Of a stretch of 64,000 nt of DNA, positions 1 through 64,000 are shown piece after piece. The notes under the pieces were generated by a model that did not search any database, was not told where the DNA came from, and was given only the letters and a program-made list of their open reading frames with translations. Numbering within the stretch: the stretch's first letter is position 1; each line of letters begins with the position of its first letter. The position numbers and the translations under genes are program-made. The DNA is from Nocardia sp. BSTN01 (lineage in GTDB: Bacteria > Actinomycetota > Actinomycetes > Mycobacteriales > Mycobacteriaceae). The stretch is from the NCBI RefSeq assembly GCF_015354405.1, contig NZ_JADKYP010000041.1:1-64000 (forward strand), written 5' to 3'.

Positions 1-573
1 CGAGATCTTGATATCGCCGAAGCCGTGCTCCTCGAACAGGCTCGCCTCCCACAGCGCCGACTCCACCAGCGCCTCGGGGGTGGCCTTGCCGTACTTCTCG
101 AGCATGCGCTTGTCCAGGGAGCCGGCGTTCACGCCGATCCGGATCGGGATCCCGGCCGCACCGGCGGCCTTGGCGACCTCCTTGACCCGGCCGTCGAACT
201 CCTTGATGTTGCCCGGATTCACGCGCACGGCGGCACAGCCGGCATCGATCGCGGCGAAGATGTAGCGCGGCTGGAAGTGGATGTCCGCGATCACCGGGAT
301 CTGCGACTTCTTCGCGATCATCGGCAGCGCGTCGGCATCCTCCTGCCGCGGGCAGGCCACGCGCACGATGTCACAGCCCGATGCGGTCAACTCCGCGATC
401 TGCTGCAGCGTGGCGTTCACGTCGTGGGTCTTGGTCGTGGTCATCGACTGGACGGAGATGGGGTGATCACTGCCCACTCCCACCGTGCCCACCATCAGCT
501 GGCGCGTCTTACGCCGCGGTGCGAGGACCGCCGCCGGTGCGGCCGGCATCCCCAGGGTGATGGCTGTGCTCAC
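1..573 (-). CDS. ispG: IspG, HMBPP synthase (housekeeping copy, 3' end outside window)
   Basis: 4-Hydroxy-3-methylbut-2-enyl diphosphate synthase of the MEP isoprenoid pathway, a 4Fe-4S enzyme. Reading leftwards from a GTG at 573 gives an open frame to the window edge. It contains the family signatures [31 protein letters not shown] and [10 protein letters not shown]. Only the N-terminal ~190 residues are present; the C-terminal cysteines that bind the cluster lie outside. This copy belongs to the conserved ispG-rip1-dxr core group, although nfi, a small gene and a P-type ATPase on the opposite strand separate it from rip1. A second, divergent ispG sits in the hopanoid operon at 22780-23907. 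The start is inferred from the family N-terminus. Confidence 0.93.
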
Positions 574-903
574 GTTCGGCTGCCTACTTTCGTCTGCGTC
601 TGGTGCACCCGTTCGCTGCCGAGTCTAGTGCGGGCGGTATGGGCGCGGCCTGTGAGAGCACCGACACCCCGGCCGGTGACCGGTGCGCGCGGGGCCCTCC
701 ACCGCCGGGAACGACTGTGACCAGGACCGCACCGCTGCCCGGCCGGGCTGCCCGCAGCCCTTCGGGATGCCCGGTCATCCGGGATTTTCCGCTCGGATAC
801 CGATGTGGTTACCGTGGACCAGCCGAAGGCCGGCGCCCACCGTCGCGTTCAGGAGGATTCACCGGATGTACATCCCACGACCACGTGTCGGGCGGCGCTG
901 ACC
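574..903. other. Intergenic region between ispG and nfi
   Basis: About 330 bases between two divergent genes. It must hold the ispG promoter and probably that of nfi. I see no convincing gene apart from the 11-codon leader described at 866-901, and no clear operator. Confidence 0.5.
866..901 (+). CDS. Possible 11-residue leader ORF ahead of nfi
   Basis: A strong Shine-Dalgarno sequence, AGGAGG at 851-856, lies 9 bases before an ATG at 866. That ATG opens an 11-codon frame (MYIPRPRVGRR) ending with TGA at 899-901, two bases before the GTG at 904 that I take as the nfi start. nfi itself has no good ribosome-binding site, so this short frame could load ribosomes for coupled re-initiation. It is not in frame with nfi. 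Whether the peptide is made or matters is unknown; it may only be a translation lead-in. Confidence 0.35.
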   Translation: MYIPRPRVGRR

Positions 904-1587
904 GTGCGCCTGGCGATGACTCCGGAACTGCCCGCCGACCCGGAAGCGGCTGCGGCACTGCAGCAACGATTGCGCGATTCGGTGCTCACCCACGACCCGC
1001 GGCCGCCGCGATATCGCACCGTCGCGGGCCTGGATTCGGCCTACGACGAGTCCGGCGCGGTCGTCGCCGCCGTCGTAGTCCTCGACATCGACACGATGGA
1101 GACCGTCGACACCGCCGTCGCCCGCGGCACGACGCGGTTCCCGTACGTCCCCGGCCTGCTCGCGTTCCGGGAGCTGCCGACCACCCTGGCCGCGCTGGAG
1201 CGCCTCGGCACAACGCCCGATCTGCTGGTGTGCGACGGCCAGGGCATCGCCCACCCGCGGCGCTTCGGGCTGGCATGCCACCTGGGCGTGCTGACCGGGC
1301 TGCCGTCGATCGGCGTCGCCAAGACGGTGTGGGGTGACTGCGACGAGCCCGACGCCGCCCGTGGTTCGGTCGCCGACATCACCGTGGACGGCGAGGTGGT
1401 CGGGCGGGCGCTGCGCACCCAGCCCGGAATCAAACCGGTGTACGTGTCGGTGGGCCATCGCATCTCCCTCGACACCGCCTGCGACCGGGTTCTCGCGCTG
1501 GCGCCGAGGTACCGCCAGCCCGAAACCACCCGTCGCGCCGATCATCTGTGCCGGGCGCTGCTGCGCGACACCGTCGCTCACGGCTAG
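904..1587 (+). CDS. nfi: Endonuclease V (deoxyinosine 3' endonuclease)
   Basis: Repair nuclease that cuts the second phosphodiester bond 3' of deoxyinosine in DNA. The 227-residue product matches the Nfi family along its whole length. Visible signatures are the Asp-containing AGLDSAYD strand, FPYVPGLLAFRE (the PYIP wedge that senses the lesion), VCDGQGIAHPRRFGLACHLG (metal-binding Asp and DNA-binding His), IGVAKTVWG and VGHRISLDTA. In-frame GTG and ATG codons at 805, 904 and 916 are all possible starts. I chose 904 because it follows the leader-ORF stop and begins just ahead of the conserved domain. The gene stands alone on the plus strand, divergent from ispG. Confidence 0.9.
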   Translation: MRLAMTPELPADPEAAAALQQRLRDSVLTHDPRPPRYRTVAGLDSAYDESGAVVAAVVVLDIDTMETVDTAVARGTTRFPYVPGLLAFRELPTTLAALERLGTTPDLLVCDGQGIAHPRRFGLACHLGVLTGLPSIGVAKTVWGDCDEPDAARGSVADITVDGEVVGRALRTQPGIKPVYVSVGHRISLDTACDRVLALAPRYRQPETTRRADHLCRALLRDTVAHG

Positions 1588-2092
1588 CGCGAATCCGGAG
1601 ACCGGCGCCGTGCGGCAGCATCGAAACAATCTCGGAGACGAGCTTCGGCAATCTCATCGCTAATGAGAGTTCTCGACGTGCTCATCGGCGAGATCCGCGG
1701 AGCGTCAACGCCACTCGAGGCGACGGGCGATCATCGTTCGGGAGGCGCCGGAGTCGAATGCCACCTCGTTCCGAATACTCGTTGTCGAATTACCGTAGCG
1801 ATCAACTCGATCGATTTGTTTATCTGTCCCTCGAACATAATCGAAGCAGCTGGAAACCGAAAAGCCATTCGCCCTATCTCCGTGCGATTCGACTCCTTTC
1901 CTCCGATCCGCGACGCCGCCGGAGGCCCACTGCCGCCACCGCTTCCCGCGCTGAATATCGCAGATCAAGCGGTGTAACAGCAGAGCGGATGCCGGCGGCG
2001 GACAGGACGAAACACGAAAAGGCAAGCCGCGGTCGAAATTCGCGTCCAATTCGTGCCTTGACGAGTTTCGTCGCCGGGCAGACGATGGACCG
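1588..2092. other. Long intergenic region, locally AT-richer
   Basis: About 505 bases without a credible gene. The middle (about 1740-1900) and the last 100 bases are visibly less GC-rich than the surroundings, consistent with promoter DNA for the small gene and ATPase that follow. I looked for a dormancy-type (DosR) palindrome of the GGGACT/AGTCCC kind and did not find one. Confidence 0.4.
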
Positions 2093-2353
2093 ATGACCGG
2101 CGATGAGGAATTGATTCAGGTCGAACAAGTCATCGAGCGGCTGATCGCCAGCCACCCGTCCGTCCCGCCCGGGGACATAGAACTCATCGTGCGCGGCATC
2201 CACAAGCGGTTCTCCGATGCGCGAGTACACGACTTCGTCCCCCTTCTGGTCGAGAAGGCGGCGCGGCAAGCGATCAGCATCCGGCCGGCCGGAACAGCGG
2301 CGCCGTCGCCTCGCATCCGTCCGCGCGGCACCCACCCGGTGACGGTCATCTGA
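2093..2353 (+). CDS. Small three-helix-bundle domain protein
   Basis: An 86-residue acidic-then-basic protein. Residues 1-65 match the pattern of the small actinobacterial three-helix-bundle dimerization proteins: an amphipathic helix (EELIQVEQVIERLIASHP), a P-x-D/E turn, a second helix (IELIVRGIHKRFSDA) and a third (DFVPLLVEKAARQAI). The last 20 residues are Pro/Arg-rich and probably unstructured. The ATG at 2093 follows a weak ribosome-binding site. It ends 32 bases before the P-type ATPase and is probably co-transcribed with it. Similar small proteins often sit beside stress or transporter genes in mycobacteria, but the function is not known to me. The domain name is family recall, not a search result. 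Confidence 0.7.
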   Translation: MTGDEELIQVEQVIERLIASHPSVPPGDIELIVRGIHKRFSDARVHDFVPLLVEKAARQAISIRPAGTAAPSPRIRPRGTHPVTVI

Positions 2354-2385
2354 GGAGGATCGCGCCGAGGGAAAGGACGAGCGTT

Positions 2386-5181
2386 ATGGCGGCCACACAA
2401 GCGGTGCCCCAGAGTTCGTCGGCGGGTCCGCCGGCTCCCGCCCCGGCCGATTGGCACGCCCGCGACGCCGACGCCGTGGTGGCGGCGCTGTCCTCGGACC
2501 GGCACGCCGGACTCACCTCCGCCTCGGCCGAGGAGCGGCGTCGACGCTACGGCCCCAACAAGATAGCCGCCGAACCCGCACCGGCGCCGTGGACCGTCGC
2601 GCTGCGCCAGCTCCGGGATCCGATGAACCTGATGTTGATCGCGGTGGTAGTGGTCAGCATCGTCATCGGCGAGATCCCGACCGCCGTCGTGGTCGCGGTG
2701 CTGGTCGTACTCAACGTCGTACTCGGCACGCGGCAGGAACTCGTGGCGCGCGCAAGCGTGGACGCCCTGGCGAAGATGCAGTCGCCGCAGGCGCGGGTGC
2801 TGCGCGACGGAGTGCTGATCCAGCTCGACGCGCTCGAGCTGGTACCCGGCGATATCGTCCAACTCGAAGCCGGCGATATCGTCCCCGCCGACGGCCGGCT
2901 CGTCACCTCCGCGACCCTGGAAACCCAGGAGGCGGCGCTCACCGGTGAAAGCGCCCCCGTCGCCAAGGATCCCGGCACCCTCGCCGCCGCGGACGTGCCG
3001 CTCGGCGACCGCGGCGACATGGTCTATCAGAACACCTCGATCACCCGGGGAACCGCCACCATCGTGGTCACCGAAACCGGGATGAACACCGAGATGGGCC
3101 GGATCGCGTCCATGCTCTCCGCGGTCGCCCCGTCGAGGTCACCACTGCAGCGCGAGCTGGATTCACTGACGAAACTGCTCGGTGTGATCGCGTGGACGGC
3201 GGTCGCGATCATCGTGGTGATCGGCGCACTGCGCGGCCAGGATGTGACAGCGGTACTGCTGCTGGGCATTTCGATGGGCGTCTCCGCGATTCCCACCGGT
3301 CTGCCGACCTTCGTCCAGGCGATGCTGGCCTACGGCGCCCGCCGCCTCGCCGACGCCAGGGCCGTGGTCAAGAACCTCACCGATGTCGAGACGCTCGGCG
3401 CGACCAGCGCCATCAACTCGGACAAGACCGGCACCCTGACCATGAACCAGATGACGGTGCGCTCGCTGTTCTTCCACTGCCGGTGGTACGGCGTGACCGG
3501 AGAGGGCTACAGCAAGAACGGAATCGTCACCGAGGCCGCCGGTGCGGGCACCCCGGATTTCACCCTGCTCGCCTACGGGCTGTGCCTGGACAGCGATGCC
3601 ACCGTGTCCGACACCGGGGAGGTGGTCGGCGATCCGACCGAGGCCGCGCTGGTGGTTCTGGCGGCCAAACTCGGCATCGACGCTCCGCTCACCCGCCGCG
3701 ACTGTCCGCGCGTCGCCGCAGTGCCCTTCGACTCGGCCTACAAATTCATGGCGACCTTCCACCATCTGCGCGTCGACGAGGGGACTCGATTCGTCGAATT
3801 GGTCAAGGGCGCACCCGATATGGTCCTGGCCCGCTGCGCGAGCGCCTACCGCCCGGACCGCACCGAGGTGCCGATCGACGAGGCACGCGCCGAGATCACC
3901 GCGGCGATGCGCACCATGTCGGAGCAGGGACTACGCGTCCTGGCCTTCGCTGCCCGGATCCTCGACGGCCGGGAGGACGCCACGCGGACCGACCCCATGT
4001 CGATGGTCGAGAATCTCACCTTCGTCGGCATGGCGGGCATCATCGACCCGCTGCGACCCGAGGCGGTCGAATCGGTGCGCATCGCCCACGAGGCGGGCAT
4101 CGACGTCCGCATGATCACCGGTGACCACGCGATCACCGCCGCCGCGATCGGAGCCGAACTCGGGCTGGGGCCGGGGGCGGTCGGCGGCGCGGAACTGCAA
4201 GCCATGACCGACGAGCAACTGGCCGAGGCGCTGCCGAATCTGCATGTGTTCGGCCGGGTGACGCCGCAGGACAAGTTGCGGCTGGCCGGCGTGATGCAAC
4301 GGAGCGGCGCGGTGGTGGCGATGACCGGTGACGCGGTCAACGACGCCGCCGCGTTGAAGAAGGCCGATATCGGCGTCGCGATGGGTTCGGGCAGCGAGGT
4401 CACCAAACAGGCGGCCGAGATGGTGCTCACCGACGACAACTTCGGGACGCTGATCACCGCGATTCGCCTGGGCCGCAGCATCTACGACAAGATCGTGTCC
4501 TATATCCGGTACCAGATGTCGAAACTGTTCTCCCTGGTACTGCTGTTCCTCGTGGCCAGTATCTTCGACATCAACCACGGCGTCGCGCTGACCCCGCTGA
4601 TGGTGCTGTTCCAGCACTTCTTCATCACACTGTTCCCGGTCGCGGTCATCATGACCGATCCCCCGCCACCGAATCTGATGAACAAACCGCCCCGCGATCC
4701 GGCGATGCCGATCGCCAACCGGACCGCGTTCACGCAGTGGCTGATCTACGGGGTGCTGCAGTTCGCGGTCGCCCTCGCCGCCATGCTGCTGGCTCCCGGC
4801 GAGATGGACACGGACACCGCCTCGGTGCCGATGACGACGACCTTCGTGGTGTTGTCGCTGGGGTCGGTCCTCGCCGGGCTGGCGATGCGCCGCGATCCCG
4901 AATCCGGTTTCACCGCACCGATTCTCGGCGCCCTGAAGATTCTGTCGATCCCGGTCGTGGTCACCGTCCTGGCCGTGCAGCTGGGCTTCCTGCAGGATCT
5001 GCTGATGACGACGACGCTGACGGGCGGGCAGTGGCTGGCCTGTCTGGGCTGGTCGCTGCTGATCCCGATCGCCGTCGAGGCGGAGAAGGCGCTGCGGCGC
5101 CGCCACATGCGCCGCAGCACACCGCCGGAGCCGTTGAACGCTGCGGTCGCGGTGGCGCCGCTGCGGGCCCGGGCCCACTGA
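2386..5181 (+). CDS. P-type cation-transporting ATPase (P2-like, CtpF-type)
   Basis: A 931-residue membrane ATPase with an N-terminal cation-ATPase domain (about 20-90), TM pairs at about 75-120 and 260-320, an actuator domain with TGES at 186-189, the phosphorylated Asp in DKTGT (D346), the nucleotide-binding domain, and a C-terminal group of about six TM helices (about 715-915). Two signature sites are atypical. The TM4 motif reads PTGLP (303-307) rather than the PEGLP of calcium/manganese pumps, so the metal-coordinating Glu is Thr. The hinge motif reads TGDAVND (647-653) rather than TGDGVND. The overall layout resembles mycobacterial CtpF and other P2 pumps, but the transported ion cannot be assigned. 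It follows the three-helix-bundle gene by 32 bases. Confidence 0.88.
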   Translation: MAATQAVPQSSSAGPPAPAPADWHARDADAVVAALSSDRHAGLTSASAEERRRRYGPNKIAAEPAPAPWTVALRQLRDPMNLMLIAVVVVSIVIGEIPTAVVVAVLVVLNVVLGTRQELVARASVDALAKMQSPQARVLRDGVLIQLDALELVPGDIVQLEAGDIVPADGRLVTSATLETQEAALTGESAPVAKDPGTLAAADVPLGDRGDMVYQNTSITRGTATIVVTETGMNTEMGRIASMLSAVAPSRSPLQRELDSLTKLLGVIAWTAVAIIVVIGALRGQDVTAVLLLGISMGVSAIPTGLPTFVQAMLAYGARRLADARAVVKNLTDVETLGATSAINSDKTGTLTMNQMTVRSLFFHCRWYGVTGEGYSKNGIVTEAAGAGTPDFTLLAYGLCLDSDATVSDTGEVVGDPTEAALVVLAAKLGIDAPLTRRDCPRVAAVPFDSAYKFMATFHHLRVDEGTRFVELVKGAPDMVLARCASAYRPDRTEVPIDEARAEITAAMRTMSEQGLRVLAFAARILDGREDATRTDPMSMVENLTFVGMAGIIDPLRPEAVESVRIAHEAGIDVRMITGDHAITAAAIGAELGLGPGAVGGAELQAMTDEQLAEALPNLHVFGRVTPQDKLRLAGVMQRSGAVVAMTGDAVNDAAALKKADIGVAMGSGSEVTKQAAEMVLTDDNFGTLITAIRLGRSIYDKIVSYIRYQMSKLFSLVLLFLVASIFDINHGVALTPLMVLFQHFFITLFPVAVIMTDPPPPNLMNKPPRDPAMPIANRTAFTQWLIYGVLQFAVALAAMLLAPGEMDTDTASVPMTTTFVVLSLGSVLAGLAMRRDPESGFTAPILGALKILSIPVVVTVLAVQLGFLQDLLMTTTLTGGQWLACLGWSLLIPIAVEAEKALRRRHMRRSTPPEPLNAAVAVAPLRARAH

Positions 5182-5208
5182 GGCCGGACCGCGCACACGC
5201 CGAATCCA

Positions 5209-6432
5209 CTACGGGAACAGTTTGATCGGGTTCACGATGTCGGCGACCAGGGTGAGGATCATGTACGCACCGCCGATCACCACCACGATGTAGGTGGCGG
5301 GCAGCAGTTTCATGTAGTCGACCGGAGCGCCGTTGGGCAGGCCCTTGCGGTTGCGCCACATGTTGCGCAGCTTCTCGAAGATCACCACCGCGATATGGCC
5401 GCCGTCCAGCGGTAGCAGCGGCAGCAGGTTGAACGCGCCGAGGAAGAAGTTCAGGCTGGCTAGTACCAGCACGAACATATTCCAGTATCCGTGCTCGGCC
5501 GTCTCACCGCCGATCTTGCTGGCGCCGTAGACACTGACCGGAGTGTCGGCATCGCGCTGGCCGCCGGTCACGGCGTGCCAGAGGCTGACGACTTTGCTCG
5601 GCATCTGCGCGAGCGAAGCGAAGGTGCGGCCGAACATGTCCCCGGTGAAGGCCGCGGACGCCGGAACCGCCGCGACCAGGTTGTATTTCACCGGGCTGTA
5701 CACATCCTGTGCCACACCGACTTTGCTCACGTACACCGGCGTGGTGACTCGCTCGGAACTGTCCGTGGACTTCAGCGGATAGGTGGCCACCCGCTCCGGG
5801 GTCACCGGAATCTGCAGCGTCCGATCGTCGCGCTTCACCGTGTAGACGACCGGGCCGTTCGCCTTCTCGGTGATCGAGCGGAAGTCGTCCCAGGTCTTGA
5901 CGGGCTTGCCGTCGATCGCGGTCACCAGGTCGCCGCGCTGCAATCCGGCGCGTTCGGCCGGGCCGGGACCGGTGCACTTCTGCGTCGACCCGTCGGGGTT
6001 CTGCGCGGGCACACAACCGGCCGGGTAGATCTGGGTGGCCGGCGGCGAATCCAGCCGCGGCAGCCCCCAGGCCACCGCGAGCAGCATGATCAGCAGGAAG
6101 CCCAGGATGAAGTTCATCGCGATGCCGCCGAACATCACCACCAGGCGCTTCCAGGTGGCCTGCCGGTACATCGCGCGATGCAGGTCCTCGGGGGGGACCT
6201 CGTCCAGCGCGGTCATGCCCGCGATATCGCAGAAACCGCCGAGCGGCAGCGCCTTGAGGCCGTATTCGGTCTCACCGCGGCGGAACGAGAACACCTTCGG
6301 CCCGAAGCCGACGAAGTAGCGGCGCACCTGCATGCCGGTGGCCTGCGCCGCCCACATGTGGCCACATTCGTGTAGCGCCACCGATACCGTGATGCCGAGG
6401 GCGAACAGCACGAATCCGATCGCGAAGCCCAT
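5209..6432 (-). CDS. rip1: Rip1/RseP site-2 intramembrane zinc metalloprotease
   Basis: A 407-residue membrane protease that cleaves transmembrane anti-sigma factors and other single-pass proteins within the bilayer. The zinc motif HECGH is in the first TM helix (about residues 21-25), the third metal ligand is in LLPLDGGH (about 335-342), and a PDZ domain lies between (about 150-230, around GLQRGDLVTAIDGKPV). C-terminal TM helices cover about 360-400. It lies 21 bases downstream of dxr on the same strand, the standard mycobacterial arrangement. It converges on the ATPase gene with a 27-base gap and no obvious terminator hairpin. Confidence 0.94.
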   Translation of the reverse strand: MGFAIGFVLFALGITVSVALHECGHMWAAQATGMQVRRYFVGFGPKVFSFRRGETEYGLKALPLGGFCDIAGMTALDEVPPEDLHRAMYRQATWKRLVVMFGGIAMNFILGFLLIMLLAVAWGLPRLDSPPATQIYPAGCVPAQNPDGSTQKCTGPGPAERAGLQRGDLVTAIDGKPVKTWDDFRSITEKANGPVVYTVKRDDRTLQIPVTPERVATYPLKSTDSSERVTTPVYVSKVGVAQDVYSPVKYNLVAAVPASAAFTGDMFGRTFASLAQMPSKVVSLWHAVTGGQRDADTPVSVYGASKIGGETAEHGYWNMFVLVLASLNFFLGAFNLLPLLPLDGGHIAVVIFEKLRNMWRNRKGLPNGAPVDYMKLLPATYIVVVIGGAYMILTLVADIVNPIKLFP

Positions 6433-6453
6433 GCGGTATGGAACCCTCCTGAA

Positions 6454-7608
6454 TCAGTTGCTCACGAGCGTGCGCGCACGCTGTCGCGCCCACGCATCCG
6501 CCGCGAGCACCTCGTCCAAGGTACTGGGTTCGGCGGCCCAGCGGTCGGCCGACTCGACCACCCGCGCGACCGTGCGCACGATATCCGGGAATCGGAGCAC
6601 ACCGTCGAGGAACGCCTGCACCGCGATCTCGTTGGCGGCGTTGTAGACCGCGGTGACGCTACCGCCGGCCTTACCCGCCGCGCGAGCCAGTTCGACCGCG
6701 GGGAAGACCCCGGTGTCGACAGGTTCGAATTCCCAGGTGAACGCCGTGCCGAAGTCGATCGGGGCGAGGGTGCCGGGGACCCGGTCCGGCCAGCCCAGCG
6801 CCAGCGCGATCGGCAGTTTCATATCCGGCAGGCTGGCCTGGGCGAGAGTGGAGCCGTCGGTGAAGGTCGCCATCGAGTGCACGATCGACTGTGGATGCAC
6901 CGTGACGTCGATCTTGTCGTAGTCGATGCCGAACAGCATGTGCGCCTCGATCAGTTCGAGGCCCTTGTTCACCAGCGTGGCCGAATTGAGGGTGTTCATC
7001 AGACCCATCGACCAGGTGGGATGGGCCTTGGCCTCCTCGGGGCGCACCGATTCCAGCATCTCGGCGGTCCAGCCGCGGAACGGGCCGCCGGAGGCGGTGA
7101 GCACCAGCCGCGCGACCTCGTCGGCGCGGCCGCCGCGCAGGCATTGCGCCATCGCGGAGTGTTCGGAGTCGACCGGGACGATCTGCCCGGGAGTGGCGGC
7201 CCGCGTCACCAGACTGCCGCCCGCGACCAGCGATTCCTTGTTGGCCAGTGCCAGGCGCCGCCCCGATTCCAGCGTCGCGAGCGTCGGCCGCAGCCCCAGC
7301 GCGCCGACCAGGGCGTTGAGCACCACGTCGGCGTCGGTGCGGCGTACGAGTTCGGTCACCGCGTCCGGACCGGCCAGGCCCACACCGAGTTTCGCGGCCG
7401 CGGCCGGATCCGCGACCGCCACGTTGTCGGTACCGGTGGCGCGGATCTGCTCGGCCAGCAGATCGGTATTGCCGCCGCGCGCGGCCAGGCCGACCACCTG
7501 GAATCGGTCCGGATTGGCGGCGACGACCTCCAATGCCTGGGTGCCGATGGAGCCGGTGCTGCCCAGCAGCAGAACTTTCACGATGTCGGACACGCACTCA
7601 TTGTCCAC
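6454..7608 (-). CDS. dxr: 1-deoxy-D-xylulose-5-phosphate reductoisomerase
   Basis: The second MEP-pathway enzyme, converting DXP to MEP with NADPH. The 384-residue protein has the nucleotide-binding GSTGSIGTQ at its N-terminus, [11 protein letters not shown], the metal/substrate segment PVDSEHSA, the flexible-loop region GPFRGW, and the C-terminal helical domain with [12 protein letters not shown]. The ATG at 7608 is used; a GTG five codons in (7593) is an alternative closer to the Rossmann strand. It is transcribed with rip1. This is the only dxr in the window, so the hopanoid operon's extra dxs and ispG must share it. Confidence 0.96.
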
Positions 7609-7639
7609 GGTGAATCGCCGCGGACGTCACCCCGCTGGC

Positions 7640-7656
7640 TACGACGGCCGGTCGTA
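7640..7656. promoter_or_regulatory. Inverted repeat between dxr and the DUF2631 gene
   Basis: A perfect 6-bp inverted repeat, TACGAC-GGCCG-GTCGTA, lies in the short divergent intergenic region 32 bases upstream of dxr. It could be a regulator site; its GC-rich centre is itself near-palindromic. There is no direct evidence of function. Confidence 0.3.
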
Positions 7657-7755
7657 TGCAAACATATTCTCGACAGACACCTTCACGACCTGCGGACCTC
7701 ACGGCGTACTCCGCGCCCGCGAGCCGCAGCGCACACGGAAATGATGGGAGCGAAC

Positions 7756-8040
7756 GTGGCCGCCACGGAACTGGAACCCGCCAAGAGCGCCGGCGTCGTC
7801 ACCAAGGTCGATCCCGCCGAGGTTCCCTCCGCCGCCTGGGGCTGGAGTGGTGAATCGCGGCGCACCTTCCGTATCGCCGGATGGGTCGTCGTCGTGATCC
7901 TGCTGGCCATGCTGTTCGAGAACCAGCAGGGCCACACCTCCGGCACCGGCTACACCGGATACATCTTCCTGATCGGTTTCGCCGTCGCGCTGGCGGCCAT
8001 CCTGATCCGCGATTCGATCATTCAGCGCAAGCCGCGCTGA
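7756..8040 (+). CDS. Small membrane protein, DUF2631-like
   Basis: A 94-residue protein with a short acidic N-terminus, a conserved VPSAAWGWSGESRRTF segment, one TM helix (about 40-58), a Gly/Thr-rich loop, a second TM helix (about 67-85) and a basic tail (IQRKPR). The EVPSAAWGWS motif matches the small DUF2631 family encoded near dxr in mycobacteria. I chose the GTG at 7756 because GGGAG at 7745-7749 fits it as a ribosome-binding site and family members start just before xTELE. ATGs at 7741 and 7744 are alternatives. The function is unknown. It is divergent from dxr. Confidence 0.75.
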   Translation: MAATELEPAKSAGVVTKVDPAEVPSAAWGWSGESRRTFRIAGWVVVVILLAMLFENQQGHTSGTGYTGYIFLIGFAVALAAILIRDSIIQRKPR

Positions 8041-8069
8041 ATCCGCTTCGCGCACAGCCTGGTTCGACC

Positions 8070-8096
8070 GGCCGCTGAGGTTCTGCCTCAGCGGCC
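8070..8096. terminator. Bidirectional hairpin terminator
   Basis: A perfect 11-bp stem (GGCCGCTGAGG / CCTCAGCGGCC) with a 5-base loop sits between the convergent DUF2631 gene and LysR-like gene, overlapping the stop codon of the latter. There is no strong T-tract, as is usual for high-GC actinobacteria. Confidence 0.7.
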
Positions 8097-8822
8097 GCGT
8101 CGTTTCCGGGGGCCGCCGGCCTTGCCCGCCCGCCCCGGTTTCGCGGCGCCACCCCGGCGCGCGGCCGGTTTCGCACCACTCTCACCCCGGCCCCTACCGC
8201 GCTGCGCCGCACCGCCTTCGGCGCGCGCGCCGGAATCCTGCCGGCCGCGCCGATCCCGTTCACCGGTGGTCCGGGAACTGCGTGCCGTGCGGCCCCGCAC
8301 GACACCGATGAATTCCTCGGCCAGTTCGACCGCGTCCTCGATCGGCCAGGACAGGGCGATCTGCGTCGGATCGACATCGGTGAGCGGACGATAGATCAGG
8401 TCGCGGCGATGATGCAGCCGCGCCAGCGACTGCGGAACCACCGCCGCCCCGCCGACCGCGGCCACCAATTCGACGGTGTCGCCCACGGCGTCGAGATCGG
8501 TCGCGTCCTGCATCCGCTCGCCGGCCAGATCGGCCAGACTCACCTCGTCGAACAACCCGATCGGATGATCCTTGGGCACCACCGCCACGGCGACCTCGTG
8601 GTAGAGCGGAATCGCGTGCAGCCCTTCGCGTTCGATCGGCAATCGGACGAAGCACATGTCGACTCGTCCCTGCGCCAGGGCCTCGCGCTGCTGGGCCTGC
8701 GGCACCGCGATCACGTCGAGCGGGACGTCGGGGAAGCGTTCGGCCCACACCCGCGCCCACTTGGCGACGGTGACGCCCGGGACGTAGCCGATGCGCAGCG
8801 CGGTGGGAGCAGACTCGGTCAT
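8088..8822 (-). CDS. LysR-type substrate-binding domain protein lacking a DNA-binding domain
   Basis: A 244-residue protein. Residues 8-175 are a periplasmic-binding-like LysR ligand domain (LRIGYVPGVTVAKWARVWAE at the start, VPKDHPIGLFDEVSLADL in the second lobe, AVVPQSLARL in the hinge return). The usual N-terminal winged-helix DNA-binding domain is absent: the ATG at 8822 starts right at the ligand domain, and the in-frame sequence upstream is not HTH-like. The last ~65 residues are a low-complexity tail rich in Arg, Gly, Ala and Lys (for example GRAGKAGGPRKRRGR). That tail could bind nucleic acid non-specifically or be disordered. Such free-standing domains occur in actinobacteria; their role is unclear. 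Confidence 0.8.
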   Translation of the reverse strand: MTESAPTALRIGYVPGVTVAKWARVWAERFPDVPLDVIAVPQAQQREALAQGRVDMCFVRLPIEREGLHAIPLYHEVAVAVVPKDHPIGLFDEVSLADLAGERMQDATDLDAVGDTVELVAAVGGAAVVPQSLARLHHRRDLIYRPLTDVDPTQIALSWPIEDAVELAEEFIGVVRGRTARSSRTTGERDRRGRQDSGARAEGGAAQRGRGRGESGAKPAARRGGAAKPGRAGKAGGPRKRRGR

Positions 8823-9016
8823 GCGGCCAGCGTATGGCACCGGGCGGGCCGGTTCGGCATCCGCCGCCGACCCCAGCGGCCCGATACGCGATCGAGGTGA
8901 CGCGGAGGTCGACGGCAGTGGTCGAAACCGTGCCCACCGGGCGAACACGGTAGAAATGATCGCAGTACGTTTCCCATCCTCCCCCGGCGTGCCGGGCAGA
9001 CCAGATCGGATATGCG

Positions 9017-9664
9017 TTGACGACCCCCTCCCCGGCCCCGATGGCATCCGGCGGCCCCGGATTCGATCGGCCGCTGTTCACCACCATCACCGATTTCGCC
9101 GACCACACCCGGTGGCTCAACGACACGATGCTGTGGTTGACCGATGCCGGTCTGGCGGTGTTCGCGGTGCTGATGGTGATCGGCTGGTGGCAGGCCCGCC
9201 GCCGCGACGACCGGACGATGGCGCTGGCGCTGCTGGCTCCGGTGAGTGTGGTGATCGCCTATCTGGTCGCCGAGGTGGTGAAGGTGATCGTCGCCGAACC
9301 GCGCCCGTGCCGGGGCGTGCCCACCGCCTACATCATCGAGACGTGCCCGGTGCCGAGCGACTATTCGTTCCCCAGCGGCCACACCACCACCGCCGCGGCG
9401 ACCGTCGCGGCGCTGTATCTGCTGAATCGGCGGCTGGGCTGGATCACGGCGATATTCGCGGTCGTCCTGGCCTTCAGCCGGGTCTACGTCGGCGGTCATT
9501 ATCCGCACGACGTCGTGGCCTCGGCGATCCTGGCCATTCCGGTCGCCACGGCCGTCAGTCTGCTGCTGGCCCGCCCGGCCACCGCGGTGGTGACGCGGAT
9601 GCGGTCCTCCGCCCTGGCACCGCTGGTCGCCGACCCCGGAAGTACGCCGGTCTCGCGGGTGTGA
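9017..9664 (+). CDS. PAP2-family membrane phosphatase
   Basis: A 215-residue integral membrane phosphatase with the three PAP2 motifs in order: KVIVAEPRP (about 93-101), the PSGH box in SFPSGHTTTAA (about 119-129) and SRVYVGGHYPHD (about 154-165), whose His residues form the catalytic centre. Five to six TM helices surround them. Likely substrates are undecaprenyl diphosphate or another lipid phosphate. The TTG at 9017 gives the longest likely product; an ATG at 9041 in the same frame is an alternative. It is divergent from the LysR-like gene and precedes the fluoride-channel pair. Confidence 0.85.
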   Translation: MTTPSPAPMASGGPGFDRPLFTTITDFADHTRWLNDTMLWLTDAGLAVFAVLMVIGWWQARRRDDRTMALALLAPVSVVIAYLVAEVVKVIVAEPRPCRGVPTAYIIETCPVPSDYSFPSGHTTTAAATVAALYLLNRRLGWITAIFAVVLAFSRVYVGGHYPHDVVASAILAIPVATAVSLLLARPATAVVTRMRSSALAPLVADPGSTPVSRV

Positions 9665-9697
9665 GCGGGGCCGGCCGGATTCGCTATCCTGTCCGAC

Positions 9698-9770
9698 GTG
9701 GCGGTGGGGCTCGCCACTTCGGCGCAGCGGCCGGAGCAACCGTGATCCGACGATCGCCAACAGTCCCTAC
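9698..9770 (+). promoter_or_regulatory. Probable fluoride riboswitch (crcB motif)
   Basis: The leader of the crcB pair carries the shape of the fluoride aptamer. A GUGGCG/CGCCAC stem (9698-9703 with 9712-9717) encloses an 8-base loop laid out like the consensus GGCGAUGG-N4-CGCC, with A changed to G. Loop bases GGGGCU (9706-9711) can pair with AGUCCC (9762-9767) to form the pseudoknot, followed by the conserved CUAC. A second stem GGCG/CGCC (9721-9724 with 9755-9758) separates the two. The element lies directly upstream of two fluoride-channel genes, which is the typical context. The assignment rests on manual pairing; a covariance-model search (Rfam RF01734) would decide it. Confidence 0.72.
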
Positions 9771-9804
9771 TCGAGGTACTGCCATGTTCGTGTTCGAGTA
9801 GGAG
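9766..9804 (+). promoter_or_regulatory. Ribosome-binding-site-hiding hairpin of the crcB riboswitch
   Basis: CCTACTCGA (9766-9774), at the 3' end of the aptamer, is perfectly complementary to TCGAGTAGG (9794-9802). The latter contains the first bases of the Shine-Dalgarno AGGAG (9800-9804) for the TTG start at 9812. Aptamer folding with fluoride would tie up the 5' arm and free the ribosome-binding site. Without fluoride the 9-bp stem should block initiation. This is inference from base pairing. Confidence 0.65.
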
Positions 9805-9811
9805 TCCGTCG

Positions 9812-10330
9812 TTGTCCGAACTACGCCGCGAGGAGCCCCGGCCCGGCGCATCCGCCGACCGGCCGGTCGATCCCGATATCGATCTGCACGTCCCGTCCCA
9901 GCGCCGCGAGTTGCTGCGCGAACACGGCGCCGTGCTGGCGGTCATCGGGCTGGGTGGCGGTGTGGGCGGTCTGGCCCGCTACGGGCTGACCCAGCTGCTG
10001 CCGACCCGCCCCGGGCAGTTCCCGTGGGGCACCTTCACCGAGAACGTGCTCGGCTGCCTGGCCATCGGCGTGCTCATGGTGCTGATCACCGAGGTGTGGT
10101 CGGCGCATCGGCTGGTGCGGCCGTTCCTGGGGGTCGGATTTCTGGGCGGGTTCACCACCTTCTCCACCTACGCCGTCGAGATCCGCAATCTGCTGCAACC
10201 CGGTTCGGCCGTGACGGCGTTCGTCTATCTGGCGGCGACTCTGCTCAGCGCGTTGCTCGCGGTGCTCGCCGGGGTGACGGTGACGCGAATGACGGTGCTT
10301 CGCAAGGTGATTCGAGGGGAGGCACGGTGA
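9812..10330 (+). CDS. crcB1: Fluoride channel subunit CrcB/Fluc 1
   Basis: Fluoride exporter subunit, 172 residues with four TM helices. Signature residues are GGGVGGLARYGL (TM1), PWGTFTENVLGCLAIGVL (TM2, with the conserved Asn) and GFLGGFTTFSTYAVE (TM3 break with the Phe-box and Thr/Ser track that conduct fluoride). The first ~40 residues are an extra hydrophilic extension. The TTG start at 9812 follows AGGAG by 7 bases; this ribosome-binding site is the one masked by the upstream hairpin. It overlaps crcB2 by four bases. Paired crcB genes usually form an antiparallel heterodimer. Confidence 0.92.
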   Translation: MSELRREEPRPGASADRPVDPDIDLHVPSQRRELLREHGAVLAVIGLGGGVGGLARYGLTQLLPTRPGQFPWGTFTENVLGCLAIGVLMVLITEVWSAHRLVRPFLGVGFLGGFTTFSTYAVEIRNLLQPGSAVTAFVYLAATLLSALLAVLAGVTVTRMTVLRKVIRGEAR

Positions 10331-10689
10331 CCGTCGTCCTGGTCTTCGCCGGTGCGGTGCTCGGCGCCCCGGCCCGCTATCTCACCGATCGGTTCGTTCA
10401 GGCGCGCCACGACAGCCTGTTCCCGTGGGGCACGCTCACGGTCAACATCGTCGGCTGCCTCATTCTGGGCGCGCTCACCGGTGGTGCGGCCGGAAGTCCG
10501 GTGCTGGCGTTCGCCGGCACCGGATTCTGCGGGGCGCTCACCACTTACAGCACCTTCGGCTACGAGACGGTCCGGCTGCTGGAACAGCGCGCGGTGTTCT
10601 ACGCCGCGATGAACGTGGTGATCAGCGTGATCGCCGGACTGGGCGCCGCACTGCTCGGCTATGCCGTCACGCACGCGGTGCTCGGCTGA
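10327..10689 (+). CDS. crcB2: Fluoride channel subunit CrcB/Fluc 2
   Basis: The second Fluc subunit, 120 residues and essentially only the four-TM core. Visible motifs are GAVLGAPARYLTD, PWGTLTVNIVGCLILGAL and GFCGALTTYSTFGYETV, the counterparts of those in crcB1. The GTG at 10327 overlaps the crcB1 TGA (GTGA), so the two are translationally coupled. It is expected to pair with CrcB1 in a dual-topology heterodimer. It converges on the PucR-type gene with a 17-base gap and no clear terminator. Confidence 0.92.
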   Translation: MTVVLVFAGAVLGAPARYLTDRFVQARHDSLFPWGTLTVNIVGCLILGALTGGAAGSPVLAFAGTGFCGALTTYSTFGYETVRLLEQRAVFYAAMNVVISVIAGLGAALLGYAVTHAVLG

Positions 10690-10706
10690 GATCTCGCGTA
10701 CTCTGC

Positions 10707-11924
10707 TCACCCGGCTCGTCCGTGCGGCTGGTCCCAGACCAGCGCCAGATACATGCGGGCCCGCTCGCGCGGCGAATCCAGGCGCTCTCCGAGCAGATCG
10801 TGCAGCCGGTCCATGCGGTAGCGCACGGTCTGCGGGTGGATGTGCAGATCGTCGGCGACCGCGTGCCGGTCGCCCATGTTCCACAGCCAGCTGCGCAGCG
10901 TTTCGACCAGCCGGTCGCGCTTACCGTCGGGCAACTCCCGAAGTGGTTGCAGCACTTGGGCTCGCAGCGTCTCCAGCAGCCATTCGTCGCGATTGGCGAT
11001 GATGGTGTCGAGTTCGTCGGCGACCACCACCGGCGATCCGGACAGCACCCCGGCCTTGCGCAACCGCAGCGCGGTGCGAGCGATCCGCATACCGGTCGGC
11101 AGCAGGTCCAGCGTGAGCGCGTGGCCGATCACCGCGTCGCAGCCCCGCAGCGCGGCGATGAGCCGGGTGATCCGCCCGCCCAGCATCGGACTGGGCACGA
11201 TCGCCCCGACCGCGTCGTCGCGCCGGATCGGCAGGCAGTGACCGCCGAGATGTTCCACCACCCCGCAAGAGCGCGCATCGGCCGGATCGGCGAGCACCAC
11301 CGCGACCTCGGGAGGTAGCTGCCAGCCCGCGCGCTCGGCGGCCAGCCGGATTCCGATGGTGTCGGAACGCCCGGAAAGCAACATTTCCGCCAATTCCTCG
11401 CGATGGCGTTCCCGGGCGGCGCTGGACGCGGATTGTTCGAGCACATAACCGTGCGCGGAGGCCGCGGAGAATTCGTCGACGAAGGCGAAAACGGCCTCCG
11501 CCAGCACCGCGAGCACCTCCGGTCCCAGGTCGAGTTTCAGCGCCGTTTCCGCGACGTGATGCCAGGCCGCCCGGGCGCCGACCTGGTACGCGCCGAGCAG
11601 ATCGGACAGGTCCGCGCCGTCCTGCAGTTGCTGGCGCCCGACCTGTTCGAAGACCAACTGCGTCGGCGGCGGAACACCCTCACCGGCCGAATCTCCTGTG
11701 CGCGGGCCGTGTTCGGCCAGGTCCAGCAGCCGATGGACGAACAGCACTCCGACCTCGGCCACCTCGGGGCGATGGTCGTCGAGATAGCGCGCGTAGTCGG
11801 GCCACTCGGCGGCGAGCAGATCACGGACCTCGTCCAGGAGGTCGGGCATCCTAGCGTCGAGTTCCTCCGAAAGCTGCTCCAATGCCTCCGGTGTTATCGG
11901 AATTTCATTATGGGAATCGCTCAT
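10707..11924 (-). CDS. PucR/CdaR-type transcriptional regulator
   Basis: A 405-residue regulator. Its C-terminus (about 335-400) holds the PucR-type helix-turn-helix: RDRLVETLRSWLWNMGD, then the HIHPQTVRYRMDRLHDLLG recognition region. The centre resembles the GGDEF-like CdaR domain, and the N-terminal ~170 residues are a helical domain rich in acidic residues that is common in actinobacterial members. I prefer the ATG at 11924 because GAGAGGA lies just upstream; an in-frame start further up has none. It is divergent from hpnC across a 104-base AT-rich spacer with a perfect palindrome, so it may control the hopanoid operon, itself, or both. Confidence 0.85.
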   Translation of the reverse strand: MSDSHNEIPITPEALEQLSEELDARMPDLLDEVRDLLAAEWPDYARYLDDHRPEVAEVGVLFVHRLLDLAEHGPRTGDSAGEGVPPPTQLVFEQVGRQQLQDGADLSDLLGAYQVGARAAWHHVAETALKLDLGPEVLAVLAEAVFAFVDEFSAASAHGYVLEQSASSAARERHREELAEMLLSGRSDTIGIRLAAERAGWQLPPEVAVVLADPADARSCGVVEHLGGHCLPIRRDDAVGAIVPSPMLGGRITRLIAALRGCDAVIGHALTLDLLPTGMRIARTALRLRKAGVLSGSPVVVADELDTIIANRDEWLLETLRAQVLQPLRELPDGKRDRLVETLRSWLWNMGDRHAVADDLHIHPQTVRYRMDRLHDLLGERLDSPRERARMYLALVWDQPHGRAG

Positions 11925-11980
11925 TCGAGTCCTCTCCGACTCGATTATCTTCCGGATACAAAAAAGACCAACCGGAATCA

Positions 11981-11995
11981 CTTCAACGGTTGAAG
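11981..11995. promoter_or_regulatory. Palindrome between pucR-type gene and hpnC
   Basis: CTTCAAC-G-GTTGAAG is a perfect 7-bp palindrome with one central base. It lies 33 bases upstream of hpnC in the only AT-rich stretch between the divergent genes. It is a good candidate operator for the adjacent PucR-type regulator. Confidence 0.5.
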
Positions 11996-12028
11996 ATTTG
12001 AGCCCTGTGTTGCGTTCACCATCGAATC

Positions 12029-12883
12029 ATGGACGCAGCGACAGCCCCGGCCCGCTGGCTGCGGGCCCGTGAAAAGGAAGAGAACTTTCCCGTCGCGCTG
12101 CGGTGGTTGCCGCGCGAACCACGCCGGCACCTGCACGCGGTCTACGCAGCCACCAGGTTAATCGACCAGGTCGGCGACGCAGCCCCCGGCGATCGTGTGT
12201 CGCACCTGCTGACACTGCGCGCCGACCTCGCCGGTCTCTATCAGGGTCGCACACCCGACGATCCGGTGCTGCAGATGCTGGCACCCACCGTGGCGGCGTG
12301 CGATCTGCCGCAGGAGGCGTTCCAGGAACTGATCGAGGCGAATCTGCTCGATCAACGCGTCGGCCGCTACGCCACCTTCGAGGATCTGCTCGGCTACTGC
12401 CGGCTGTCGGCGAATCCGGTGGGCCGCTTGGTGCTGGCGGTCTTCGACCAGTCCACACCGGACACGGTGGCGCTGTCGGATCGGGTCTGTTCGGCCCTGC
12501 AGGTGCTCGAGCACTGCCAGGACGTGGCCGAGGACTACGCGGCCGGGCGCATCTATCTGCCGCAGGACGATCTGGCCGCGGCCGGGGTGACGGACGCGGC
12601 GCTGGCCACCGGCGGACCGGGTGATCCGGCGTGCCGGGCGGTGGTGCTCACCCAGGTCGAACGCTGCGAATCGATGCTCGGCGAAGGCGCTCCGCTGGTC
12701 GCCCGGCTCACCGGATGGGCCCGGCTCGCGGTCGCGGGGTATCTCGCGGGCGGCTGCGCGACCGCGCGGGCGTTGCGCGTGGCCGAGGGCGACGTGTGGA
12801 GTCAACCGGTGCGGCCCCGGCACGTCGACACCGTGGCCTCGATGGTCACGCTGCTCGGCAAGGCCACGGTGGTGTCGCCGTGA
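12029..12883 (+). CDS. hpnC: HpnC, presqualene-type squalene synthase subunit
   Basis: A 284-residue trans-isoprenyl diphosphate synthase (squalene/phytoene synthase fold) that with HpnD and HpnE converts two farnesyl diphosphates to squalene. In the three-enzyme route HpnC acts on presqualene diphosphate to give hydroxysqualene. The first Asp-rich region is reduced (TRLIDQVGD). The second is [15 protein letters not shown], with YLP following as in the family. It starts with an ATG at 12029 and ends in a GTGA overlap with hpnD. It is first gene of a long operon running to 23.9 kb. Confidence 0.9.
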
Positions 12884-13788
12884 GCGGTATCGCGATCGGG
12901 CCGACCACGGCGGCGGCCTACGACACCTGTGAGCGGATCACCCGCACCGAGGCCAAGAACTTCTACTACGGCATCCGGCTGCTGCCCCCGGAGAAGCGTT
13001 CGGCGCTGTGCGCGCTCTACGCGCTGGCACGGCGCATCGACGATATCGGTGACGAGCAGGGCGAACCGGCCGCCAAAACCGAGGCGCTGACCCTGTTGCG
13101 CAAGGAATTGGACAAGGTCACCGGCGGCGCCGGAACCGACGATCCGGTGCTGTTCGCCGTGGCCGACACCGCTCGGCGCTATCCGGTGCCACTGGGCGCG
13201 TTCGGCGAACTGATCGACGGGGTGCGGGCCGATGTCGACGGCGTCACCTACACCGACTTCGACGAGCTGACCCACTACTGCCGCTGCGTGGCCGGGGCGG
13301 TGGGCCGCTTGTGCCTGTCGATCTTCGGCTCCGGCGGCGATCCGTACGCCCCGCTGTACGCCGATCAGCTCGGGATCGCGTTGCAGCAGACCAACATTCT
13401 GCGCGATATCCGCGAGGATCTCGGCAACGGCCGCGTCTATCTGCCCCGGGACGAGCTGCTGCGTTTCGGCGTCCGGCTGGAACTCGACGCCGGTGGGGCG
13501 CTCGACGATCCCAACGGCGGACTGGCCGCGCTGATCCGCAGCGGCGCCGAACGCGCCGAGAACTGGTACTGCCTGGGGCTGCGCCTGATTCCGCATCTGG
13601 ACGGGCGCAGTGCCGCCTGCTGCGCGGCGATGGCGGGTATCTACCGGCGGCTCAACGGGCGCATCCGCGCCAATCCGGTGGCCGTCTACGACCGGCGGCT
13701 GTCGTTGAGCGCACGGGAGAAGACGCGCGTCGCCTCCGGCGCGCTGCTGCAGTATTCGATGACGGCATTCGGGTGGGGCCCGCGATGA
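12880..13788 (+). CDS. hpnD: HpnD, presqualene diphosphate synthase
   Basis: A 302-residue squalene/phytoene synthase-family protein. It joins two farnesyl diphosphates to presqualene diphosphate. Both Asp-rich metal sites are intact: [12 protein letters not shown] near residue 50 and [22 protein letters not shown] near 175-195. [14 protein letters not shown] near the N-terminus is typical of HpnD. The GTG start at 12880 overlaps the hpnC stop, and the 3' end overlaps hpnE by ATGA, so translation is coupled through the three squalene genes. Confidence 0.93.
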
Positions 13789-15254
13789 CGGCGCGGGTGG
13801 CCGTGGTGGGCGGCGGGCTCGCGGGGATCACCGCGGCCCTGCGCTGCGCGGACGCCGGATATGCGGTGCGGGTGTTCGAATCGCGCCCCTGGCTGGGCGG
13901 GCTGACGCATTCGTTCCCCCGTGGTGCGCTGTGGATCGACAACGGCCAGCACGTCTTCCTGCGCTGCTGCGACCGCTATCTCGCGCTGCTGGATCGGCTC
14001 GGCATGCGCGATGCGGTCCGGCTGCAACCGCGACTCGACATTCCGGTCTCCGGCGCCGGGCGGGTGGGCAGGTTGCGGCGGTTGCCGCTGCCGGCGCCGC
14101 TGCATCTGAGTTGGGCACTGCTGCGCTATCCCTGGTTGTCGCCGGGCGCGCGGCTGCGGTTCGTCCGGGCGGCGCTGGCGCTACGAGCCGTCGACACCAG
14201 CGATCCCCGCGCGGACGCAACCAGTTTCGGCGACTGGTTGCGTGCGCATGGCCAGGATCGCGACGCCGTCGACAGTCTGTGGGATCTGGTCGGCATCGCC
14301 ACCCTCAACGCCCGCGCCGACGACGTATCGCTGGCACTGGCCGCCACTGTATTCCAGATCGGCCTGCTCACCGACTCGGACGCGGCGGATATCGGCTGGT
14401 CGCGGATTCCGTTGCGGCAGTTGCACGGCGACGCCGGGCAGGCGGCACTCACCGCGGCGGGCGCGACGGTGATCCACGAGAAGGTCACGGCCGTCCGGCG
14501 TTCCGAGGCCGGCTGGTCGGTGCACACCGGCGACAGCGAATTCGCCGCCGACGCGGTCGTCTCGGCGGTGCCCCCGACGGCGGCACAGGCGGTGTTGCCC
14601 GCCGACGCGGTGGAGCTGCCCGCGAATTGGGCTGCTGGCCTGGGTAGTTCGCCGATCGTCAACATTCATGTGATCTACGACCGGCCGGTGATGGACGAAC
14701 CGCTGCGAGCCGGTGTCGGCACGGTCGTGCAGTGGGTGTTCGACCGGACCGATGCATCCGGGTTGCGCACCGAGGCGGGTCCGCGCAGTGCGGCCGCGAC
14801 CGACGGCCCCGGCGCGGCGGGAGCAGCGAGCCCGCTCCCCGCGGGCGCGCAGTATCTGGCCGTCTCGGTCTCCGCCGCCGATGCCTTCGTCGATCGCCCG
14901 GTCGCCGAGCTGCGCCGGGAATTCCTGCCCGCCCTCGAACAGCTGCTGCCCGCCGCCCGTGCGGCACAGGTGGCCGACTTCTTCGTCACTCGCGAACGCC
15001 ATGCGACGTTCCGGCCCGCGCCGGGCAGCGCGCGGCTGCGTCCGCCCGCGGCCACCGCGTTGCCCGGCCTGGCGCTGGCCGGGGCGTGGACCGACACCGG
15101 CTGGCCCGCGACCATGGAGGGCGCCGTGCGCAGCGGGGAAGCCGCTGCGGCCGAAGTCATTTCGCATCTGGCGGGGCTACGGCCCCGCGCCGGTGCCGCC
15201 GAGCGCACCGGTACGCCCGAACCCCGCACGCGGATATCGGAGGTGATCAGATGA
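13785..15254 (+). CDS. hpnE: HpnE, squalene-forming FAD-dependent oxidoreductase
   Basis: A 489-residue amine-oxidase/phytoene-desaturase-like flavoprotein that reduces hydroxysqualene to squalene. The N-terminal dinucleotide-binding motif is [16 protein letters not shown], followed by the acidic ribose-binding strand (VFESR) and WLGGLTHSF. The C-terminus has the FAD-closing segment [24 protein letters not shown] Gly/Ala/Pro-rich insertion at about residues 325-355 may be a surface loop. The ATG at 13785 overlaps the hpnD stop; its own stop overlaps the next start (ATGA). Confidence 0.92.
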
Positions 15255-16267
15255 CAGTGACAACCCTGTCCACGGTCGATGCCGACGGTCATGCCGTCCG
15301 GTCGGCGCTGTGCGACGCCGTCGGACGGCTCGACGACGCGATCCGGCCGGTGGTCGCCTATCACCTCGGCTTCTGCGACGAACACGGCCGCCCGGTCGTC
15401 GCCGACAGCGGCAAATCGGTGCGGTCGCGGCTGACCATGCTCGCCGCCCACGCCGCCGGCGGCGACGCACTCTGCGGGATCCCCGGTGCGGTGGCGGTCG
15501 AACTCGTGCACAACTTCTCGCTCGTGCACGACGACCTGATGGATCGCGACGCCACCCGTCGGCATCGCCCCACCGTGTGGGCGGTGTGGGGAGATCCGGT
15601 CGCGGTGCTGGCCGGTGACGCGATGCTCTCGCTGTCACACGAGGTGCTGCTCGATTCCGGCTCCCCCCATGCGGTGGCGGCGGCCCGGCTGATCGGGAAG
15701 GCGACCCAGGATCTGATCATCGGCCAGGCCGCCGACGTCGGCTTCGAACATCGCAACGATGTGGGCCTGGCCGAATGTATCCGGATGGCCATGGGCAAGA
15801 CCGCGGCGCTGCTCTCGGCGAGCGCCGCGGTCGGCGGCGTCTTGGCCGGAGCGCCACCGGCGACGATCGCGGCGCTGCAGGCATACGGCGACAGCATCGG
15901 CCTCGCCTTCCAGCTCGTCGACGATCTGCTCGGCATCTGGGGTGATCCGGCGGTGACCGGCAAACCGGTGTTCTCGGATCTGCGCTCACGCAAGAAGTCG
16001 CTGCCGGTCACCTGGTGCCTGGAATCCGGCCGCCCGGCCGGGCAGGCGCTGGCCCAGTGGCTGGCGCAATCGGGCGAACCGAGTGAGCACGATCTGCGGG
16101 CCGCCGCCGACATGGTCGAGACCGCCGGTGGCCGGCGCTGGGCGCGGGCCGAGGCCCGGCGGCGGGTACGCACCGCCCAGCAGGCCCTCACCGCGGTCAC
16201 CCTCACCCCCGAATACCGCCGGGAGCTCTGCGACCTGGCGGATTTCATCGTGGAACGGAGTGCATAG
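15251..16267 (+). CDS. Polyprenyl (probably farnesyl) diphosphate synthase
   Basis: A 338-residue all-helical trans-prenyltransferase that condenses IPP with allylic diphosphates. The first Asp-rich motif is in LVHDDLMDRDATRRHRPTVW (DDxxD, about residues 95-101) and the second is QLVDDLLGIWGD (about 220-231). GKTAALLSAS and FSDLRSRKKSLP are conserved between and after. In a hopanoid operon the expected product is farnesyl diphosphate for HpnD. Chain length cannot be fixed from motifs alone, so a geranylgeranyl product remains possible. It overlaps hpnE by four bases and is followed by shc after two. Confidence 0.9.
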   Translation: MTVTTLSTVDADGHAVRSALCDAVGRLDDAIRPVVAYHLGFCDEHGRPVVADSGKSVRSRLTMLAAHAAGGDALCGIPGAVAVELVHNFSLVHDDLMDRDATRRHRPTVWAVWGDPVAVLAGDAMLSLSHEVLLDSGSPHAVAAARLIGKATQDLIIGQAADVGFEHRNDVGLAECIRMAMGKTAALLSASAAVGGVLAGAPPATIAALQAYGDSIGLAFQLVDDLLGIWGDPAVTGKPVFSDLRSRKKSLPVTWCLESGRPAGQALAQWLAQSGEPSEHDLRAAADMVETAGGRRWARAEARRRVRTAQQALTAVTLTPEYRRELCDLADFIVERSA

Positions 16268-16269
16268 CA

Positions 16270-18459
16270 ATGACAGTCACCCACACCGGCAATGCGGCAG
16301 CGAACCGGCGGGCAGCGGTCGATCCGGCGCGCGGCGCCGACGAACTGAGCGCGGTTCGCGCCGCCACCGACGCGGCGGTGCGGCTGCTGCGCTCGTCCCA
16401 GCACGAACAGGGCTGGTGGAAGGGCGAATTGGCGACCAATGTGACGATGGACGCCGAAGATCTGCTGCTGCGGGAGTTCCTCGGCATCTCCACTCCGGAC
16501 GTGACCGAGCCGGCGGCCCGCTGGATCCGATCGCAGCAGCGCGCCGACGGAACCTGGGCGACCTTCCACGGCGGACCCGGCGACCTGTCGACCACCGCCG
16601 AGGCATGGGTGGCCCTGCGGCTGGCCGGTGACGACCCCGCCGCACCGCATATGCGCGCCGCCGCCGACTTCGTACGCGCCGAGGGCGGGATCGAGGCCTC
16701 GCGGGTCTTCACTCGAATCTGGTTGGCGCTGTTCGGATTGTGGTCGTGGGACGATCTGCCGAATCTGCCACCGGAACTGGTGCTGTTCCCGTCCTGGTTT
16801 CCGCTCAACATCTACGACTGGGGCTGCTGGGCCCGCCAGACCGTGGTGCCGTTGACCGTGGTGGCCACACTGCGGCCGTGCCGCCCGCTGCCGTTCGGCA
16901 TCGACGAATTGCGGACCGGCGCGCCGCGGGCCCGCCGCGCGCCCCTCATCTCCCTGGCCGGAGTGTTCCAGCGTGTCGACACGGTGCTGCACACCTATGC
17001 GCGACTGCCGCTGAATCCGCTGCGCGATGTGGCGATGCGGCACGCCGCGGAGTGGATTCTGGCCCGCCAGGAGTCTGACGGCGGCTGGGGTGGCATTCAG
17101 CCGCCGTGGGTGTATTCGCTACTGGCCCTGCACCTTCTGGGCTATCCGCTCGATCATCCGGCGATGCGGGCGGGCATCGCGGGCCTGGACGGATTCGTCG
17201 TCCGCGAGCAGACACCGCAGGGCGAGGTACGGCGGCTCGAGGCCTGCCAGTCCCCGGTGTGGGATACCGCATTGGCGACGGCCGCATTGCTGGACGGCGG
17301 GGTGGCGCCCGACGATCCGGCGGTGCTGCGGGCCACCGACTGGCTGCTGGGTGAGCAGATCACCGCCGGCGGCGACTGGCAGGTGCGCCGGCCACATCTG
17401 GAACCCGGCGGCTGGGCGTTCGAATTCGCCAACGACGTCTACCCTGATACCGACGACACCGCAGAGATCGTCATTGCGCTGCATCAGGTTTCGCATCCGG
17501 ACCGCGCGGCCCTGGATACCGCGATCGAACGCGCGGTGCGCTGGACGGTCGGCATGCAGTCCGCCGACGGCGGATGGGGCGCCTTCGACGCCGACAACAC
17601 CTCGATCCTGCCGACGAAACTGCCGTTCTGCGATTTCGGCGCCGTCACGGATCCGCCCTCGGCCGATGTGACCGCGCACGTGGTGGAGATGCTGGCGGTG
17701 CTCGGGCGCAGCGGTGATCGCGCGTGCCGGCGCGGCGTGCGCTGGTTGCTCGATCATCAGGAGTCCGACGGTTCCTGGTTCGGGCGCTGGGGCGCCAACC
17801 ACGTCTACGGCACGGGCGCGGCGGTTCCGGCGCTGGTCGCGGCGGGCACGAGTCCACGGTCGACGGCGATCCGGGCGGCGGTGCGCTGGCTGGAAGCCCA
17901 TCAGAACGCCGACGGCGGATGGGGTGAGGATCTGCGCTCCTATCGGGAGCCGGAATGGGTCGGCCGCGGCGAATCCACCGCCTCGCAGACCGCGTGGGCG
18001 CTGCTGGCCCTGCTGGCCGCCGAGGAACACGACGCTCCCGCCGTGCGCCGCGGCATCGACTGGCTGGTGCGCACGCAGCGACCCGACGGCGGCTGGGACG
18101 AGGACCTGTTCACCGGCACCGGATTCCCCGGCGACTTCTACATCAACTACCACCTGTACCGGCTGGTGTTCCCGGTCTGGGCGCTCGGGCGGTATTTGCG
18201 GCGACAGACCGCATCGGGCGGGAAGGTCACCGCAGCTGCGGATTCCGCACCGGTCATGTCCCCGGCAACCGGCGCAGCGGCCGTCCAGGGGCGCCGGCAC
18301 ACAGGCGCGTTCGGCGAGGACGGCGCCGACTCGCTCCGCGGCAGCACCTCGACCGGCTCGCCCGGCAGGAGCACTCACACCGCCTCGGACGGCGGGGGCC
18401 GCGGCGTCGGCACCCCGCGCTCGAACGGGGCCGGCACCGCCGGTCGGGACGGGAGCTGA
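16270..18459 (+). CDS. shc: Squalene-hopene cyclase
   Basis: A 729-residue class II triterpene cyclase that folds squalene to hopene and hopanol at the membrane. The protonating DxDD motif is D393-T-D395-D396 in the segment VYPDTDDTAE. At least six QW repeats are visible (ESDGGWGG, SADGGWGAF, ESDGSWFGRWG, NADGGWGEDL, RPDGGWDED and others), along with WETPLxxG-type alpha-barrel features. Normal enzymes are about 630-680 residues. This one has a C-terminal tail of about 75 residues rich in Gly, Ser, Thr and Arg that looks unstructured. ATG at 16270, two bases after the prenyl synthase stop. Confidence 0.95.
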   Translation: MTVTHTGNAAANRRAAVDPARGADELSAVRAATDAAVRLLRSSQHEQGWWKGELATNVTMDAEDLLLREFLGISTPDVTEPAARWIRSQQRADGTWATFHGGPGDLSTTAEAWVALRLAGDDPAAPHMRAAADFVRAEGGIEASRVFTRIWLALFGLWSWDDLPNLPPELVLFPSWFPLNIYDWGCWARQTVVPLTVVATLRPCRPLPFGIDELRTGAPRARRAPLISLAGVFQRVDTVLHTYARLPLNPLRDVAMRHAAEWILARQESDGGWGGIQPPWVYSLLALHLLGYPLDHPAMRAGIAGLDGFVVREQTPQGEVRRLEACQSPVWDTALATAALLDGGVAPDDPAVLRATDWLLGEQITAGGDWQVRRPHLEPGGWAFEFANDVYPDTDDTAEIVIALHQVSHPDRAALDTAIERAVRWTVGMQSADGGWGAFDADNTSILPTKLPFCDFGAVTDPPSADVTAHVVEMLAVLGRSGDRACRRGVRWLLDHQESDGSWFGRWGANHVYGTGAAVPALVAAGTSPRSTAIRAAVRWLEAHQNADGGWGEDLRSYREPEWVGRGESTASQTAWALLALLAAEEHDAPAVRRGIDWLVRTQRPDGGWDEDLFTGTGFPGDFYINYHLYRLVFPVWALGRYLRRQTASGGKVTAAADSAPVMSPATGAAAVQGRRHTGAFGEDGADSLRGSTSTGSPGRSTHTASDGGGRGVGTPRSNGAGTAGRDGS

Positions 18460-18463
18460 CCGT

Positions 18464-19939
18464 ATGGCCCGGCCTGGAACCGTCTGCGCCCCTTTGCTTT
18501 CGGAGTGGGCAGCACTGCGTGGCGCCGCCGCGGCGCCGGTGGTGCACACCGGGCGCGGTCCGCGGCGGCGCTACGACGCCGCCGCGGCGGGGCCGGTCGC
18601 GGTGGCGGGAGTCGCGGGTGCGCTGACCACGGAGCTACACCCCGGCGATCTGGTGGTGGCCAGCGAGATTCGGCGCAACGGTACCGAATTGCCCAGTCCC
18701 GCAGCGATTCTGCTGCACGGCGAACTGGTGCGACTCGGGCTGCCCGCCCGCCTCGGGCCGGTGTATTCTGCCGAACGCGTCGTCACCGGCCGGGCGCGCG
18801 CGGCGCTCGCGGAGTCCGGCGCGCTCGCGGTCGATACCGAAACGGCGTTCCTCGCCGCCGACGCCCCCGACGGGCAGGCCGTCGCGGTCCGGGCGATCGT
18901 CGACACCCCGGACGCGCCACTGTTGCGCCCGGGCACGATCCGGCGTGGGGTGCGGGCACTGCGGTCGCTGCGCGCGGCGGCGCCGGCGCTGGACCGGTGG
19001 TCGGCGGCGACCGGCGAGCGCGAGATCCTGCTCGCCGGTCCGCGCTCGTTCTGCGCCGGGGTCGAGCGGGCGATCGAGATCGTCGAGCAGGCCCTCGACC
19101 GCTTCGGCGCACCGGTGTACGTGCGGCGTCAGATCGTGCACAACGGCCATGTGGTGCGCGAATTGGCCGAGCGTGGAGCGGTTTTCGTCGAGGAGCTCGA
19201 TCATGTGCCCGAAGGCGCGGTGGTCGTGCTCGCCGCGCACGGGGTGGCCCCGGAGGTCCGCCGCCAGGCCGAACGCCGCCGCCTGCGGGTGGTCGACGGC
19301 ACGTGCCCGCTGGTGTCGAAGGTGCATGCGGAGGTGCGCGCCTTCGCCGCCATGGACAAGACGGTCTTCCTGATCGGGCACGCCGAGCACGAGGAGGTGG
19401 TGGGCACCCGCGGCGAGGCGCCCGAGAACGTCGTCGTGGTCGCCGATCCGGAAGCCGCCGCCCGGGTGTCGCCGCCGGATCCCGATCGGGTCGCCTACGT
19501 CACGCAGACCACCCTGGCCGTCGCGGAGGCCGAGGCCACGGCTGCCGTACTGCGGCAACGGTTTCCGGCGTTGAGCGGGCCGCGCAAGGACGACATCTGT
19601 TACGCCACCACCAATCGCCAGCAGGCGGTGCGGGCGGTGGCCCGCGACTCGGACCTGGTGCTGGTGCTGGGTTCGCGCAACTCCTCCAATTCGCTGCGGC
19701 TGGCCGAGGTCGCCGCGGCCGAGGGTGTGGCGGCGCATCTGGTGGAGGACGCCGGCGAGGTCGAATTGAACTGGCTGGCCGGCACCCGCCGCATCGGCGT
19801 CACCGCCGGCGCGTCGGCACCGCCGCATCTGGTGGACGACCTGGTCGAGGCCCTGTCCGGGCTCGGCGCCCTCCGGGTCCGCCACATCACCGTGACCGAA
19901 GAGAGTATTCGATTCAACCTGCCTCGGGAGGTGAGCTGA
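18464..19939 (+). CDS. HpnG-IspH fusion: adenosylhopane nucleosidase-like domain + HMBPP reductase
   Basis: A 491-residue two-domain protein. Residues 1-180 form a shortened purine-phosphorylase/nucleosidase-like domain (GPVAVAGVAGALTTELHPGD, DLVVASEIRRNG, ALAVDTETAFLAADA), the position and type expected of HpnG, which releases adenine from adenosylhopane. Residues 186-491 are a complete IspH, the last MEP enzyme, with all three 4Fe-4S cysteines: C197 (RSFCAGVERA), C281 (DGTCPLVSKVH) and C379 (DDICYATTNRQ). AHGV, GHAEHEEVVGT and GSRNSSNSLRL are also present. The ATG at 18464 follows GGGAG by 8 bases and lies 4 bases after shc. The fusion is seen in sequence; the HpnG assignment is by pattern and context. 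Confidence 0.88.
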   Translation: MARPGTVCAPLLSEWAALRGAAAAPVVHTGRGPRRRYDAAAAGPVAVAGVAGALTTELHPGDLVVASEIRRNGTELPSPAAILLHGELVRLGLPARLGPVYSAERVVTGRARAALAESGALAVDTETAFLAADAPDGQAVAVRAIVDTPDAPLLRPGTIRRGVRALRSLRAAAPALDRWSAATGEREILLAGPRSFCAGVERAIEIVEQALDRFGAPVYVRRQIVHNGHVVRELAERGAVFVEELDHVPEGAVVVLAAHGVAPEVRRQAERRRLRVVDGTCPLVSKVHAEVRAFAAMDKTVFLIGHAEHEEVVGTRGEAPENVVVVADPEAAARVSPPDPDRVAYVTQTTLAVAEAEATAAVLRQRFPALSGPRKDDICYATTNRQQAVRAVARDSDLVLVLGSRNSSNSLRLAEVAAAEGVAAHLVEDAGEVELNWLAGTRRIGVTAGASAPPHLVDDLVEALSGLGALRVRHITVTEESIRFNLPREVS

Positions 19940-20941
19940 ATGGCCATGCCATTCCGTCAATCCGTACGTCTGGGAGCGTATCTCGCAAAACAGAAGCTGC
20001 TGCGGCGCGAGAAGTTCCCCATTCTGGTCGAATTGGAGCCGCTGTTCGCCTGCAATCTGAAATGCGCGGGGTGCGGCAAGATCCAGCATCCGCACACGCT
20101 GCTCAAACAGCGCATGCCGGTCGAACAGGCCGTCGGGGCGATCGAGGAATGCGGCGCGCCGATGGTGTCGATCGCCGGTGGTGAGCCGCTGATGCATCCG
20201 CAGATCGACGAGATCGTGCGGCAACTGCTCGACCGCAACAAGATCGTCTTCCTGTGCACGAACGCGGTGCTACTGCCCAAACATCTGCACAAGTTCGCCC
20301 CGCACCGCAATTTCGCGTGGATGGTGCACCTGGACGGATTGCGTGAACGCCACGACGCCTCGGTGTGCAAGGACGGAGTCTTCGATCAGGCCGTGGCCGC
20401 GATCCGCGAGGCCAAGGCCGCGGGCTTCCGGGTGATGACGAACACCACGTTCTTCGATGTGGATTCGCCGCAGGACGTGATCGACGTCCTGGATTATCTC
20501 AACGACGAGCTCGAGATCGACCATATGCAGATCGCACCCGGCTACGCCTACGAGAAGGCGCCCGATCAGGAGCATTGGCTCGGTGTGAAGGAGACTCATC
20601 AGCTGTTCGCCAAGGCCTTCGCCGACGGGCGCCGCAAGAAGTGGCGGCTCAACCACTCGCCGCTGTATCTGGATTTCCTGGAGGGCAAGGTCGACTTCGA
20701 CTGCACCGCCTGGGCGATTCCGTCGTATTCGCTCAAGGGATGGCAGCGGCCGTGTTATCTGCTCGACGACGGTTATGTGGCCACCTATCGGGAATTGATC
20801 GACGACACCGACTGGAACGCCTTCGGCCGCGGCAACGATCCGCGCTGCTCGAATTGCATGGCGCACTGCGGGTACGAGCCGACCGCGGTGGTCGCGACGC
20901 TGGGTTCGTTGAAGGAGACGATCCGCGCCGCCGTCAGCTGA
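19940..20941 (+). CDS. hpnH: HpnH, radical SAM adenosylhopene transferase
   Basis: A 333-residue radical S-adenosylmethionine enzyme that adds the 5'-deoxyadenosyl group to diploptene, forming adenosylhopane, the first step to C35 bacteriohopanepolyols. The cluster-binding CNLKCAGC is at about residues 38-45, followed by the SAM-binding IAGGEPLMHP. A C-terminal Cys-rich part (RCSNCMAHCGYEP) is typical of the family. The ATG at 19940 immediately follows the stop of the HpnG-IspH gene, which provides the nucleosidase for the next step. Confidence 0.96.
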   Translation: MAMPFRQSVRLGAYLAKQKLLRREKFPILVELEPLFACNLKCAGCGKIQHPHTLLKQRMPVEQAVGAIEECGAPMVSIAGGEPLMHPQIDEIVRQLLDRNKIVFLCTNAVLLPKHLHKFAPHRNFAWMVHLDGLRERHDASVCKDGVFDQAVAAIREAKAAGFRVMTNTTFFDVDSPQDVIDVLDYLNDELEIDHMQIAPGYAYEKAPDQEHWLGVKETHQLFAKAFADGRRKKWRLNHSPLYLDFLEGKVDFDCTAWAIPSYSLKGWQRPCYLLDDGYVATYRELIDDTDWNAFGRGNDPRCSNCMAHCGYEPTAVVATLGSLKETIRAAVS

Positions 20942-20989
20942 GTCGAATCGACACCGGGCCGAATTCCCACACCGGAAGGTGAGCCACGC

Positions 20990-22783
20990 ATGAAACCCTC
21001 GCCGCGCGGGCCGGACCCGCTCGCCGCCCTCACCGGACCCGACGCGCTGGCCGCGTTGTCCGACGACGAACTGCCCGCGCTGGCGCAGCGGTTACGCGAT
21101 CGCCTCGTCGAGACCGTCACCGGAACCGGCGGCCATCTCGGCGCCAGCCTGGGGACGGTGGAACTGACCATCGCGCTGCACCGCGTATTCCGTTCGCCCA
21201 CCGATGTTCTCGTCTTCGACACCGGACATCAGAGTTATGCGCACAAGTTGCTCACCGGGCGGGCGTCCACCTTCGACACGCTGCGGCAGGCCGGTGGGGT
21301 CGCGGGGTATCCGAATCGCACCGAATCCGCGCACGACTGGGTGGAGAACTCCCACGCCTCGGTCAGTCTCGCCTGGGCCGACGGCATCGCCAAGGCCTTC
21401 CACCTGCGCGGCGAGCATGATCGCCGGGTGGTGGCGGTGATCGGTGACGGGGCGCTGACCGGCGGGGTGGCGTGGGAAGGTCTGAACAATCTGGGTGCGG
21501 GCGGGCGGCCCGTAGTGGTGGTGCTCAACGACAACGGGCGTTCCTACGATCCGACCGTCGGTGCGCTGGCCGGCCATCTCGCCGGGCTGCGCGACGGCGA
21601 CATCGTTTCCGGAAATCTGTTCGACGCCTTGGGTTTCAGCTATCTGGGTCCGGTGGACGGCCACGATATCGGCGCGCTGTGCACGGCCCTGCACAAGGCG
21701 GTCGCATTGGCCAAACCCGTTGTGGTGCACGCGGTGACGGTCAAGGGCCGCGGCTTCGGCCCGGCCGAGGCGGACGAGGCCGACCGCATGCACGCGTGCG
21801 GGGTGATCGATCCGGTCACCGGTGCGCCGCGGAAACAACCAGCCCCCACCTGGACCGATATCGTCGAATCGGAACTGGCCGATATCGCCGGCGACCGCCC
21901 GGAGGTGGTCGCCCTGACCGCGGCGATGCGGCTGCCCACCGGACTCGGCGAATTCTCTCGGAGCGCGCCCGAGCGGGTGTTCGATTCCGGCATCGCCGAA
22001 CAGCACCTGCTGGCGTCCGCGGCGGGATTGGCGGCAGCCGGTATGCATCCCGTGGTGGCGGTGTACTCGACCTTCCTCAATCGCGCAATCGACCAGGTGT
22101 TGCTCGATATCGCCCTGCACGACCTGCCCGTCACCCTGGCGCTGGACCGCGCGGGCGTCACCGGGCCGGACGGACCGAGCCACCACGGCATGTGGGATCT
22201 GGCGCTGCTCACCTGCGTGCCGGGGATGCGGATCGCCTGTCCGCGCGATCCCGGCCGGGTCCGCGAACTCCTGCGCGAAGCCGTCGCCACGGCCGGCCCC
22301 ACCACCGTGCGTTATCCGAAAGCTACTGCCGGCGACGATATTTCACCGCTGGCGCGAATGGACGGGATGGATATCCTGTATCGCGGGCCGCGCAGTCCGC
22401 TCGACATCCTGCTGGTGGCGGTCGGCCCGATGGCGGGGCCGTGTCTGCGCGCGGCGGAACTGCTGACCGACAGCGGTTTCGGCGCCACCGTCGTCGATCC
22501 GCGCTGGGTGTGGCCGATCAATCCGGGGTTACCGGCGATCGCGGCGCGGCATCGGCTCACCGTCTGTGTGGAGGACGGTATCGCCGCCGGCGGGATCGGC
22601 ACCCACCTGATGCACGCGGTCGCCCGCGACGCCGACGCCGCCCCGGTCCGCGCGCTCGGCCTGCCGACCGCATTCATCGCCCACGCCTCCCGCGACAGCA
22701 TCCTGGCCGACTACGGCCTCACCGGCGAGGGCATCGCCGCGGCCTGCACGGAATGGTTACCCGCGACCGAGAGGATCCGATGA
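20990..22783 (+). CDS. dxs: 1-deoxy-D-xylulose-5-phosphate synthase (hopanoid-operon copy)
   Basis: A 597-residue thiamine-diphosphate enzyme that makes DXP from pyruvate and glyceraldehyde 3-phosphate, the entry point of the MEP pathway. Conserved points: [35 protein letters not shown], the ThDP motif [16 protein letters not shown] (GDG...N), DAxGFxYxGPVDGHD, [17 protein letters not shown] with the catalytic Glu, and [15 protein letters not shown]. It is shorter than most Dxs proteins (about 620-640) but complete. Placed last but one in the operon, it presumably raises isoprenoid supply for hopanoids. A housekeeping dxs would be expected elsewhere in the genome. It starts 48 bases after hpnH. 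Confidence 0.95.
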
Positions 22784-23907
22784 CAGCCGTATTCCTGTCC
22801 GAGCCCTCGGCTCCGACGCTGCGACCACGCCGGGAGAGCCGGCGCATCGACGTCGGCTCGGTGCCCGTCGGTGGCGGCGCACCCGTTTCGGTGCAGTCGA
22901 TGACCACTACCGTCACCGCCGATGTCGAGGCGACGCTGCGCCAGATCGCCGAATTGACCGCCGCCGGTTGCGATATCGTCCGCGTCGCGGTACCCACCCA
23001 GGACGACTGCGCGGCGCTGCCGACGATCGCCCGCCGCTCGGCCATCCCGGTGATCGCCGACATCCATTTCAATCCGCGCTACGTCTTCGCCGCCATCGAC
23101 GCCGGCTGCGCCGGGGTGCGGGTCAATCCGGGCAACATCCGCACCTTCGACGACAAGGTTCGTGAGATCGCCGCCGCGGCCGGTGCGGCGGGGGTGCCGA
23201 TCCGCATCGGGGTCAACGCCGGTTCCCTCGATCGGCGCGTCCTGGACCGGCACGGCGGTCGCGCCACGGCCGCCGCCCTGGTCGAATCGGCGCTGTGGGA
23301 GGCCGGGCTGTTCGAGGAGCACGGATTCACCGCCCTGAAGATCTCGGTGAAACACAACGATCCGCTGACGATGATCCAGGCCTACCGGCTGCTCGCCCAG
23401 CGCTGCGACTATCCGCTGCATCTCGGGGTCACCGAGGCGGGTCCGCCGCTGCAGGGCACCGCGAAATCGGCCACCGCGTTCGGCATCCTGCTGTCGGAGG
23501 GGATCGGCGACACGATCCGGGTCTCGCTGTCGGCGCCGCCGGTCGAGGAGGTCAAGGTCGGGCATCACATCCTGGCCGGACTCGGGCTGCGACCCCGCAC
23601 CCTCGACATCGTGTCCTGCCCGACCTGTGGCCGCTGCCAGGTCGACGTCTTCGAGCTCACGAAGAAGGTCGAGGCGGCCTTCCGGGATTTTCCGGCGCCG
23701 CTGCGCGTCGCGGTGATGGGCTGCATCGTCAACGGTCCGGGTGAGTCACGGGAAGCCGATATCGGGGTCTCGGCGGGCAATCACAAGGGTCAGATCTTCG
23801 TCCGCGGTGAGGTGGTGCGGACGGTGCCGGAGTCGATGATCGTGGAGGCGTTGCTGGAGGAAGCGCTGACACTGATCGAGGACGCGCCCGAGAGCCGGCC
23901 CGGCTAA
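22780..23907 (+). CDS. ispG: IspG, HMBPP synthase (hopanoid-operon copy)
   Basis: A 375-residue second IspG. It has the full set of motifs: [71 protein letters not shown] and the iron-sulfur region [11 protein letters not shown] plus [17 protein letters not shown]. Against the partial copy at 1-573 it differs at many positions (for example AVPTQDD versus ACPRQED), so it is a diverged paralogue, not a repeated read. ATG at 22780 overlaps the dxs stop (ATGA). It is the last gene of the hopanoid operon. Confidence 0.95.
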
Positions 23908-23983
23908 TACGGACATACCTCGCATACCTCCCCACCTGCGGCAATGAGCACTAGCTACGGCCATGCAGGATTGGACCTGCGGT

Positions 23984-24002
23984 ATAGGTATGCCTTACCT
24001 TT
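23984..24002. promoter_or_regulatory. IdeR/DtxR iron box upstream of efeUO
   Basis: ATAGGTATGCCTTACCTTT matches the IdeR consensus TTAGGTTAGGCTAACCTAA at 13 of 19 positions, including both AGGT/ACCT cores at the right spacing. It lies just ahead of the iron-uptake genes, so iron-loaded IdeR should repress them. The box covers the ATG at 23990 and lies downstream of the ATG at 23963, so neither is a likely start. Confidence 0.72.
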
Positions 24003-24007
24003 GGACA

Positions 24008-26149
24008 GTGAGCTGGGCCGAGGCTGTACCGAATCTACTGATCTGCCTGCGGGAGGGCCTCGAGGCGGGACTCGTGGTGACGATCCTGCTGGCTGCCGTG
24101 CGCAAGACGTCGACCCCGCAGCGCCCGGTCTCCTCGACCCCGGTCTGGCTCGGCCTGCTGGGGGCGGTATCGGTGGCGGCCAGCTTCGCGGCCGTGCTCA
24201 CCTACTCCACGAGCGTGCTCTCGAACTCCGGCCAGGAAATCGTCGGCGGCACCCTGAGCGTGATCGCGGTCGGACTGGTGACGGCGATGGTGTTCTGGAT
24301 GCGGCGCACCGCCGCGTCGCTGTCCGGTCAACTTCGCGGTGAGGTCGCCCGCGCCACCGCGATCGGGGCGGGCGCGCTGGCCATCACCGCCTTCATGGCC
24401 GTCGGGCGCGAGGGCCTGGAATCGACGCTGTTCGTCTGGACCGCCGTGAAGGCATCCGGCACTACGGTCGCACCGCTGGTCGGCGCCGCGCTCGGTTTCG
24501 CCGCCGCGGGGGTGCTGTGCTGGTTGCTGTACCGGCAGTCGGTGAAACTCAACCTCGGGGTGTTCTTCAACCGCACCGCGCTCGCGCTGATCGTGATCGC
24601 CGCCGGTGTGCTGTCCTACGGCCTGGGCGATCTGCAGGACGCCGGAATTCTGCCCGGTCGCCACTGGGTCGCCTTCGACCTGTCGGCGCATATCGATCCG
24701 AACTCCTGGTGGGTCTCGATCATCACCGGCATCACCGAACTCACCCCGCGGATGACCGTGCTGCAGGTGGTGGCGTGGGTGGTTTACCTGGCCGTGGTGA
24801 TACCCCTGTTCATCCGCGCCGGACGCCAGGCGCCCGCGAAGGCCCCCGCCACGGCGGCGCAGCCTGCGGTCGCAGCGACGGTGACTGCTACCGCTGCGGC
24901 GAGTGGCGGGGGCGCCGCACCGGCGTCAGCGGCTCCAGCCGACTGCGAGCACACGCCCGACTGGTGGGAGCGAATCGCCGGGCCGCGGCCGTTGCTGGTC
25001 GGGGCGGTGCTGGTGGTCGTTCCCGCCCTGGCCGCCGGGGTGGCGATCGCGCTACTGCCGTCGAGCGGCTCCGGTAAGGCGCAGGCGGTGTCGGTCACCG
25101 ACAGCTCATGTGCCGCGGAATGGAAGTCCGGACGGGCCGGGACGCAGACGTTCGAGGTGCAGAACAAGACGTCCAAGGCCGGGGAGATCAACCTGGTGAA
25201 CTCCGGCGGTGCGGTCGTCGGTGAGATCGAGACGATCGGCCCGGCCACCACCGCCAACCTGACCGCGACCTTGAGCAGCGGCAGCTACACCATGCAATGC
25301 TTGATGTCCGGTAAGCCGGTGACCTCGTCGGCGGCGGTGCAGGTCAGTGGCGAGGCGGGCGACACCCCGCCGGCCGTCAAACGCGTGACCGAGGACGATC
25401 TGCGCGGCCCCAACGACGCCTATCAGGCCTACGCCGCCGGCGTGCTGACCCGGCTCTCAGGCGCCGTCACCGCGATCGGCAACGATCTGCGTGGCGGCAA
25501 TATCGCTGCCGCACAAGCGGATTGGCTCAACACCCAGTTGGAATGGGAACGGGTCGGCGCCTCCTACAACAGTTTCGGCGACGCCGGCACCGCGGTCTCG
25601 GGTCTGCCCGACGGCCTGCCCGGCGGTGTGAACGATCCCGGATTCACCGGTCTGCACCGGCTGGAATACGGCCTGCGGCACGGACAGCGGCCCGAACAGC
25701 TGCTGCCGGTGGTCGATCGGCTCGGCGGCGATATCGCGAACATCCGGAACAACCTCGGCAGCGACGACCTCGCCGGTGATCCGAAGAATCTGCCGCTGCG
25801 CGCGCACGAAATCCTGGAAGACGCTCTGCGCGATCATATTTCGGGCATCGACGACGAGGGCGCGGGTGCGGCGTATGCGATGACGGTCGCCGATATCGAC
25901 GTGACCCGCGCGGTGCTCGATCAGCTCGGCCCGCTGATCGATCCGCGGGCGCCGCAACTACGCGCCACCCTGCGCACCCGCCTCGACGAGTTGCAGGCGG
26001 CCCTGCTCGCCACCCAGAACCACGGACAGTGGCAGTCGCCGGATCGGACCCCACCGGCCGCGCGGCAAGCCGTCAACGCGCGCCTCGGCGCCGCGCTCGA
26101 GGAACTCGCCAAGGTGCCGCGGTTGCTCGAAGTGCCGATCTCCCACTGA
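24008..26149 (+). CDS. efeUO: EfeU-EfeO fusion: FTR1 iron permease + EfeO/M75 iron-binding domains
   Basis: A 713-residue iron importer with two normally separate proteins joined. Residues 1-265 are the EfeU/FTR1 permease with seven TM helices and both REGLE motifs (CLREGLEAGLV and VGREGLESTLF). An Ala/Pro-rich linker and one further TM helix (about 330-352) follow. Next is a cupredoxin-like EfeO N-domain (about 365-455) and a C-terminal M75 domain with its HEILEDALRDH metal motif (about 600-610). I chose the GTG at 24008 because earlier in-frame ATGs lie within or upstream of the IdeR box; the transcript may be nearly leaderless. efeB follows after 37 bases. Confidence 0.87.
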   Translation: MSWAEAVPNLLICLREGLEAGLVVTILLAAVRKTSTPQRPVSSTPVWLGLLGAVSVAASFAAVLTYSTSVLSNSGQEIVGGTLSVIAVGLVTAMVFWMRRTAASLSGQLRGEVARATAIGAGALAITAFMAVGREGLESTLFVWTAVKASGTTVAPLVGAALGFAAAGVLCWLLYRQSVKLNLGVFFNRTALALIVIAAGVLSYGLGDLQDAGILPGRHWVAFDLSAHIDPNSWWVSIITGITELTPRMTVLQVVAWVVYLAVVIPLFIRAGRQAPAKAPATAAQPAVAATVTATAAASGGGAAPASAAPADCEHTPDWWERIAGPRPLLVGAVLVVVPALAAGVAIALLPSSGSGKAQAVSVTDSSCAAEWKSGRAGTQTFEVQNKTSKAGEINLVNSGGAVVGEIETIGPATTANLTATLSSGSYTMQCLMSGKPVTSSAAVQVSGEAGDTPPAVKRVTEDDLRGPNDAYQAYAAGVLTRLSGAVTAIGNDLRGGNIAAAQADWLNTQLEWERVGASYNSFGDAGTAVSGLPDGLPGGVNDPGFTGLHRLEYGLRHGQRPEQLLPVVDRLGGDIANIRNNLGSDDLAGDPKNLPLRAHEILEDALRDHISGIDDEGAGAAYAMTVADIDVTRAVLDQLGPLIDPRAPQLRATLRTRLDELQAALLATQNHGQWQSPDRTPPAARQAVNARLGAALEELAKVPRLLEVPISH

Positions 26150-26186
26150 CCATGCCGAACCACCGACCGACCAGTAAGGCTTCACG

Positions 26187-27422
26187 ATGAACGTCAGCCG
26201 CCGCCGCTTCCTCTCCGGCGCCGCCGCCGGTGCCGCCGGAACCGCGCTGACCGCGGGCATTCTCGCCGAGGGCGCCCGCCAGGACGCCGACGCCGCCACC
26301 GTGGGCACCCCGAAGGCCGAGGCGAGTTACCCCTTCCACGGCGAACATCAGGCCGGCATCCTCACCCCGGGACCGTCGGCGAAACAGAACGCCGCCTGTT
26401 TCGCCGCCTTCGACGTCACCACCACCCACCGCGCGGAACTGGCCGAGGCGATGAAGACCCTCACCGCGCGTGCCCGCTTCCTCACCGCCGGCGGCGCCCC
26501 GACCGATCTCGGCCTCGGCCAGCCGCCGTCCGACAGTGCGGTGCTCGGGCCGGAGGTGATCGCCGACGGGCTCACCGTCACCACCGGTGTGGGCGCGAGC
26601 CTGTTCGACGGCCGCTTCGGGCTGGCCGCGGCCAAACCCGCCAAACTCACGCCGATGCGGACCTTCCCCAACGACACCCCGGATCCGGCCTGGATGCACG
26701 GCGACCTGCTGATCCAGCTGTGCGCCCACCACCCCGACACGGTCCATCACGCGCTGCGCGACATCACCCGCCAGACCCGCGGCGCACTGCAGTTGCGCTG
26801 GAAGATCGACGGCTACAACTCCCCGCCGCGTCCCTCCGGCACCGGCCGGAACCTGTTGGGTTTCAAGGACGGAACGGCCAACCCGACCGGCGCCGACGCC
26901 GAATCGCTCATCTGGACCGACGGCGGCGGCGAACCCGAATGGACCCGCGGCGGCACCTACCAGGTGGTCCGGCTGATCCGGATGCTCGTCGAATTCTGGG
27001 ACCGGGTCTCGATCAACGAGCAGGAGAACATGTTCGGGCGCCGCCGTGACTCCGGCGCCCCGCTCGACGGCAATCAGGAATTCGACACCCCCGACTACGC
27101 CGCCGACCCGGAGGGCTCGGTCATCCCGCTGGATTCCCATATCCGGCTGGCGAATCCGCGTACCCCCGAAACCGCCCGTCAGCAACTGGTCCGCCGCTCC
27201 TACAACTACGACCTGGGCGTCGAGCGCAACGGCAACATGGCCTCGGGACACATCTTCACCTGCTTCCAGCGCGACGTCGCCCGCCAGTTCGAGGCCATCC
27301 AGACCCGGCTGATCAACGAACCCCTCACCGACTACGTCCAGCCCTTCGGCGGCGGCTACTTCTTCGCCCTGCCGGGCGTGCGTGACGAGAAGGATTGGTA
27401 CGCGCGGGCTTTGCTGAGCTGA
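26187..27422 (+). CDS. efeB: EfeB, Tat-exported DyP-type heme peroxidase
   Basis: A 411-residue dye-decolorizing-type peroxidase that oxidises ferrous iron for EfeUO uptake or handles heme. It begins with a twin-arginine signal (SRRRFLSGAAAG) ending in an Ala-rich stretch near residue 35. DyP signatures are GFKDGTANP with the distal Asp (about 228-236), the heme-ligand region in VIPLDSHIRLANPR (His about 319) and FGGGYFFALPGV at the C-terminus. It is third functional component of the EfeUOB system and is co-transcribed with efeUO. Confidence 0.94.
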   Translation: MNVSRRRFLSGAAAGAAGTALTAGILAEGARQDADAATVGTPKAEASYPFHGEHQAGILTPGPSAKQNAACFAAFDVTTTHRAELAEAMKTLTARARFLTAGGAPTDLGLGQPPSDSAVLGPEVIADGLTVTTGVGASLFDGRFGLAAAKPAKLTPMRTFPNDTPDPAWMHGDLLIQLCAHHPDTVHHALRDITRQTRGALQLRWKIDGYNSPPRPSGTGRNLLGFKDGTANPTGADAESLIWTDGGGEPEWTRGGTYQVVRLIRMLVEFWDRVSINEQENMFGRRRDSGAPLDGNQEFDTPDYAADPEGSVIPLDSHIRLANPRTPETARQQLVRRSYNYDLGVERNGNMASGHIFTCFQRDVARQFEAIQTRLINEPLTDYVQPFGGGYFFALPGVRDEKDWYARALLS

Positions 27423-27470
27423 GCGGTCCTGCGGCCGGAAGCGCCGCGCGGCACTCCCGGCCCGGACAGC

Positions 27471-28721
27471 CTAGGAACCCGCGGGAGTCGGCTGCGCCCC
27501 GGAAGACTCCGGCGTCGCGACCGCGGTCCTGCGGCCGAGCAGCAGCGTCACCACCGGGAACACCAGCAGACTGCACACGCCGCACAGCAACCCGACCGAC
27601 CAGAACGCGGAACCGCCGTCGAGCAGTGCGGCGGCCGCCGCGGTACCCGCCATCATCCCGCCGTACTGCACCGAATAGTTCAGTGCCAGAACGGTTCCGC
27701 GCGCATCCGGGCTGAGTTCACTGGCGAGGGTGGTCAGTGCGGACTGGCCGAAACCGACCGCGCCACCCCAGACGATCTGCACCACGATCGCCAGCACGAG
27801 CGATCCGGTCGAGAGCGAGAAGGCCAGCACCGACGCCGCGGCCACCAGCGCCGCCACCGCGATGACCCGTCGACGCCCGACGGCATCGGCAAGGCGGCCA
27901 CCGTAGATGTTGCCCACGACGCTCATCGCCCCGCCGCCGGCCAGCGCCAGCCCGACCCATCCGGTCGTCAGCCCGAAGTTGCTCGCGTAGAACAGTCCGC
28001 CGTTGGCGAACATGCCCTGCAGTCCCGCGGTCCACAGGAAGGTGCACAGCAACGTGAACAGCACCGCCGGATTGCCGAGTGCGGCGCGGAACTGCTGCGC
28101 GAAGATGGCCAGCGGCCCCGCGGGTGCGGTCGCGGCCGGCGCACTGTGCGGGACGAACCTGGTCAGCGGCACGAGCAACAGCGCCGCGGCGATGCCGATA
28201 CCCCAGAATGTCCACTCCCAGGACACGATTCCGGCCAGGAAGGCGCCCGCGGGCACCCCGAGCACCGAGGCGCCCATCATCGCGCCCACGATCACCCCGA
28301 TCGCGGCGCCCCGGCGTTCGGCCGCCACCGCACCGGAGACGAAGGCGAGGATGGCCGGCACCAGGATCGCGGCGCCCAGCCCGGAGATCGCGCGGAACAC
28401 GATGATCGCCGCGAACCCCGAGGAGAATCCGGTCAGTACCGTGCCGACCGCGAAGACGGTGAGTCCCGCGGTCATCAATCGCTTGCGCCCCCAGCGGTCC
28501 GAGAGCGGACCGAAGATCGGCGCGGCGATCATGTATGCCAGCGCGTAGGCGGTGACGAGCAGACCGCCGAGCCGGGGCGAGACGTGTACGGAGTGGGTGA
28601 TCTGCGGTGCCAGCGGCGAGACGACCAGCGCGTCCAGACCGACGAAACATCCGCAGATCGCCAGCACGGTGAGCCAGCGCCGCTCGGAGACGACGGCGGA
28701 ATCAGGTTCGGTCACGCTCAC
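27471..28721 (-). CDS. MFS transporter 1 (drug/metabolite efflux type)
   Basis: A 416-residue 12-TM major facilitator with the 12-TM drug:H+ antiporter features: GLDALVVSPLAP in TM1, the loop 2-3 motif FGPLSDRWGRKRLM (GxxxDRxGRR type), and ERRGAAIGVIVGAMMGASVLGVPAG in TM4-5. GTG at 28721 overlaps the stop of the P450 gene (GTGA), so the two form a coupled pair, as in small secondary-metabolite loci. It is clearly paralogous to the MFS protein at 42596-43828 on the other side of the polyketide synthase (shared GLDALVV, FGP-SDRWGR, LGNP/SNP-FWTAG and ELSP-ARGT blocks). Confidence 0.9.
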   Translation of the reverse strand: MSVTEPDSAVVSERRWLTVLAICGCFVGLDALVVSPLAPQITHSVHVSPRLGGLLVTAYALAYMIAAPIFGPLSDRWGRKRLMTAGLTVFAVGTVLTGFSSGFAAIIVFRAISGLGAAILVPAILAFVSGAVAAERRGAAIGVIVGAMMGASVLGVPAGAFLAGIVSWEWTFWGIGIAAALLLVPLTRFVPHSAPAATAPAGPLAIFAQQFRAALGNPAVLFTLLCTFLWTAGLQGMFANGGLFYASNFGLTTGWVGLALAGGGAMSVVGNIYGGRLADAVGRRRVIAVAALVAAASVLAFSLSTGSLVLAIVVQIVWGGAVGFGQSALTTLASELSPDARGTVLALNYSVQYGGMMAGTAAAAALLDGGSAFWSVGLLCGVCSLLVFPVVTLLLGRRTAVATPESSGAQPTPAGS

Positions 28722-29938
28722 CACTCCACCGGAAAAGTGTTGGGCCGCAGCGTGAGCAGGCCACTGGACCAGTCGATGTTCTCCGGCGTGACCGCCAGGC
28801 GCAGATTCGGCAGCCGCCGCGCGAGTGTCGCCAGCCCGATTTCCAGTTCCAGCCGTGCGAGTCCGGCGCCGGGGCAGAAGTGACTGCCGTGGCCGAAGGC
28901 GACGTGTTTGACGTCCTCGCGGGTGAGGTCGAGGCGGTCGGGTTCGGCGACGTGGCGGGTGTCGCGGCCGGCGGCGTGCATGATCGGGATGACGCCCTCG
29001 CCCGGACGCACGACGACGTCGCCGATTTCGAGCTCCTCGGTGGCGACCCGGATGAAACCGATTTCCGACGGTGGGGCGTAGCGCAGCAGTTCCTCCACCG
29101 CGTGCCGCACGACCTGGCGGTCGTCGACCTGATCGACCAGCAGCCGCCACTGATCCTGATGCCGCAGCACCATGAACGCGGCGCGGCTGAGCGCACTGAC
29201 CGTGGTGTCGTGCCCGGCGACGAGCAGATTGATCGTCAGCCAGACCAGTTCCTGTTCGGAGAGTCGGTCGCCGTCGTCGCGGGCGGTGATCAGATCCGAG
29301 AGCAGGTCCTCACCGAGCGCCTCTCGCCGCTGCGCGAGCAGGGAGACGACGTAGGCGGCGGATTCCTCACGCGCGGTGAGCCTTTCGTCGGCGGTGTGCG
29401 CGGTGATGCTGACCAGATGATCGGTCCAGCGCTGGATATCGGCGCGCCGTTCCCGCGAAGCGCCCAGCAGATCGGTGATCACCCAGATGGGCAGCAGGGC
29501 GGCGAAGTCGTGGTGCAGGTCGGCCGGGCGCGGTCCCGCCTCGAGCGCGTCGACCAGTTCGTCGGCGATCTCCTGAATGCGCGGGCGGATCTGCTCGGCG
29601 CGTTTGGGCGTGAACGCGGGCGAGATCAGCCGCCGCAAGCGCCGGTGGTCGGCGCCGTCCTGGCTGAGCAGATTGAAGGGGTTGTCGGCGAAGTCGGGAC
29701 CGTTGATCACGCGCGGCGCGCCCGGTTCCCGCAGGGCGGCGCGCGACAGCCGAGAATCTGACATAGCGGCCACCACCTCGTCGTAACCGGTCACCGCCCA
29801 GGCGGTGTCGCCGCTGGGTAACCGCACCTTGGCGACCGGGCACTGGGCGCGCAGTTCCGAGAATCGCTCCGGCGGTTCGCCGAGCGGTCCCAGCGGAAAC
29901 GGATAGTAGTCGAGCGTCTCGTCGATGGAATTCGACAT
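28718..29938 (-). CDS. Cytochrome P450
   Basis: A 406-residue soluble bacterial P450. The oxygen-binding I-helix motif is LLVAGHDTTVSAL (about 238-250), the ExxR motif is EELLRYAPP (about 281-289) and the heme-thiolate loop is FGHGSHFCPGAGLARLE with the Cys near residue 352. GHGSHFCPGA is usual for actinobacterial CYP105/107-like enzymes active on polyketides, terpenes or drugs, but no substrate can be assigned. It starts at ATG 29938 behind a purine-rich GGAGGGGGAAT. It is followed without gap by the MFS gene. It could tailor the polyketide from 33-42 kb, 4 kb away, but nothing links them directly. Confidence 0.93.
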   Translation of the reverse strand: MSNSIDETLDYYPFPLGPLGEPPERFSELRAQCPVAKVRLPSGDTAWAVTGYDEVVAAMSDSRLSRAALREPGAPRVINGPDFADNPFNLLSQDGADHRRLRRLISPAFTPKRAEQIRPRIQEIADELVDALEAGPRPADLHHDFAALLPIWVITDLLGASRERRADIQRWTDHLVSITAHTADERLTAREESAAYVVSLLAQRREALGEDLLSDLITARDDGDRLSEQELVWLTINLLVAGHDTTVSALSRAAFMVLRHQDQWRLLVDQVDDRQVVRHAVEELLRYAPPSEIGFIRVATEELEIGDVVVRPGEGVIPIMHAAGRDTRHVAEPDRLDLTREDVKHVAFGHGSHFCPGAGLARLELEIGLATLARRLPNLRLAVTPENIDWSSGLLTLRPNTFPVEW

Positions 29939-30012
29939 GGGGATTCCCCCTCCTGGATCGGAAAATGCGACGACGAATGGGAAGCTGCCTCGAACAGTGA
30001 GCGAAAAGATTT

Positions 30013-30034
30013 AAGTTCGATACTTGGCGAACTT
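30013..30034. promoter_or_regulatory. Inverted repeat in the P450 promoter region
   Basis: AAGTTCG-N8-CGAACTT is a perfect 7-bp inverted repeat about 75 bases upstream of the P450 start, in AT-rich DNA. It shares the half-site AGTTCGATA with the large repeat at 32204-32233. It could be an operator. Confidence 0.45.
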
Positions 30035-30052
30035 TCGAATACCAAGATAACA

Positions 30053-30082
30053 GCCGATCTTCGACGAGCACAAGAGATCGGC
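30053..30082. terminator. Possible terminator hairpin after the luxR gene
   Basis: GCCGATCT and AGATCGGC form a perfect 8-bp stem with a 14-base loop, 13 bases past the stop of the minus-strand LuxR gene and before the P450 promoter. The long loop makes this a weak call. Confidence 0.35.
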
Positions 30083-30094
30083 CCCGGCGAGTAC

Positions 30095-30832
30095 TCAGCC
30101 GGCGCGCGAGGCGATGGTCACCGTCGGCCGCAGGTACACGATCGCCTGCGCCCGGGTGCGCACGGACAGTTTCCGCAGGATGTTGGAGACGTGGAACTTC
30201 ACCGTCTTGTAGCTGACGTGCAGCACCTGGGCGATCTCGGCGTTGGACAGCCCGTCGGCGACCAGGATCAGGATCTCGTGCTCGCGCTGGGTCAGGCTGT
30301 CGAGGGCGGTGACCGGTTTGTGCGCCACCGCGGGGAGATACGGCGCGGTGGCGTCGAGGACCAGCCGGGTGATCGACGGTGACAACATGGCCTGGCCGCG
30401 CACCACCGCATCCACCGCGCTCACCAGGTCGACCGCACTCGAGCGCCGCGACACCAGCCCGCGCGCACCCGCCTGCAGATACCGCAGCAGCAGTTCGCTG
30501 TCGGTGCCCTCGGACACCACGACGACGCCGACCTCGCCGCCGGGGCGCACCGCGGTCAGGCGCTGCGTCAGGCCGGGCCCGTCCCAGCGCGGCGAGGGAC
30601 AGTGGTCGAGCACCACCACATCCGCCTTGTCGGCGGCCGCCATCTTCAGTGCCGCTTCGCTGTTGACCGCCGGTCCGACCCAGCCGACATCCGGCATTCC
30701 GCGCAGGACGGAGATCAGCCCGCTGCGCATGATCTGCTCGCCGCACACCACGAGAACCCGGGCACGACCCGAATCGCGTCCGTGGGCGTCGCCGAATTCC
30801 CTGGCCGTATTCGGTAGTTCGGTCACGGTCAT
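30095..30832 (-). CDS. LuxR/NarL-family regulator with degenerate receiver domain
   Basis: A 245-residue REC-HTH protein. The C-terminal GerE-type helix-turn-helix is canonical (LTQREHEILILVADGLSNAEIAQVLHVSYKTVKFHVSNILRKL, about 175-225). The N-terminal receiver (about 25-140) keeps an Asp at the phosphorylation position (D76 in VVVLDHC). It lacks the acidic pair that binds magnesium (VVCGEQ in place of the usual DDH) and the conserved Lys is not seen (ARGLVSR). It is probably controlled without phosphorylation, for example by ligand or protein binding. No histidine kinase is nearby. ATG at 30832 is preferred (GGGGG upstream); 30859 is an alternative. It lies between the P450 and LLM genes. 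Confidence 0.88.
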   Translation of the reverse strand: MTVTELPNTAREFGDAHGRDSGRARVLVVCGEQIMRSGLISVLRGMPDVGWVGPAVNSEAALKMAAADKADVVVLDHCPSPRWDGPGLTQRLTAVRPGGEVGVVVVSEGTDSELLLRYLQAGARGLVSRRSSAVDLVSAVDAVVRGQAMLSPSITRLVLDATAPYLPAVAHKPVTALDSLTQREHEILILVADGLSNAEIAQVLHVSYKTVKFHVSNILRKLSVRTRAQAIVYLRPTVTIASRAG

Positions 30833-31134
30833 CAAGGCCCCCAAATTTCCATGGGCCATGAATACAGTTGCAGGCCCGGCAGGTGACGAGAGGTATATCG
30901 GGATGCTCCTATCACAACTCGGGAACAAACCCGACAAATAACGCTAACACCTGGGGACCCTTGCGGCAATGTGAGATGGATTCACGCGGAGTGAAATTCG
31001 GGCGCAAACAATTCGCGAACCACAAAAGCCTGATTCGAACAGTAACCGGCGAAATACTTGACAAATCCGCAGCGCCGGGAAACCGCACGTAGAATCAATT
31101 GTTCGTCACTTGTGGAAGTACCCGGCAACGCGGC
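30833..31134. other. Intergenic region upstream of the luxR-type gene
   Basis: About 300 bases, noticeably AT-richer than average, between the LLM oxidoreductase stop and the LuxR start (same strand). It should hold the LuxR promoter. A TTGACA-like hexamer is present around 31059 on the plus strand. No gene is seen. Confidence 0.4.
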
Positions 31135-32121
31135 TCACCGCGGGGGCGCCAGGTCCCGCACGACCTGCACAACCGCCTCCGGCCCGCCGGCGAACAACTC
31201 GGGCGTCGACTGGATCATCAGCACCGGAGTGTCGACCCCGGCCTCGACGTAGAGCTGGATCTGCTCGCGGCAGCGTTCCGGGCTGCCGTGCACCAGGACG
31301 CCGTCCACCACATCATCGGAGATCGCCTCCCCCGCGCGCCGAAGATCGCCCGCCGCAACATGTTTGCGGACCTGCTCGACCTGATCGCCGCGCCCCAGCC
31401 ACTCGTGGAAGGCGCCGTAGGTCGGCCGGGTGAACAGATGGGTCAGCATTCGCCGGCCCGACTCGCGCGCGTAGTCGAGATCCTCGGTCGGGCAGACGAA
31501 AATGCGGGCGACCAGCTCCCCGCGGTCGCGATCGGCCCCGAGGCCGCGAATCACCGTCGAAATATCCTCGGCGGTGAGGAAATTGGTGATGGCGCCGGCG
31601 CCCTCCCGGAATCCGAGCCGCAACATGCCGGTCCGCAGTGCGCCGACCATGAGCTGCGGCGGAATCTGCGCCGGCCGGCCGAGTTCGAAATCCTCGATGG
31701 TGAAGGTGTCGAATCGCCCCGCCACCCGGCCGTGCTCGTAGGCGTGACGCAGGAACCGCAGCGTATCGCGCACCCGCCGATAGGGCTCGTCCATCGCGAT
31801 CCCGTTCATCCCGGTGACCAGCTGCGCCCCGGAGGATCCGATGCCCAGCACGACCCTACCGGGGGCGAGTTCGGCCAGCGCGGCGCCGGTCTGGGCGATG
31901 ACCGCGGGTCCGCGGGTGTACACCGGCACGACGGCGGTGCCCAGCCGCAGCGACGGCGAACCCCATGCCGCGGCGAGCACCAGCGGCGTGAAGGCATCCA
32001 CCCCGGCGTACTCCCCGGTCCACGCGTCGGTGTAACCGAGATCGGCCAGCTCGCCCAGTATTTCGCGATGGCGCGGGAGTGGGACGAACGGCAAGGGCAG
32101 GGTGATCCCGTAGCGGGACAT
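31135..32121 (-). CDS. LLM-class (luciferase-like) flavin/F420-dependent oxidoreductase
   Basis: A 328-residue TIM-barrel oxidoreductase of the bacterial luciferase-like superfamily. Typical segments are GYTDAWTGEYAGVDAFTPLVLAA, LRLGTAVVPVYTRGPAVIAQTGAALAEL (the cofactor-binding barrel strand with a non-prolyl turn), RVVLGIGSSG and the C-terminal VHGSPERCREQI. In Nocardia-type organisms many members use F420. The ATG at 32121 begins right at the first beta strand; upstream in-frame sequence is not protein-like. It is divergent from the beta-lactamase-like gene across a perfect inverted repeat, so the two probably share control. Confidence 0.88.
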   Translation of the reverse strand: MSRYGITLPLPFVPLPRHREILGELADLGYTDAWTGEYAGVDAFTPLVLAAAWGSPSLRLGTAVVPVYTRGPAVIAQTGAALAELAPGRVVLGIGSSGAQLVTGMNGIAMDEPYRRVRDTLRFLRHAYEHGRVAGRFDTFTIEDFELGRPAQIPPQLMVGALRTGMLRLGFREGAGAITNFLTAEDISTVIRGLGADRDRGELVARIFVCPTEDLDYARESGRRMLTHLFTRPTYGAFHEWLGRGDQVEQVRKHVAAGDLRRAGEAISDDVVDGVLVHGSPERCREQIQLYVEAGVDTPVLMIQSTPELFAGGPEAVVQVVRDLAPPR

Positions 32122-32203
32122 GACAACCAACTCCACTTCATCTGCGTCGACGACAGCTCGGGCGAGGGGAATTCTCCGGCGCGAATTCAGCACCGGCACA
32201 ACA

Positions 32204-32233
32204 TAGTTCGATAGTTGTACATCTATCGAACTA
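32204..32233. promoter_or_regulatory. Perfect 11-bp inverted repeat in divergent promoter region
   Basis: TAGTTCGATAG and CTATCGAACTA are exact reverse complements separated by 8 bases. They are centred between the LLM oxidoreductase (minus) and the beta-lactamase-like gene (plus), in locally AT-rich DNA. The length and perfection argue strongly for an operator bound by a dimeric repressor. No regulator gene adjoins it, so the LuxR-type protein at 30.1 kb or one of the ArsR proteins at 42-45 kb are candidates. Confidence 0.7.
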
Positions 32234-32317
32234 AAGCTACTATTCACGGTGTCGGCTGGCAAGAATCTCGCCGAAAATTCTCTTCTCCGCACTCCGGAAA
32301 CAGGCAGGGGCCACATC

Positions 32318-33556
32318 ATGAGTGAGATAAAGATCGAAATCGACGCGGCCGAGGCCGGATTGGACCCGGACCGGCTGCGGCGGTTCGACGACTACCTCGA
32401 CGGCCTGGTGGAAGCGGGCCGGATGCCGGGATGGGTCGGCATCATCGCGCGCGACGGCAAGATCGCCCATATCGGCACCGGCGGCCACCGCGACCGCGAG
32501 GCCGGCCTCGCGATGGAGGCCGACTCCTTGTTCCGCTCCTGGTCGCTGACCAAACCGTTCACCTCCGTCGCGGCGCTGGCGCTGTACGAGGACGGGGCCT
32601 TCGGGCTCAATGATCCGGTGGCCGACTACATTCCGTCGCTGCGCGATGTGCGCGTGTACACCCGCGGCGGCGGCGCGAACCTGGAGTCGCGGCCCGCGCG
32701 CGAACCCATCCGGATCTGGCATCTGCTCACCCACACCGCCGGATTCACCTACGGCTTCCATCATTCCCATCCCGTCGACGAGCTGTACGTCCAACGCGGC
32801 TTCGAGTGGAGCGCGCCGCCCGGAATCGACCTGGCGACCGCCGTGGACACGTGGGCTTCGCTGCCGCTGCTGTTCGAACCGGGTACCGCGTGGAACTACG
32901 GCGTGAGCACCGACGTGCTCGGCCGGCTGATCGAGGTGGTCTCGGGCAAGTCGCTGGATACCGTTGTCGCCGAACGCATTACGCAGCCGCTCGGACTGCG
33001 CGACACCAGATTCTGGATCGAGCCGGAGGAGACCCAGCGGCTCGCCGCGATCTACATGGCCGATCCGGCGACCGGTCTGGCGGTCCGCAACGACGCGATG
33101 GGCGGCGACCCCACCCAGCGTCCGACCTGGCTGTCCGGCAGCGCCGGCTTGCTCACCACCGCCGCGGACTTCCACACCTTCCTGCAGATGCTGCTGGCGG
33201 GCGGCACCTGGAACGGCGCACGGGTGCTCTCGCCGGCCACGGTGCGGTACATGACCACCAATCAGCTGCCCGGCGGCGCCGACCTCGGGAGCTTCGGCCG
33301 GCCGGTATTGCCCGCACTGACCACGATGGCCGGCCTCGGATTCGGATTCGGATTCATGACCGTGCTCGACCCGGCCGCGAGCAAGGTGATCGCGAACCCC
33401 GGTGAGTTCTCCTGGTATTCGGCGACCAGCACCTACTTCTTCGTCGACCCGGTCACCCGGATCACGGCACTGGCCTTTCCGCAGCTGTTCCCCTCCAAGG
33501 CGTTGCCGCTGTTCTCCCGGCTGCGCCAGCTGGTGCACGCCGCCGTCATCGAGTGA
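32318..33556 (+). CDS. Beta-lactamase-like serine hydrolase (class C/EstB family)
   Basis: A 412-residue penicillin-binding-protein-like hydrolase. The nucleophile lies in SLTK of FRSWSLTKPFTS (about residues 75-78), the second catalytic motif is the Tyr of WNYGVSTD (about 193), and HTAGF and GSAGLLTTAADFHTFLQML are family-typical. There is no signal peptide, so it is probably a cytoplasmic esterase or transacylase rather than a secreted lactamase. Homologues include EstB and the LovD-type acyltransferases that modify polyketides. That is suggestive, because the gene converges on a polyketide synthase, but it is not proof. ATG 32318 follows AGGGG; it is separated from the PKS by a strong hairpin. 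Confidence 0.87.
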   Translation: MSEIKIEIDAAEAGLDPDRLRRFDDYLDGLVEAGRMPGWVGIIARDGKIAHIGTGGHRDREAGLAMEADSLFRSWSLTKPFTSVAALALYEDGAFGLNDPVADYIPSLRDVRVYTRGGGANLESRPAREPIRIWHLLTHTAGFTYGFHHSHPVDELYVQRGFEWSAPPGIDLATAVDTWASLPLLFEPGTAWNYGVSTDVLGRLIEVVSGKSLDTVVAERITQPLGLRDTRFWIEPEETQRLAAIYMADPATGLAVRNDAMGGDPTQRPTWLSGSAGLLTTAADFHTFLQMLLAGGTWNGARVLSPATVRYMTTNQLPGGADLGSFGRPVLPALTTMAGLGFGFGFMTVLDPAASKVIANPGEFSWYSATSTYFFVDPVTRITALAFPQLFPSKALPLFSRLRQLVHAAVIE

Positions 33557-33570
33557 TCGGCGTGGTGACT

Positions 33571-33602
33571 CGAAGGGCGCCGGCCGTGGCCGGCGCCCTT
33601 CG
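33571..33602. terminator. Strong bidirectional terminator hairpin
   Basis: CGAAGGGCGCCGGCC and GGCCGGCGCCCTTCG form a perfect 15-bp stem with only GT between, in the 50-base gap between the convergent serine hydrolase and polyketide synthase genes. Confidence 0.85.
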
Positions 33603-33606
33603 CGCG

Positions 33607-36600
33607 TCAGCGGTCCAGCCATTCGCGCACCGCGCGCGCGGTCGAGGCCGCATGCTCCTCGAGGATGGTGAAATGGTCGCCCGGCACGTCCACGACCGTA
33701 TGCGGCAGCGTCCACGCCGACCGCCAGTCCAGATCCTCGAGCGCCGCGCCGGTGTGATCGCGCAGCGGCTCGGACGCCCGGATCAGTAACGTCGGCGCCG
33801 TGATCGGTTCCGGCCGCCAGGGCGCGAAAAGCGGTATGTACCAACCCATCGCCGACAACCGCACACCGTCGGCGAGCCCGAATCCGGCCTGCCGATCCAG
33901 CACGCCGCCGATCACCCGATGCTGAGCACGCCGCAGCAGATCCGCATCCGGCAGGTAGGTGTCCAGGAGCACCACCCCGGCGACGCGGAGTCCGTCACGT
34001 TCGAGCCGCGCGGCCACCGCATGCGCGAGCCAGCCGCCGGACGACGTTCCGGTCAGCACCACCTCCGCCCGGGCGGCGATCGGGCGGATGATCTCGGTCT
34101 GCAGATCGATGACCGCCTCGATCGTCGCGGGCAGGCTGTCACCGCTGACGAAGCCGGGAGCGGGTAACGCCGAAACCCTGCGCTGCCCACGAAATTCGTC
34201 GGCGAACCGGGTGTACACCTGTGCACCGGTCATCGCCACCAGCGCGGAGAAGCAGATCACCTGCGGGCCGCCGTCGCCTTCGGCGAGGATGACCGGCTCC
34301 GGATGCGGCACCGTCGCCGCGCTGTCGAACATCGGCCGCAGCCGCGCCGCATCGCGCAGCAGCGCCATACCCTCCGCGAATTTGCCCGATTCGAATGCCT
34401 GGTGGAACAGCATGCTGACCGGGTCGGCCGGGGCGACCGGCGGATCGTCGGCGAGGGCGAGTTCGGATCCGAGCGCCTTGGCCAGCTCACTGGCGGTGGC
34501 GTGGTCGAACAGGAAGGTCACCGCGACCGACAGTCCGGTCGCGGCATTGAGCCGATTGCGCAATTCGACCGTGGTCAGGGAGTCGAAACCCAGCTCGAGC
34601 AGATTGCGATCGTCGTCGTCGGCGCGCGGGCCGTCGTAGCCGAGCACCGCGGCGATCTCGGCGCGAACCAGTTCGAGCAGGGCGCGGTCGGCCTCGTCCT
34701 CGGGCAGGGCGGCCAGGCGTTCGGCGAAGCTTCGGCCGGGCGTGGCCTCCACGGGCTCGGCGGCCGTCTGCGCCTCGGGCAGCTCCGCCAGCAGCGGAAG
34801 CGGTCGCGCGGCGGTGAGTATCGGCGCCAGGCGCGCCCAGTCGATATCGGCCACGAGCAGCCCGCTCTCCCCTGCGCTCAGCGCGCGCTCGAGATGGTCG
34901 AGTGCCGCGTGGGGGTCCATCGGCAGGACTCCCTGCCGCCGCCAGCGCTGCGCCGCACCGGGTTCGGCGGCCATGCCGCCGCCGTCCCACGCACCCCAGG
35001 CGATCGAGGTGGCGGGCAGGCCGAGTCCGCGCCGATGTGCGGCCAGCGCATCGAGATAGGCATTGGCCGCGCCGTAGACGCCCTGGTCCGCACTCCCCCA
35101 GACGGCCGCGCCCGAGGAGAACAGGACGAAGGCGTCCAGATCGCCGGTCAGTTCGTGGAGATACTGTGCCGCAACGGCTTTCGGTCTCATGATGCGCGCG
35201 ATGTCGGCGGCCGTCACCTCGGTGACGGCCGTGCCGTCCACGACGCCCGCGGCATGGACGACCGTACGGAGATCGGCGATGTCGCCGATCACCCGGCCCA
35301 GTGCCGCGCGGTCGGTGATGTCGCAGGCCACGATGGTGACCGCCGATCCGAATTCCGCGCCCAATGCGGCCGCGTTCGGCGCGGCGGGACCGCTGCGGCT
35401 GAGCAGGACCACGTGGTCGGTACCGGTTCGCAGCAGCCACCTGGCCACCCGGGCGCCGATCGAGCCCGTTCCTCCGGTGACCAGTGCCGAACCCCGGGAA
35501 CGCCACGGAGCGCGGTCGATCCGAGCCTGGGCACGCACCAGCCGGCGCGCGAACAGACCCGACGGGCGCACCGCCATCTGGTTCTCGGTCGCGGTGCTCA
35601 GGGCACTCTCGAGCGTGGTGAGCAGATCCGCGTCCAGTGGTGTCGCGGGCAGGTCGATCAGGCCGCCCCAGCGGTCCGGGCGCGCCAGCGCGAGGCTGTA
35701 GCCGAGGCCCCACAGCACGCTCTGCGCCGGGTCGACGAGCGGCTCCCCCGCCACGCTGACCGCCCCGCGCGTGATCGCATACAGCGGAACGGATTCGGGA
35801 AGCGCACCCAGCAGTTCCAGGGTGTCGCCGATATCGCTGAGGAACGACAGCGCACCGCGCAGCGGCCCGGAGTCGCGGTCGTCGGTGACCTCCAGTCTCG
35901 ATCGCGACAGGGCGGCCCGCACCTCGTCCGGCGCGCCGACGAGCAGCCAGCGGCCGGGCGGGCGCCCAGTGGCCGGCGGCAGCGCGCGCCAGTCGACGCG
36001 GTAGCGCCAGTCGTCGGCCGTGCGCGCGCGAGGCGGTTCGGCGGACAGCCAATACCGTTGGCGCCGGAAGGTGTACGTCGGCACCTCGACGACCGGTGCG
36101 GGGCCGATGACGCGCGGCCAGTCGACCGGCAGCCCGCGCACCCAGCCGTCGCCGGCCGCGGCAAGCAGCCGGTCCAGGCCGCCCTCCCCGCGCCGCAGTG
36201 ATCCGACGACGACGCCGTCGGCGCCCACCGTCTCCTCCACCGCACCGACCAGACCGGGGTGCGGGGAGGATTCGACGAAGAAGCGGAATCCGTCGGCGGC
36301 CAGCGCCGCCACCGCTCCGGTGAAGTCGACGGGTTCACGCAAATTCCGGAACCAGTAGGCCGCATCCAGTTCGGCGGTGTCGAGCAGGCCCCCGTGCACC
36401 GACGAGTAGAACGCGACCGCCGAGCTGCGCGGCCGCAACGCCCCGAGCCGGTCCACCAGTTCGTCGTGAACCGCCTCCACCGCGGGCGAATGGGAGGCGT
36501 AGTCGACATCCACCCAGCGCACCCGGACGCCCTCGGCCTCGAAACCGTCGGCCACCGTGCGTAAGCGTTGCGAATCGCCGGACAGCACAACGACTTCGGG

Positions 36601-39600
36601 CCCGTTGACGGCGGCGACGACCACGCCGTCCACGAGTCGCGGCCGGATCCGCTCGGGCGCGGCCCACACCACGGCCATGCCACCGGAGCCGCTCAGTGTC
36701 CGAGCGATCAGCCGCGACCGCGTCACGACGACGTGCACGGCGTCCGCGAGGGTCAGACCGCCCGCGACGAACGCCGCCGCGACCTCTCCCTGGGAATGGC
36801 CGGCCACCGCCTCCGCGCCGATTCCCCACGACGCCCACACCAGCGCCACCCCGACACTCATCGCGAACAGCGCGACCTGCACCACGTCGACGCGGTCGAG
36901 CGGTTCGGCCCCGGCCCGGTCGAGCAGCACGTCCCGGACCGACCAGCCGGCTGCCTCCCGTACCACCACATCCAGAGTCGACACCCAGGCACGGAAGACC
37001 GAAGACGAGTCCCACAACTCGGCTCCCATCCCCGACCACTGGCCGCCCTGACCGGGGAACAGCACGGCGACGCCCTCGACGGGCTCGAATCGAAATCCGA
37101 ACGCCGCCAGCAATTCCGGGAAGGTCAGCGCGGCATTGCCCAGCGGCACCGGTTCGTGCTCGGGCGGGACCGGCGTCGGCACGGCCGCGACCACCCGCGT
37201 CGGTGCCTGCGCGATCCGGTGTAGCGCGTCGGCGAAGTCCTCCGGGGTACGCCCGATCACCACGGCGCGCTCGGCCAGGGTGGCGCGGGTGGCGAGCGCG
37301 GCGGCGACCCCGCGCGGATGCGGTGCGTCCGGCCGCCGGGCGAAATCGGCCAGCGCGGCGGCATGTTCGCGCACACCGTCGGCCGAGGCCGCCGACAGAA
37401 TCCACGGCACCGGTCCGCTGCGCGGCGCGGGTGCGGCGTCCGCGACGACCGGTGCCTGTTCCAGCACCACGTGCGCATTGGTCCCGCCGATGCCGAACGA
37501 GGAGACCGCCGCGCGGCGCGGGCGGCCGGTCGCCGGCCAGGGCTCGTTGCCGGTCAGCAGTTCCACCTGGCCTGCGGCCCAATCGATCAGCGGTGACGGC
37601 CGGTCGGCGTGCAGAGTGCGCGGCAGCACGCCGTGCCGCAACGCCTGCACCATCTTGATCACGCCGCCGACGCCCGCCGCCGCCTGACTGTGCCCGATAT
37701 TGGATTTCAGCGAGCCCAGCCGCAGCGGATGCCCGCCCGCCCGGCCGCGGCCGTAGGTCGCCAGCAGCGCATGAGCCTCGATCGGATCACCGAGCGCGGT
37801 TCCGGTGCCGTGTGCCTCCACCACATCGATATCCGCGGTGGTCAGCCCGGCATCGGCCAGGGCCCGGCGGATCACTCGCTCCTGAGAGGGCCCGTTCGGC
37901 GCGGTCAAGCCGTTGGACGCCCCGTCGGAGTTGACCGCGCTGCCGCGCAGCACGGCCAGCACGCGGTGGCCGTGGCGCCGCGCGTCCGACAGACGTTCCA
38001 GCAGCAGCACTCCCACGCCCTCGGCCCAGCCGGTGCCGTCGGCGCCCGCACCGAAGGCGCGGCAGCGGCCGTCCGGTGAAAGTCCGCGCTGCTGGGAGAA
38101 TTCGATGAAGATGCCCGGTGTGGACATGACCGTCGCACCGCCGGCCACGGCGAGCGAGCATTCGCCGCGACGCAGCGCGGCCGCCGCGAGATGCAGGGCG
38201 ACCAGCGAACTCGAGCACGCGGTGTCCACCGTCAGTGTCGGCCCCGTGAAGCCGTGGACATAGGAGATCCGGCCCGAGGCCACGCCACCGGTGGTGCCGG
38301 TCAGGACATATCCGGCCGCCCGCTCGCCGGCCTCGCTCATGCGCGGTCCGTAGTCGGGCGCCATCGCGCCGATGAAGACGCCGGTATCGCTGCCGCGCAG
38401 CGCGTGCACGTTCAGCCCGGCGCGTTCGAACAACTCCCACGAGGTCTCGAGCAGCAGGCGCTGCTGCGGATCCATCGCGGCCGCCTCACGCGGTGAGATC
38501 CCGAACAGTTCGGCATCGAATCGCGGTGCGTCATAGAGGAATCCGCCCGCTCGGGTCGACGACTTGCCGACCCGGCCGGGCTCGTCGTCGAACAGCCCGG
38601 CCAGATCCCAGCCTCGGTCGGCCGGGAACGGGCCGACCGCATCCCGTCCGGAAACCACCAGGTCCCACAGCTTCTCGGGGGTGTCGGCGCCGCCGGGATA
38701 ACGGCAGGCCATCGAGACGATCGCGATCGCATCCGAATCGTCCGGCACGTCATTGCCGGTGTCCTGGACGCCGTCGCCGACGAGAGGGGGCGAAAGCGCC
38801 GGGGCGGGAGCGCTGTTCAGGAGATTCACGAGGTGGTCGGCGAGCCGGTCGGGACTGGGGTGGTCGAACAGGACCGACGCGGGCAGCGACAGACCGGTCG
38901 CCAGCGACAGCCGGTTCCGTAGTTCGATCGCCATCACCGAATCGAATCCACTGCCGGTGAAACTCACCGCGGTGTCGGAGATGTCCGCGGCACCGACCGC
39001 TACCGCCTCGGCACGAATGAGCTCGTGCAGTTCCCGGCGGCGACGGGCCGGCGGCAGCACGTTCCAGCGTGTGCCGGGGGCCGGGCGGTCGGGCTCCTCG
39101 GCGGTCGCCACGCCGGGCCAGAAGGTGGTGCGGCGGAACGAGTATCGCGGTGCGGGCCGCCGTGCCCCCGGCCCGACGACCGAGCTCCACTCGACGCCGA
39201 CGCCGGCCACCCACGCCTGGGCCAGCGACTCCAGCAGGCGATTCGCCGCACCGTCGTCCCGGCGCAGCGAACTCAGCACCACCGCCTGCGGGCCCGCCGC
39301 ATCCTCCACCGCCCCGGCCAGACTCGGATGGGGTGAGCATTCGACAAATGTCCGGAATCCCTCGGCGACCAGGGCGTCGACAGCGCCGGCGAAATTCACC
39401 GGTTCCCGCAGATTGCGGAACCAGTACTCGGCGTCCAATTCGGCCGCGTCCAGGTGCGCACCGGTGACCGAGGAGTAGAACGACACCTGCGGGCGGCGGG
39501 GCCGCACCGCGGCCAATTCGGCCACCAGCTCCGCGCGGACGGGCTCGACCTGGGGCGAGTGCGACGCATAGTCGACGTCCACCCAGCGCACCCGCACGCC

Positions 39601-41793
39601 TTCGTCGTCGTAACGAGACACCGACGCCGCCAACGCCTCCGGGTCGCCGGTCAGCACCGTCGTGGCCGGGCCGTTGATCGCGGCCACCGATACTCCGTCG
39701 ACCAGACGAGCCCGCACCGAATCCGCGGGTGCCCACACCACGGCCATGCGTCCGGCGCCGCTGAGCCGCCGCGCGACCAGCGCCGAGCGTCCGGCGACCA
39801 CGCGGACAGCGTCGCCGAGGGTCAGCGCGCCCGCCACGAAGGCCGCCGCGACCTCGCCCTGGGAATGGCCCACCACCGCGTCCGGTGCGATCCCCCAGGC
39901 CGCCCACACCAGCGCGATCCCGACCATCGTCACGAACAGGGCGGGCTGCACCACGTCGACGCGGTCCAGCGACGGTGCGCCGTCCACGTCGAGCAGCACC
40001 TCTCGCACCGACCATCCGGCCTCGGCCGCGATCACCTCGTCCGCCACGCGCACCCAGGCACGGAACACCGCGGAGGTCTGCCACAGGCGCGCTCCCATAC
40101 CGGTCCATTGACCGCCCTGCCCCGGGAAGACGAAGGCGACGGATTCGGCCGCGGCCGTGGGGAAGGCCCACAACGTCGTCAGTTCCTGGAAAGTCGCCGA
40201 CGGGCCTGCCGAGACCGGAAGCGGGCGGTCGTCTGACCATTCCTCCCGCGCGGTGACCACCCGGGCTGTGCCCTGCGAAACCTGCTGCAGCCCAGCGGAA
40301 AGCTCGTCTGCACTCTGCCCGAAGACGACCGCGCGTTCGGTCAGGCCGAAGCGGGCGGCGAACGTCCGCGCGATCTCCGGCAGGGCGGCATCCGAATCGG
40401 GCAGGCCCGCCCGCAGATCCGCGGCCAGCGCCCGCAGGCCCGCGTCCGAGACCGCCGAGAAGACCCAGGGCACCGGTCGGGCGGCAACAGCCGGACCGGA
40501 GGGAGCGTCGCCGCCGGCCGGTCGATCCGCCGCGGCCGGCTCCGGGGCCGCGACGACCACGTGACAATTCGTGCCGCCCATACCGAAGGCCGAAACCCCC
40601 GCCACACGTTCGCCGTCCGGCCAGGCGCGTCGGCCGGTCACCACCTCGAGCCGCCAATCCATCCATCGCACAGCGGGATTCGGAGTCCGGAAGTTCAGAC
40701 TCGGCGGTAGTTCGTCGTGGTGCACCGCCAGCACCACCTTCAGCAGGCCGGCGATTCCGGCCGCGCCTTCGAGATGCCCGATGTTGGTCTTCGCCGATCC
40801 GACCAGCAGCGGGGTGCGGCGCTGCGCACCCAATTCGGCGCCGAGCGCCTCGGCCTCCACCGGATCACCCACCCGCGTCCCGGTGCCGTGCAGTTCCACA
40901 TAGGCCACCGCGGCCGGGTCGACACCGGCCGCACGGTACGCCTCGCGCAGTACGGCACGCTGCCCGTCGCCCGTCGGCGTGGTGAGATCCTTTCCGGCGC
41001 CGTCGTTTCCGAGCGCGCTGCCGCGCAGCACGGCGTAGATCCGATCCCCGTCGGCGAGCGCCTGCGGCATCGTCTTGAGGACCACGAAACCCCCACCCTC
41101 GCCGCGGACGAAACCGTTGGCGCGCGCGTCGAAGGTGTAGCAGCGCCCGTCCGGCGACAGCCCGCCGAACCGCGACATCCGCAACGCACTGTCCTCGACC
41201 AGATTCAGCTGCACCCCGCCCGCCAGCGCGGTGGTCGATTCGCCGCGCCGCAGGCTCTCCATCGCCAGATGGACCGCGACCAGCGACGAGGACTGTCCGG
41301 TGTCGACGGTCAGGCTGGGACCGCGCAGGCCGAGCAGATGGGAGATCCGGTTCGCGATCACGCCGCGACTGGCGCCCGCGCCGGTGTGGTGGGCGATCGC
41401 CGCATCGCCGCGGCGCTGCTGCACGATGCGGTAGTCGTCGGCCATCGCGCCCACGAATACTCCGGTGCGGCCGGGCCGGCGGCCGAGGGCGTCCTCGAAT
41501 GCCTGCCAGGCCAGCTCCAGCATCAACCGCTGCTGCGGGTCGATCTCGATCGCCTCGCGCGCGGAGATGCCGAAGAAGGCGGCGTCGAAATCCGTGACGG
41601 TGTCGAGGAATCCGCCTCGCCGCAGCGATTCGTCGGCGGAGCGCCACCGCTGCGGCGGGGTGTCGATGATCGCGTCGGTGCCGCTGCGCAGCAACTGCCA
41701 GAAGGCCTGCGGGTCGGGCGCCTGCGGTAAGCGGCACGACAGTCCGACCACGGCGATGGCGGTCCGGGACGGGGGTAGGGGAACCATGCTCAT
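33607..41793 (-). CDS. Modular type I polyketide synthase, KSQ-AT-ACP / KS-AT-KR-ACP-TE
   Basis: A single 2728-residue assembly line. Loading module: KS (about 10-415) with Gln replacing the active Cys (DTGQSSS, Q167; His 302 and 340 kept), i.e. a decarboxylating KSQ; AT (about 553-860, GHSQG S644, YASH 742-745 indicating methylmalonyl-CoA); ACP (S952). Extension module: KS (about 1020-1445; C1193, H1328, H1368); AT (about 1577-1885; S1667, YASH 1765-1768); KR (about 2100-2280; GGTGSIG, S2227, Y2240, N2244, and Trp 8 residues before Tyr, no LDD, so A-type); ACP (S2405); TE (about 2470-2728; GTSSG S2584). No DH or ER. Predicted product: 3-hydroxy-2-methylpentanoic acid released by the TE. ATG 41793; divergent from arsR. 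Confidence 0.92.
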   Translation of the reverse strand: MSMVPLPPSRTAIAVVGLSCRLPQAPDPQAFWQLLRSGTDAIIDTPPQRWRSADESLRRGGFLDTVTDFDAAFFGISAREAIEIDPQQRLMLELAWQAFEDALGRRPGRTGVFVGAMADDYRIVQQRRGDAAIAHHTGAGASRGVIANRISHLLGLRGPSLTVDTGQSSSLVAVHLAMESLRRGESTTALAGGVQLNLVEDSALRMSRFGGLSPDGRCYTFDARANGFVRGEGGGFVVLKTMPQALADGDRIYAVLRGSALGNDGAGKDLTTPTGDGQRAVLREAYRAAGVDPAAVAYVELHGTGTRVGDPVEAEALGAELGAQRRTPLLVGSAKTNIGHLEGAAGIAGLLKVVLAVHHDELPPSLNFRTPNPAVRWMDWRLEVVTGRRAWPDGERVAGVSAFGMGGTNCHVVVAAPEPAAADRPAGGDAPSGPAVAARPVPWVFSAVSDAGLRALAADLRAGLPDSDAALPEIARTFAARFGLTERAVVFGQSADELSAGLQQVSQGTARVVTAREEWSDDRPLPVSAGPSATFQELTTLWAFPTAAAESVAFVFPGQGGQWTGMGARLWQTSAVFRAWVRVADEVIAAEAGWSVREVLLDVDGAPSLDRVDVVQPALFVTMVGIALVWAAWGIAPDAVVGHSQGEVAAAFVAGALTLGDAVRVVAGRSALVARRLSGAGRMAVVWAPADSVRARLVDGVSVAAINGPATTVLTGDPEALAASVSRYDDEGVRVRWVDVDYASHSPQVEPVRAELVAELAAVRPRRPQVSFYSSVTGAHLDAAELDAEYWFRNLREPVNFAGAVDALVAEGFRTFVECSPHPSLAGAVEDAAGPQAVVLSSLRRDDGAANRLLESLAQAWVAGVGVEWSSVVGPGARRPAPRYSFRRTTFWPGVATAEEPDRPAPGTRWNVLPPARRRRELHELIRAEAVAVGAADISDTAVSFTGSGFDSVMAIELRNRLSLATGLSLPASVLFDHPSPDRLADHLVNLLNSAPAPALSPPLVGDGVQDTGNDVPDDSDAIAIVSMACRYPGGADTPEKLWDLVVSGRDAVGPFPADRGWDLAGLFDDEPGRVGKSSTRAGGFLYDAPRFDAELFGISPREAAAMDPQQRLLLETSWELFERAGLNVHALRGSDTGVFIGAMAPDYGPRMSEAGERAAGYVLTGTTGGVASGRISYVHGFTGPTLTVDTACSSSLVALHLAAAALRRGECSLAVAGGATVMSTPGIFIEFSQQRGLSPDGRCRAFGAGADGTGWAEGVGVLLLERLSDARRHGHRVLAVLRGSAVNSDGASNGLTAPNGPSQERVIRRALADAGLTTADIDVVEAHGTGTALGDPIEAHALLATYGRGRAGGHPLRLGSLKSNIGHSQAAAGVGGVIKMVQALRHGVLPRTLHADRPSPLIDWAAGQVELLTGNEPWPATGRPRRAAVSSFGIGGTNAHVVLEQAPVVADAAPAPRSGPVPWILSAASADGVREHAAALADFARRPDAPHPRGVAAALATRATLAERAVVIGRTPEDFADALHRIAQAPTRVVAAVPTPVPPEHEPVPLGNAALTFPELLAAFGFRFEPVEGVAVLFPGQGGQWSGMGAELWDSSSVFRAWVSTLDVVVREAAGWSVRDVLLDRAGAEPLDRVDVVQVALFAMSVGVALVWASWGIGAEAVAGHSQGEVAAAFVAGGLTLADAVHVVVTRSRLIARTLSGSGGMAVVWAAPERIRPRLVDGVVVAAVNGPEVVVLSGDSQRLRTVADGFEAEGVRVRWVDVDYASHSPAVEAVHDELVDRLGALRPRSSAVAFYSSVHGGLLDTAELDAAYWFRNLREPVDFTGAVAALAADGFRFFVESSPHPGLVGAVEETVGADGVVVGSLRRGEGGLDRLLAAAGDGWVRGLPVDWPRVIGPAPVVEVPTYTFRRQRYWLSAEPPRARTADDWRYRVDWRALPPATGRPPGRWLLVGAPDEVRAALSRSRLEVTDDRDSGPLRGALSFLSDIGDTLELLGALPESVPLYAITRGAVSVAGEPLVDPAQSVLWGLGYSLALARPDRWGGLIDLPATPLDADLLTTLESALSTATENQMAVRPSGLFARRLVRAQARIDRAPWRSRGSALVTGGTGSIGARVARWLLRTGTDHVVLLSRSGPAAPNAAALGAEFGSAVTIVACDITDRAALGRVIGDIADLRTVVHAAGVVDGTAVTEVTAADIARIMRPKAVAAQYLHELTGDLDAFVLFSSGAAVWGSADQGVYGAANAYLDALAAHRRGLGLPATSIAWGAWDGGGMAAEPGAAQRWRRQGVLPMDPHAALDHLERALSAGESGLLVADIDWARLAPILTAARPLPLLAELPEAQTAAEPVEATPGRSFAERLAALPEDEADRALLELVRAEIAAVLGYDGPRADDDDRNLLELGFDSLTTVELRNRLNAATGLSVAVTFLFDHATASELAKALGSELALADDPPVAPADPVSMLFHQAFESGKFAEGMALLRDAARLRPMFDSAATVPHPEPVILAEGDGGPQVICFSALVAMTGAQVYTRFADEFRGQRRVSALPAPGFVSGDSLPATIEAVIDLQTEIIRPIAARAEVVLTGTSSGGWLAHAVAARLERDGLRVAGVVLLDTYLPDADLLRRAQHRVIGGVLDRQAGFGLADGVRLSAMGWYIPLFAPWRPEPITAPTLLIRASEPLRDHTGAALEDLDWRSAWTLPHTVVDVPGDHFTILEEHAASTARAVREWLDR

Positions 41794-42091
41794 TCGGCCA
41801 CTTCCGTTGCTGTGCGAACGACCGCGAGGTCTGTGCGAGCGTCGGCCGGCATCGTCGCCAGGGCCGCGGGTGAGGCCCGGAGGTCCGGCGACTGGACAGC
41901 GCCGGTCTGTGCACCCTCGGGCGGCTCGGCTCAGTCTGTCCGAGCAGGCATGTGCGCGTCTTCGGCCGCAGGCACGGATCGCCGGCCGCGGTACCGGTCC
42001 GGGGCCCGGCCCGGCCTCCGGGGCCGCGGACCGGGGCGCCACCTCGTTCGACTATCATCGAAATAGCAGAGGTGAGCGGAAGGCGGTCGTG
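41794..42091. other. Divergent intergenic region between the PKS and arsR
   Basis: About 300 bases holding both promoters. The central part (about 41980-42040) is extremely GC-rich with several overlapping GGCC/CCGG inverted repeats. The arsR-proximal end carries the ArsR-type motif described at 42045-42064. No gene is seen. Confidence 0.5.
42045..42064. promoter_or_regulatory. ArsR-type operator motif, site 1
   Basis: CGTTCGA-CTATCA-TCGAAAT: a 7-6-7 inverted repeat whose core TTCGA-N6-TCGAA is perfect. It lies 27 bases upstream of the arsR start. It fits the pattern ATTTCGA-N6-TCGAAAT shared with sites 2 and 3, and suggests autoregulation and possibly control of the divergent PKS. Confidence 0.6.
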
Positions 42092-42415
42092 GTGGCCCGA
42101 GTCGTTAATCAGCCGGCGCGCGAGGACATCGAATTGACCGCGGTCTTCCATGCGCTCAGCGATCCGGCACGGTTGCGCATCGTCTGCGATCTGGCCGACC
42201 GCACCGACGAGATGTCGTGCAGCGAACTGACGGTCGAGATGTCGAAATCGACCCTGTCCCACCATCTGAAGGTGCTGCGTGAGGCGGGACTCACGGTGAC
42301 CCGCGTCGACGGTACGCGGCGGATGGTCTCGCTGCGCGCGGACGATCTGGACGCCCGCTTCCCGGGCCTGCTGCGGACCGTCGTCGCGGTCGCCCCGCGC
42401 CCCGTTCGCGCCTAG
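42092..42415 (+). CDS. ArsR-family winged-helix repressor 1
   Basis: A 107-residue winged-helix regulator. FHALSDPARLRIVCDLA is the typical ArsR first helix, STLSHHLKVLREAGLTVTRVDGTRRMVSLR is the recognition helix plus wing. No metal-binding ELCVCDL motif is present (the segment reads MSCSELTVEMS, with a single Cys), so it probably senses a small molecule or relies on that Cys rather than metals. The start is GTG at 42092 (8 bases after GGAAGG); GTG at 42089 is also possible. It is divergent from the PKS and 180 bases upstream of MFS 2. A paralogue lies at 44518-44838 with an identical STLSHHLKVLR recognition segment. Confidence 0.88.
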   Translation: MARVVNQPAREDIELTAVFHALSDPARLRIVCDLADRTDEMSCSELTVEMSKSTLSHHLKVLREAGLTVTRVDGTRRMVSLRADDLDARFPGLLRTVVAVAPRPVRA

Positions 42416-42543
42416 ACCGCGAAAAACGTTCCGCGGCAGCGGAAGACGTCCCGGCCCCGGGCGCCGGTTCCGCCCTCGTCGCCCAGGCGCGCGTTCTCAC
42501 AACCGTTGACGCCCCTACGGGCCTGTGCCACCATGTGAATCAC

Positions 42544-42563
42544 ATTTCGATTGTTTTCGAAGT
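42544..42563. promoter_or_regulatory. ArsR-type operator motif, site 2
   Basis: ATTTCGA-TTGTTT-TCGAAGT: a 7-6-7 inverted repeat with one arm mismatch, 32 bases upstream of the MFS 2 start. It shares the 14-base string ATCACATTTCGATT with site 3 at 47.7 kb. Confidence 0.62.
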
Positions 42564-42595
42564 CTCTTACAATCCCCCGAAGTAGGTGTACACGC

Positions 42596-43828
42596 ATGGT
42601 TTCACCGACCCCACCCATCACCGAGGATCCGGATCGCGCCACGCGCCGGCTGCTGATCGTCGGTTCCGTCTGCGCGGCGCTCGTCGGCCTCGACGCGCTG
42701 GTCGTCGCGCCCCTCGCCCCCACCATCACCCGCTCCACCGGCGCCGCGATCGACTCCGCCGGCCTGCTGGTGACCACCTACGCACTGGTCTACGCGGTGA
42801 CCGGCCCCCTGTTCGGCCCGGTCTCCGATCGCTGGGGCCGGCGCAATGTGATCCTCACCGGCCTGGTCGCCTTCAGCCTGGGCACGGCGCTGACCGGTGT
42901 GTTCTCGAATTTCGCTGTGCTGCTGGTGTTTCGCGGTGTCGCCGGGCTCGGCGCCGCGATGATGGTGCCGAGCATCTTCGCCGCCGTCGCCGACGTCGTC
43001 GCGCCGGAACGCCGCGGCCGCGCGATCGGCATCATCATGGGCGCGCTCACCGGCTCCTCGCTGATCGGCGTCCCGCTGGGCTCCTTCGCCGCCGACGCCC
43101 TGAGCTGGCGGGTGACGTTCTGGGTGATCGCCGCGCTGGCGGTGCTCGCACTGGTGGCGGTCCCGCTGTCGCTGCCGCAGCTGCCGACGGCGGCCGCCGA
43201 CTCCGAGGTGAGTCCGCTGCGCGCCTATGTGGGCAAGTTCCGGGCCGCGTTCAGCAATCCGACGGTGATCTTCGTGCTGCTGTCGACGTTCTTCTGGACG
43301 GCGGGCAACCAGGGCATGTGGGCCAATATCGGGGTCTATTTCCATACCAACTTCGACCTGTCCACGACCGCGATCGGACTGGTGCTGCTGGTCATCAGCG
43401 CGGTCGGGGTACTGGGCAACTTCCTCGGCGGACGGCTCACCGACCGATACGGCAAGCGTGCGGTCATCGCCGCGGCCGGTGTATCGGTCGCGGTCGCGCT
43501 GGTCGCGTTCTCGAGTCTCAGCGGCGCCCTCGTTCCGCCCGTGGTGATCGCCGCGCTGTGGGTGCTGGCGTTCAATATCGGAGCGTCCTCGATCACGACG
43601 CTGGTGAGCGAACTCAGTCCCAGCGCACGCGGAACCGCTCTGGGCTTGAATTCCTCCGCGCTGTACGCGGGTTCGACGATCGGCACCTCGGCGTCGGTCG
43701 CGGTGTTGTCGGGCACGCACAGCTTCGTCTGGCTCGGCGTCGTCTGCGCGATCTCGTGCCTGCTGGTCTTCCCGATCGTGGTGTTGCTCGTGCGTGAGCG
43801 CGCGGTGGCCGAGGCGGTGGCGGCGTAA
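42596..43828 (+). CDS. MFS transporter 2
   Basis: A 410-residue 12-TM major facilitator of the drug efflux type: GLDALVVAPLAPTI in TM1, FGPVSDRWGRRNVI between TM2 and 3, ERRGRAIGIIMGALTGSSLIGVPLG in TM4-5. It is probably the exporter or self-resistance pump of the polyketide locus, since it carries the ArsR-type operator in its promoter and follows arsR. It is a clear paralogue of MFS 1 (27471-28721). ATG at 42596 is used; its stop TAA overlaps the ATG of the nitroreductase by one base, forming an MFS-nitroreductase-ArsR 2 operon. Confidence 0.92.
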   Translation: MVSPTPPITEDPDRATRRLLIVGSVCAALVGLDALVVAPLAPTITRSTGAAIDSAGLLVTTYALVYAVTGPLFGPVSDRWGRRNVILTGLVAFSLGTALTGVFSNFAVLLVFRGVAGLGAAMMVPSIFAAVADVVAPERRGRAIGIIMGALTGSSLIGVPLGSFAADALSWRVTFWVIAALAVLALVAVPLSLPQLPTAAADSEVSPLRAYVGKFRAAFSNPTVIFVLLSTFFWTAGNQGMWANIGVYFHTNFDLSTTAIGLVLLVISAVGVLGNFLGGRLTDRYGKRAVIAAAGVSVAVALVAFSSLSGALVPPVVIAALWVLAFNIGASSITTLVSELSPSARGTALGLNSSALYAGSTIGTSASVAVLSGTHSFVWLGVVCAISCLLVFPIVVLLVRERAVAEAVAA

Positions 43829-44478
43829 TGGTGACGAGGCTGAATCTCACGACCGACGAACTGCTCACCACTACCCGGGCGGTGCGCAAACGACTCGACC
43901 TGACCCGGCCGGTCGAACGCGAGGTGCTCGAGGAGTGCCTGCACCTGGCCACTCAGGCGCCCACCGGGCGCAATCGGCAACGCTGGGCGTTCGTGGTGGT
44001 CACCGATCCGGAAAAGCGTGCGGCACTGGCGAATCTATACCGCAAGGGGCTGATGGCGCCGACCGAGGCGGTCCCCGAGGACGGCATCGACTGGCGCGAC
44101 GACCCGGCTCAGATCCAGCGCGGTCACGACAGCGGGCATCATCTATTCCGGTATCTGCACCAGGTGCCGGTTCTGCTGGTGCCGTGCGTGCACATCGTGC
44201 GGCGCACCCGTCCCGGAGCTGTCGACCTGGCCAACAGTTTCGGCTCGATCCTGCCGGCCACCTGGAGTTTCATGCTGGCCGCCCGGGAACGCGGCCTGGG
44301 CACCGTGTGGACCACGCCGCATCTGCAGTACGAGCGGGAGGCGGCCGAATTGCTGGGCATTCCGTACGAATCGGTGCTGCAGACCGCGCTGATTCCGGTG
44401 GCGTACACCATCGGCACCTCGTTCCGCCCGGCGGCGCGCACCGATCTGGACAACGTCGCGCACTGGGACACCTGGTGA
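43828..44478 (+). CDS. Nitroreductase-family flavoprotein
   Basis: A 216-residue FMN-dependent oxidoreductase. RAVRKRLDLTRPVEREVLEECLHLATQAPTGRNRQRWAFVVV is the usual N-terminal FMN-binding region (Arg, Ser/Thr and Asn contacts). GSILPATWSFMLAARERGLGTVWTT is the helix-strand that completes the site, and LLGIPYE follows. Members reduce nitro groups, quinones, enones or dehydro amino acids; the substrate here is unknown. It is coupled to MFS 2 by a 1-base overlap and followed 39 bases later by arsR 2, suggesting a response to a redox-active compound or a tailoring role. Confidence 0.9.
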   Translation: MVTRLNLTTDELLTTTRAVRKRLDLTRPVEREVLEECLHLATQAPTGRNRQRWAFVVVTDPEKRAALANLYRKGLMAPTEAVPEDGIDWRDDPAQIQRGHDSGHHLFRYLHQVPVLLVPCVHIVRRTRPGAVDLANSFGSILPATWSFMLAARERGLGTVWTTPHLQYEREAAELLGIPYESVLQTALIPVAYTIGTSFRPAARTDLDNVAHWDTW

Positions 44479-44517
44479 GCGCGGCCGAGCCGTCCGCGAC
44501 GCCGGTAGACTCGCACA

Positions 44518-44838
44518 GTGCGCGCGCTCGAACATCCCTCCGTCGACTCGGTCGCCCTGCCCACTCTGCTGCAGGCTCTCGCCGATCCGGTGCGCCTGGA
44601 CATCGTCTGCAAACTGATGCAGCGCGAGGCGATCACCTGCGGCGGATTCGATGTCCCGGTGAGCATGTCCACCCTGTCGCATCATCTGAAGGTGCTGCGG
44701 ATGGCGGGTCTGCTGCGCGTGATCCAGGAGGGCAGCTACCGCCGCAACGAATTGCGCTACGACGAGGTCGAGACCCGCTTCCCCGGAGTGCTGAGCTCGA
44801 TTCTGCGCAATGTGCACGAGGGCATCACGGCTTCCTGA
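44518..44838 (+). CDS. ArsR-family winged-helix repressor 2
   Basis: A 106-residue ArsR regulator. The helix pattern is LLQALADPVRLDIVCKLMQREAITCGGFDVPVSMSTLSHHLKVLRMAGLLRVIQEGSYRRNELR. Its recognition segment STLSHHLKVLR is identical to that of ArsR 1, and both end with a similar RFPG-L helix, so both may bind the same ATTTCGA-N6-TCGAAAT sites. GTG at 44518. The 3' end overlaps the convergent secreted-protein gene by 14 bases, so there is no room for a terminator between them. Confidence 0.88.
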   Translation: MRALEHPSVDSVALPTLLQALADPVRLDIVCKLMQREAITCGGFDVPVSMSTLSHHLKVLRMAGLLRVIQEGSYRRNELRYDEVETRFPGVLSSILRNVHEGITAS

Positions 44839-45343
44839 ACGTCCGCACCAGCGGCCCGGTCGTGCTGGTGACACCGGTCGCGGTGGCACATCCGGCCAGA
44901 TCGGGCGTCAGGTAGATCCCGGCGCCGTCCACCCGATCACCGAGGAATTCGCCGTCGACGACCGTGCCGGATACGACGATCACCGTCTGCCCGGCCGGTC
45001 GGTCGGCGAAGACCGTGCGGAAGCGAAAGGTGCTGTGGCGTCCGTTGTTCCACTCGATGCGGGAGGTGCCGACTCCCGCCGCCGGACCGCAGCCGATCTC
45101 CGCCCGGCCGCCGGCGTGGGTGGTGCCGCCGGTGATCGACGGATCGCTCGAAGTGCACGACAGCGTCGCGTCGGTGACGATGGTCGTCGGCCGCGCGGTA
45201 GCAGTGAGCCCGGGCGTGTAGGTGACGGTACTGGTTCCGGCGCAGCTTATTTCCAGGCCGCCGGCGCGCGCGGACGGTGCGGTGCACAGGGTCACCGCCA
45301 CCGTCCACGCGAGGACCACCGCCGAGACGATCAGCGCCCTCAT
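44825..45343 (-). CDS. Secreted hypothetical protein
   Basis: A 172-residue exported protein. A signal peptide (VSAVVLAWTVAVTLCTAPSARAG, about residues 5-28) precedes a mature part of about 145 residues rich in Thr, Gly and beta-strand patterns. Four Cys (about 33, 67, 89 and 152) probably form two disulfides. I do not recognise the family; the size and pattern suggest a small beta-sandwich. ATG at 45343 overlaps the stop of the acyltransferase (ATGA), so the two are co-translated and may act together at the cell surface. It converges on arsR 2 with a 14-base overlap. Confidence 0.75.
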   Translation of the reverse strand: MRALIVSAVVLAWTVAVTLCTAPSARAGGLEISCAGTSTVTYTPGLTATARPTTIVTDATLSCTSSDPSITGGTTHAGGRAEIGCGPAAGVGTSRIEWNNGRHSTFRFRTVFADRPAGQTVIVVSGTVVDGEFLGDRVDGAGIYLTPDLAGCATATGVTSTTGPLVRTFRKP

Positions 45344-46581
45344 CGCTGCACTCCGTCCGCCGCATGCGAATCCCGCGCAGCCGCAGGCGGGTCGAGCACC
45401 GCAGCGGGCGTGTCCGCCGCCACCCCGGCGAGCGAGGTCAGCGTCGCGGTCGGCACGGCCGGCAGCGACGACTCCCGCCGGCGCGGACGACTCCACCGGC
45501 GCACGATCGGCGATTCCACCGCCGAGTACAGACCCCAGGCGAGCAGGACATCGACCACCAGCAGCCCCAGCACGACCGCGAGCGCGACCGGGGTGGACCA
45601 GGTCGCCTGGATACCGAACAGCCGGACCCGATAGTGCAGCACCAGTTCGTGAATCATGTAGAACGCGAATGAGATATCGCCCAGCCACACCACGAAACGC
45701 GCCCGCCACAGCGACGGGGTGCCTCGCACATCGGCTCTTGCGCCCGCCAGGATCAGCAGCGCGATCGGCACGATGGTCACCGCGTCGAGCGCGAACAGGT
45801 ACGGCGCGTACAGCAGACCCACATATCCCAGCACCGCCAGCCCGGTCGCCGGAGCGAGGGACAGCGGCGCGCGGCGGCCCGACAACAGCAGCTTCGCCAG
45901 CAGGATGCCGAGCAGGAAGTCCAGGGTGCGCACCGGCGGGAACAGGTAGACGAACCAGAACTGGTACACCGGCACATCCGGTGCGAACGGAACCCGCGGC
46001 CGGTCGGGGAGCAATTGCGCGATCAGCGGGAGCACGACGATGACGGCGATCACCGCGATCGTCGCCGCCCAGAGCCGTTCGGCCCGGATCCGGTTCACCG
46101 CCGCCAGCAGCCAGGGGAACAGCAGATAGAAGAACGCCTCGCAGCACAGCGACCAGGCGACGGTGTTCATACTGGCGAAGTTCTGCACGATCGGCAGCCA
46201 GGTGTGCACGAGCAGCAGATTGGGAATCGCCACCCCGGTGGTGACCGTCTTTCCCGTCCACAGCAGCAGCGCCAACGCGATCGCCCAGGTGAGCACATGG
46301 TTGGGGTAGATCTTCACCGCGCGGCGGCGCCAGAAGCCCACCGTGGTGTCGCCGGGACGCGCCGACCACGCCAGCACGAAACCGCTGAGTACGAAGAAGA
46401 AGCCGACACCGGTCCACCCGGCCCGCTTCACCAGGAACGAGGCGGTGTCGGCGGCGCCGGCATCGGCGAAGAACCCCTCCAGGGATACGTGCGTGCAGAA
46501 CACGAGAAGTGCTGCGGCGAAACGCATTCCGGTCAGTGTCGGCAGGCGGGGAACCTTGGTCGGTTGCGATGTGTCGGTCAC
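45340..46581 (-). CDS. Acyltransferase-3 family membrane O-acyltransferase
   Basis: A 413-residue integral membrane acyltransferase with about ten TM helices. The N-terminal LTGMRFAAALLVFCTHVS holds the family's R/H pair (Arg about 20, His about 30), followed by GWTGVGFFFVLSGFVLAWS and the RRRAVKIYPNHVLTW motif. The C-terminal ~45 residues are cytoplasmic and Arg/Ala/Pro-rich. These enzymes acylate sugars, lipids or macrolides at the membrane. GTG at 46581 has an ideal ribosome-binding site (AGGAGGG, 7 bases upstream), so it is preferred over longer in-frame options. The neighbours are a secreted protein (coupled) and an SGNH hydrolase, a common acyl-adding/acyl-removing pair. Confidence 0.9.
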   Translation of the reverse strand: MTDTSQPTKVPRLPTLTGMRFAAALLVFCTHVSLEGFFADAGAADTASFLVKRAGWTGVGFFFVLSGFVLAWSARPGDTTVGFWRRRAVKIYPNHVLTWAIALALLLWTGKTVTTGVAIPNLLLVHTWLPIVQNFASMNTVAWSLCCEAFFYLLFPWLLAAVNRIRAERLWAATIAVIAVIVVLPLIAQLLPDRPRVPFAPDVPVYQFWFVYLFPPVRTLDFLLGILLAKLLLSGRRAPLSLAPATGLAVLGYVGLLYAPYLFALDAVTIVPIALLILAGARADVRGTPSLWRARFVVWLGDISFAFYMIHELVLHYRVRLFGIQATWSTPVALAVVLGLLVVDVLLAWGLYSAVESPIVRRWSRPRRRESSLPAVPTATLTSLAGVAADTPAAVLDPPAAARDSHAADGVQR

Positions 46582-46696
46582 TGGGCACCCTCCTGACGGG
46601 CGAAGGAAACGACGGCCCATCAAGTGTCGAAAAGGGTGCTCCGGTCGTCTTCGGGCAACGGACCGGTTCGCCGGCCCGCCCTCGGTCCGGTCCGCG

Positions 46697-47707
46697 TCAG
46701 GACCGGACCGGTGCCGCGGTCGCCAGCGCCGCGGCGAGCAGCGAGCCGAAGCGATCGGCGATCAGCGCGTCGCCCGCGGCATCCGGATGCAGGCCGTCGA
46801 CGGTGAGCGCGGCATCGCCGGCCCCGAACAGTTCCGCGCCGGAGACGAGATGCAGATTGTCGTCTCCGAGCCGCTGCAGGACCACGACCACGTCCTCGAC
46901 CAGCGTCCGGATGTCACGCAGCGTGAGGCCGTGTGGATTCGGTTCGTTCTCGCGCTCCACCCACACCGGCGGTGAGAACGCGACCACCGGAACATCCGGA
47001 TGCGCCGCGCGGATCGTCTCCAGGAATCCGGCCGCGAGCCCGCCCAGGGACCGGGCGGTGAACGGTCCGCGGATGTAGAGGTTCGGCCCCAGTTCCACCG
47101 AGATCAGGTCCGCGGGCCGGGCCGCGATGGCACGTGCGACGAACGGGTCCAGGTAGGCCTGGGCGGCGAACCCCAGATTCAGCATGCGCCAGCCGTGGGT
47201 TCGCGCGATCCGGGCCGGCCAGGTATCGCTGGGCGCCTCGGTGATCAGGCACTGGGTGAGGGAGCTGCCGTAGGTGATCCACCGCGGACCGTCGGATTCC
47301 CACGGTTCCACGGTCGCGCCCGCCGGTACCGACAGGGCTCCGACCCGCGTCACGGCCCCGCGGTGCGGCAACCACAGTTCGACCCGAGAAGGGTTGCCGG
47401 GCAAGGTCGCAACCACCTGCTGGGCGCCCGAGCCCACCGGGACGCGCTGGGTGAGGCGCCCGTCGACGAAGACGTCGACGAATCGGGGCCGCGGTTGCCA
47501 GATCGGGGTGGAGTGCACGGGCAGCGTCACCTCGGTCGCATCGGTCACCAGCCCCAGTCGCACCCCCGTCGCCACGGCCGCGTGTTCGGCCAGTTCCGGA
47601 GAGAACGCGGCCGCCAGGCGGTCCGGAGGCAACCGCCACGGCTGCCGCCACTCCCCCGCGTCGCTCACCGCGACCACGCCGTCCCAATTCACCAGATCAT
47701 CGATCAC
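46697..47707 (-). CDS. SGNH/GDSL-type esterase
   Basis: A 336-residue two-domain hydrolase. Residues 1-125 are a jelly-roll-like domain as in carbohydrate-esterase family 2 proteins (RPRFVDVFVDGRL, RVELWLPHRG). Residues 135-336 are the SGNH domain with the nucleophile in ITYGSSLTQC (about 145), the GxN block near ISVELGPNLY and the catalytic Asp/His in VDGLHPDAAG (about 308-312). No signal peptide is evident. The frame begins with GTG at 47707 without a Shine-Dalgarno sequence and directly abuts operator site 3, so either the mRNA is leaderless or a downstream GTG is used. Confidence 0.87.
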   Translation of the reverse strand: MIDDLVNWDGVVAVSDAGEWRQPWRLPPDRLAAAFSPELAEHAAVATGVRLGLVTDATEVTLPVHSTPIWQPRPRFVDVFVDGRLTQRVPVGSGAQQVVATLPGNPSRVELWLPHRGAVTRVGALSVPAGATVEPWESDGPRWITYGSSLTQCLITEAPSDTWPARIARTHGWRMLNLGFAAQAYLDPFVARAIAARPADLISVELGPNLYIRGPFTARSLGGLAAGFLETIRAAHPDVPVVAFSPPVWVERENEPNPHGLTLRDIRTLVEDVVVVLQRLGDDNLHLVSGAELFGAGDAALTVDGLHPDAAGDALIADRFGSLLAAALATAAPVRS

Positions 47708-47727
47708 ATTTCGATTTTCGTCGAAAT
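47708..47727. promoter_or_regulatory. ArsR-type operator motif, site 3
   Basis: ATTTCGA-TTTTCG-TCGAAAT: a perfect 7-6-7 inverted repeat immediately upstream of the SGNH esterase start, in the 53-base gap after the cyclase gene. It is the best copy of the motif also seen at 42045-42064 and 42544-42563. Confidence 0.68.
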
Positions 47728-47760
47728 CATGAAGAAATGTCCAGTACCTGTGCGGGCCGA

Positions 47761-48633
47761 TCAGAACAGCGCGAAAACCCGTGCGGGTCCGCCGGTTCCG
47801 CCGCCGTGCTTGGGCGCACCCACGATCACCGTCGCGCCCGCGTCGGGCACCTGATCCAGGTCGGCGAGCGATTCGACGCCGTAGCGCCCCGCCGGCAACC
47901 AGCTGCGATGCACCGGAACCGCATGGTCGCTACCTCGGTCCAGACCCGTGGAATCGACACCGATACCGACCACCCGGCGTTGCCGGATCAGGAAATCCGC
48001 GGCCTCGGCACTGAATCCCGGCCAGCGATAGACGTTGCGCCGCTCGTCGTAGTTGAGATAGGCGCCGGGTACCGAAATGCGCTGCGACCACCCCGAATCC
48101 ATCGCCACGAAGGCGCCGTCGGGCAGCGGGCCGTGCGTGGCCTCCCAGGTGCGGATGTCGGCCACGGTCACCGCGGCGGACGGATCCCGCGCCGCCCGAT
48201 CGGCGATCCGCAGTACCGCCAGCGGCGCCACCAGCTGGTCGGCGGGAATCCGGTCCACCGACAGACCACGGTCGCTGAAATGCAGGGGTGCGTCGACGTG
48301 GGTGCCGACATGTTCGTAGGTGACGATCTCGTCGCCGTTGTATCGGTTCTCCGCCATCCGGGACACCGGAATCAACTGCGGCGGTTTGCTCACCTGTGTC
48401 CACACCGGAAAGTCCGGGGTCACGGTATGGGTCAGATCGACGACCCGGCCGAATCCGCGACCACGCCCGGACGCCGCCTGCACCGGCGACGCACCCGTCG
48501 TGACGGCCCCGGCCGCACCGACCACCAAACCCGCGGCCAGCGCCGTCAAGAATCCCCGGCGAGCCGGACGGGGCGCGGCGGCGACCAGGCCGCACGGCGA
48601 CGCCACACTGTCGATCAGTTCCGGAGCACACAC
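47761..48633 (-). CDS. Tat-exported cyclase-family (kynurenine formamidase-like) hydrolase
   Basis: A 290-residue metal-dependent hydrolase. A twin-arginine-like signal (RPARRGFLTALAAG then AAGAVTTGASPVQA) is at residues 22-53. The cyclase-family metal motif is HVGTHVDAPLHF (about 108-119), preceded by VVDLTHTVTPDFPVW. The family hydrolyses amides and lactones (for example N-formylkynurenine) or cyclises polyketides in older literature. It is encoded next to a peptide-type ABC importer, so it may process an imported amide outside the membrane. GTG at 48633 with AAGGAG upstream. The last Cys-free C-terminus ends close to operator site 3. Confidence 0.85.
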   Translation of the reverse strand: MCAPELIDSVASPCGLVAAAPRPARRGFLTALAAGLVVGAAGAVTTGASPVQAASGRGRGFGRVVDLTHTVTPDFPVWTQVSKPPQLIPVSRMAENRYNGDEIVTYEHVGTHVDAPLHFSDRGLSVDRIPADQLVAPLAVLRIADRAARDPSAAVTVADIRTWEATHGPLPDGAFVAMDSGWSQRISVPGAYLNYDERRNVYRWPGFSAEAADFLIRQRRVVGIGVDSTGLDRGSDHAVPVHRSWLPAGRYGVESLADLDQVPDAGATVIVGAPKHGGGTGGPARVFALF

Positions 48634-48744
48634 AGACGATCTCCTTTCGCGACGGTGCCCCCAGTGTGCTGACGCGCCGGGCCAGCGTCTTCGGCCCGTG
48701 GTCCGGATCCACGCCCCGGTCCGCAGCCCGGGATCGACCTGCCA

Positions 48745-50349
48745 TCAACGACTTTCGAACCGCACGGCTCCGCCTTGCGCCACCGGGAGCGTCGGCACCG
48801 CGGCGAGCAGTTCGCGCGTGTACGGGTCACGCGGGTCGGCGAACAGTTCGTCGGCCGGACCGGATTCGACCACGCGACCCGACCGCATGACCAGGATCTC
48901 GTCACTGACGTGGTGGACGACACCGAGGTCGTGGGAGATGAACACCAGTGCCACACCGAGTTCGGCTCGCACCCGCAACAGCAGATCCAGGATCTGGGCC
49001 TGCACCGACACATCCAGCGCGGACACCGGTTCGTCGCAGACGATCACATCCGGAGCGGGGGCCAGCGCCCGCGCGATCGCGACCCGCTGCTGCTGACCAC
49101 CGGACAGTTCCAGCGGACGACGAGGCAGCACCGTCTCGGACAATCCCACCGCGGCCAGGAGCCGGCGGGCGTGGCCGTCGCGGGCGGCGCGCGGCACCCG
49201 GCCCGCCTCCAGGGCCTCGGCCAGCACCCGGCGCACCGTGAACCGCGGGTCGAACGATCCGAGCGCATCCTGGAAGACCGCCTGGACACTGGTGCCCGGA
49301 GCGACGGTCAGGGAACCGGAGTCGAGCCGCTCGAGCCCCAGCAGTACCCGCGCGAAAGTGCTCTTGCCCGAACCCGATTCGCCCACCACGCCGACCACCC
49401 GGCCCGGCGCGACCACCGAATCGACTCCGTCGAGCGCGACGGTGACCCCGCCGTCGGGCTTACCGAACCGGCGGTGCGCGCCCGCCAGTCGTACGAGCGG
49501 TTCCGTCGTCGTCACCGCGGCCCGGGCGGGCAACTGCGCGGCGAGATCGAATTCGACCGGCGAGAGCCGCGCGCCCCGGGTATGCGCCGAGGGCACCGCG
49601 GCCAGCAGCAGTCTGGTGTACTCGTGTCCGGGACGGCCGAGTATTTCGGCCGTCGTGCCCTCCTCGACGATCCGGCCGTCACGCATCAACACGATCCGAT
49701 CCGCCACCTCCGCGACCACCGCCAGGTCATGGCTGATCAGCAGCACACCGGTGCCGGCATCGCGAATGTCGCGCAGCAGCGTGAGGATCTGGCGCTGGAC
49801 GGTGGCGTCCAAGGCGGTGGTCGGTTCGTCGGCGATGAGGAATTGTGGTTGCGCCGCAAGGGCACTCGCGATCAGGACGCGCTGGCGCAGCCCTCCGGAA
49901 AGCTCGTGCGGATATTGCCGCAACCGGTTGACCGGATCGGGAACTCCCACCCGTCGCAGCAGCTCCAGCGCACGGTCGGGAATCGAGGCCGCGGGGACGC
50001 TGCGGTGCACCCGCAACGCCTCGCCCAGTTCCTGCCCGACCCGCCGCAACGGATCCAACGACGCCAGCGCGTTCTGCGTGACATAGCCGACGGTGCTGCC
50101 CCGCACGTTCCGCCAGCGCCGCTGCGACCATCCGCGCGCGTCGTGGTCGCCGATGCGCAGCCGCGCCGCCCGCACGCGGCCGTCGCGCTGAGTGAGCCCG
50201 ATCAGAGCGCGCGCGGAAACGCTTTTGCCGGAACCGGATTCGCCCACCACGGCCACGCATTCACCCGCCCGCACCCGCAACGAGATGCCGTGGACGACCT
50301 CGGTCTCGCCGAAAGAGACGGTGAGATCCTCGAATTCGAGCGCTGTCAT
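48745..50349 (-). CDS. Peptide/nickel-type ABC transporter, fused double ATPase
   Basis: A 534-residue protein with two complete ATP-binding domains, equivalent to DppD plus DppF. Domain 1 (about 1-250) has VVGESGSGKSVSARALIG, LSGGLRQRVLIASAL and LIADEPTTALD. Domain 2 (about 275-534) has VVGESGSGKSTFARVLLG, LSGGQQQRVAIARAL and IVCDEPVSALDVSVQ. Single-chain double ATPases are common in actinobacterial oligopeptide or glutathione-type importers. ATG at 50349 overlaps the preceding permease gene by four bases. It is the last gene of the transporter operon before the cyclase gene. Confidence 0.94.
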   Translation of the reverse strand: MTALEFEDLTVSFGETEVVHGISLRVRAGECVAVVGESGSGKSVSARALIGLTQRDGRVRAARLRIGDHDARGWSQRRWRNVRGSTVGYVTQNALASLDPLRRVGQELGEALRVHRSVPAASIPDRALELLRRVGVPDPVNRLRQYPHELSGGLRQRVLIASALAAQPQFLIADEPTTALDATVQRQILTLLRDIRDAGTGVLLISHDLAVVAEVADRIVLMRDGRIVEEGTTAEILGRPGHEYTRLLLAAVPSAHTRGARLSPVEFDLAAQLPARAAVTTTEPLVRLAGAHRRFGKPDGGVTVALDGVDSVVAPGRVVGVVGESGSGKSTFARVLLGLERLDSGSLTVAPGTSVQAVFQDALGSFDPRFTVRRVLAEALEAGRVPRAARDGHARRLLAAVGLSETVLPRRPLELSGGQQQRVAIARALAPAPDVIVCDEPVSALDVSVQAQILDLLLRVRAELGVALVFISHDLGVVHHVSDEILVMRSGRVVESGPADELFADPRDPYTRELLAAVPTLPVAQGGAVRFESR

Positions 50350-51203
50350 CGCGCGGTCCTTCCTTCCGCCAGGCGCTGCCAGTACCGGCTCAGCACCGTG
50401 ATCGAGACGACCGAGGCGACCACGAACAAACCGGGGAACACCCCGATCCACCAGGCCCGGCCGACGAGATTGCGTCCCTCCGACAGCATCGAGCCCCATT
50501 CGGGTGTCGGCGGTATCACGCCGAGTCCGAGAAAACTCAGGCCCGCACCCGCCACGATCGCGGTGCCCACACCGAGCGTCGCCAGCACCACCAGCGTCGT
50601 CAGCGCATTCGGCAGGACGTGGCGCAGCGCGATCCGCGATCGACTCTGTCCCAGAGTGCGCGCGGCCTCCACATATCCGCTGTGGCGCACCTCGAGCGCC
50701 TGCGACCGAACCAGCCGGGCGTGGTACGGGATGGTGGCCAGCCCGATGGCGATGGCCGAATTACGCGCTCCCGGCCCGGATACCGCGATCACCACCAGCG
50801 CCAGCAGCATCCCGGGAAAGGCCAGCATGGTGTCGGTCAGCCGCATCAGCACCGCGTCCAGCAGCCGCGACGGGCCCGAGGCGAACAGTCCGATCACCGC
50901 GCCCAGGCCGAATCCGATCGCCGTCGCCGCCACCCCGATGCCCAGTGAGATCCGCGTGGCGTGCACGGTTCTGGCGAAGACGTCGCGGCCGAGTTGGTCG
51001 GTGCCGAACAGGTGCTCTCCGCTCGGCGGCCGCAGGGTCTGACGGCGGGCCATCGCGGTGGGGTCCACTCCGGTCACCAGATGCGGCGCCAGCGCGGCGA
51101 CGACCAGGAAGGCGAAGACGATCGCGGCGATCCATACCGGCCACGGCACCGAACGCAGTCGACTCCCGGGATTTTCCCGCAGGGCTTCGATCCATCTGCT
51201 CAC
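50346..51203 (-). CDS. Peptide-type ABC transporter permease (DppC-like)
   Basis: A 285-residue inner-membrane permease with six TM helices. It has the OppC/DppC N-terminal segment with GTDQLGRDVFART and the ATPase-contact EAA loop EAARTLGQSRSRIALRHVLPN (about 173-193). It pairs with the DppB-like permease encoded just upstream (4-base overlap) and with the fused ATPase downstream (4-base overlap). Confidence 0.94.
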   Translation of the reverse strand: MSRWIEALRENPGSRLRSVPWPVWIAAIVFAFLVVAALAPHLVTGVDPTAMARRQTLRPPSGEHLFGTDQLGRDVFARTVHATRISLGIGVAATAIGFGLGAVIGLFASGPSRLLDAVLMRLTDTMLAFPGMLLALVVIAVSGPGARNSAIAIGLATIPYHARLVRSQALEVRHSGYVEAARTLGQSRSRIALRHVLPNALTTLVVLATLGVGTAIVAGAGLSFLGLGVIPPTPEWGSMLSEGRNLVGRAWWIGVFPGLFVVASVVSITVLSRYWQRLAEGRTAR

Positions 51204-52228
51204 GGCGTCCCCTTTCCGACGGGTTCGGCATCGGCCACGACCGCAACGGCGACGTCCGCCGGCGCGGCGGCCGGCACGCGCACCGACCGCGCGCGGGGCG
51301 CACGCAGCCGCGGATCGAGAACCAGATACAGCAGATCCACCACCAGATTGATCACCACGAACAGCACCGCTGCCAGCAGCACCACCGCGCTCACCACCGG
51401 AAAGTCCTTGGTGGTCACCGCGTTCACGGTGATCCGGCCGATACCGGGCCGCGCGAACAGCGTCTCCACCAGGACGGTCCCGCTGAACAGCGTGCCGAGC
51501 ATCCAGCTGGTCATGGTGACCGTGGCCAGCGATCCGTGGCGCAGCGCGTGGCGCACGCGCAGGCCGGGCTCGGACAGTCCGCGCGCCCGCAGTGTCGCGA
51601 CGAACGGCTGTTCCAGGGTCCGGTCCAGATTCCCGCGCAGCACCTGCCCCAATTCGCCCGCCATCGGTACCGCCAGGCTCAGCGCCGGCAACACCAGACT
51701 CGCCGCGCCGTGGTCACCGGCGACCGGGAAGACGTGCAGACGGAAGGCGAATGCCGTGATCAGCAGCAGTCCCAGCCAGAACGGCGGCAGCGATACCGCG
51801 AGCAGTTCCGCGCCGGACACCGCCGCACGCACGAACCGGCCCCGGCCGGCCGTCGAGGTCGCCGCCAGCACGGCCACCAGGACGGCGGGCACCAGGGCGC
51901 ACAGCGCCAGCTCCGCCGTGGGCCGAAGTTGGCTCAGCAGCAGGCTTTTCACGTCCTCCTGCAGCTGATAGGAGCGGCCGAGATCGCCGGTGAGCGGACG
52001 CACCACGGTGTGCAGATACTGCCGCCACACCGGCTGATCCAGTCCCAGATCGGCGGCGATCTGCGCCCGCACGCGCGGTGACGCGCTGGTCTGGGCGCCC
52101 AGCAGGGTGTCGACCGGATTTCCCGGCGCCAGCCGCAGGGCGAAGAAGGTCAGGGTGACCGCGCCCAGCAATACCAGCGCACCGGTCCAGATCCGGTGAA
52201 CGAGGATGCGAAGCACCTGCCCGGTCAC
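51200..52228 (-). CDS. Peptide-type ABC transporter permease (DppB-like)
   Basis: A 342-residue permease. The N-terminal TM helix (RIWTGALVLLGAVTLTFFALRLAPGNP) and the loop RARGLSEPGLRVRHALRHG, which carries the EAA-type coupling motif in a shortened form, are typical of OppB/DppB. Three or four TM helices follow the EAA loop. The C-terminal ~40 residues are a hydrophilic Ala/Pro/Val-rich extension. It overlaps the substrate-binding protein gene and the DppC gene by four bases on each side, so all four transporter genes are translationally coupled. Confidence 0.93.
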   Translation of the reverse strand: MTGQVLRILVHRIWTGALVLLGAVTLTFFALRLAPGNPVDTLLGAQTSASPRVRAQIAADLGLDQPVWRQYLHTVVRPLTGDLGRSYQLQEDVKSLLLSQLRPTAELALCALVPAVLVAVLAATSTAGRGRFVRAAVSGAELLAVSLPPFWLGLLLITAFAFRLHVFPVAGDHGAASLVLPALSLAVPMAGELGQVLRGNLDRTLEQPFVATLRARGLSEPGLRVRHALRHGSLATVTMTSWMLGTLFSGTVLVETLFARPGIGRITVNAVTTKDFPVVSAVVLLAAVLFVVINLVVDLLYLVLDPRLRAPRARSVRVPAAAPADVAVAVVADAEPVGKGTP

Positions 52229-53877
52229 GAGTGCTCCACCCAGGTGTCGTAGAAGTTGCTCCAGCCGTTGGCATCCAGCCCGAAGCCGTGCACATGCGCG
52301 GCCGCGGTGTAGACACCGGTGAAGACGTAGATCGGCAGGGCGTAGGCCTTGTCGAGGATCAACTGCTGCGCCTGCTTGTAGGCGGCGGCCCGCTGCGCGG
52401 GATCGGCGGTGGCACGGCCCTGCTGCAGCAGCGCGTCCAGTTGCGGGTCGGCGACCTTTCCGTTGTTGGCGCCACCCTTGGCGACCGAGCGGTCAGACTG
52501 GTACAGCGTGGCGAGCACGTCCGCATCGGATCGGCCCCAGCTCGCGCCGACCAGGTCGTAGCCGTTGGCGGCGATGATCGTGGTGTAGGTGCCGTAATCG
52601 ACCGGGGTGAGCCGCAATTCGATGCCGACCTTCTTCAGATCCTGCTGCACCGCCTGGGTGACCAGATCCCGGGACTCCCGCACCAGATTCGACGCGTACG
52701 GCAGCACCAGGCCGAACCGGTGACCGTCCTTGATGCGATAGCCCTGGGCGTCGCGCCCGGTGTAGCCCAGTTCGTCGAGCAGGCGGTTGGCCTTCGCCAC
52801 GTCGTAGCCCGGCCGCTTCTCCACCGAGGCGTCGTAGCCGGGAGTCGAGGCGGACAGTGGTCCGTACGCGCGCGGGTAGACCCCCAGATAGATGCTGTCG
52901 ACGATGCCGTCGATATCGATGGCCGCACTCACCGCCTGCCGCGCCCGGATATCGGAGAACGGCTCCTTCGACTGATTGAAGAAGAACGTGTACGGCGCCC
53001 CCGGCGCATCACCGCGAACGATCCGGTACGCCGGATCCTGCTGCAGCGCTTGATAATCGGCTGGCGGCGTACCGGCGATCACATCGACCTGCCCACCCCG
53101 CAGCGCGCCCGTGCGCACCGCGTCCTCGGTGAGATACCGGACCGACAATTTGTCCAGATACGCCGGACCGGTGTGCCGCGCGGTCGCCGGCGGCCAGGCG
53201 TAGTCCGGATTCCGCTCGAATTCGATGCCCTGGCCGTGGGTCACACTCACCTCCCGGAACGGCCCGCTCCCCACCGCGTAGCGGCCGCCTCCGCACAGCT
53301 CGTCCGGGTGTTCGGCCAGCACCTTCGGTGAGTAGAACCCCAGGTAGGCGGTGCTGGCCGCCTGCAGGAACGGCGAATAGGGCTGAGTGAAGCGGACTCG
53401 CACGGTGTGGTCGTCGACGATGTCCGTGCCGGCGTAGGGCCCGAGGAGACTCGCCGCGTACTGCGATTTCGTGGCCGGCGCGAGAATATGTTCGAAGTTG
53501 GCTTTCACGGCCGCGGCATCGAACGGTGCGCCGTCGAAGAATTTCACATCCGGGCGCAGTGTGAACACATATTCTTTACCGTCGGCAGAAATCTTCCACG
53601 CGCTCGCCAGCCACGGAGCGAAGGTGCCGTCGGATTTCTGCGCGACGAGCGAGTCGAATACGTTGCGCTGCAGTTCTCCGACGATGTCACCCGGGCTGAC
53701 ATGGGGATCCATGCAGGTCGCGTCGCGATAGGAGGCGTAGGTCAGCGTACCGCCGGAAACCGGCGTGGCGGATTCGTCATCCGCGCCGGAACCGCCGGAC
53801 GAACAGGCTGTGACCAGCGCGACCACCACCATTACTCCCGCGATCGATCCGGAAATCGACCGACTCTTTTTTCGCAT
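52225..53877 (-). CDS. Peptide-type ABC transporter substrate-binding lipoprotein
   Basis: A 550-residue SBP family 5 protein. The lipobox VTACSS gives Cys at about residue 25 after a basic, hydrophobic signal. The mature protein shows GGTLTYASYRDATCMDPH, VFDSLVAQKSDGTFAPWLASAW and FTLRPDVKFFDGAPFDAAAVKANFEHIL, the conserved family-5 region. Such proteins bind peptides, nickel chelates, opines or glycosides; the ligand is unknown. ATG at 53877 and GTG at 53880 are adjacent start choices. As first gene of the operon it sets the importer's specificity; the downstream exported cyclase-family enzyme suggests an amide or cyclic ligand (inference). Confidence 0.92.
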   Translation of the reverse strand: MRKKSRSISGSIAGVMVVVALVTACSSGGSGADDESATPVSGGTLTYASYRDATCMDPHVSPGDIVGELQRNVFDSLVAQKSDGTFAPWLASAWKISADGKEYVFTLRPDVKFFDGAPFDAAAVKANFEHILAPATKSQYAASLLGPYAGTDIVDDHTVRVRFTQPYSPFLQAASTAYLGFYSPKVLAEHPDELCGGGRYAVGSGPFREVSVTHGQGIEFERNPDYAWPPATARHTGPAYLDKLSVRYLTEDAVRTGALRGGQVDVIAGTPPADYQALQQDPAYRIVRGDAPGAPYTFFFNQSKEPFSDIRARQAVSAAIDIDGIVDSIYLGVYPRAYGPLSASTPGYDASVEKRPGYDVAKANRLLDELGYTGRDAQGYRIKDGHRFGLVLPYASNLVRESRDLVTQAVQQDLKKVGIELRLTPVDYGTYTTIIAANGYDLVGASWGRSDADVLATLYQSDRSVAKGGANNGKVADPQLDALLQQGRATADPAQRAAAYKQAQQLILDKAYALPIYVFTGVYTAAAHVHGFGLDANGWSNFYDTWVEHS

Positions 53878-54270
53878 CACACATTCTTTCGTCGGCGCGC
53901 CGGGCGCGCATCGGACGGGCTACGGGGAATTTCAGTGAAGTCGACGACAGGTCGGCACACAGCTTTTCGCCGAAGGCGGATTCCAAACATTGACAAAAGC
54001 TAACCGCTGCGAGCGCGGTAATTCGACCGGCAAAAGTCCAGTACAGAAATGCGAGGACGGCCCACAGCCGGGGACGGAACCCGGTCTCCGGTACGGGTCG
54101 ATGTCCGGAAAACACGCCGCTGGACCCGAACGCAATAGGGCCGTGGCCGGAAGACCGATATTCCCGGTCGAAACAGAATGATGTGCGATCGCAATTCGAT
54201 CGTTTTCTTCCCGCCTGGCTCGCACCAATGCTGCTGCCCCAGGGTTCGGCGACCCGAGGAGGCCGACACG
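53878..54270. other. Divergent intergenic region between the importer and aromatic operons
   Basis: About 390 bases carrying promoters for both flanking operons. A TTGACA hexamer lies at about 53993. Short inverted elements such as CGATCG-N5-CGATCG (about 54187-54203) are present but weak. No gene is seen. Confidence 0.45.
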
Positions 54271-55326
54271 ATGACCGTCTACGTAGCGCACACCCGCGGC
54301 GATATCGACGAAAACCGGTTGCAGGACCTGCTGTCCCGGATCCGGCAACTGCCCGCCGCCGCGACCACCCGGCGCACCCGCGACGGCTTCCTGATCGTGG
54401 CGTGGGGCGCCTCCGGTCCCGTCCTGGAGGCCGAACTCACCCGCAGTGAGTACGTGACCCGCGTCCTGCCGGAAGGGACGTCGTTTCCGCTCGCGGCGCG
54501 GGCGCATCGACCGGAGGGGTCGGTGGTGCACGTCGGCTCGGTGCCGGTCGGCGACGGCCGGCCGGTGATCATCGCCGGGCCGTGCTCGGCCGAAACCCCG
54601 GAGGTGCTGCTGGAAACGGCCCATCGGGTCAAGGCCGCCGGCGCGGCCATGCTGCGCGTCGGCATCTTCAAACCGCGCACCTCCCCCTACAGCTTCCACG
54701 GCCTCGGCCACATCGGGCTGCCGCTGCTGCGCGAGGCGCGGGCGCAGACCGGACTTCCGATCGTCACCGAAATCCTCGACGCCCGCGATATCGAGCTGAT
54801 CGGCGATGCCGCCGACGTCCTGCAGGTCGGCGCGCGCAATATGCAGAACTTCAGCCTGCTCACCGAATTGGCGCTGACGGGACGGCCGGTGCTGCTCAAG
54901 CGCGGCATGTCGGCGACCGTGCACGAATGGCTCAACGCGGCGGAATATCTGCTCGCGCACGGCAACGACAACGTGATCCTCTGTGAGCGCGGGATCCGCA
55001 CGTTCGAACGCTCGACCCGGTTCACGTTGGACCTCAACGCCGTTCCGGTGGTCAAGGAACTGTCCCACCTGCCGATTCTGGTCGACCCGAGCCACGGCAC
55101 CGGCGCGACGCGATATGTGCCGCCGATGTCGGCCGCCGCGCTCGCCGCCGGTGCCGACGGACTGATCGTCGAGGTACATCCGCGTCCGCACGAGGCGCTC
55201 TCCGACGGCGCACAGTCGCTGGATCTGGCGCAATTCGACCGCTTCGCCGCGGATCTGCGCGGGCTCGCGAGCGCTCTCGGCCGCGAATTCGTCTCCGCCC
55301 CCGAGCTGCTGGCCGAACTGTCATGA
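54271..55326 (+). CDS. DAHP synthase, type I-beta (AroF-like)
   Basis: A 351-residue 3-deoxy-D-arabino-heptulosonate-7-phosphate synthase, the first shikimate-pathway enzyme. Residues 1-75 form a ferredoxin-like regulatory domain as in Thermotoga-type enzymes (MTVYVAHTRGDIDENRLQDLL). The barrel has IIAGPCSAE (about 111), LRVGIFKPRTSPYSF, VGARNMQNF, LLKRGMS and VDPSHGTGA. Mycobacteriales normally use a plant-like type II AroG for general metabolism. A type I-beta copy next to an ammonia-lyase therefore suggests pathway-dedicated supply of tyrosine or phenylalanine. ATG 54271 follows AGGAGG by 8 bases; it overlaps the lyase gene (ATGA). Confidence 0.93.
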   Translation: MTVYVAHTRGDIDENRLQDLLSRIRQLPAAATTRRTRDGFLIVAWGASGPVLEAELTRSEYVTRVLPEGTSFPLAARAHRPEGSVVHVGSVPVGDGRPVIIAGPCSAETPEVLLETAHRVKAAGAAMLRVGIFKPRTSPYSFHGLGHIGLPLLREARAQTGLPIVTEILDARDIELIGDAADVLQVGARNMQNFSLLTELALTGRPVLLKRGMSATVHEWLNAAEYLLAHGNDNVILCERGIRTFERSTRFTLDLNAVPVVKELSHLPILVDPSHGTGATRYVPPMSAAALAAGADGLIVEVHPRPHEALSDGAQSLDLAQFDRFAADLRGLASALGREFVSAPELLAELS

Positions 55327-56951
55327 CCACCACGAGTACCGAACTGGTTCTGGACGGCAACGGTTTACATCTCACCGACGTGGCGGCGGTGGCGCGCCGC
55401 GACGCGCCGATCTCGGTCAGCATCGCACCGGTGGCCCAGGCCGGGATGTCGGAATCGGTGCTGCTGAAGAACGAGCTGCTGGAAACGGGGATACCGATCT
55501 ACGGCGTCACCACCGGATTCGGCGACAGCGTCAACCGGCAGATCGCACCGTCGAAAGCGGCTGCGCTGCAGCGCAACCTGATCCTGTATCACCTCAACGG
55601 CGTCGGGCCGATCGCGACCCCGGAGGTGGCCCGCGCCACCATGCTGATCCGGGCGAACTGCCTCACCCGCGGGCCGTCCGCGGTCCGCCCCGAGGTGGTG
55701 GCGACGTTGCTGCGGCACCTCGACGAGGACATCCTGCCGTTGATCCCCGAACGCGGATCACTCGGCGCCAGCGGCGATCTGGTGCCGCTGTGCTACGTCG
55801 CGGCGGCGCTGATCGGTGAGGGTGAGGTGCGCTACCGCGGCGCGACCCGGCCGGCGCTCGACGCGTTGCGGGAGGCGGGCATCGCACCGGTCGCACTGGG
55901 CCCGAAGGAGGGCCTGGCGCTGATCAACGGCACCTCCTTCACCGCGGCCTTCGCGGCGCTGGCGCTCACCGACGCGGCCGAGCTGGCCTACGCCGCCGAC
56001 GTCGCCACCGCGATGACCTGTGAAGCACTGCTGGGCAATGCTTCTCATTTCCACCCGTTCGTGCACGCCAACAAGCCCCATCCGGGTCAGGGCGCCAGCG
56101 CCGCGCTGATCCGGGAACTGCTCGCCGGTTCGAAGCTCACCACCAGTTACGAGGAGATCCTGGTCCGCCGCGACACCCTGGACGGCCGCGGGTTCCTGCT
56201 GCTGGACCACCGCATCCAGGACAAGTACTCGGTGCGCTGCGCACCGCATGTCAACGGCGTGCTGCGCGACAGTCTCGAGTGGACCCGCAGGTGGGTCGAG
56301 ACCGAGATCAACTCCTCTACCGACAATCCGCTCTTCGCCTGGGAGACGGGCGAATTGCATCACGGCGGCAATTTCTACGCCGGCCACGTCGGACAGGCCA
56401 TGGACAGCCTGAAGATCGCCGTGGCCAGTCTCGCCGATCTGCTGGACCGCCAGCTCGCCCTGGTGGTGGACGAGAAGTTCAACGCGGGCCTGACCGCCAA
56501 TCTCGTCGCGCCGCTGCCGGAGTCCGACCGGCAGTCCGGTCTGCACCACGGGTTCAAAGGCATGCAGATCGCCGCGTCCGCGGTCACCGCCGAGGCACTC
56601 GGTCTCAGCGGTCCGGCGACCGTGCTGTCGCGCTCGACCGAATCGCACAACCAGGACAAGGTCAGCATGGGCACGATCGCCGCCCGCGACGCGCGGACCG
56701 TCATCGAGTTGACGCGGCAGGTCACCGCCATCCACCTCATCGCGCTCGCGCAGGCGATCGATATCCGCGGCGCCGCGCAGGCCGCGCCCGCGGTGCGCCG
56801 GGTCCACGAACTGATTCGCGCGCACGTCCCCTTCACCGACCGTGATCGCCGCATGGACCGCGATATCGAGCGCGTCGCCCGGCTGATCGCCGACGGATCG
56901 GTGCGTGCCGCCGCCGGCGTCGCCGATCCCCTTTTCATCCCCCACGGTTAG
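55323..56951 (+). CDS. MIO-type aromatic amino acid ammonia-lyase (probably tyrosine ammonia-lyase)
   Basis: A 542-residue HAL/PAL/TAL-family enzyme that removes ammonia from an aromatic amino acid to give an acrylate. The self-forming MIO triad is A149-S150-G151 in GSLGASGDLVPL. Catalytic Tyr60 is in IYGVTTGFGDS. The substrate-selectivity pair is His90-Leu91 in LILYHLNGVG, the combination known from tyrosine ammonia-lyase (His-Leu) rather than PAL (Phe-Leu) or HAL (Ser-His). SHNQDKVSMG and NSSTDNPLF are conserved. L-tyrosine to p-coumarate is therefore the likely reaction. A mutase activity giving beta-tyrosine cannot be excluded. It sits between DAHP synthase (overlap) and a CoA-ligase-like gene (11-base gap). 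Confidence 0.92.
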   Translation: MTTTSTELVLDGNGLHLTDVAAVARRDAPISVSIAPVAQAGMSESVLLKNELLETGIPIYGVTTGFGDSVNRQIAPSKAAALQRNLILYHLNGVGPIATPEVARATMLIRANCLTRGPSAVRPEVVATLLRHLDEDILPLIPERGSLGASGDLVPLCYVAAALIGEGEVRYRGATRPALDALREAGIAPVALGPKEGLALINGTSFTAAFAALALTDAAELAYAADVATAMTCEALLGNASHFHPFVHANKPHPGQGASAALIRELLAGSKLTTSYEEILVRRDTLDGRGFLLLDHRIQDKYSVRCAPHVNGVLRDSLEWTRRWVETEINSSTDNPLFAWETGELHHGGNFYAGHVGQAMDSLKIAVASLADLLDRQLALVVDEKFNAGLTANLVAPLPESDRQSGLHHGFKGMQIAASAVTAEALGLSGPATVLSRSTESHNQDKVSMGTIAARDARTVIELTRQVTAIHLIALAQAIDIRGAAQAAPAVRRVHELIRAHVPFTDRDRRMDRDIERVARLIADGSVRAAAGVADPLFIPHG

Positions 56952-56962
56952 GAGCCGTACCG

Positions 56963-58402
56963 ATGTTGCTGCTACGCGATACGCGCACGCGCGCGAAGAA
57001 CGAGGCCCTGCTCGACGAACACACCCGCCTGGTTCGCTCGGTTCTCGACGGCACCGCCGACCTCGACCGGGTCCACGCCGCGAAACTGCTGCGCACCGTC
57101 CGGGCCGCCGCCGGCTCCCCCATGTACGAGGGACGGCTGCCGGCCGATCTGCTCGCCGAGATCGACACGGGCACAACAATTTCCGACGAGCGGGTGCTCA
57201 CCGAGATCCTGCCGTCGCTCCCGCTGCTCGGCAAGCGCGAACTGGGCCGGTTCGGGGCCGAGGCGTTCACCCGGCCGCTGAACGAATTCCTGCACTACTA
57301 CGAATCCTCCGGCACCACCGGCGATCCCGCCGCCGCGCCGAAAGCACTGGACGATCTGCTGGTCAACACCGTCAACATCGGCGAGATGTGGGCCCGGCTG
57401 CTGCAGCCGAAGGATATCGCGCTGATCCTGATCAACGCCCCGTTCGCCCCCGCCGCCTACCAGTTCGAGAAGGCGCTGGAATACCTCGAGGTCATGTCGC
57501 TGCGGCCTTGGGTGGACAACATCACCGGCGACTACACCCGGGTGCTGCGGCTGGTCGACCAACTCGGCGCGAACGTCTTCGTCGGCCCCCCGTCGCGGCT
57601 GCTGGAAATGGTGCAGTTCGCCCACCGCAACGATCTGCCCGCTCCGCGCTTCGATCGGCTGCTGCTGATGGCGGAGCAGACCGGTCCCAGTTTCCGCCGT
57701 CACCTCGAACGCCTGACCGGCGCGCACTCGTACGTGTCCTCCTACGGCTCCTCCGAGACCGGAACACCCGCGGTCACCTGTGAGCGGGGACAGCTCCACC
57801 TGCAACCGCAGAGCTTCCTGCTGGAGCTGGCCGACGACAACGGAATTCGCCGCATCGGCAACAGCTCCGATCGCGGTGAACTGGTGCTGACCACGCTCGA
57901 TCTGCCCGCCCGGCCGCTGCTGCGCTACCGCACCGGCGATCTCGTCGAGATCGACGCGACCCCGTGCCCGTGCGGTGTCGCCACCCCGGTCCTGCTCACC
58001 CAGGGACGTTCCCAGGACCTTCTGGTGCTGGACCGCAACGGTATTCGGCAGAACGACCTCGAGGCTGCGGTGTGGGAACAGCCGCTGCCCGCGGCGACGG
58101 TCTTCAACTACATGGTCGTCGTGCGCGGCCGCCAGGTCGTGTTCCTGGTCACCTACGACGGCGACCCCGCCGGTCCGTGGACCGATGTGCTAGCCGGCCG
58201 GTTGCGCGCGCTGTTCGGCCGCGAGGAGGTGACCGTGCGCCCGGTGCCGGTCCTGCCGCCGCTGGCCTCTCTCGGCCAGTACCTCGGCTGGAAGCTCTCG
58301 CGGGTCCTCGACCTCGACGACGAGAAGAACTGGGACCGGTTGCCCGCCCCGATCGACGCCGTGGTGCGGCAGACGATCGCCGAACTCGCACCCGGTGCCT
58401 GA
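56963..58402 (+). CDS. Phenylacetate-CoA-ligase-like adenylate-forming enzyme
   Basis: A 479-residue member of the ANL superfamily, PaaK branch. The ATP-binding loop is YYESSGTTGDPAAAPK (about 112-127). The second motif is YGSSETGTP (about 260), the adenylate-binding Asp is in LLRYRTGDLVEID (about 322), and GRSQDLL leads to the hinge. A CPCG pair (about 334-337) is as in PaaK-type ligases that bind zinc. Next to an ammonia-lyase the natural substrate would be a cinnamate or coumarate, activated as AMP or CoA ester. Whether a CoA thioester is made is unknown. It has a good ribosome-binding site (GGAG) and is 14 bases ahead of the amide-forming gene. Confidence 0.9.
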   Translation: MLLLRDTRTRAKNEALLDEHTRLVRSVLDGTADLDRVHAAKLLRTVRAAAGSPMYEGRLPADLLAEIDTGTTISDERVLTEILPSLPLLGKRELGRFGAEAFTRPLNEFLHYYESSGTTGDPAAAPKALDDLLVNTVNIGEMWARLLQPKDIALILINAPFAPAAYQFEKALEYLEVMSLRPWVDNITGDYTRVLRLVDQLGANVFVGPPSRLLEMVQFAHRNDLPAPRFDRLLLMAEQTGPSFRRHLERLTGAHSYVSSYGSSETGTPAVTCERGQLHLQPQSFLLELADDNGIRRIGNSSDRGELVLTTLDLPARPLLRYRTGDLVEIDATPCPCGVATPVLLTQGRSQDLLVLDRNGIRQNDLEAAVWEQPLPAATVFNYMVVVRGRQVVFLVTYDGDPAGPWTDVLAGRLRALFGREEVTVRPVPVLPPLASLGQYLGWKLSRVLDLDDEKNWDRLPAPIDAVVRQTIAELAPGA

Positions 58403-58416
58403 GGAGACGACGACTC

Positions 58417-60240
58417 ATGTCCGCAATCACCGGCTGGCTCGACCGCGACCGCGATCTGCGCGAGCACACCACGACGGTCCGGGCCATGTCCGACGCACTC
58501 GCCCACCGCGGGCCCGACGGCGGCGGCATCTGGCTGGAACAGCGAATCGCGCTGGGCCGCAACGTCCTCGCGGTGGCCGATCTGCTCGACAACGGGCAGC
58601 CCGTCGTCACCGGCGAGGCCGGACGGCCGATCGCGGTGCTCACACTGTCCGGCGAGATCTACAACACCGCCGAACTCCGCCACGAACTGAGCGTCCGGGG
58701 CCACGCCTTCACCGGTGCGACGGACCCGGACGCCGAGGTGGTGCTGCACGCCTACCTGGAGTGGGGCGCCGACGCGCTGCGCCGCCTCGACGGCATGTTC
58801 GCCTTCGCCGTCTGGGACGTGCGCCGCGGCGAACTGCTGCTGGCCCGCGACCGGCTGGGCATCGAACCGCTCTACTACGCCGAACACCCCGGCGGGCTGC
58901 TGTTCGGCTCGGAACCGAAAGCGTTGCTGGCCAACGAGTTGTTCCGGCCCCAGGTGGATGTCGAGGGACTGATCGACATCTTCACCGTGGCGATGCGGCG
59001 TCCCGGTGACGCGGTCTATCGCGGACTGCGCGAGGTGCGGCCGGGCTGGATCGTGCGCGCCGATCACAACGGCCTGCACCATCACCGGTACTGGCAGCCG
59101 GTCAGCGCACCGCACACCGACGATGTCGACACCACGATCGCCACGCTGCGCGAGCTGCTCACCGATATCGTCGAGCGGCAGACCCGCACCGGCACGGCCG
59201 CCGGGCTGCTCTCCGGCGGCCTGGATTCCAGCGTCATCACCGCCTTGGCGGCGCGGGCGCGCGGCGACGCGAAACTGGCCACCTATTCGGTCGACTTCGC
59301 CGGCAGCGACACCGATTTCACCCCCGACGCCCTGCACGTCAGCCGGGACGCGCCGTACGTGCGGGCGGTGGTGGACCATGTCGGCACCGACCACACCGAG
59401 GTCCTCCTCGACACGCCCGCCCTGCTGGACGAGATGGGCGAAACGCTGCGGGCGCGCGACATCCCCGGCGTCGGCGATCTGGATGTCTCGCTCTACCTGC
59501 TGTTCCGGGAGGTCCGCCGCTACGCGGACGTGGTGCTGTCCGGAGAAGGCGCCGACGACATCTTCGGCGGATACCCCTGGTTCGCCGCCGAGGCCACCGC
59601 GTCCAGCGGCAGTTTCCCGTGGGCCGCGGGCAACACCGACCGCAACGCGATGCTGTCGCCCGAACTGCGCGCCCATCTCGACCTGGACGCGGCGGTGGTG
59701 GACCGGCATCGCGAGGCCGTCGCCGAACTGGCCCCGCTCGCCGGTGAGGAGGGCCCGGACCGGCGCATCCGGGAGGTCTTCCATCTCGAACTCACCCGCT
59801 TCCTGCCGTTCCTGCTCGACCGCAAGGACCGGATGAGCATGCGCACCGGGCTGCTGGTCCGGCTGCCGTTCTGCGATCACCGGCTCGTCGAATATCTCTG
59901 GAACGTGCCGTGGGATCTCAAGCGCCACGGCGGCCAGGAGAAGGGAATCCTGCGCGCGGCGGCCGAGCCGTGGCTGCCACCGCAGGTCGCCAAGCGGCCC
60001 AAGAGTGGCTTCCCGTTCGGCCAGAGCCCGCACTATCTCGCCGCGGTGCGCGAGGCCACCCGCGCCATGCTGGCCGACCCGACCGCCCCCGCGCTGGCGC
60101 TGCTGAACACCGGCGCGCTCGCCGAACTCGCCGAGGGCGATCGCTGGCACAGCGGCACCTTCACCCCGCCGCCCTGGCTGCCCCGCGCCCTGCAGCTCAA
60201 CACCTGGCTGCGCGACTACCGCGTCGAGGTGCGGCTGTAG
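58417..60240 (+). CDS. Asparagine-synthetase-like ATP-dependent amide synthase without Cys nucleophile
   Basis: A 607-residue AsnB homologue. The N-terminal glutaminase-like domain (1-205) keeps its fold motifs (HRGPDGGGIW, LSGEIYNTAELR, FAFAVWD). The processed protein would begin S-A-I-T-G rather than the universal C-G-I-x-G, so the catalytic Cys for glutamine hydrolysis is absent. The C-terminal synthetase domain is intact: ATP-pyrophosphatase loop LLSGGLDSSVI, SGEGADDIFGGYPWF and RKDRMSMRTGLLVRLPFCDH. The ATG at 58417 has GAGGAG 10 bases upstream and no in-frame upstream start restores a Cys. The same loss occurs in beta-lactam and carbapenam synthetases, which use a substrate amine. It probably joins an amine to the acid activated by this operon. 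Confidence 0.9.
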   Translation: MSAITGWLDRDRDLREHTTTVRAMSDALAHRGPDGGGIWLEQRIALGRNVLAVADLLDNGQPVVTGEAGRPIAVLTLSGEIYNTAELRHELSVRGHAFTGATDPDAEVVLHAYLEWGADALRRLDGMFAFAVWDVRRGELLLARDRLGIEPLYYAEHPGGLLFGSEPKALLANELFRPQVDVEGLIDIFTVAMRRPGDAVYRGLREVRPGWIVRADHNGLHHHRYWQPVSAPHTDDVDTTIATLRELLTDIVERQTRTGTAAGLLSGGLDSSVITALAARARGDAKLATYSVDFAGSDTDFTPDALHVSRDAPYVRAVVDHVGTDHTEVLLDTPALLDEMGETLRARDIPGVGDLDVSLYLLFREVRRYADVVLSGEGADDIFGGYPWFAAEATASSGSFPWAAGNTDRNAMLSPELRAHLDLDAAVVDRHREAVAELAPLAGEEGPDRRIREVFHLELTRFLPFLLDRKDRMSMRTGLLVRLPFCDHRLVEYLWNVPWDLKRHGGQEKGILRAAAEPWLPPQVAKRPKSGFPFGQSPHYLAAVREATRAMLADPTAPALALLNTGALAELAEGDRWHSGTFTPPPWLPRALQLNTWLRDYRVEVRL

Positions 60241-60325
60241 CCGCACCCGGCCCGTACCCACCACCGGCCCCCGTCGAGAACCGATGGTGCGGACCGGTTC
60301 CGGGAGAGGAAAGGAAAAGGAAAAG

Positions 60326-61024
60326 ATGAGGAAAATGATCGCGGCGAGCGCACTGCTGGCCACCACACTGAGTGTCGCGCCGGCGCTCGCCCACGCCGAT
60401 CCGGCCGAGGCCGGGGCGGTGAACTACACCGCCACCACGACTCCGACGTCGACGATCATCCGCACCGACAGCGGTTCGCTGACCGACGAGGCCGGCGTCT
60501 TCAGGCTCAAGGCGGCCGACGGCACCGTGCTCGCGGGCACCGAATTGTCCTTCCGGGTGGACGATTTCGTCTTCCCGATCGCCGCGGACATCTCGGGCCA
60601 CACCGCGACCCTGACACCGCAACTGGACCTCGCGCATGCGACATACCGCCCCGTCGCACTGCCGTACGAGGATCAGGCGCCGTGGAAGACGCCCTACGAT
60701 CGCGAGCAGGCCGCCTGGTCCCGCCTGACCAGCACGATCGGGGCGGGCGCCACGATCGGCACCCTGATCGGCGGGCTCAGCGGCGGCGCGATCGGCTGCC
60801 TGCTCGGCGGCATCGCCGGAGCCACCGTCGCCTCCGCGACGATCGTCGGCCTGTTCGGCCCGTTCGTTCCGGCGGCGGTGGTGGGCTGCGTCGGCGGCAT
60901 CGTGGCGATCGGTGCCCTCGGCACCCTGATCGGTCAGCTGCTGGTGACGGCACCGGTGGCGATTCTGGCCGCGGCGCAATACTTCACGACCATCAACCAG
61001 CCGTTCACCAAACCGGCGGCATAG
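60326..61024 (+). CDS. Secreted protein with glycine-zipper-like hydrophobic region
   Basis: A 232-residue exported protein. The signal peptide is MIAASALLATTLSVAPALAHA (about 4-24, cleavage after AHA). The mature N-half (25-135) is hydrophilic with beta character (FRLKAADGTVLAGTELSFRV). The C-half (about 145-222) is a Gly/Ala-rich hydrophobic stretch (GAGATIGTLIGGLSGGAIGC and similar) resembling a glycine-zipper or membrane-inserting region. A purine-rich AAGGAAAAGG precedes ATG 60326. It follows the amide-synthase gene by 85 bases and may or may not belong to that operon. I do not know a function; similar secreted proteins are frequent in Nocardia-type genomes. Confidence 0.8.
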   Translation: MRKMIAASALLATTLSVAPALAHADPAEAGAVNYTATTTPTSTIIRTDSGSLTDEAGVFRLKAADGTVLAGTELSFRVDDFVFPIAADISGHTATLTPQLDLAHATYRPVALPYEDQAPWKTPYDREQAAWSRLTSTIGAGATIGTLIGGLSGGAIGCLLGGIAGATVASATIVGLFGPFVPAAVVGCVGGIVAIGALGTLIGQLLVTAPVAILAAAQYFTTINQPFTKPAA

Positions 61025-61075
61025 GCGGTGCGGGCGGGCTTCCGGATCGCCGGGGGCCTGCCCGACGGACGGTGT

Positions 61076-62185
61076 CTAGCCCTCCGCGGCGAGTTGTCCG
61101 CAGGCCGCGGCGATCTCCTGCCCGCGGGTATCGCGTACGGTGCACGGCACGCCCTGTGCTTCCACTCGCCGAACGAATTCCCGCTCAACAGGTTTCGGTG
61201 AGGCGTCCCACTTCGAGCCCGGCGTCGGATTCAACGGGATCAGGTTCACGTGGACACGGGCGCCCAGCGCCTTGTGCAGCTTCTGGCCCAGCATGTCGGC
61301 TCGCCAGGGCTGGTCGTTGATATCGCGGATGAGGGCGTATTCGACCGAGACGCGGCGACCGGTCTTGTCGGCGTAATACCGTGCGGCGTCGAGGACTTCG
61401 GCGACCGACCAGCGATTGTTGACCGGCACCAACGTATCTCGCAATTCGTCGTCCGGCGTGTGCAGGGACACGGCCAGCGTCACCGACAGGCCCTCGTCGG
61501 CCAGTTTGCGGATCGCGGGGGCCAGGCCGACGGTCGACACGACCACGTTGCGCTGCGAGATACCCAGGCCGTCCGGTGCGGGAGCGGTGATGCGCCGGAC
61601 CGCCGCCACCACACGCTTGTAGTTGGCGAGCGGCTCACCCATGCCCATGAACACGATGTTCGACAGACGACCGGCACCGCCGGCCACCTCGCCGTCGCGC
61701 AGCGCCGCGGCGGCCGCGCGCACCTGGTCGACGATCTCGGCGGTGGAGAGGTTGCGGTTCAGCCCGCCCTGCCCGGTCGCGCAGAACGGGCAGGCCATAC
61801 CGCAGCCGGCCTGGCTGGAGATACACAGCGTGTTGCGGTCGGGATAGCGCATCAGCACGCTCTCGAGCAGGGTGCCGTCACCGGCGCGCCACAGGGTCTT
61901 GCGGGTGGTGCCCGCATCGCACACCACCTGCCGCACCTCGCTGAGCAGCGGCGGGAACAACGCCTCGGCGATCTTCTCCCGCATCGGCTCGGGCAGATCG
62001 GTCATCTGCCGCGGGTCGGCCTGCAGCCGCCCGTAGTACTGCCGGGCGATCTGATCGGCCCGGAACTTCGGCAGTCCGAGTTCCTCCACCGCCTGCCGCC
62101 GCTGGGCCGAATCGAGGTCGGCGAGATGCCGCGGCGGCATTCCACGGCGCGGAGCATCGAAAACGAGCGGCAGGGAGGTAGTCAT
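61076..62185 (-). CDS. rlmN: 23S rRNA/tRNA adenine-C2 methyltransferase RlmN
   Basis: A 369-residue radical SAM methyltransferase that methylates A2503 of 23S rRNA and A37 of some tRNAs. The cluster motif is CGMACPFC (about 129-136). [28 protein letters not shown] and the C-terminal Cys-containing [13 protein letters not shown] (the Cys that takes the methylene bridge) are all visible; a second mechanistic Cys lies near residue 352. It is part of the conserved core block with cdsA and frr at the right of the window. Confidence 0.96.
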
Positions 62186-62320
62186 AACCCTTCCAGTGTC
62201 GCATTGCCGGTACCGGCCCGCCGCCCGCGGGCAGGGATAACCCGATCACAGTTACGGCGCGGGCGAACGGGTATTCCGGAGATACGCATATCCGCCATAG
62301 CGATCGGGAATGATCGAAAT

Positions 62321-62668
62321 ATGACCAGCGACGCAGTACCGAGCCACGGACCGGATCCGGCCCCGCACACCGATCCCCCGCGCGTCGACAGTCCGCCCTC
62401 GACCGCGCCCGTCCGCCGCAACCGAGCCCTCAAGACCCGCGCGGGCTACACCTGGGTGGCGCTGGTCGCGGCGGCGGTCATCGGGGTGCTGCTGTTGATC
62501 TTCATCCTGCAGAACCTCGATCAGGTGCGGATCCACCTGTTCTTCTGGCAGTTCAACCTGCCGCTCGGCGTCACGCTGCTGCTGTCGGTGATCGCCGGAG
62601 CGCTGGTGATGGCGCTGGCCGGCGGCTGGCGGATCATGCAGTTGCGGCGCGCGGCGAAGCGGCGCTGA
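62321..62668 (+). CDS. LapA-domain small membrane protein
   Basis: A 115-residue protein. The first ~40 residues are Pro/Asp-rich and cytoplasmic; two TM helices follow (YTWVALVAAAVIGVLLLIFIL at about 43-63 and LGVTLLLSVIAGALVMALAGG at about 82-102). The FILQNLDQVRIHLFFWQFNLPLG loop between them is typical of lipopolysaccharide-assembly-protein-A-like (DUF1049) proteins. ATG at 62321. It stands alone on the plus strand between the rlmN and cdsA genes, converging on cdsA. The role in actinobacteria is unclear. Confidence 0.82.
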   Translation: MTSDAVPSHGPDPAPHTDPPRVDSPPSTAPVRRNRALKTRAGYTWVALVAAAVIGVLLLIFILQNLDQVRIHLFFWQFNLPLGVTLLLSVIAGALVMALAGGWRIMQLRRAAKRR

Positions 62669-62672
62669 GTGC

Positions 62673-62700
62673 GAGCAGGGCGGTCAGAGCAGGGCGGTCA
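62673..62700. repeat. 14-bp tandem duplication at the end of cdsA
   Basis: GAGCAGGGCGGTCA occurs twice in a row (62673-62686 and 62687-62700). The cdsA stop codon lies in the first copy (62684-62686). Confidence 0.8.
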
Positions 62701-63619
62701 GGACCAGCCAGGAGACGAACGCCGAGGGCAGCATCGAGTCGAGGCGATCCATGATGCCGCCGTGCCCGGGCAGCAGCGTGCCCATGTCCTTGATACCCAG
62801 CTCGCGCTTGATCTGCGATTCGATCAGATCCCCGCAGGTCGCCACGAGCACGACCGCGACGCCCAGCAGCACGCCGATCATCGAATTGGCCTGCAGCAGC
62901 AGCGTCACCGTGAGCAGTCCCCCGATGATGCAGAACACCAGCGAGCCGGCGAAACCCTCCCACGACTTCTTCGGGCTGATGGCCGGCACCATCGGATGGC
63001 GGCCGAACAGCACGCCGGCCACATAGCCGCCGACATCGGAGCAGACCACCAGGATCATGAAGGTCAGCACGCGGAGATTGCCGTCGTCCTGCTGCAGCAT
63101 CAGCACCGCGAACGAGGCCAGCAGCGGGATCCAGGACACCACGAACACCGTGATCGCGGTGTCGCGCAGGAAGTTTCGCGGCGTGGCCGCCAGGCCGTGG
63201 TCGAACAGTCGCCACACCATGCACACCAGCGCGGTCGCCGCGAAGGCACCCGCCACGCCCTGAGTGCCGTAGGGCCAGGCCAGCCAGATCATCGCCTGTC
63301 CCCCGACGATGAGCGGCACCCGCGGCACCAGGACATCGGCCTCGCGCAGTCGCTTGGCGACCTCCCAGGTGGCGATCGCCATCGCGACCGCGATGACTCC
63401 GATCAGAACCTTCGGAACGAAGAGCAGGATCGCGATCAGCGATACGCCGAGGCCGCCGCCGACCGCCAGCGCGGCCGGTAAATTGCGACCGGCGCGGGAG
63501 GGCTTACCGCTCGGCTGCGCCGAGGGCGTGTCGGGAGCCGGTGTTGCACCGGCCGGGTCGCTCGCCGGCATCGTCTCGCCGGCTGCGGCTTCTTCGGCCA
63601 CGATTGTCCCGTCGCTCAC
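62684..63619 (-). CDS. cdsA: Phosphatidate cytidylyltransferase
   Basis: A 311-residue integral membrane enzyme that makes CDP-diacylglycerol from phosphatidic acid and CTP, the precursor of cardiolipin and phosphatidylinositol (and hence of PI-mannosides). The CDP-DAG synthase signature is ESQIKRELGIKDMGTLLPGHGGIMDRLDS (about 263-291). Some eight TM helices precede it. The N-terminal ~55 residues are a hydrophilic Ala/Pro-rich extension typical of actinobacteria. The C-terminus ends in a 14-bp tandem duplication that contains the stop. frr lies upstream on the same strand after a 55-base gap. Confidence 0.95.
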   Translation of the reverse strand: MSDGTIVAEEAAAGETMPASDPAGATPAPDTPSAQPSGKPSRAGRNLPAALAVGGGLGVSLIAILLFVPKVLIGVIAVAMAIATWEVAKRLREADVLVPRVPLIVGGQAMIWLAWPYGTQGVAGAFAATALVCMVWRLFDHGLAATPRNFLRDTAITVFVVSWIPLLASFAVLMLQQDDGNLRVLTFMILVVCSDVGGYVAGVLFGRHPMVPAISPKKSWEGFAGSLVFCIIGGLLTVTLLLQANSMIGVLLGVAVVLVATCGDLIESQIKRELGIKDMGTLLPGHGGIMDRLDSMLPSAFVSWLVLTALL

Positions 63620-63674
63620 TTATTCGTCCACTCCGTCCCCGGGCCCGTGCCGCATCGTCGCGCCGGGCCGAGTC

Positions 63675-64000
63675 TCACACCTCGAGCAGTTCCGATTCCT
63701 TGTGCTTGACCAGCTCGTCGATCTGGGCAACGTATTTCTGGGTGGTCTTGTCCAGTTCCTTCTCGGCGCGACCGACCTCGTCCTCGCCGGCCTCGCCGTC
63801 CTTCTGGATGCGGTTGAGCTCGTCCATCGACTTGCGCCGCACATTGCGAATGGCGATCTTGGCGTCCTCCCCCTTGGATTTCGCCTGCTTCACCAGTTCT
63901 CGCCGGCGTTCCTCGGTCAACTGCGGGATCACCACGCGGATGATGGTGCCGTCGTTGGTCGGATTCACGCCCAGATCCGAATTGCGGATCGCGGTCTCGA
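63675..64000 (-). CDS. frr: Ribosome recycling factor (5' end outside window)
   Basis: C-terminal ~108 residues of ribosome recycling factor, which splits post-termination ribosomes with EF-G. Visible are [50 protein letters not shown] and the final helix pair ending in [10 protein letters not shown]. The Met at 63968 is internal: the frame stays open through the window edge with family-conserved sequence ([11 protein letters not shown]), so the true start lies to the right. It belongs to the core frr-cdsA-rlmN group. Confidence 0.95.

Follow-up and report, generated by a model that had tools for sequence, protein, structure and literature searches.

The window analysed here is a stretch of 64,000 nucleotides from a contig of Nocardia sp. 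BSTN01. As a sequence-only reading of this DNA had described, four contiguous genes occupy positions 54271-60240 of the + strand, and all four were recovered as open reading frames with assignable families:

54271..55326, + strand: DAHPS, a class I DAHP synthase of the PRK08673 type (351 aa), predicted to provide extra shikimate flux
55323..56951, + strand: TAL, a tyrosine ammonia-lyase (MIO enzyme), predicted to convert L-Tyr into p-coumarate and NH3
56963..58402, + strand: LIG, a PaaK-like adenylating ligase, predicted to activate an aromatic acid
58417..60240, + strand: ASNB, an AsnB/TsnB9-type amide synthetase (607 aa) with the N-terminal Cys changed to Ser

DAHPS and TAL overlap by 4 bases, while TAL is separated from LIG by 11 bases and LIG from ASNB by 14. 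The longest open reading frame of DAHPS starts at 54178, yet GAGGAGG precedes the ATG at 54271; similarly, GAGGAG lies upstream of the ATG of ASNB at 58417. The proposed logic of these genes, from a DAHP synthase through TAL and an acid-activating ligase to an AsnB-type amide synthetase, is supported by the family assignments. The accompanying statement that no PKS or NRPS carrier is present holds within 54271-60240 but not in the window, where a type I PKS carries two such domains.

Gene presence in other genomes was scored by tblastn, because our GC3-based ORF caller sometimes placed ASNB or LIG on the opposite strand; the family clusters based on ORFs are approximate (cluster F3, for example, merges different proteins). 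TAL, LIG and ASNB were found within ~3 kb of one another at 17 non-Nocardia loci (13 in Streptomyces), and this close linkage indicates that their co-occurrence is more than chance. Two distant relatives, L073 (Bacillota) and L074 (Nocardia sp. SYP-A9097; L035 is one and the same place), carry LIG-ASNB with an FkbO/Hyg5-type chorismatase and without TAL, and L074 also has a class II DAHPS. Hence, the pairing of LIG-ASNB with a source of aromatic acid is conserved. A literature search that left most subscription papers outside gave no description of a set that unites TAL with a PaaK-like ligase and an AsnB-type enzyme, and no characterised cluster with all four genes emerged from it, in keeping with the sequence-only reading.

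DAHPS scored 259 bits against the Pfam model DAHP_synth_1 and 430 bits against NCBIfam PRK08673. In the 10-kb flanks of the 17 non-Nocardia loci, a class I DAHPS occurs in two and a class II type in four, and the gene is an optional part of the cluster. TAL scored 555 bits against PF00221 (Lyase_aromatic) and is present in the window and in 21 fetched loci, being full length in 20 of the latter; the copy of L067, one of the 17 non-Nocardia loci, is truncated to its first ~168 residues. All 22 copies carry the MIO triad ASG, within SLGASGDLV or SVGASGDLV, and all 22 read YHL (His90) at the substrate switch. In relatives from genomes without LIG, the switch residue is Phe in four of five and His in the fifth. 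His instead of Phe at this position is said, following work on the Rhodobacter TAL, to confer a preference for Tyr. Of Tyr and Phe, both of which had been considered as substrate, the invariant His favours Tyr, and a preference of TAL for Tyr is thus supported at the sequence level. In addition, TAL scored 714 bits against the NCBIfam BagA/FevW TAL model (cut-off 1000) versus 406 bits against the aminomutase model; both values are below the cut-offs, and the profile scores would favour a lyase over an aminomutase. These scores speak against a scheme that casts the MIO enzyme as a tyrosine aminomutase, with beta-tyrosine as its product, and ASNB as a beta-lactam-synthetase-like enzyme acting on a beta-amino acid. 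We regard this scheme as the least probable of those considered, as ASNB matches beta-lactam synthetase more weakly than TsnB9 and AsnB, and the beta-lactamase-fold protein of the window is nearest to esterases.

LIG scored just 25.7 bits against Pfam AMP-binding, below the cut-off of 29.9, and is PaaK-like by NCBIfam models (below their cut-offs), by sequence comparison with the PDB and by fold. A PaaK fold and intact adenylation motifs were found. Among the Foldseek hits, which were re-examined, its fold group is PaaK/NatL2/AjiA1/ClxA, which includes both CoA ligases and CoA-free ligases. The PaaK-like amide/ester ligases NatL2, AjiA1 and ClxA share ~21-24% identity with LIG, and we know of no TAL partner for them. 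Among 181 matching records of a plasmid collection, none contained a LIG homologue at >=60% identity. In a LIG tree rooted on L074, 11 loci with LIG and without ASNB form a clade nested within the TAL+ASNB group, which indicates that LIG can work without ASNB.

ASNB contains Asn_synthase (289 bits) and GATase domains according to Pfam. Among the re-examined Foldseek hits its nearest solved structure is TsnB9, and the overall fold matches. The PPi loop reads SGGLDSS in the window and SGG[LI]DSS in 23 of 23 relatives, and E377 and K509 of the synthetase site are invariant in an 18-row alignment (A2). At the N-terminus of the window protein (MSAITG), Ser stands in place of the glutaminase nucleophile Cys, which TsnB9 carries at position 2, and the R49 region has changed from HRR to RNV. 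This Cys is missing from the window ASNB and from 11 of 23 fetched relatives, among them the Streptomyces homologue of L055; it is kept in the other 12, including L070, which has kept the Cys yet altered its R49 region. L049 has Gly at this position, and L073 and L074 lack such an N-terminal start. Parsimony over 22 rows, with four near-copies left out, explains the state of the Cys with two changes, of which well-supported branches force just one, so many independent losses need not be assumed. Divergence in L073 and L074 is greater for the glutaminase domain (27% and 22% identity to the paralogue L040) than for the synthetase domain (34% and 32%), and Pfam still recognises GATase_7 in L074 (34 bits, cut-off 25). 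Judging from these residues, the glutaminase of this ASNB lineage appears to be disabled, and the missing Cys, on which the sequence-only reading is silent, bears on whether ASNB makes only asparagine.

In four pairs of Nocardia ASNB genes, dN/dS is 0.10-0.13 for the glutaminase domain versus 0.03-0.09 for the synthetase domain. The former is slightly higher in each pair, but all values are far below 1 and few changes underlie them, and they do not amount to a clear relaxation of selection; this purifying selection suggests that the domain retains some role in Nocardia. It would also fit a Ser that replaces Cys as N-terminal nucleophile in a still glutamine-dependent ASNB, since Ser serves as the nucleophile in other Ntn hydrolases. 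However, the R49-region change in the window, the Gly of L049 and the N-termini of L073 and L074 make this explanation improbable.

With the glutaminase apparently disabled, nitrogen from a source other than glutamine is most likely. AsnB-type enzymes in which the Cys has been changed retain ammonia-dependent synthesis. ASNB might therefore use free ammonia, in the extreme case that released by TAL, to make a primary amide, either p-coumaramide or that of an acid formed later. Each coumarate produced by TAL comes with one NH3, and the TAL gene lies two upstream of ASNB; moreover, the relatives TsnB9 and SaHAT amidate aryl acids directly, according to passages of PMC13418202. On the other hand, L073 has a Cys-less ASNB in a genome with no match to a TAL relative, so TAL-derived ammonia cannot be the general donor. 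The 12 relatives that retain the Cys make glutamine use plausible in part of the family, and the use of free ammonia would leave LIG without a role in amide formation. We therefore consider this possibility rather unlikely. A shade less probable is that ASNB makes an amino-acid amide block, asparagine or 3-methylasparagine, which LIG then acylates with coumarate. This idea draws on the score of ASNB against the NCBIfam model for glutamine-hydrolysing asparagine synthase (429 bits, above the cut-off of 267) and on the S. griseofuscus locus (L047), where a methylaspartate mutase E chain and an L-amino-acid ligase lie upstream of the core. Most likely, the core is a carrier-free cassette for amides of aromatic acids, in which ASNB would join a carboxylate to a supplied amine instead of to glutamine-derived ammonia.

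The proposal that these four genes are a whole pathway could not be maintained. More than nine further genes of the window, at 28.7-53.9 kb, have homologues that accompany TAL-LIG-ASNB in other genera (neighbour matches of >=50 bits), and for this reason we exclude a stand-alone pathway and assign the core to a larger cluster. It probably spans about 28.7-60.2 kb, with the PKS inside. Its further genes are as follows, with counts referring to the 17 non-Nocardia loci:

28718..29938, - strand: cytochrome P450 (PF00067), 54-70% identity in 14 of 17 loci
30095..30937, - strand: LuxR-type response regulator, a possible cluster regulator, with homologues (32-45%) by the core
31135..32319, - strand: luciferase-like (F420/FMN) oxidoreductase (PF00296; TIGR03841 above cut-off), 11 of 17
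32249..33556, + strand: class C beta-lactamase-fold esterase/transferase (PF00144; PDB esterase 7pp3, 282 bits)
33607..42042, - strand: type I PKS with KR, two carrier domains and TE, of uncertain membership
42551..43828, + strand: MFS exporter, homologue (54%) by the core in L050 only
43828..44478, + strand: nitroreductase-family flavoprotein, 65-69% identity in 7 of 17
45340..46623, - strand: membrane O-acyltransferase (Acyl_transf_3), 10 of 17
46697..47707, - strand: SsfX3-like GDSL acyltransferase/esterase (SsfX3_N; PDB 3skv SsfX3, 122.9 bits), 7 of 17
47761..48633, - strand: "Putative cyclase" family hydrolase (PF04199), 7 of 17
48745..50499, - strand: ABC transporter ATPase with two ABC_tran stretches (PF00005), 5 of 17
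50346..51203 and 51200..52228, - strand: two ABC permeases of the oligopeptide/nickel type (PF00528), homologues in Streptomyces loci
52225..53880, - strand: ABC transporter substrate-binding protein, family 5 (PF00496, 288 bits), homologues in L056, L057, L059 and L067

The P450, luciferase-like oxidoreductase, acyltransferase, GDSL protein, cyclase, nitroreductase and ABC components accompany TAL-LIG-ASNB and not the 11 LIG-only loci, where the P450 match reaches only 30-37% identity. Beta-lactamase-fold homologues (49-58%) occur in L046, L049, L051, L055 and L058 and in the chorismatase-type L074. The linkage of the LuxR gene carries little weight, as such regulators are common and a 52% match is also found in the LIG-only locus L072. 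The P450, oxidoreductase, acyltransferases and transporters of the cluster make a "simple aromatic amide", one of the two products first suggested, unlikely. A glycocinnamoylspermidine (cinodine/coumamidine) was dropped as a candidate, as profiles run on the genes of 26.2-64 kb, a few small ORFs excepted, revealed no glycosyltransferase.

The closest described set is the DAHPS/TAL/PaaK-like trio of bagremycin and ferroverdin biosynthesis. In Streptomyces, the gene table of PMC6692506 lists fevY (DAHP synthase), fevW (PaaK-like bagremycin synthetase) and fevV (TAL) consecutively, and the word "asparagine" has no occurrence in the main text of that paper. The window TAL, LIG and DAHPS match the corresponding NCBIfam models, but below the BagA, BagE and BagF/FevY cut-offs (714/1000, 69/800 and 328/700 bits), and the bag/fev pathway condenses p-vinylphenol with 3,4-AHBA. 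TsnB9, the nearest structural relative of ASNB, belongs with SaHAT to the hydroxyamidotransferases of trichostatin A and benzohydroxamic acid. Parts of PMC13418202 report that TsnB9 amidates trichostatic acid in an ATP-dependent manner and that the near-identical SaHAT takes benzoic acid in its free form, instead of benzoyl-CoA, for activation. TsnB9 has Cys2 and uses glutamyl hydroxamate as donor, whereas ASNB has Ser2. As for beta-lactam and carbapenam synthetases, no intramolecular lactam substrate is evident here. The saccharomicin cluster (sam) of Saccharothrix espanaensis also combines a TAL (sam8) with an acyl-activating enzyme (the acyl-CoA synthetase-like sam7) and an aromatic amide product, N-cinnamoyl taurine amide (PMC3469384). 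However, passages of that paper tentatively give the amide step to the penicillin-amidase-like Sam36, describe ten glycosyltransferase genes and name no AsnB-type step.

Altogether, we propose, at slightly less than an even chance, that the four genes supply the precursor and carry out assembly at one end of a ~31 kb specialised-metabolite cluster in which ASNB forms an amide with a supplied amine (or ammonia). For this scheme we infer the substrates, the order in which LIG and ASNB act, the amine and the product. DAHPS would feed the shikimate pathway and TAL would convert Tyr into p-coumarate and ammonia. LIG may adenylate coumarate and pass the acyl group to CoA or directly to an acceptor, by analogy with PaaK-like ligases that act in the biosynthesis of benzoxazoles and bagremycin. 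The C-terminal ATP site of ASNB would then adenylate a carboxylate, either coumarate or a coumaroyl conjugate, and form the amide, for which a supplied amine or free ammonia, rather than glutamine, would provide the nitrogen. Finally, the P450, luciferase-like oxidoreductase and acyltransferases could decorate the product before its export. The larger cluster is apparently unstudied and has relatives in other soil actinomycetes. If our proposal is correct, it would represent an orphan cluster family whose core, free of NRPS and carrier protein, makes amides of hydroxycinnamoyl (or hydroxybenzoyl) type and which occurs in Streptomyces, Amycolatopsis, Frankia and Nocardia, among other genera. 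A broader and clearly less likely view treats TAL-LIG-ASNB and chorismatase-LIG-ASNB as variants of a single modular system that assembles amides without a carrier protein, in Actinomycetota and at least one Bacillota genome. In such a system an interchangeable aromatic-acid supplier would feed a PaaK-like ligase, and the TsnB9-like enzyme, its glutaminase in decay, would have turned into a true acid-amine ligase. Under our main proposal, the ASNB family would also offer a natural series of glutaminase change (Cys kept, Cys replaced by Ser or Gly, domain strongly diverged), and thus a direct test of the passage from ammonia-transfer enzyme to amine ligase. Acid-amine ligases of this kind would be useful as biocatalysts, and the Streptomyces homologues offer tractable hosts.

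The PKS is conserved in three other Nocardia, and in the 10 kb around the core of the 17 non-Nocardia loci only L070 shows a match (47%). When one KS was used as query against 13 genomes, the many matches listed could not be placed relative to the core. In the first KS, Gln takes the place of the active-site Cys (TVDTGQSSS), and YASH is present in both ATs; we take these to denote a decarboxylating loading module and methylmalonyl specificity, respectively. These features do not fit a chain primed by coumarate, which we rejected, and suggest that the PKS makes a short branched hydroxy-acid apart from coumarate.

The sequence-only reading described four adjacent genes of a compact aromatic-acid amide pathway in the window, which belongs to a host genome of 7.79 Mb in 206 contigs. 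Our check of the window ORFs recovered all four with the coordinates and strand assigned in that reading:

54271-55326, + strand: DAHP synthase (DAHPS)
55323-56951, + strand: tyrosine ammonia-lyase (TAL)
56963-58402, + strand: PaaK-like ligase (LIG)
58417-60240, + strand: AsnB-like amide synthetase (ASNB)

DAHPS and TAL overlap by 4 bases, and 11 and 14 bases separate TAL from LIG and LIG from ASNB. Pfam and NCBIfam profiles return the same four enzyme families that the reading had proposed. LIG scores under the Pfam AMP-binding cut-off; its assignment comes from NCBIfam matches, none of which reaches its cut-off, from related PDB entries and from the fold predicted for it. Its closest named relatives are in Nocardia cerradoensis, N. 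aobensis, N. kruczakiae and N. mikamii (97-98% identity). Downstream of ASNB, a 246-aa protein (60284-61024, + strand) begins with a signal-like segment and contains hydrophobic stretches rich in Gly and Ala. It had no match in Pfam or NCBIfam profile searches and, among the 34 LIG loci described below, is matched only in four Nocardia sister species.

Genome contigs were scanned with a five-sequence LIG alignment, which yielded 34 loci, and these were then searched with the window proteins for neighbouring genes. TAL and ASNB lie near LIG in 21 of them, four in Nocardia and 17 elsewhere (Amycolatopsis, Saccharothrix, Frankia, Streptacidiphilus and 13 Streptomyces). DAHPS is of class I in 2 of the 17 non-Nocardia loci and of class II in four (Pfam-verified in L050, by clustering in L051, L052 and L059). 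Altogether, we judge the TAL-LIG-ASNB cluster family, which is built from known kinds of enzymes, to be genuine and conserved, and apparently not yet described. In one of the 17 (L067:9749-11443, Streptomyces inusitatus), just the first ~168 TAL residues are present, in frame with LIG, which reflects either a truncation or deletion with fusion, or an assembly fault. LIG and ASNB occur without TAL at two loci, L073 (Thermobacillus) and L074 (Nocardia sp. SYP-A9097), and LIG alone at 11. Within Nocardia, 53 of 151 genomes gave any LIG match; identity of at least 97% was confined to the window genome and four others, the remaining matches being 59% in two genomes, 39% in one and lower in others.

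TAL relatives at E 1e-100 or better were found in 13 of 396 genomes sampled across the phylum, including that of the window. Identity to the window TAL is 58-60% in 11 of the 12 further genomes and 42% in one. In those 11, LIG searches gave nothing above 34% identity, so TAL is not a cluster marker. Around their ammonia-lyases (L082-L090, in genomes of a single family, and L091 and L092), LIG and ASNB are unmatched to a distance of 1.5 kb in all 11 and of 10 kb in the five that were retrieved. The converse was examined in 12 genomes whose LIG has no adjacent TAL, namely L073, L074 and ten of the 11 LIG-only genomes (all but L066); there the closest MIO relative reaches 43%. All 22 TAL copies carry the MIO triad ASG and a YHL switch (His90), whereas four of the five LIG-less relatives read have a PAL-like Phe-Leu at the switch and one has His; this difference favours Tyr as the predicted TAL substrate. 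Of the NCBIfam models, the BagA/FevW TAL fits the window enzyme best (714 bits, cut-off 1000), and the aminomutase model scores far lower (406 bits, cut-off 501). Among PDB sequences, however, the top match is a tyrosine aminomutase, so mutase activity, although less probable, is conceivable.

The cluster extends beyond the four genes: homologues of other window genes (at least 50 bits) recur in the 17 non-Nocardia loci, counted over flanks of up to 10 kb, or less where a contig ends sooner.

Window genes (by start coordinate) with homologues in the 17 loci
28718: P450, 14/17 (54-70% identity)
31135: luciferase-like oxidoreductase (LLM), 11/17
45340: acyltransferase, 10/17
46697: GDSL, 7/17
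47761: cyclase, 7/17
43828: nitroreductase, 7/17
ABC transporter parts, 6/17
32249: beta-lactamase-fold gene, 5/17

The 11 LIG-only loci have no LLM, acyltransferase, GDSL, cyclase, nitroreductase or ABC parts, and their P450s are merely 30-37% alike to that of the window. Their other matches are weak or to common families: MFS (29-31%) in two, and ArsR (42%), LuxR (52%) and beta-lactamase-fold (25%) in one each. Since gene order varies between genera, these data reflect shared membership and not plain synteny. N. mikamii, N. cerradoensis and N. kruczakiae share the 28.7-60.2 kb block in collinear order, but also its flanking genes; thus Nocardia alone cannot set the boundaries. The sequence-only reading had seen the core, and had missed this extent, the replacement by Ser of the N-terminal glutaminase Cys of ASNB, and a polyketide synthase inside the block:

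33607-42042, - strand: type I PKS with a C-terminal thioesterase

Its first KS has Gln in place of the catalytic Cys and both ATs carry a YASH motif, which we take to mean a loading module followed by a single round of methylmalonyl extension, with KR and TE present. As judged from its domains, the protein resembles a small diketide synthase that works on its own. A PKS match within 10 kb of the core was found only in L070 among the 17 loci, so the PKS is a candidate member only.

In the scheme we consider most likely, DAHPS and TAL would supply p-coumarate and LIG would activate it. ASNB, in the window lineage, would form an amide from a carboxylate and an amine, or ammonia not released by its own glutaminase, and the P450, LLM and acyltransferases would finish the product. 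We hold this scheme tentatively, at just under an even chance; confidence is slightly lowered because two pieces of evidence are less clear, the test for selection on the glutaminase domain and the incomplete TAL at L067. TAL-derived ammonia could instead be the general nitrogen donor for ASNB, but L073 argues most strongly against this, since its ASNB lacks the Cys and the genome around it has no relative of TAL. The bag/fev clusters contain a DAHPS, a TAL and a PaaK-like synthetase (PMC6692506), all in common with the window; the saccharomicin cluster, whose product is a cinnamoyl taurine amide, shares with it a TAL and an acyl-CoA synthetase-like gene (PMC3469384). Among the publications listed by our literature searches, none named the set of TAL, PaaK-like ligase and AsnB-type enzyme.

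In Streptomyces griseofuscus (L047:4077-7097), TAL-LIG-ASNB is preceded by a regulator gene and, further upstream, by genes for a methylaspartate mutase E chain and an L-amino-acid ligase, which hints at an amino acid as a possible origin of the amine part in this strain. At L073 and L074/L035, the genes near LIG and ASNB include a chorismatase resembling FkbO/Hyg5 and one with a GST fold, and L074 also has a class II DAHPS. This gene content shows a putative parallel cluster, of the same logic and with another aromatic acid. Finally, the eleven loci with a LIG relative (55-59%) and neither TAL nor ASNB (L060-L066, L068, L069, L071, L072), and likewise L031 and L033 from the Nocardia search, probably represent another compact, uncharacterised cassette. 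A P450-cluster gene (by clustering) follows LIG in 11/11, a protein of ~113-135 aa read as VOC-like is present in nine (the L031 copy has no Pfam match), and some carry a small protein of ~160 aa without a Pfam match.
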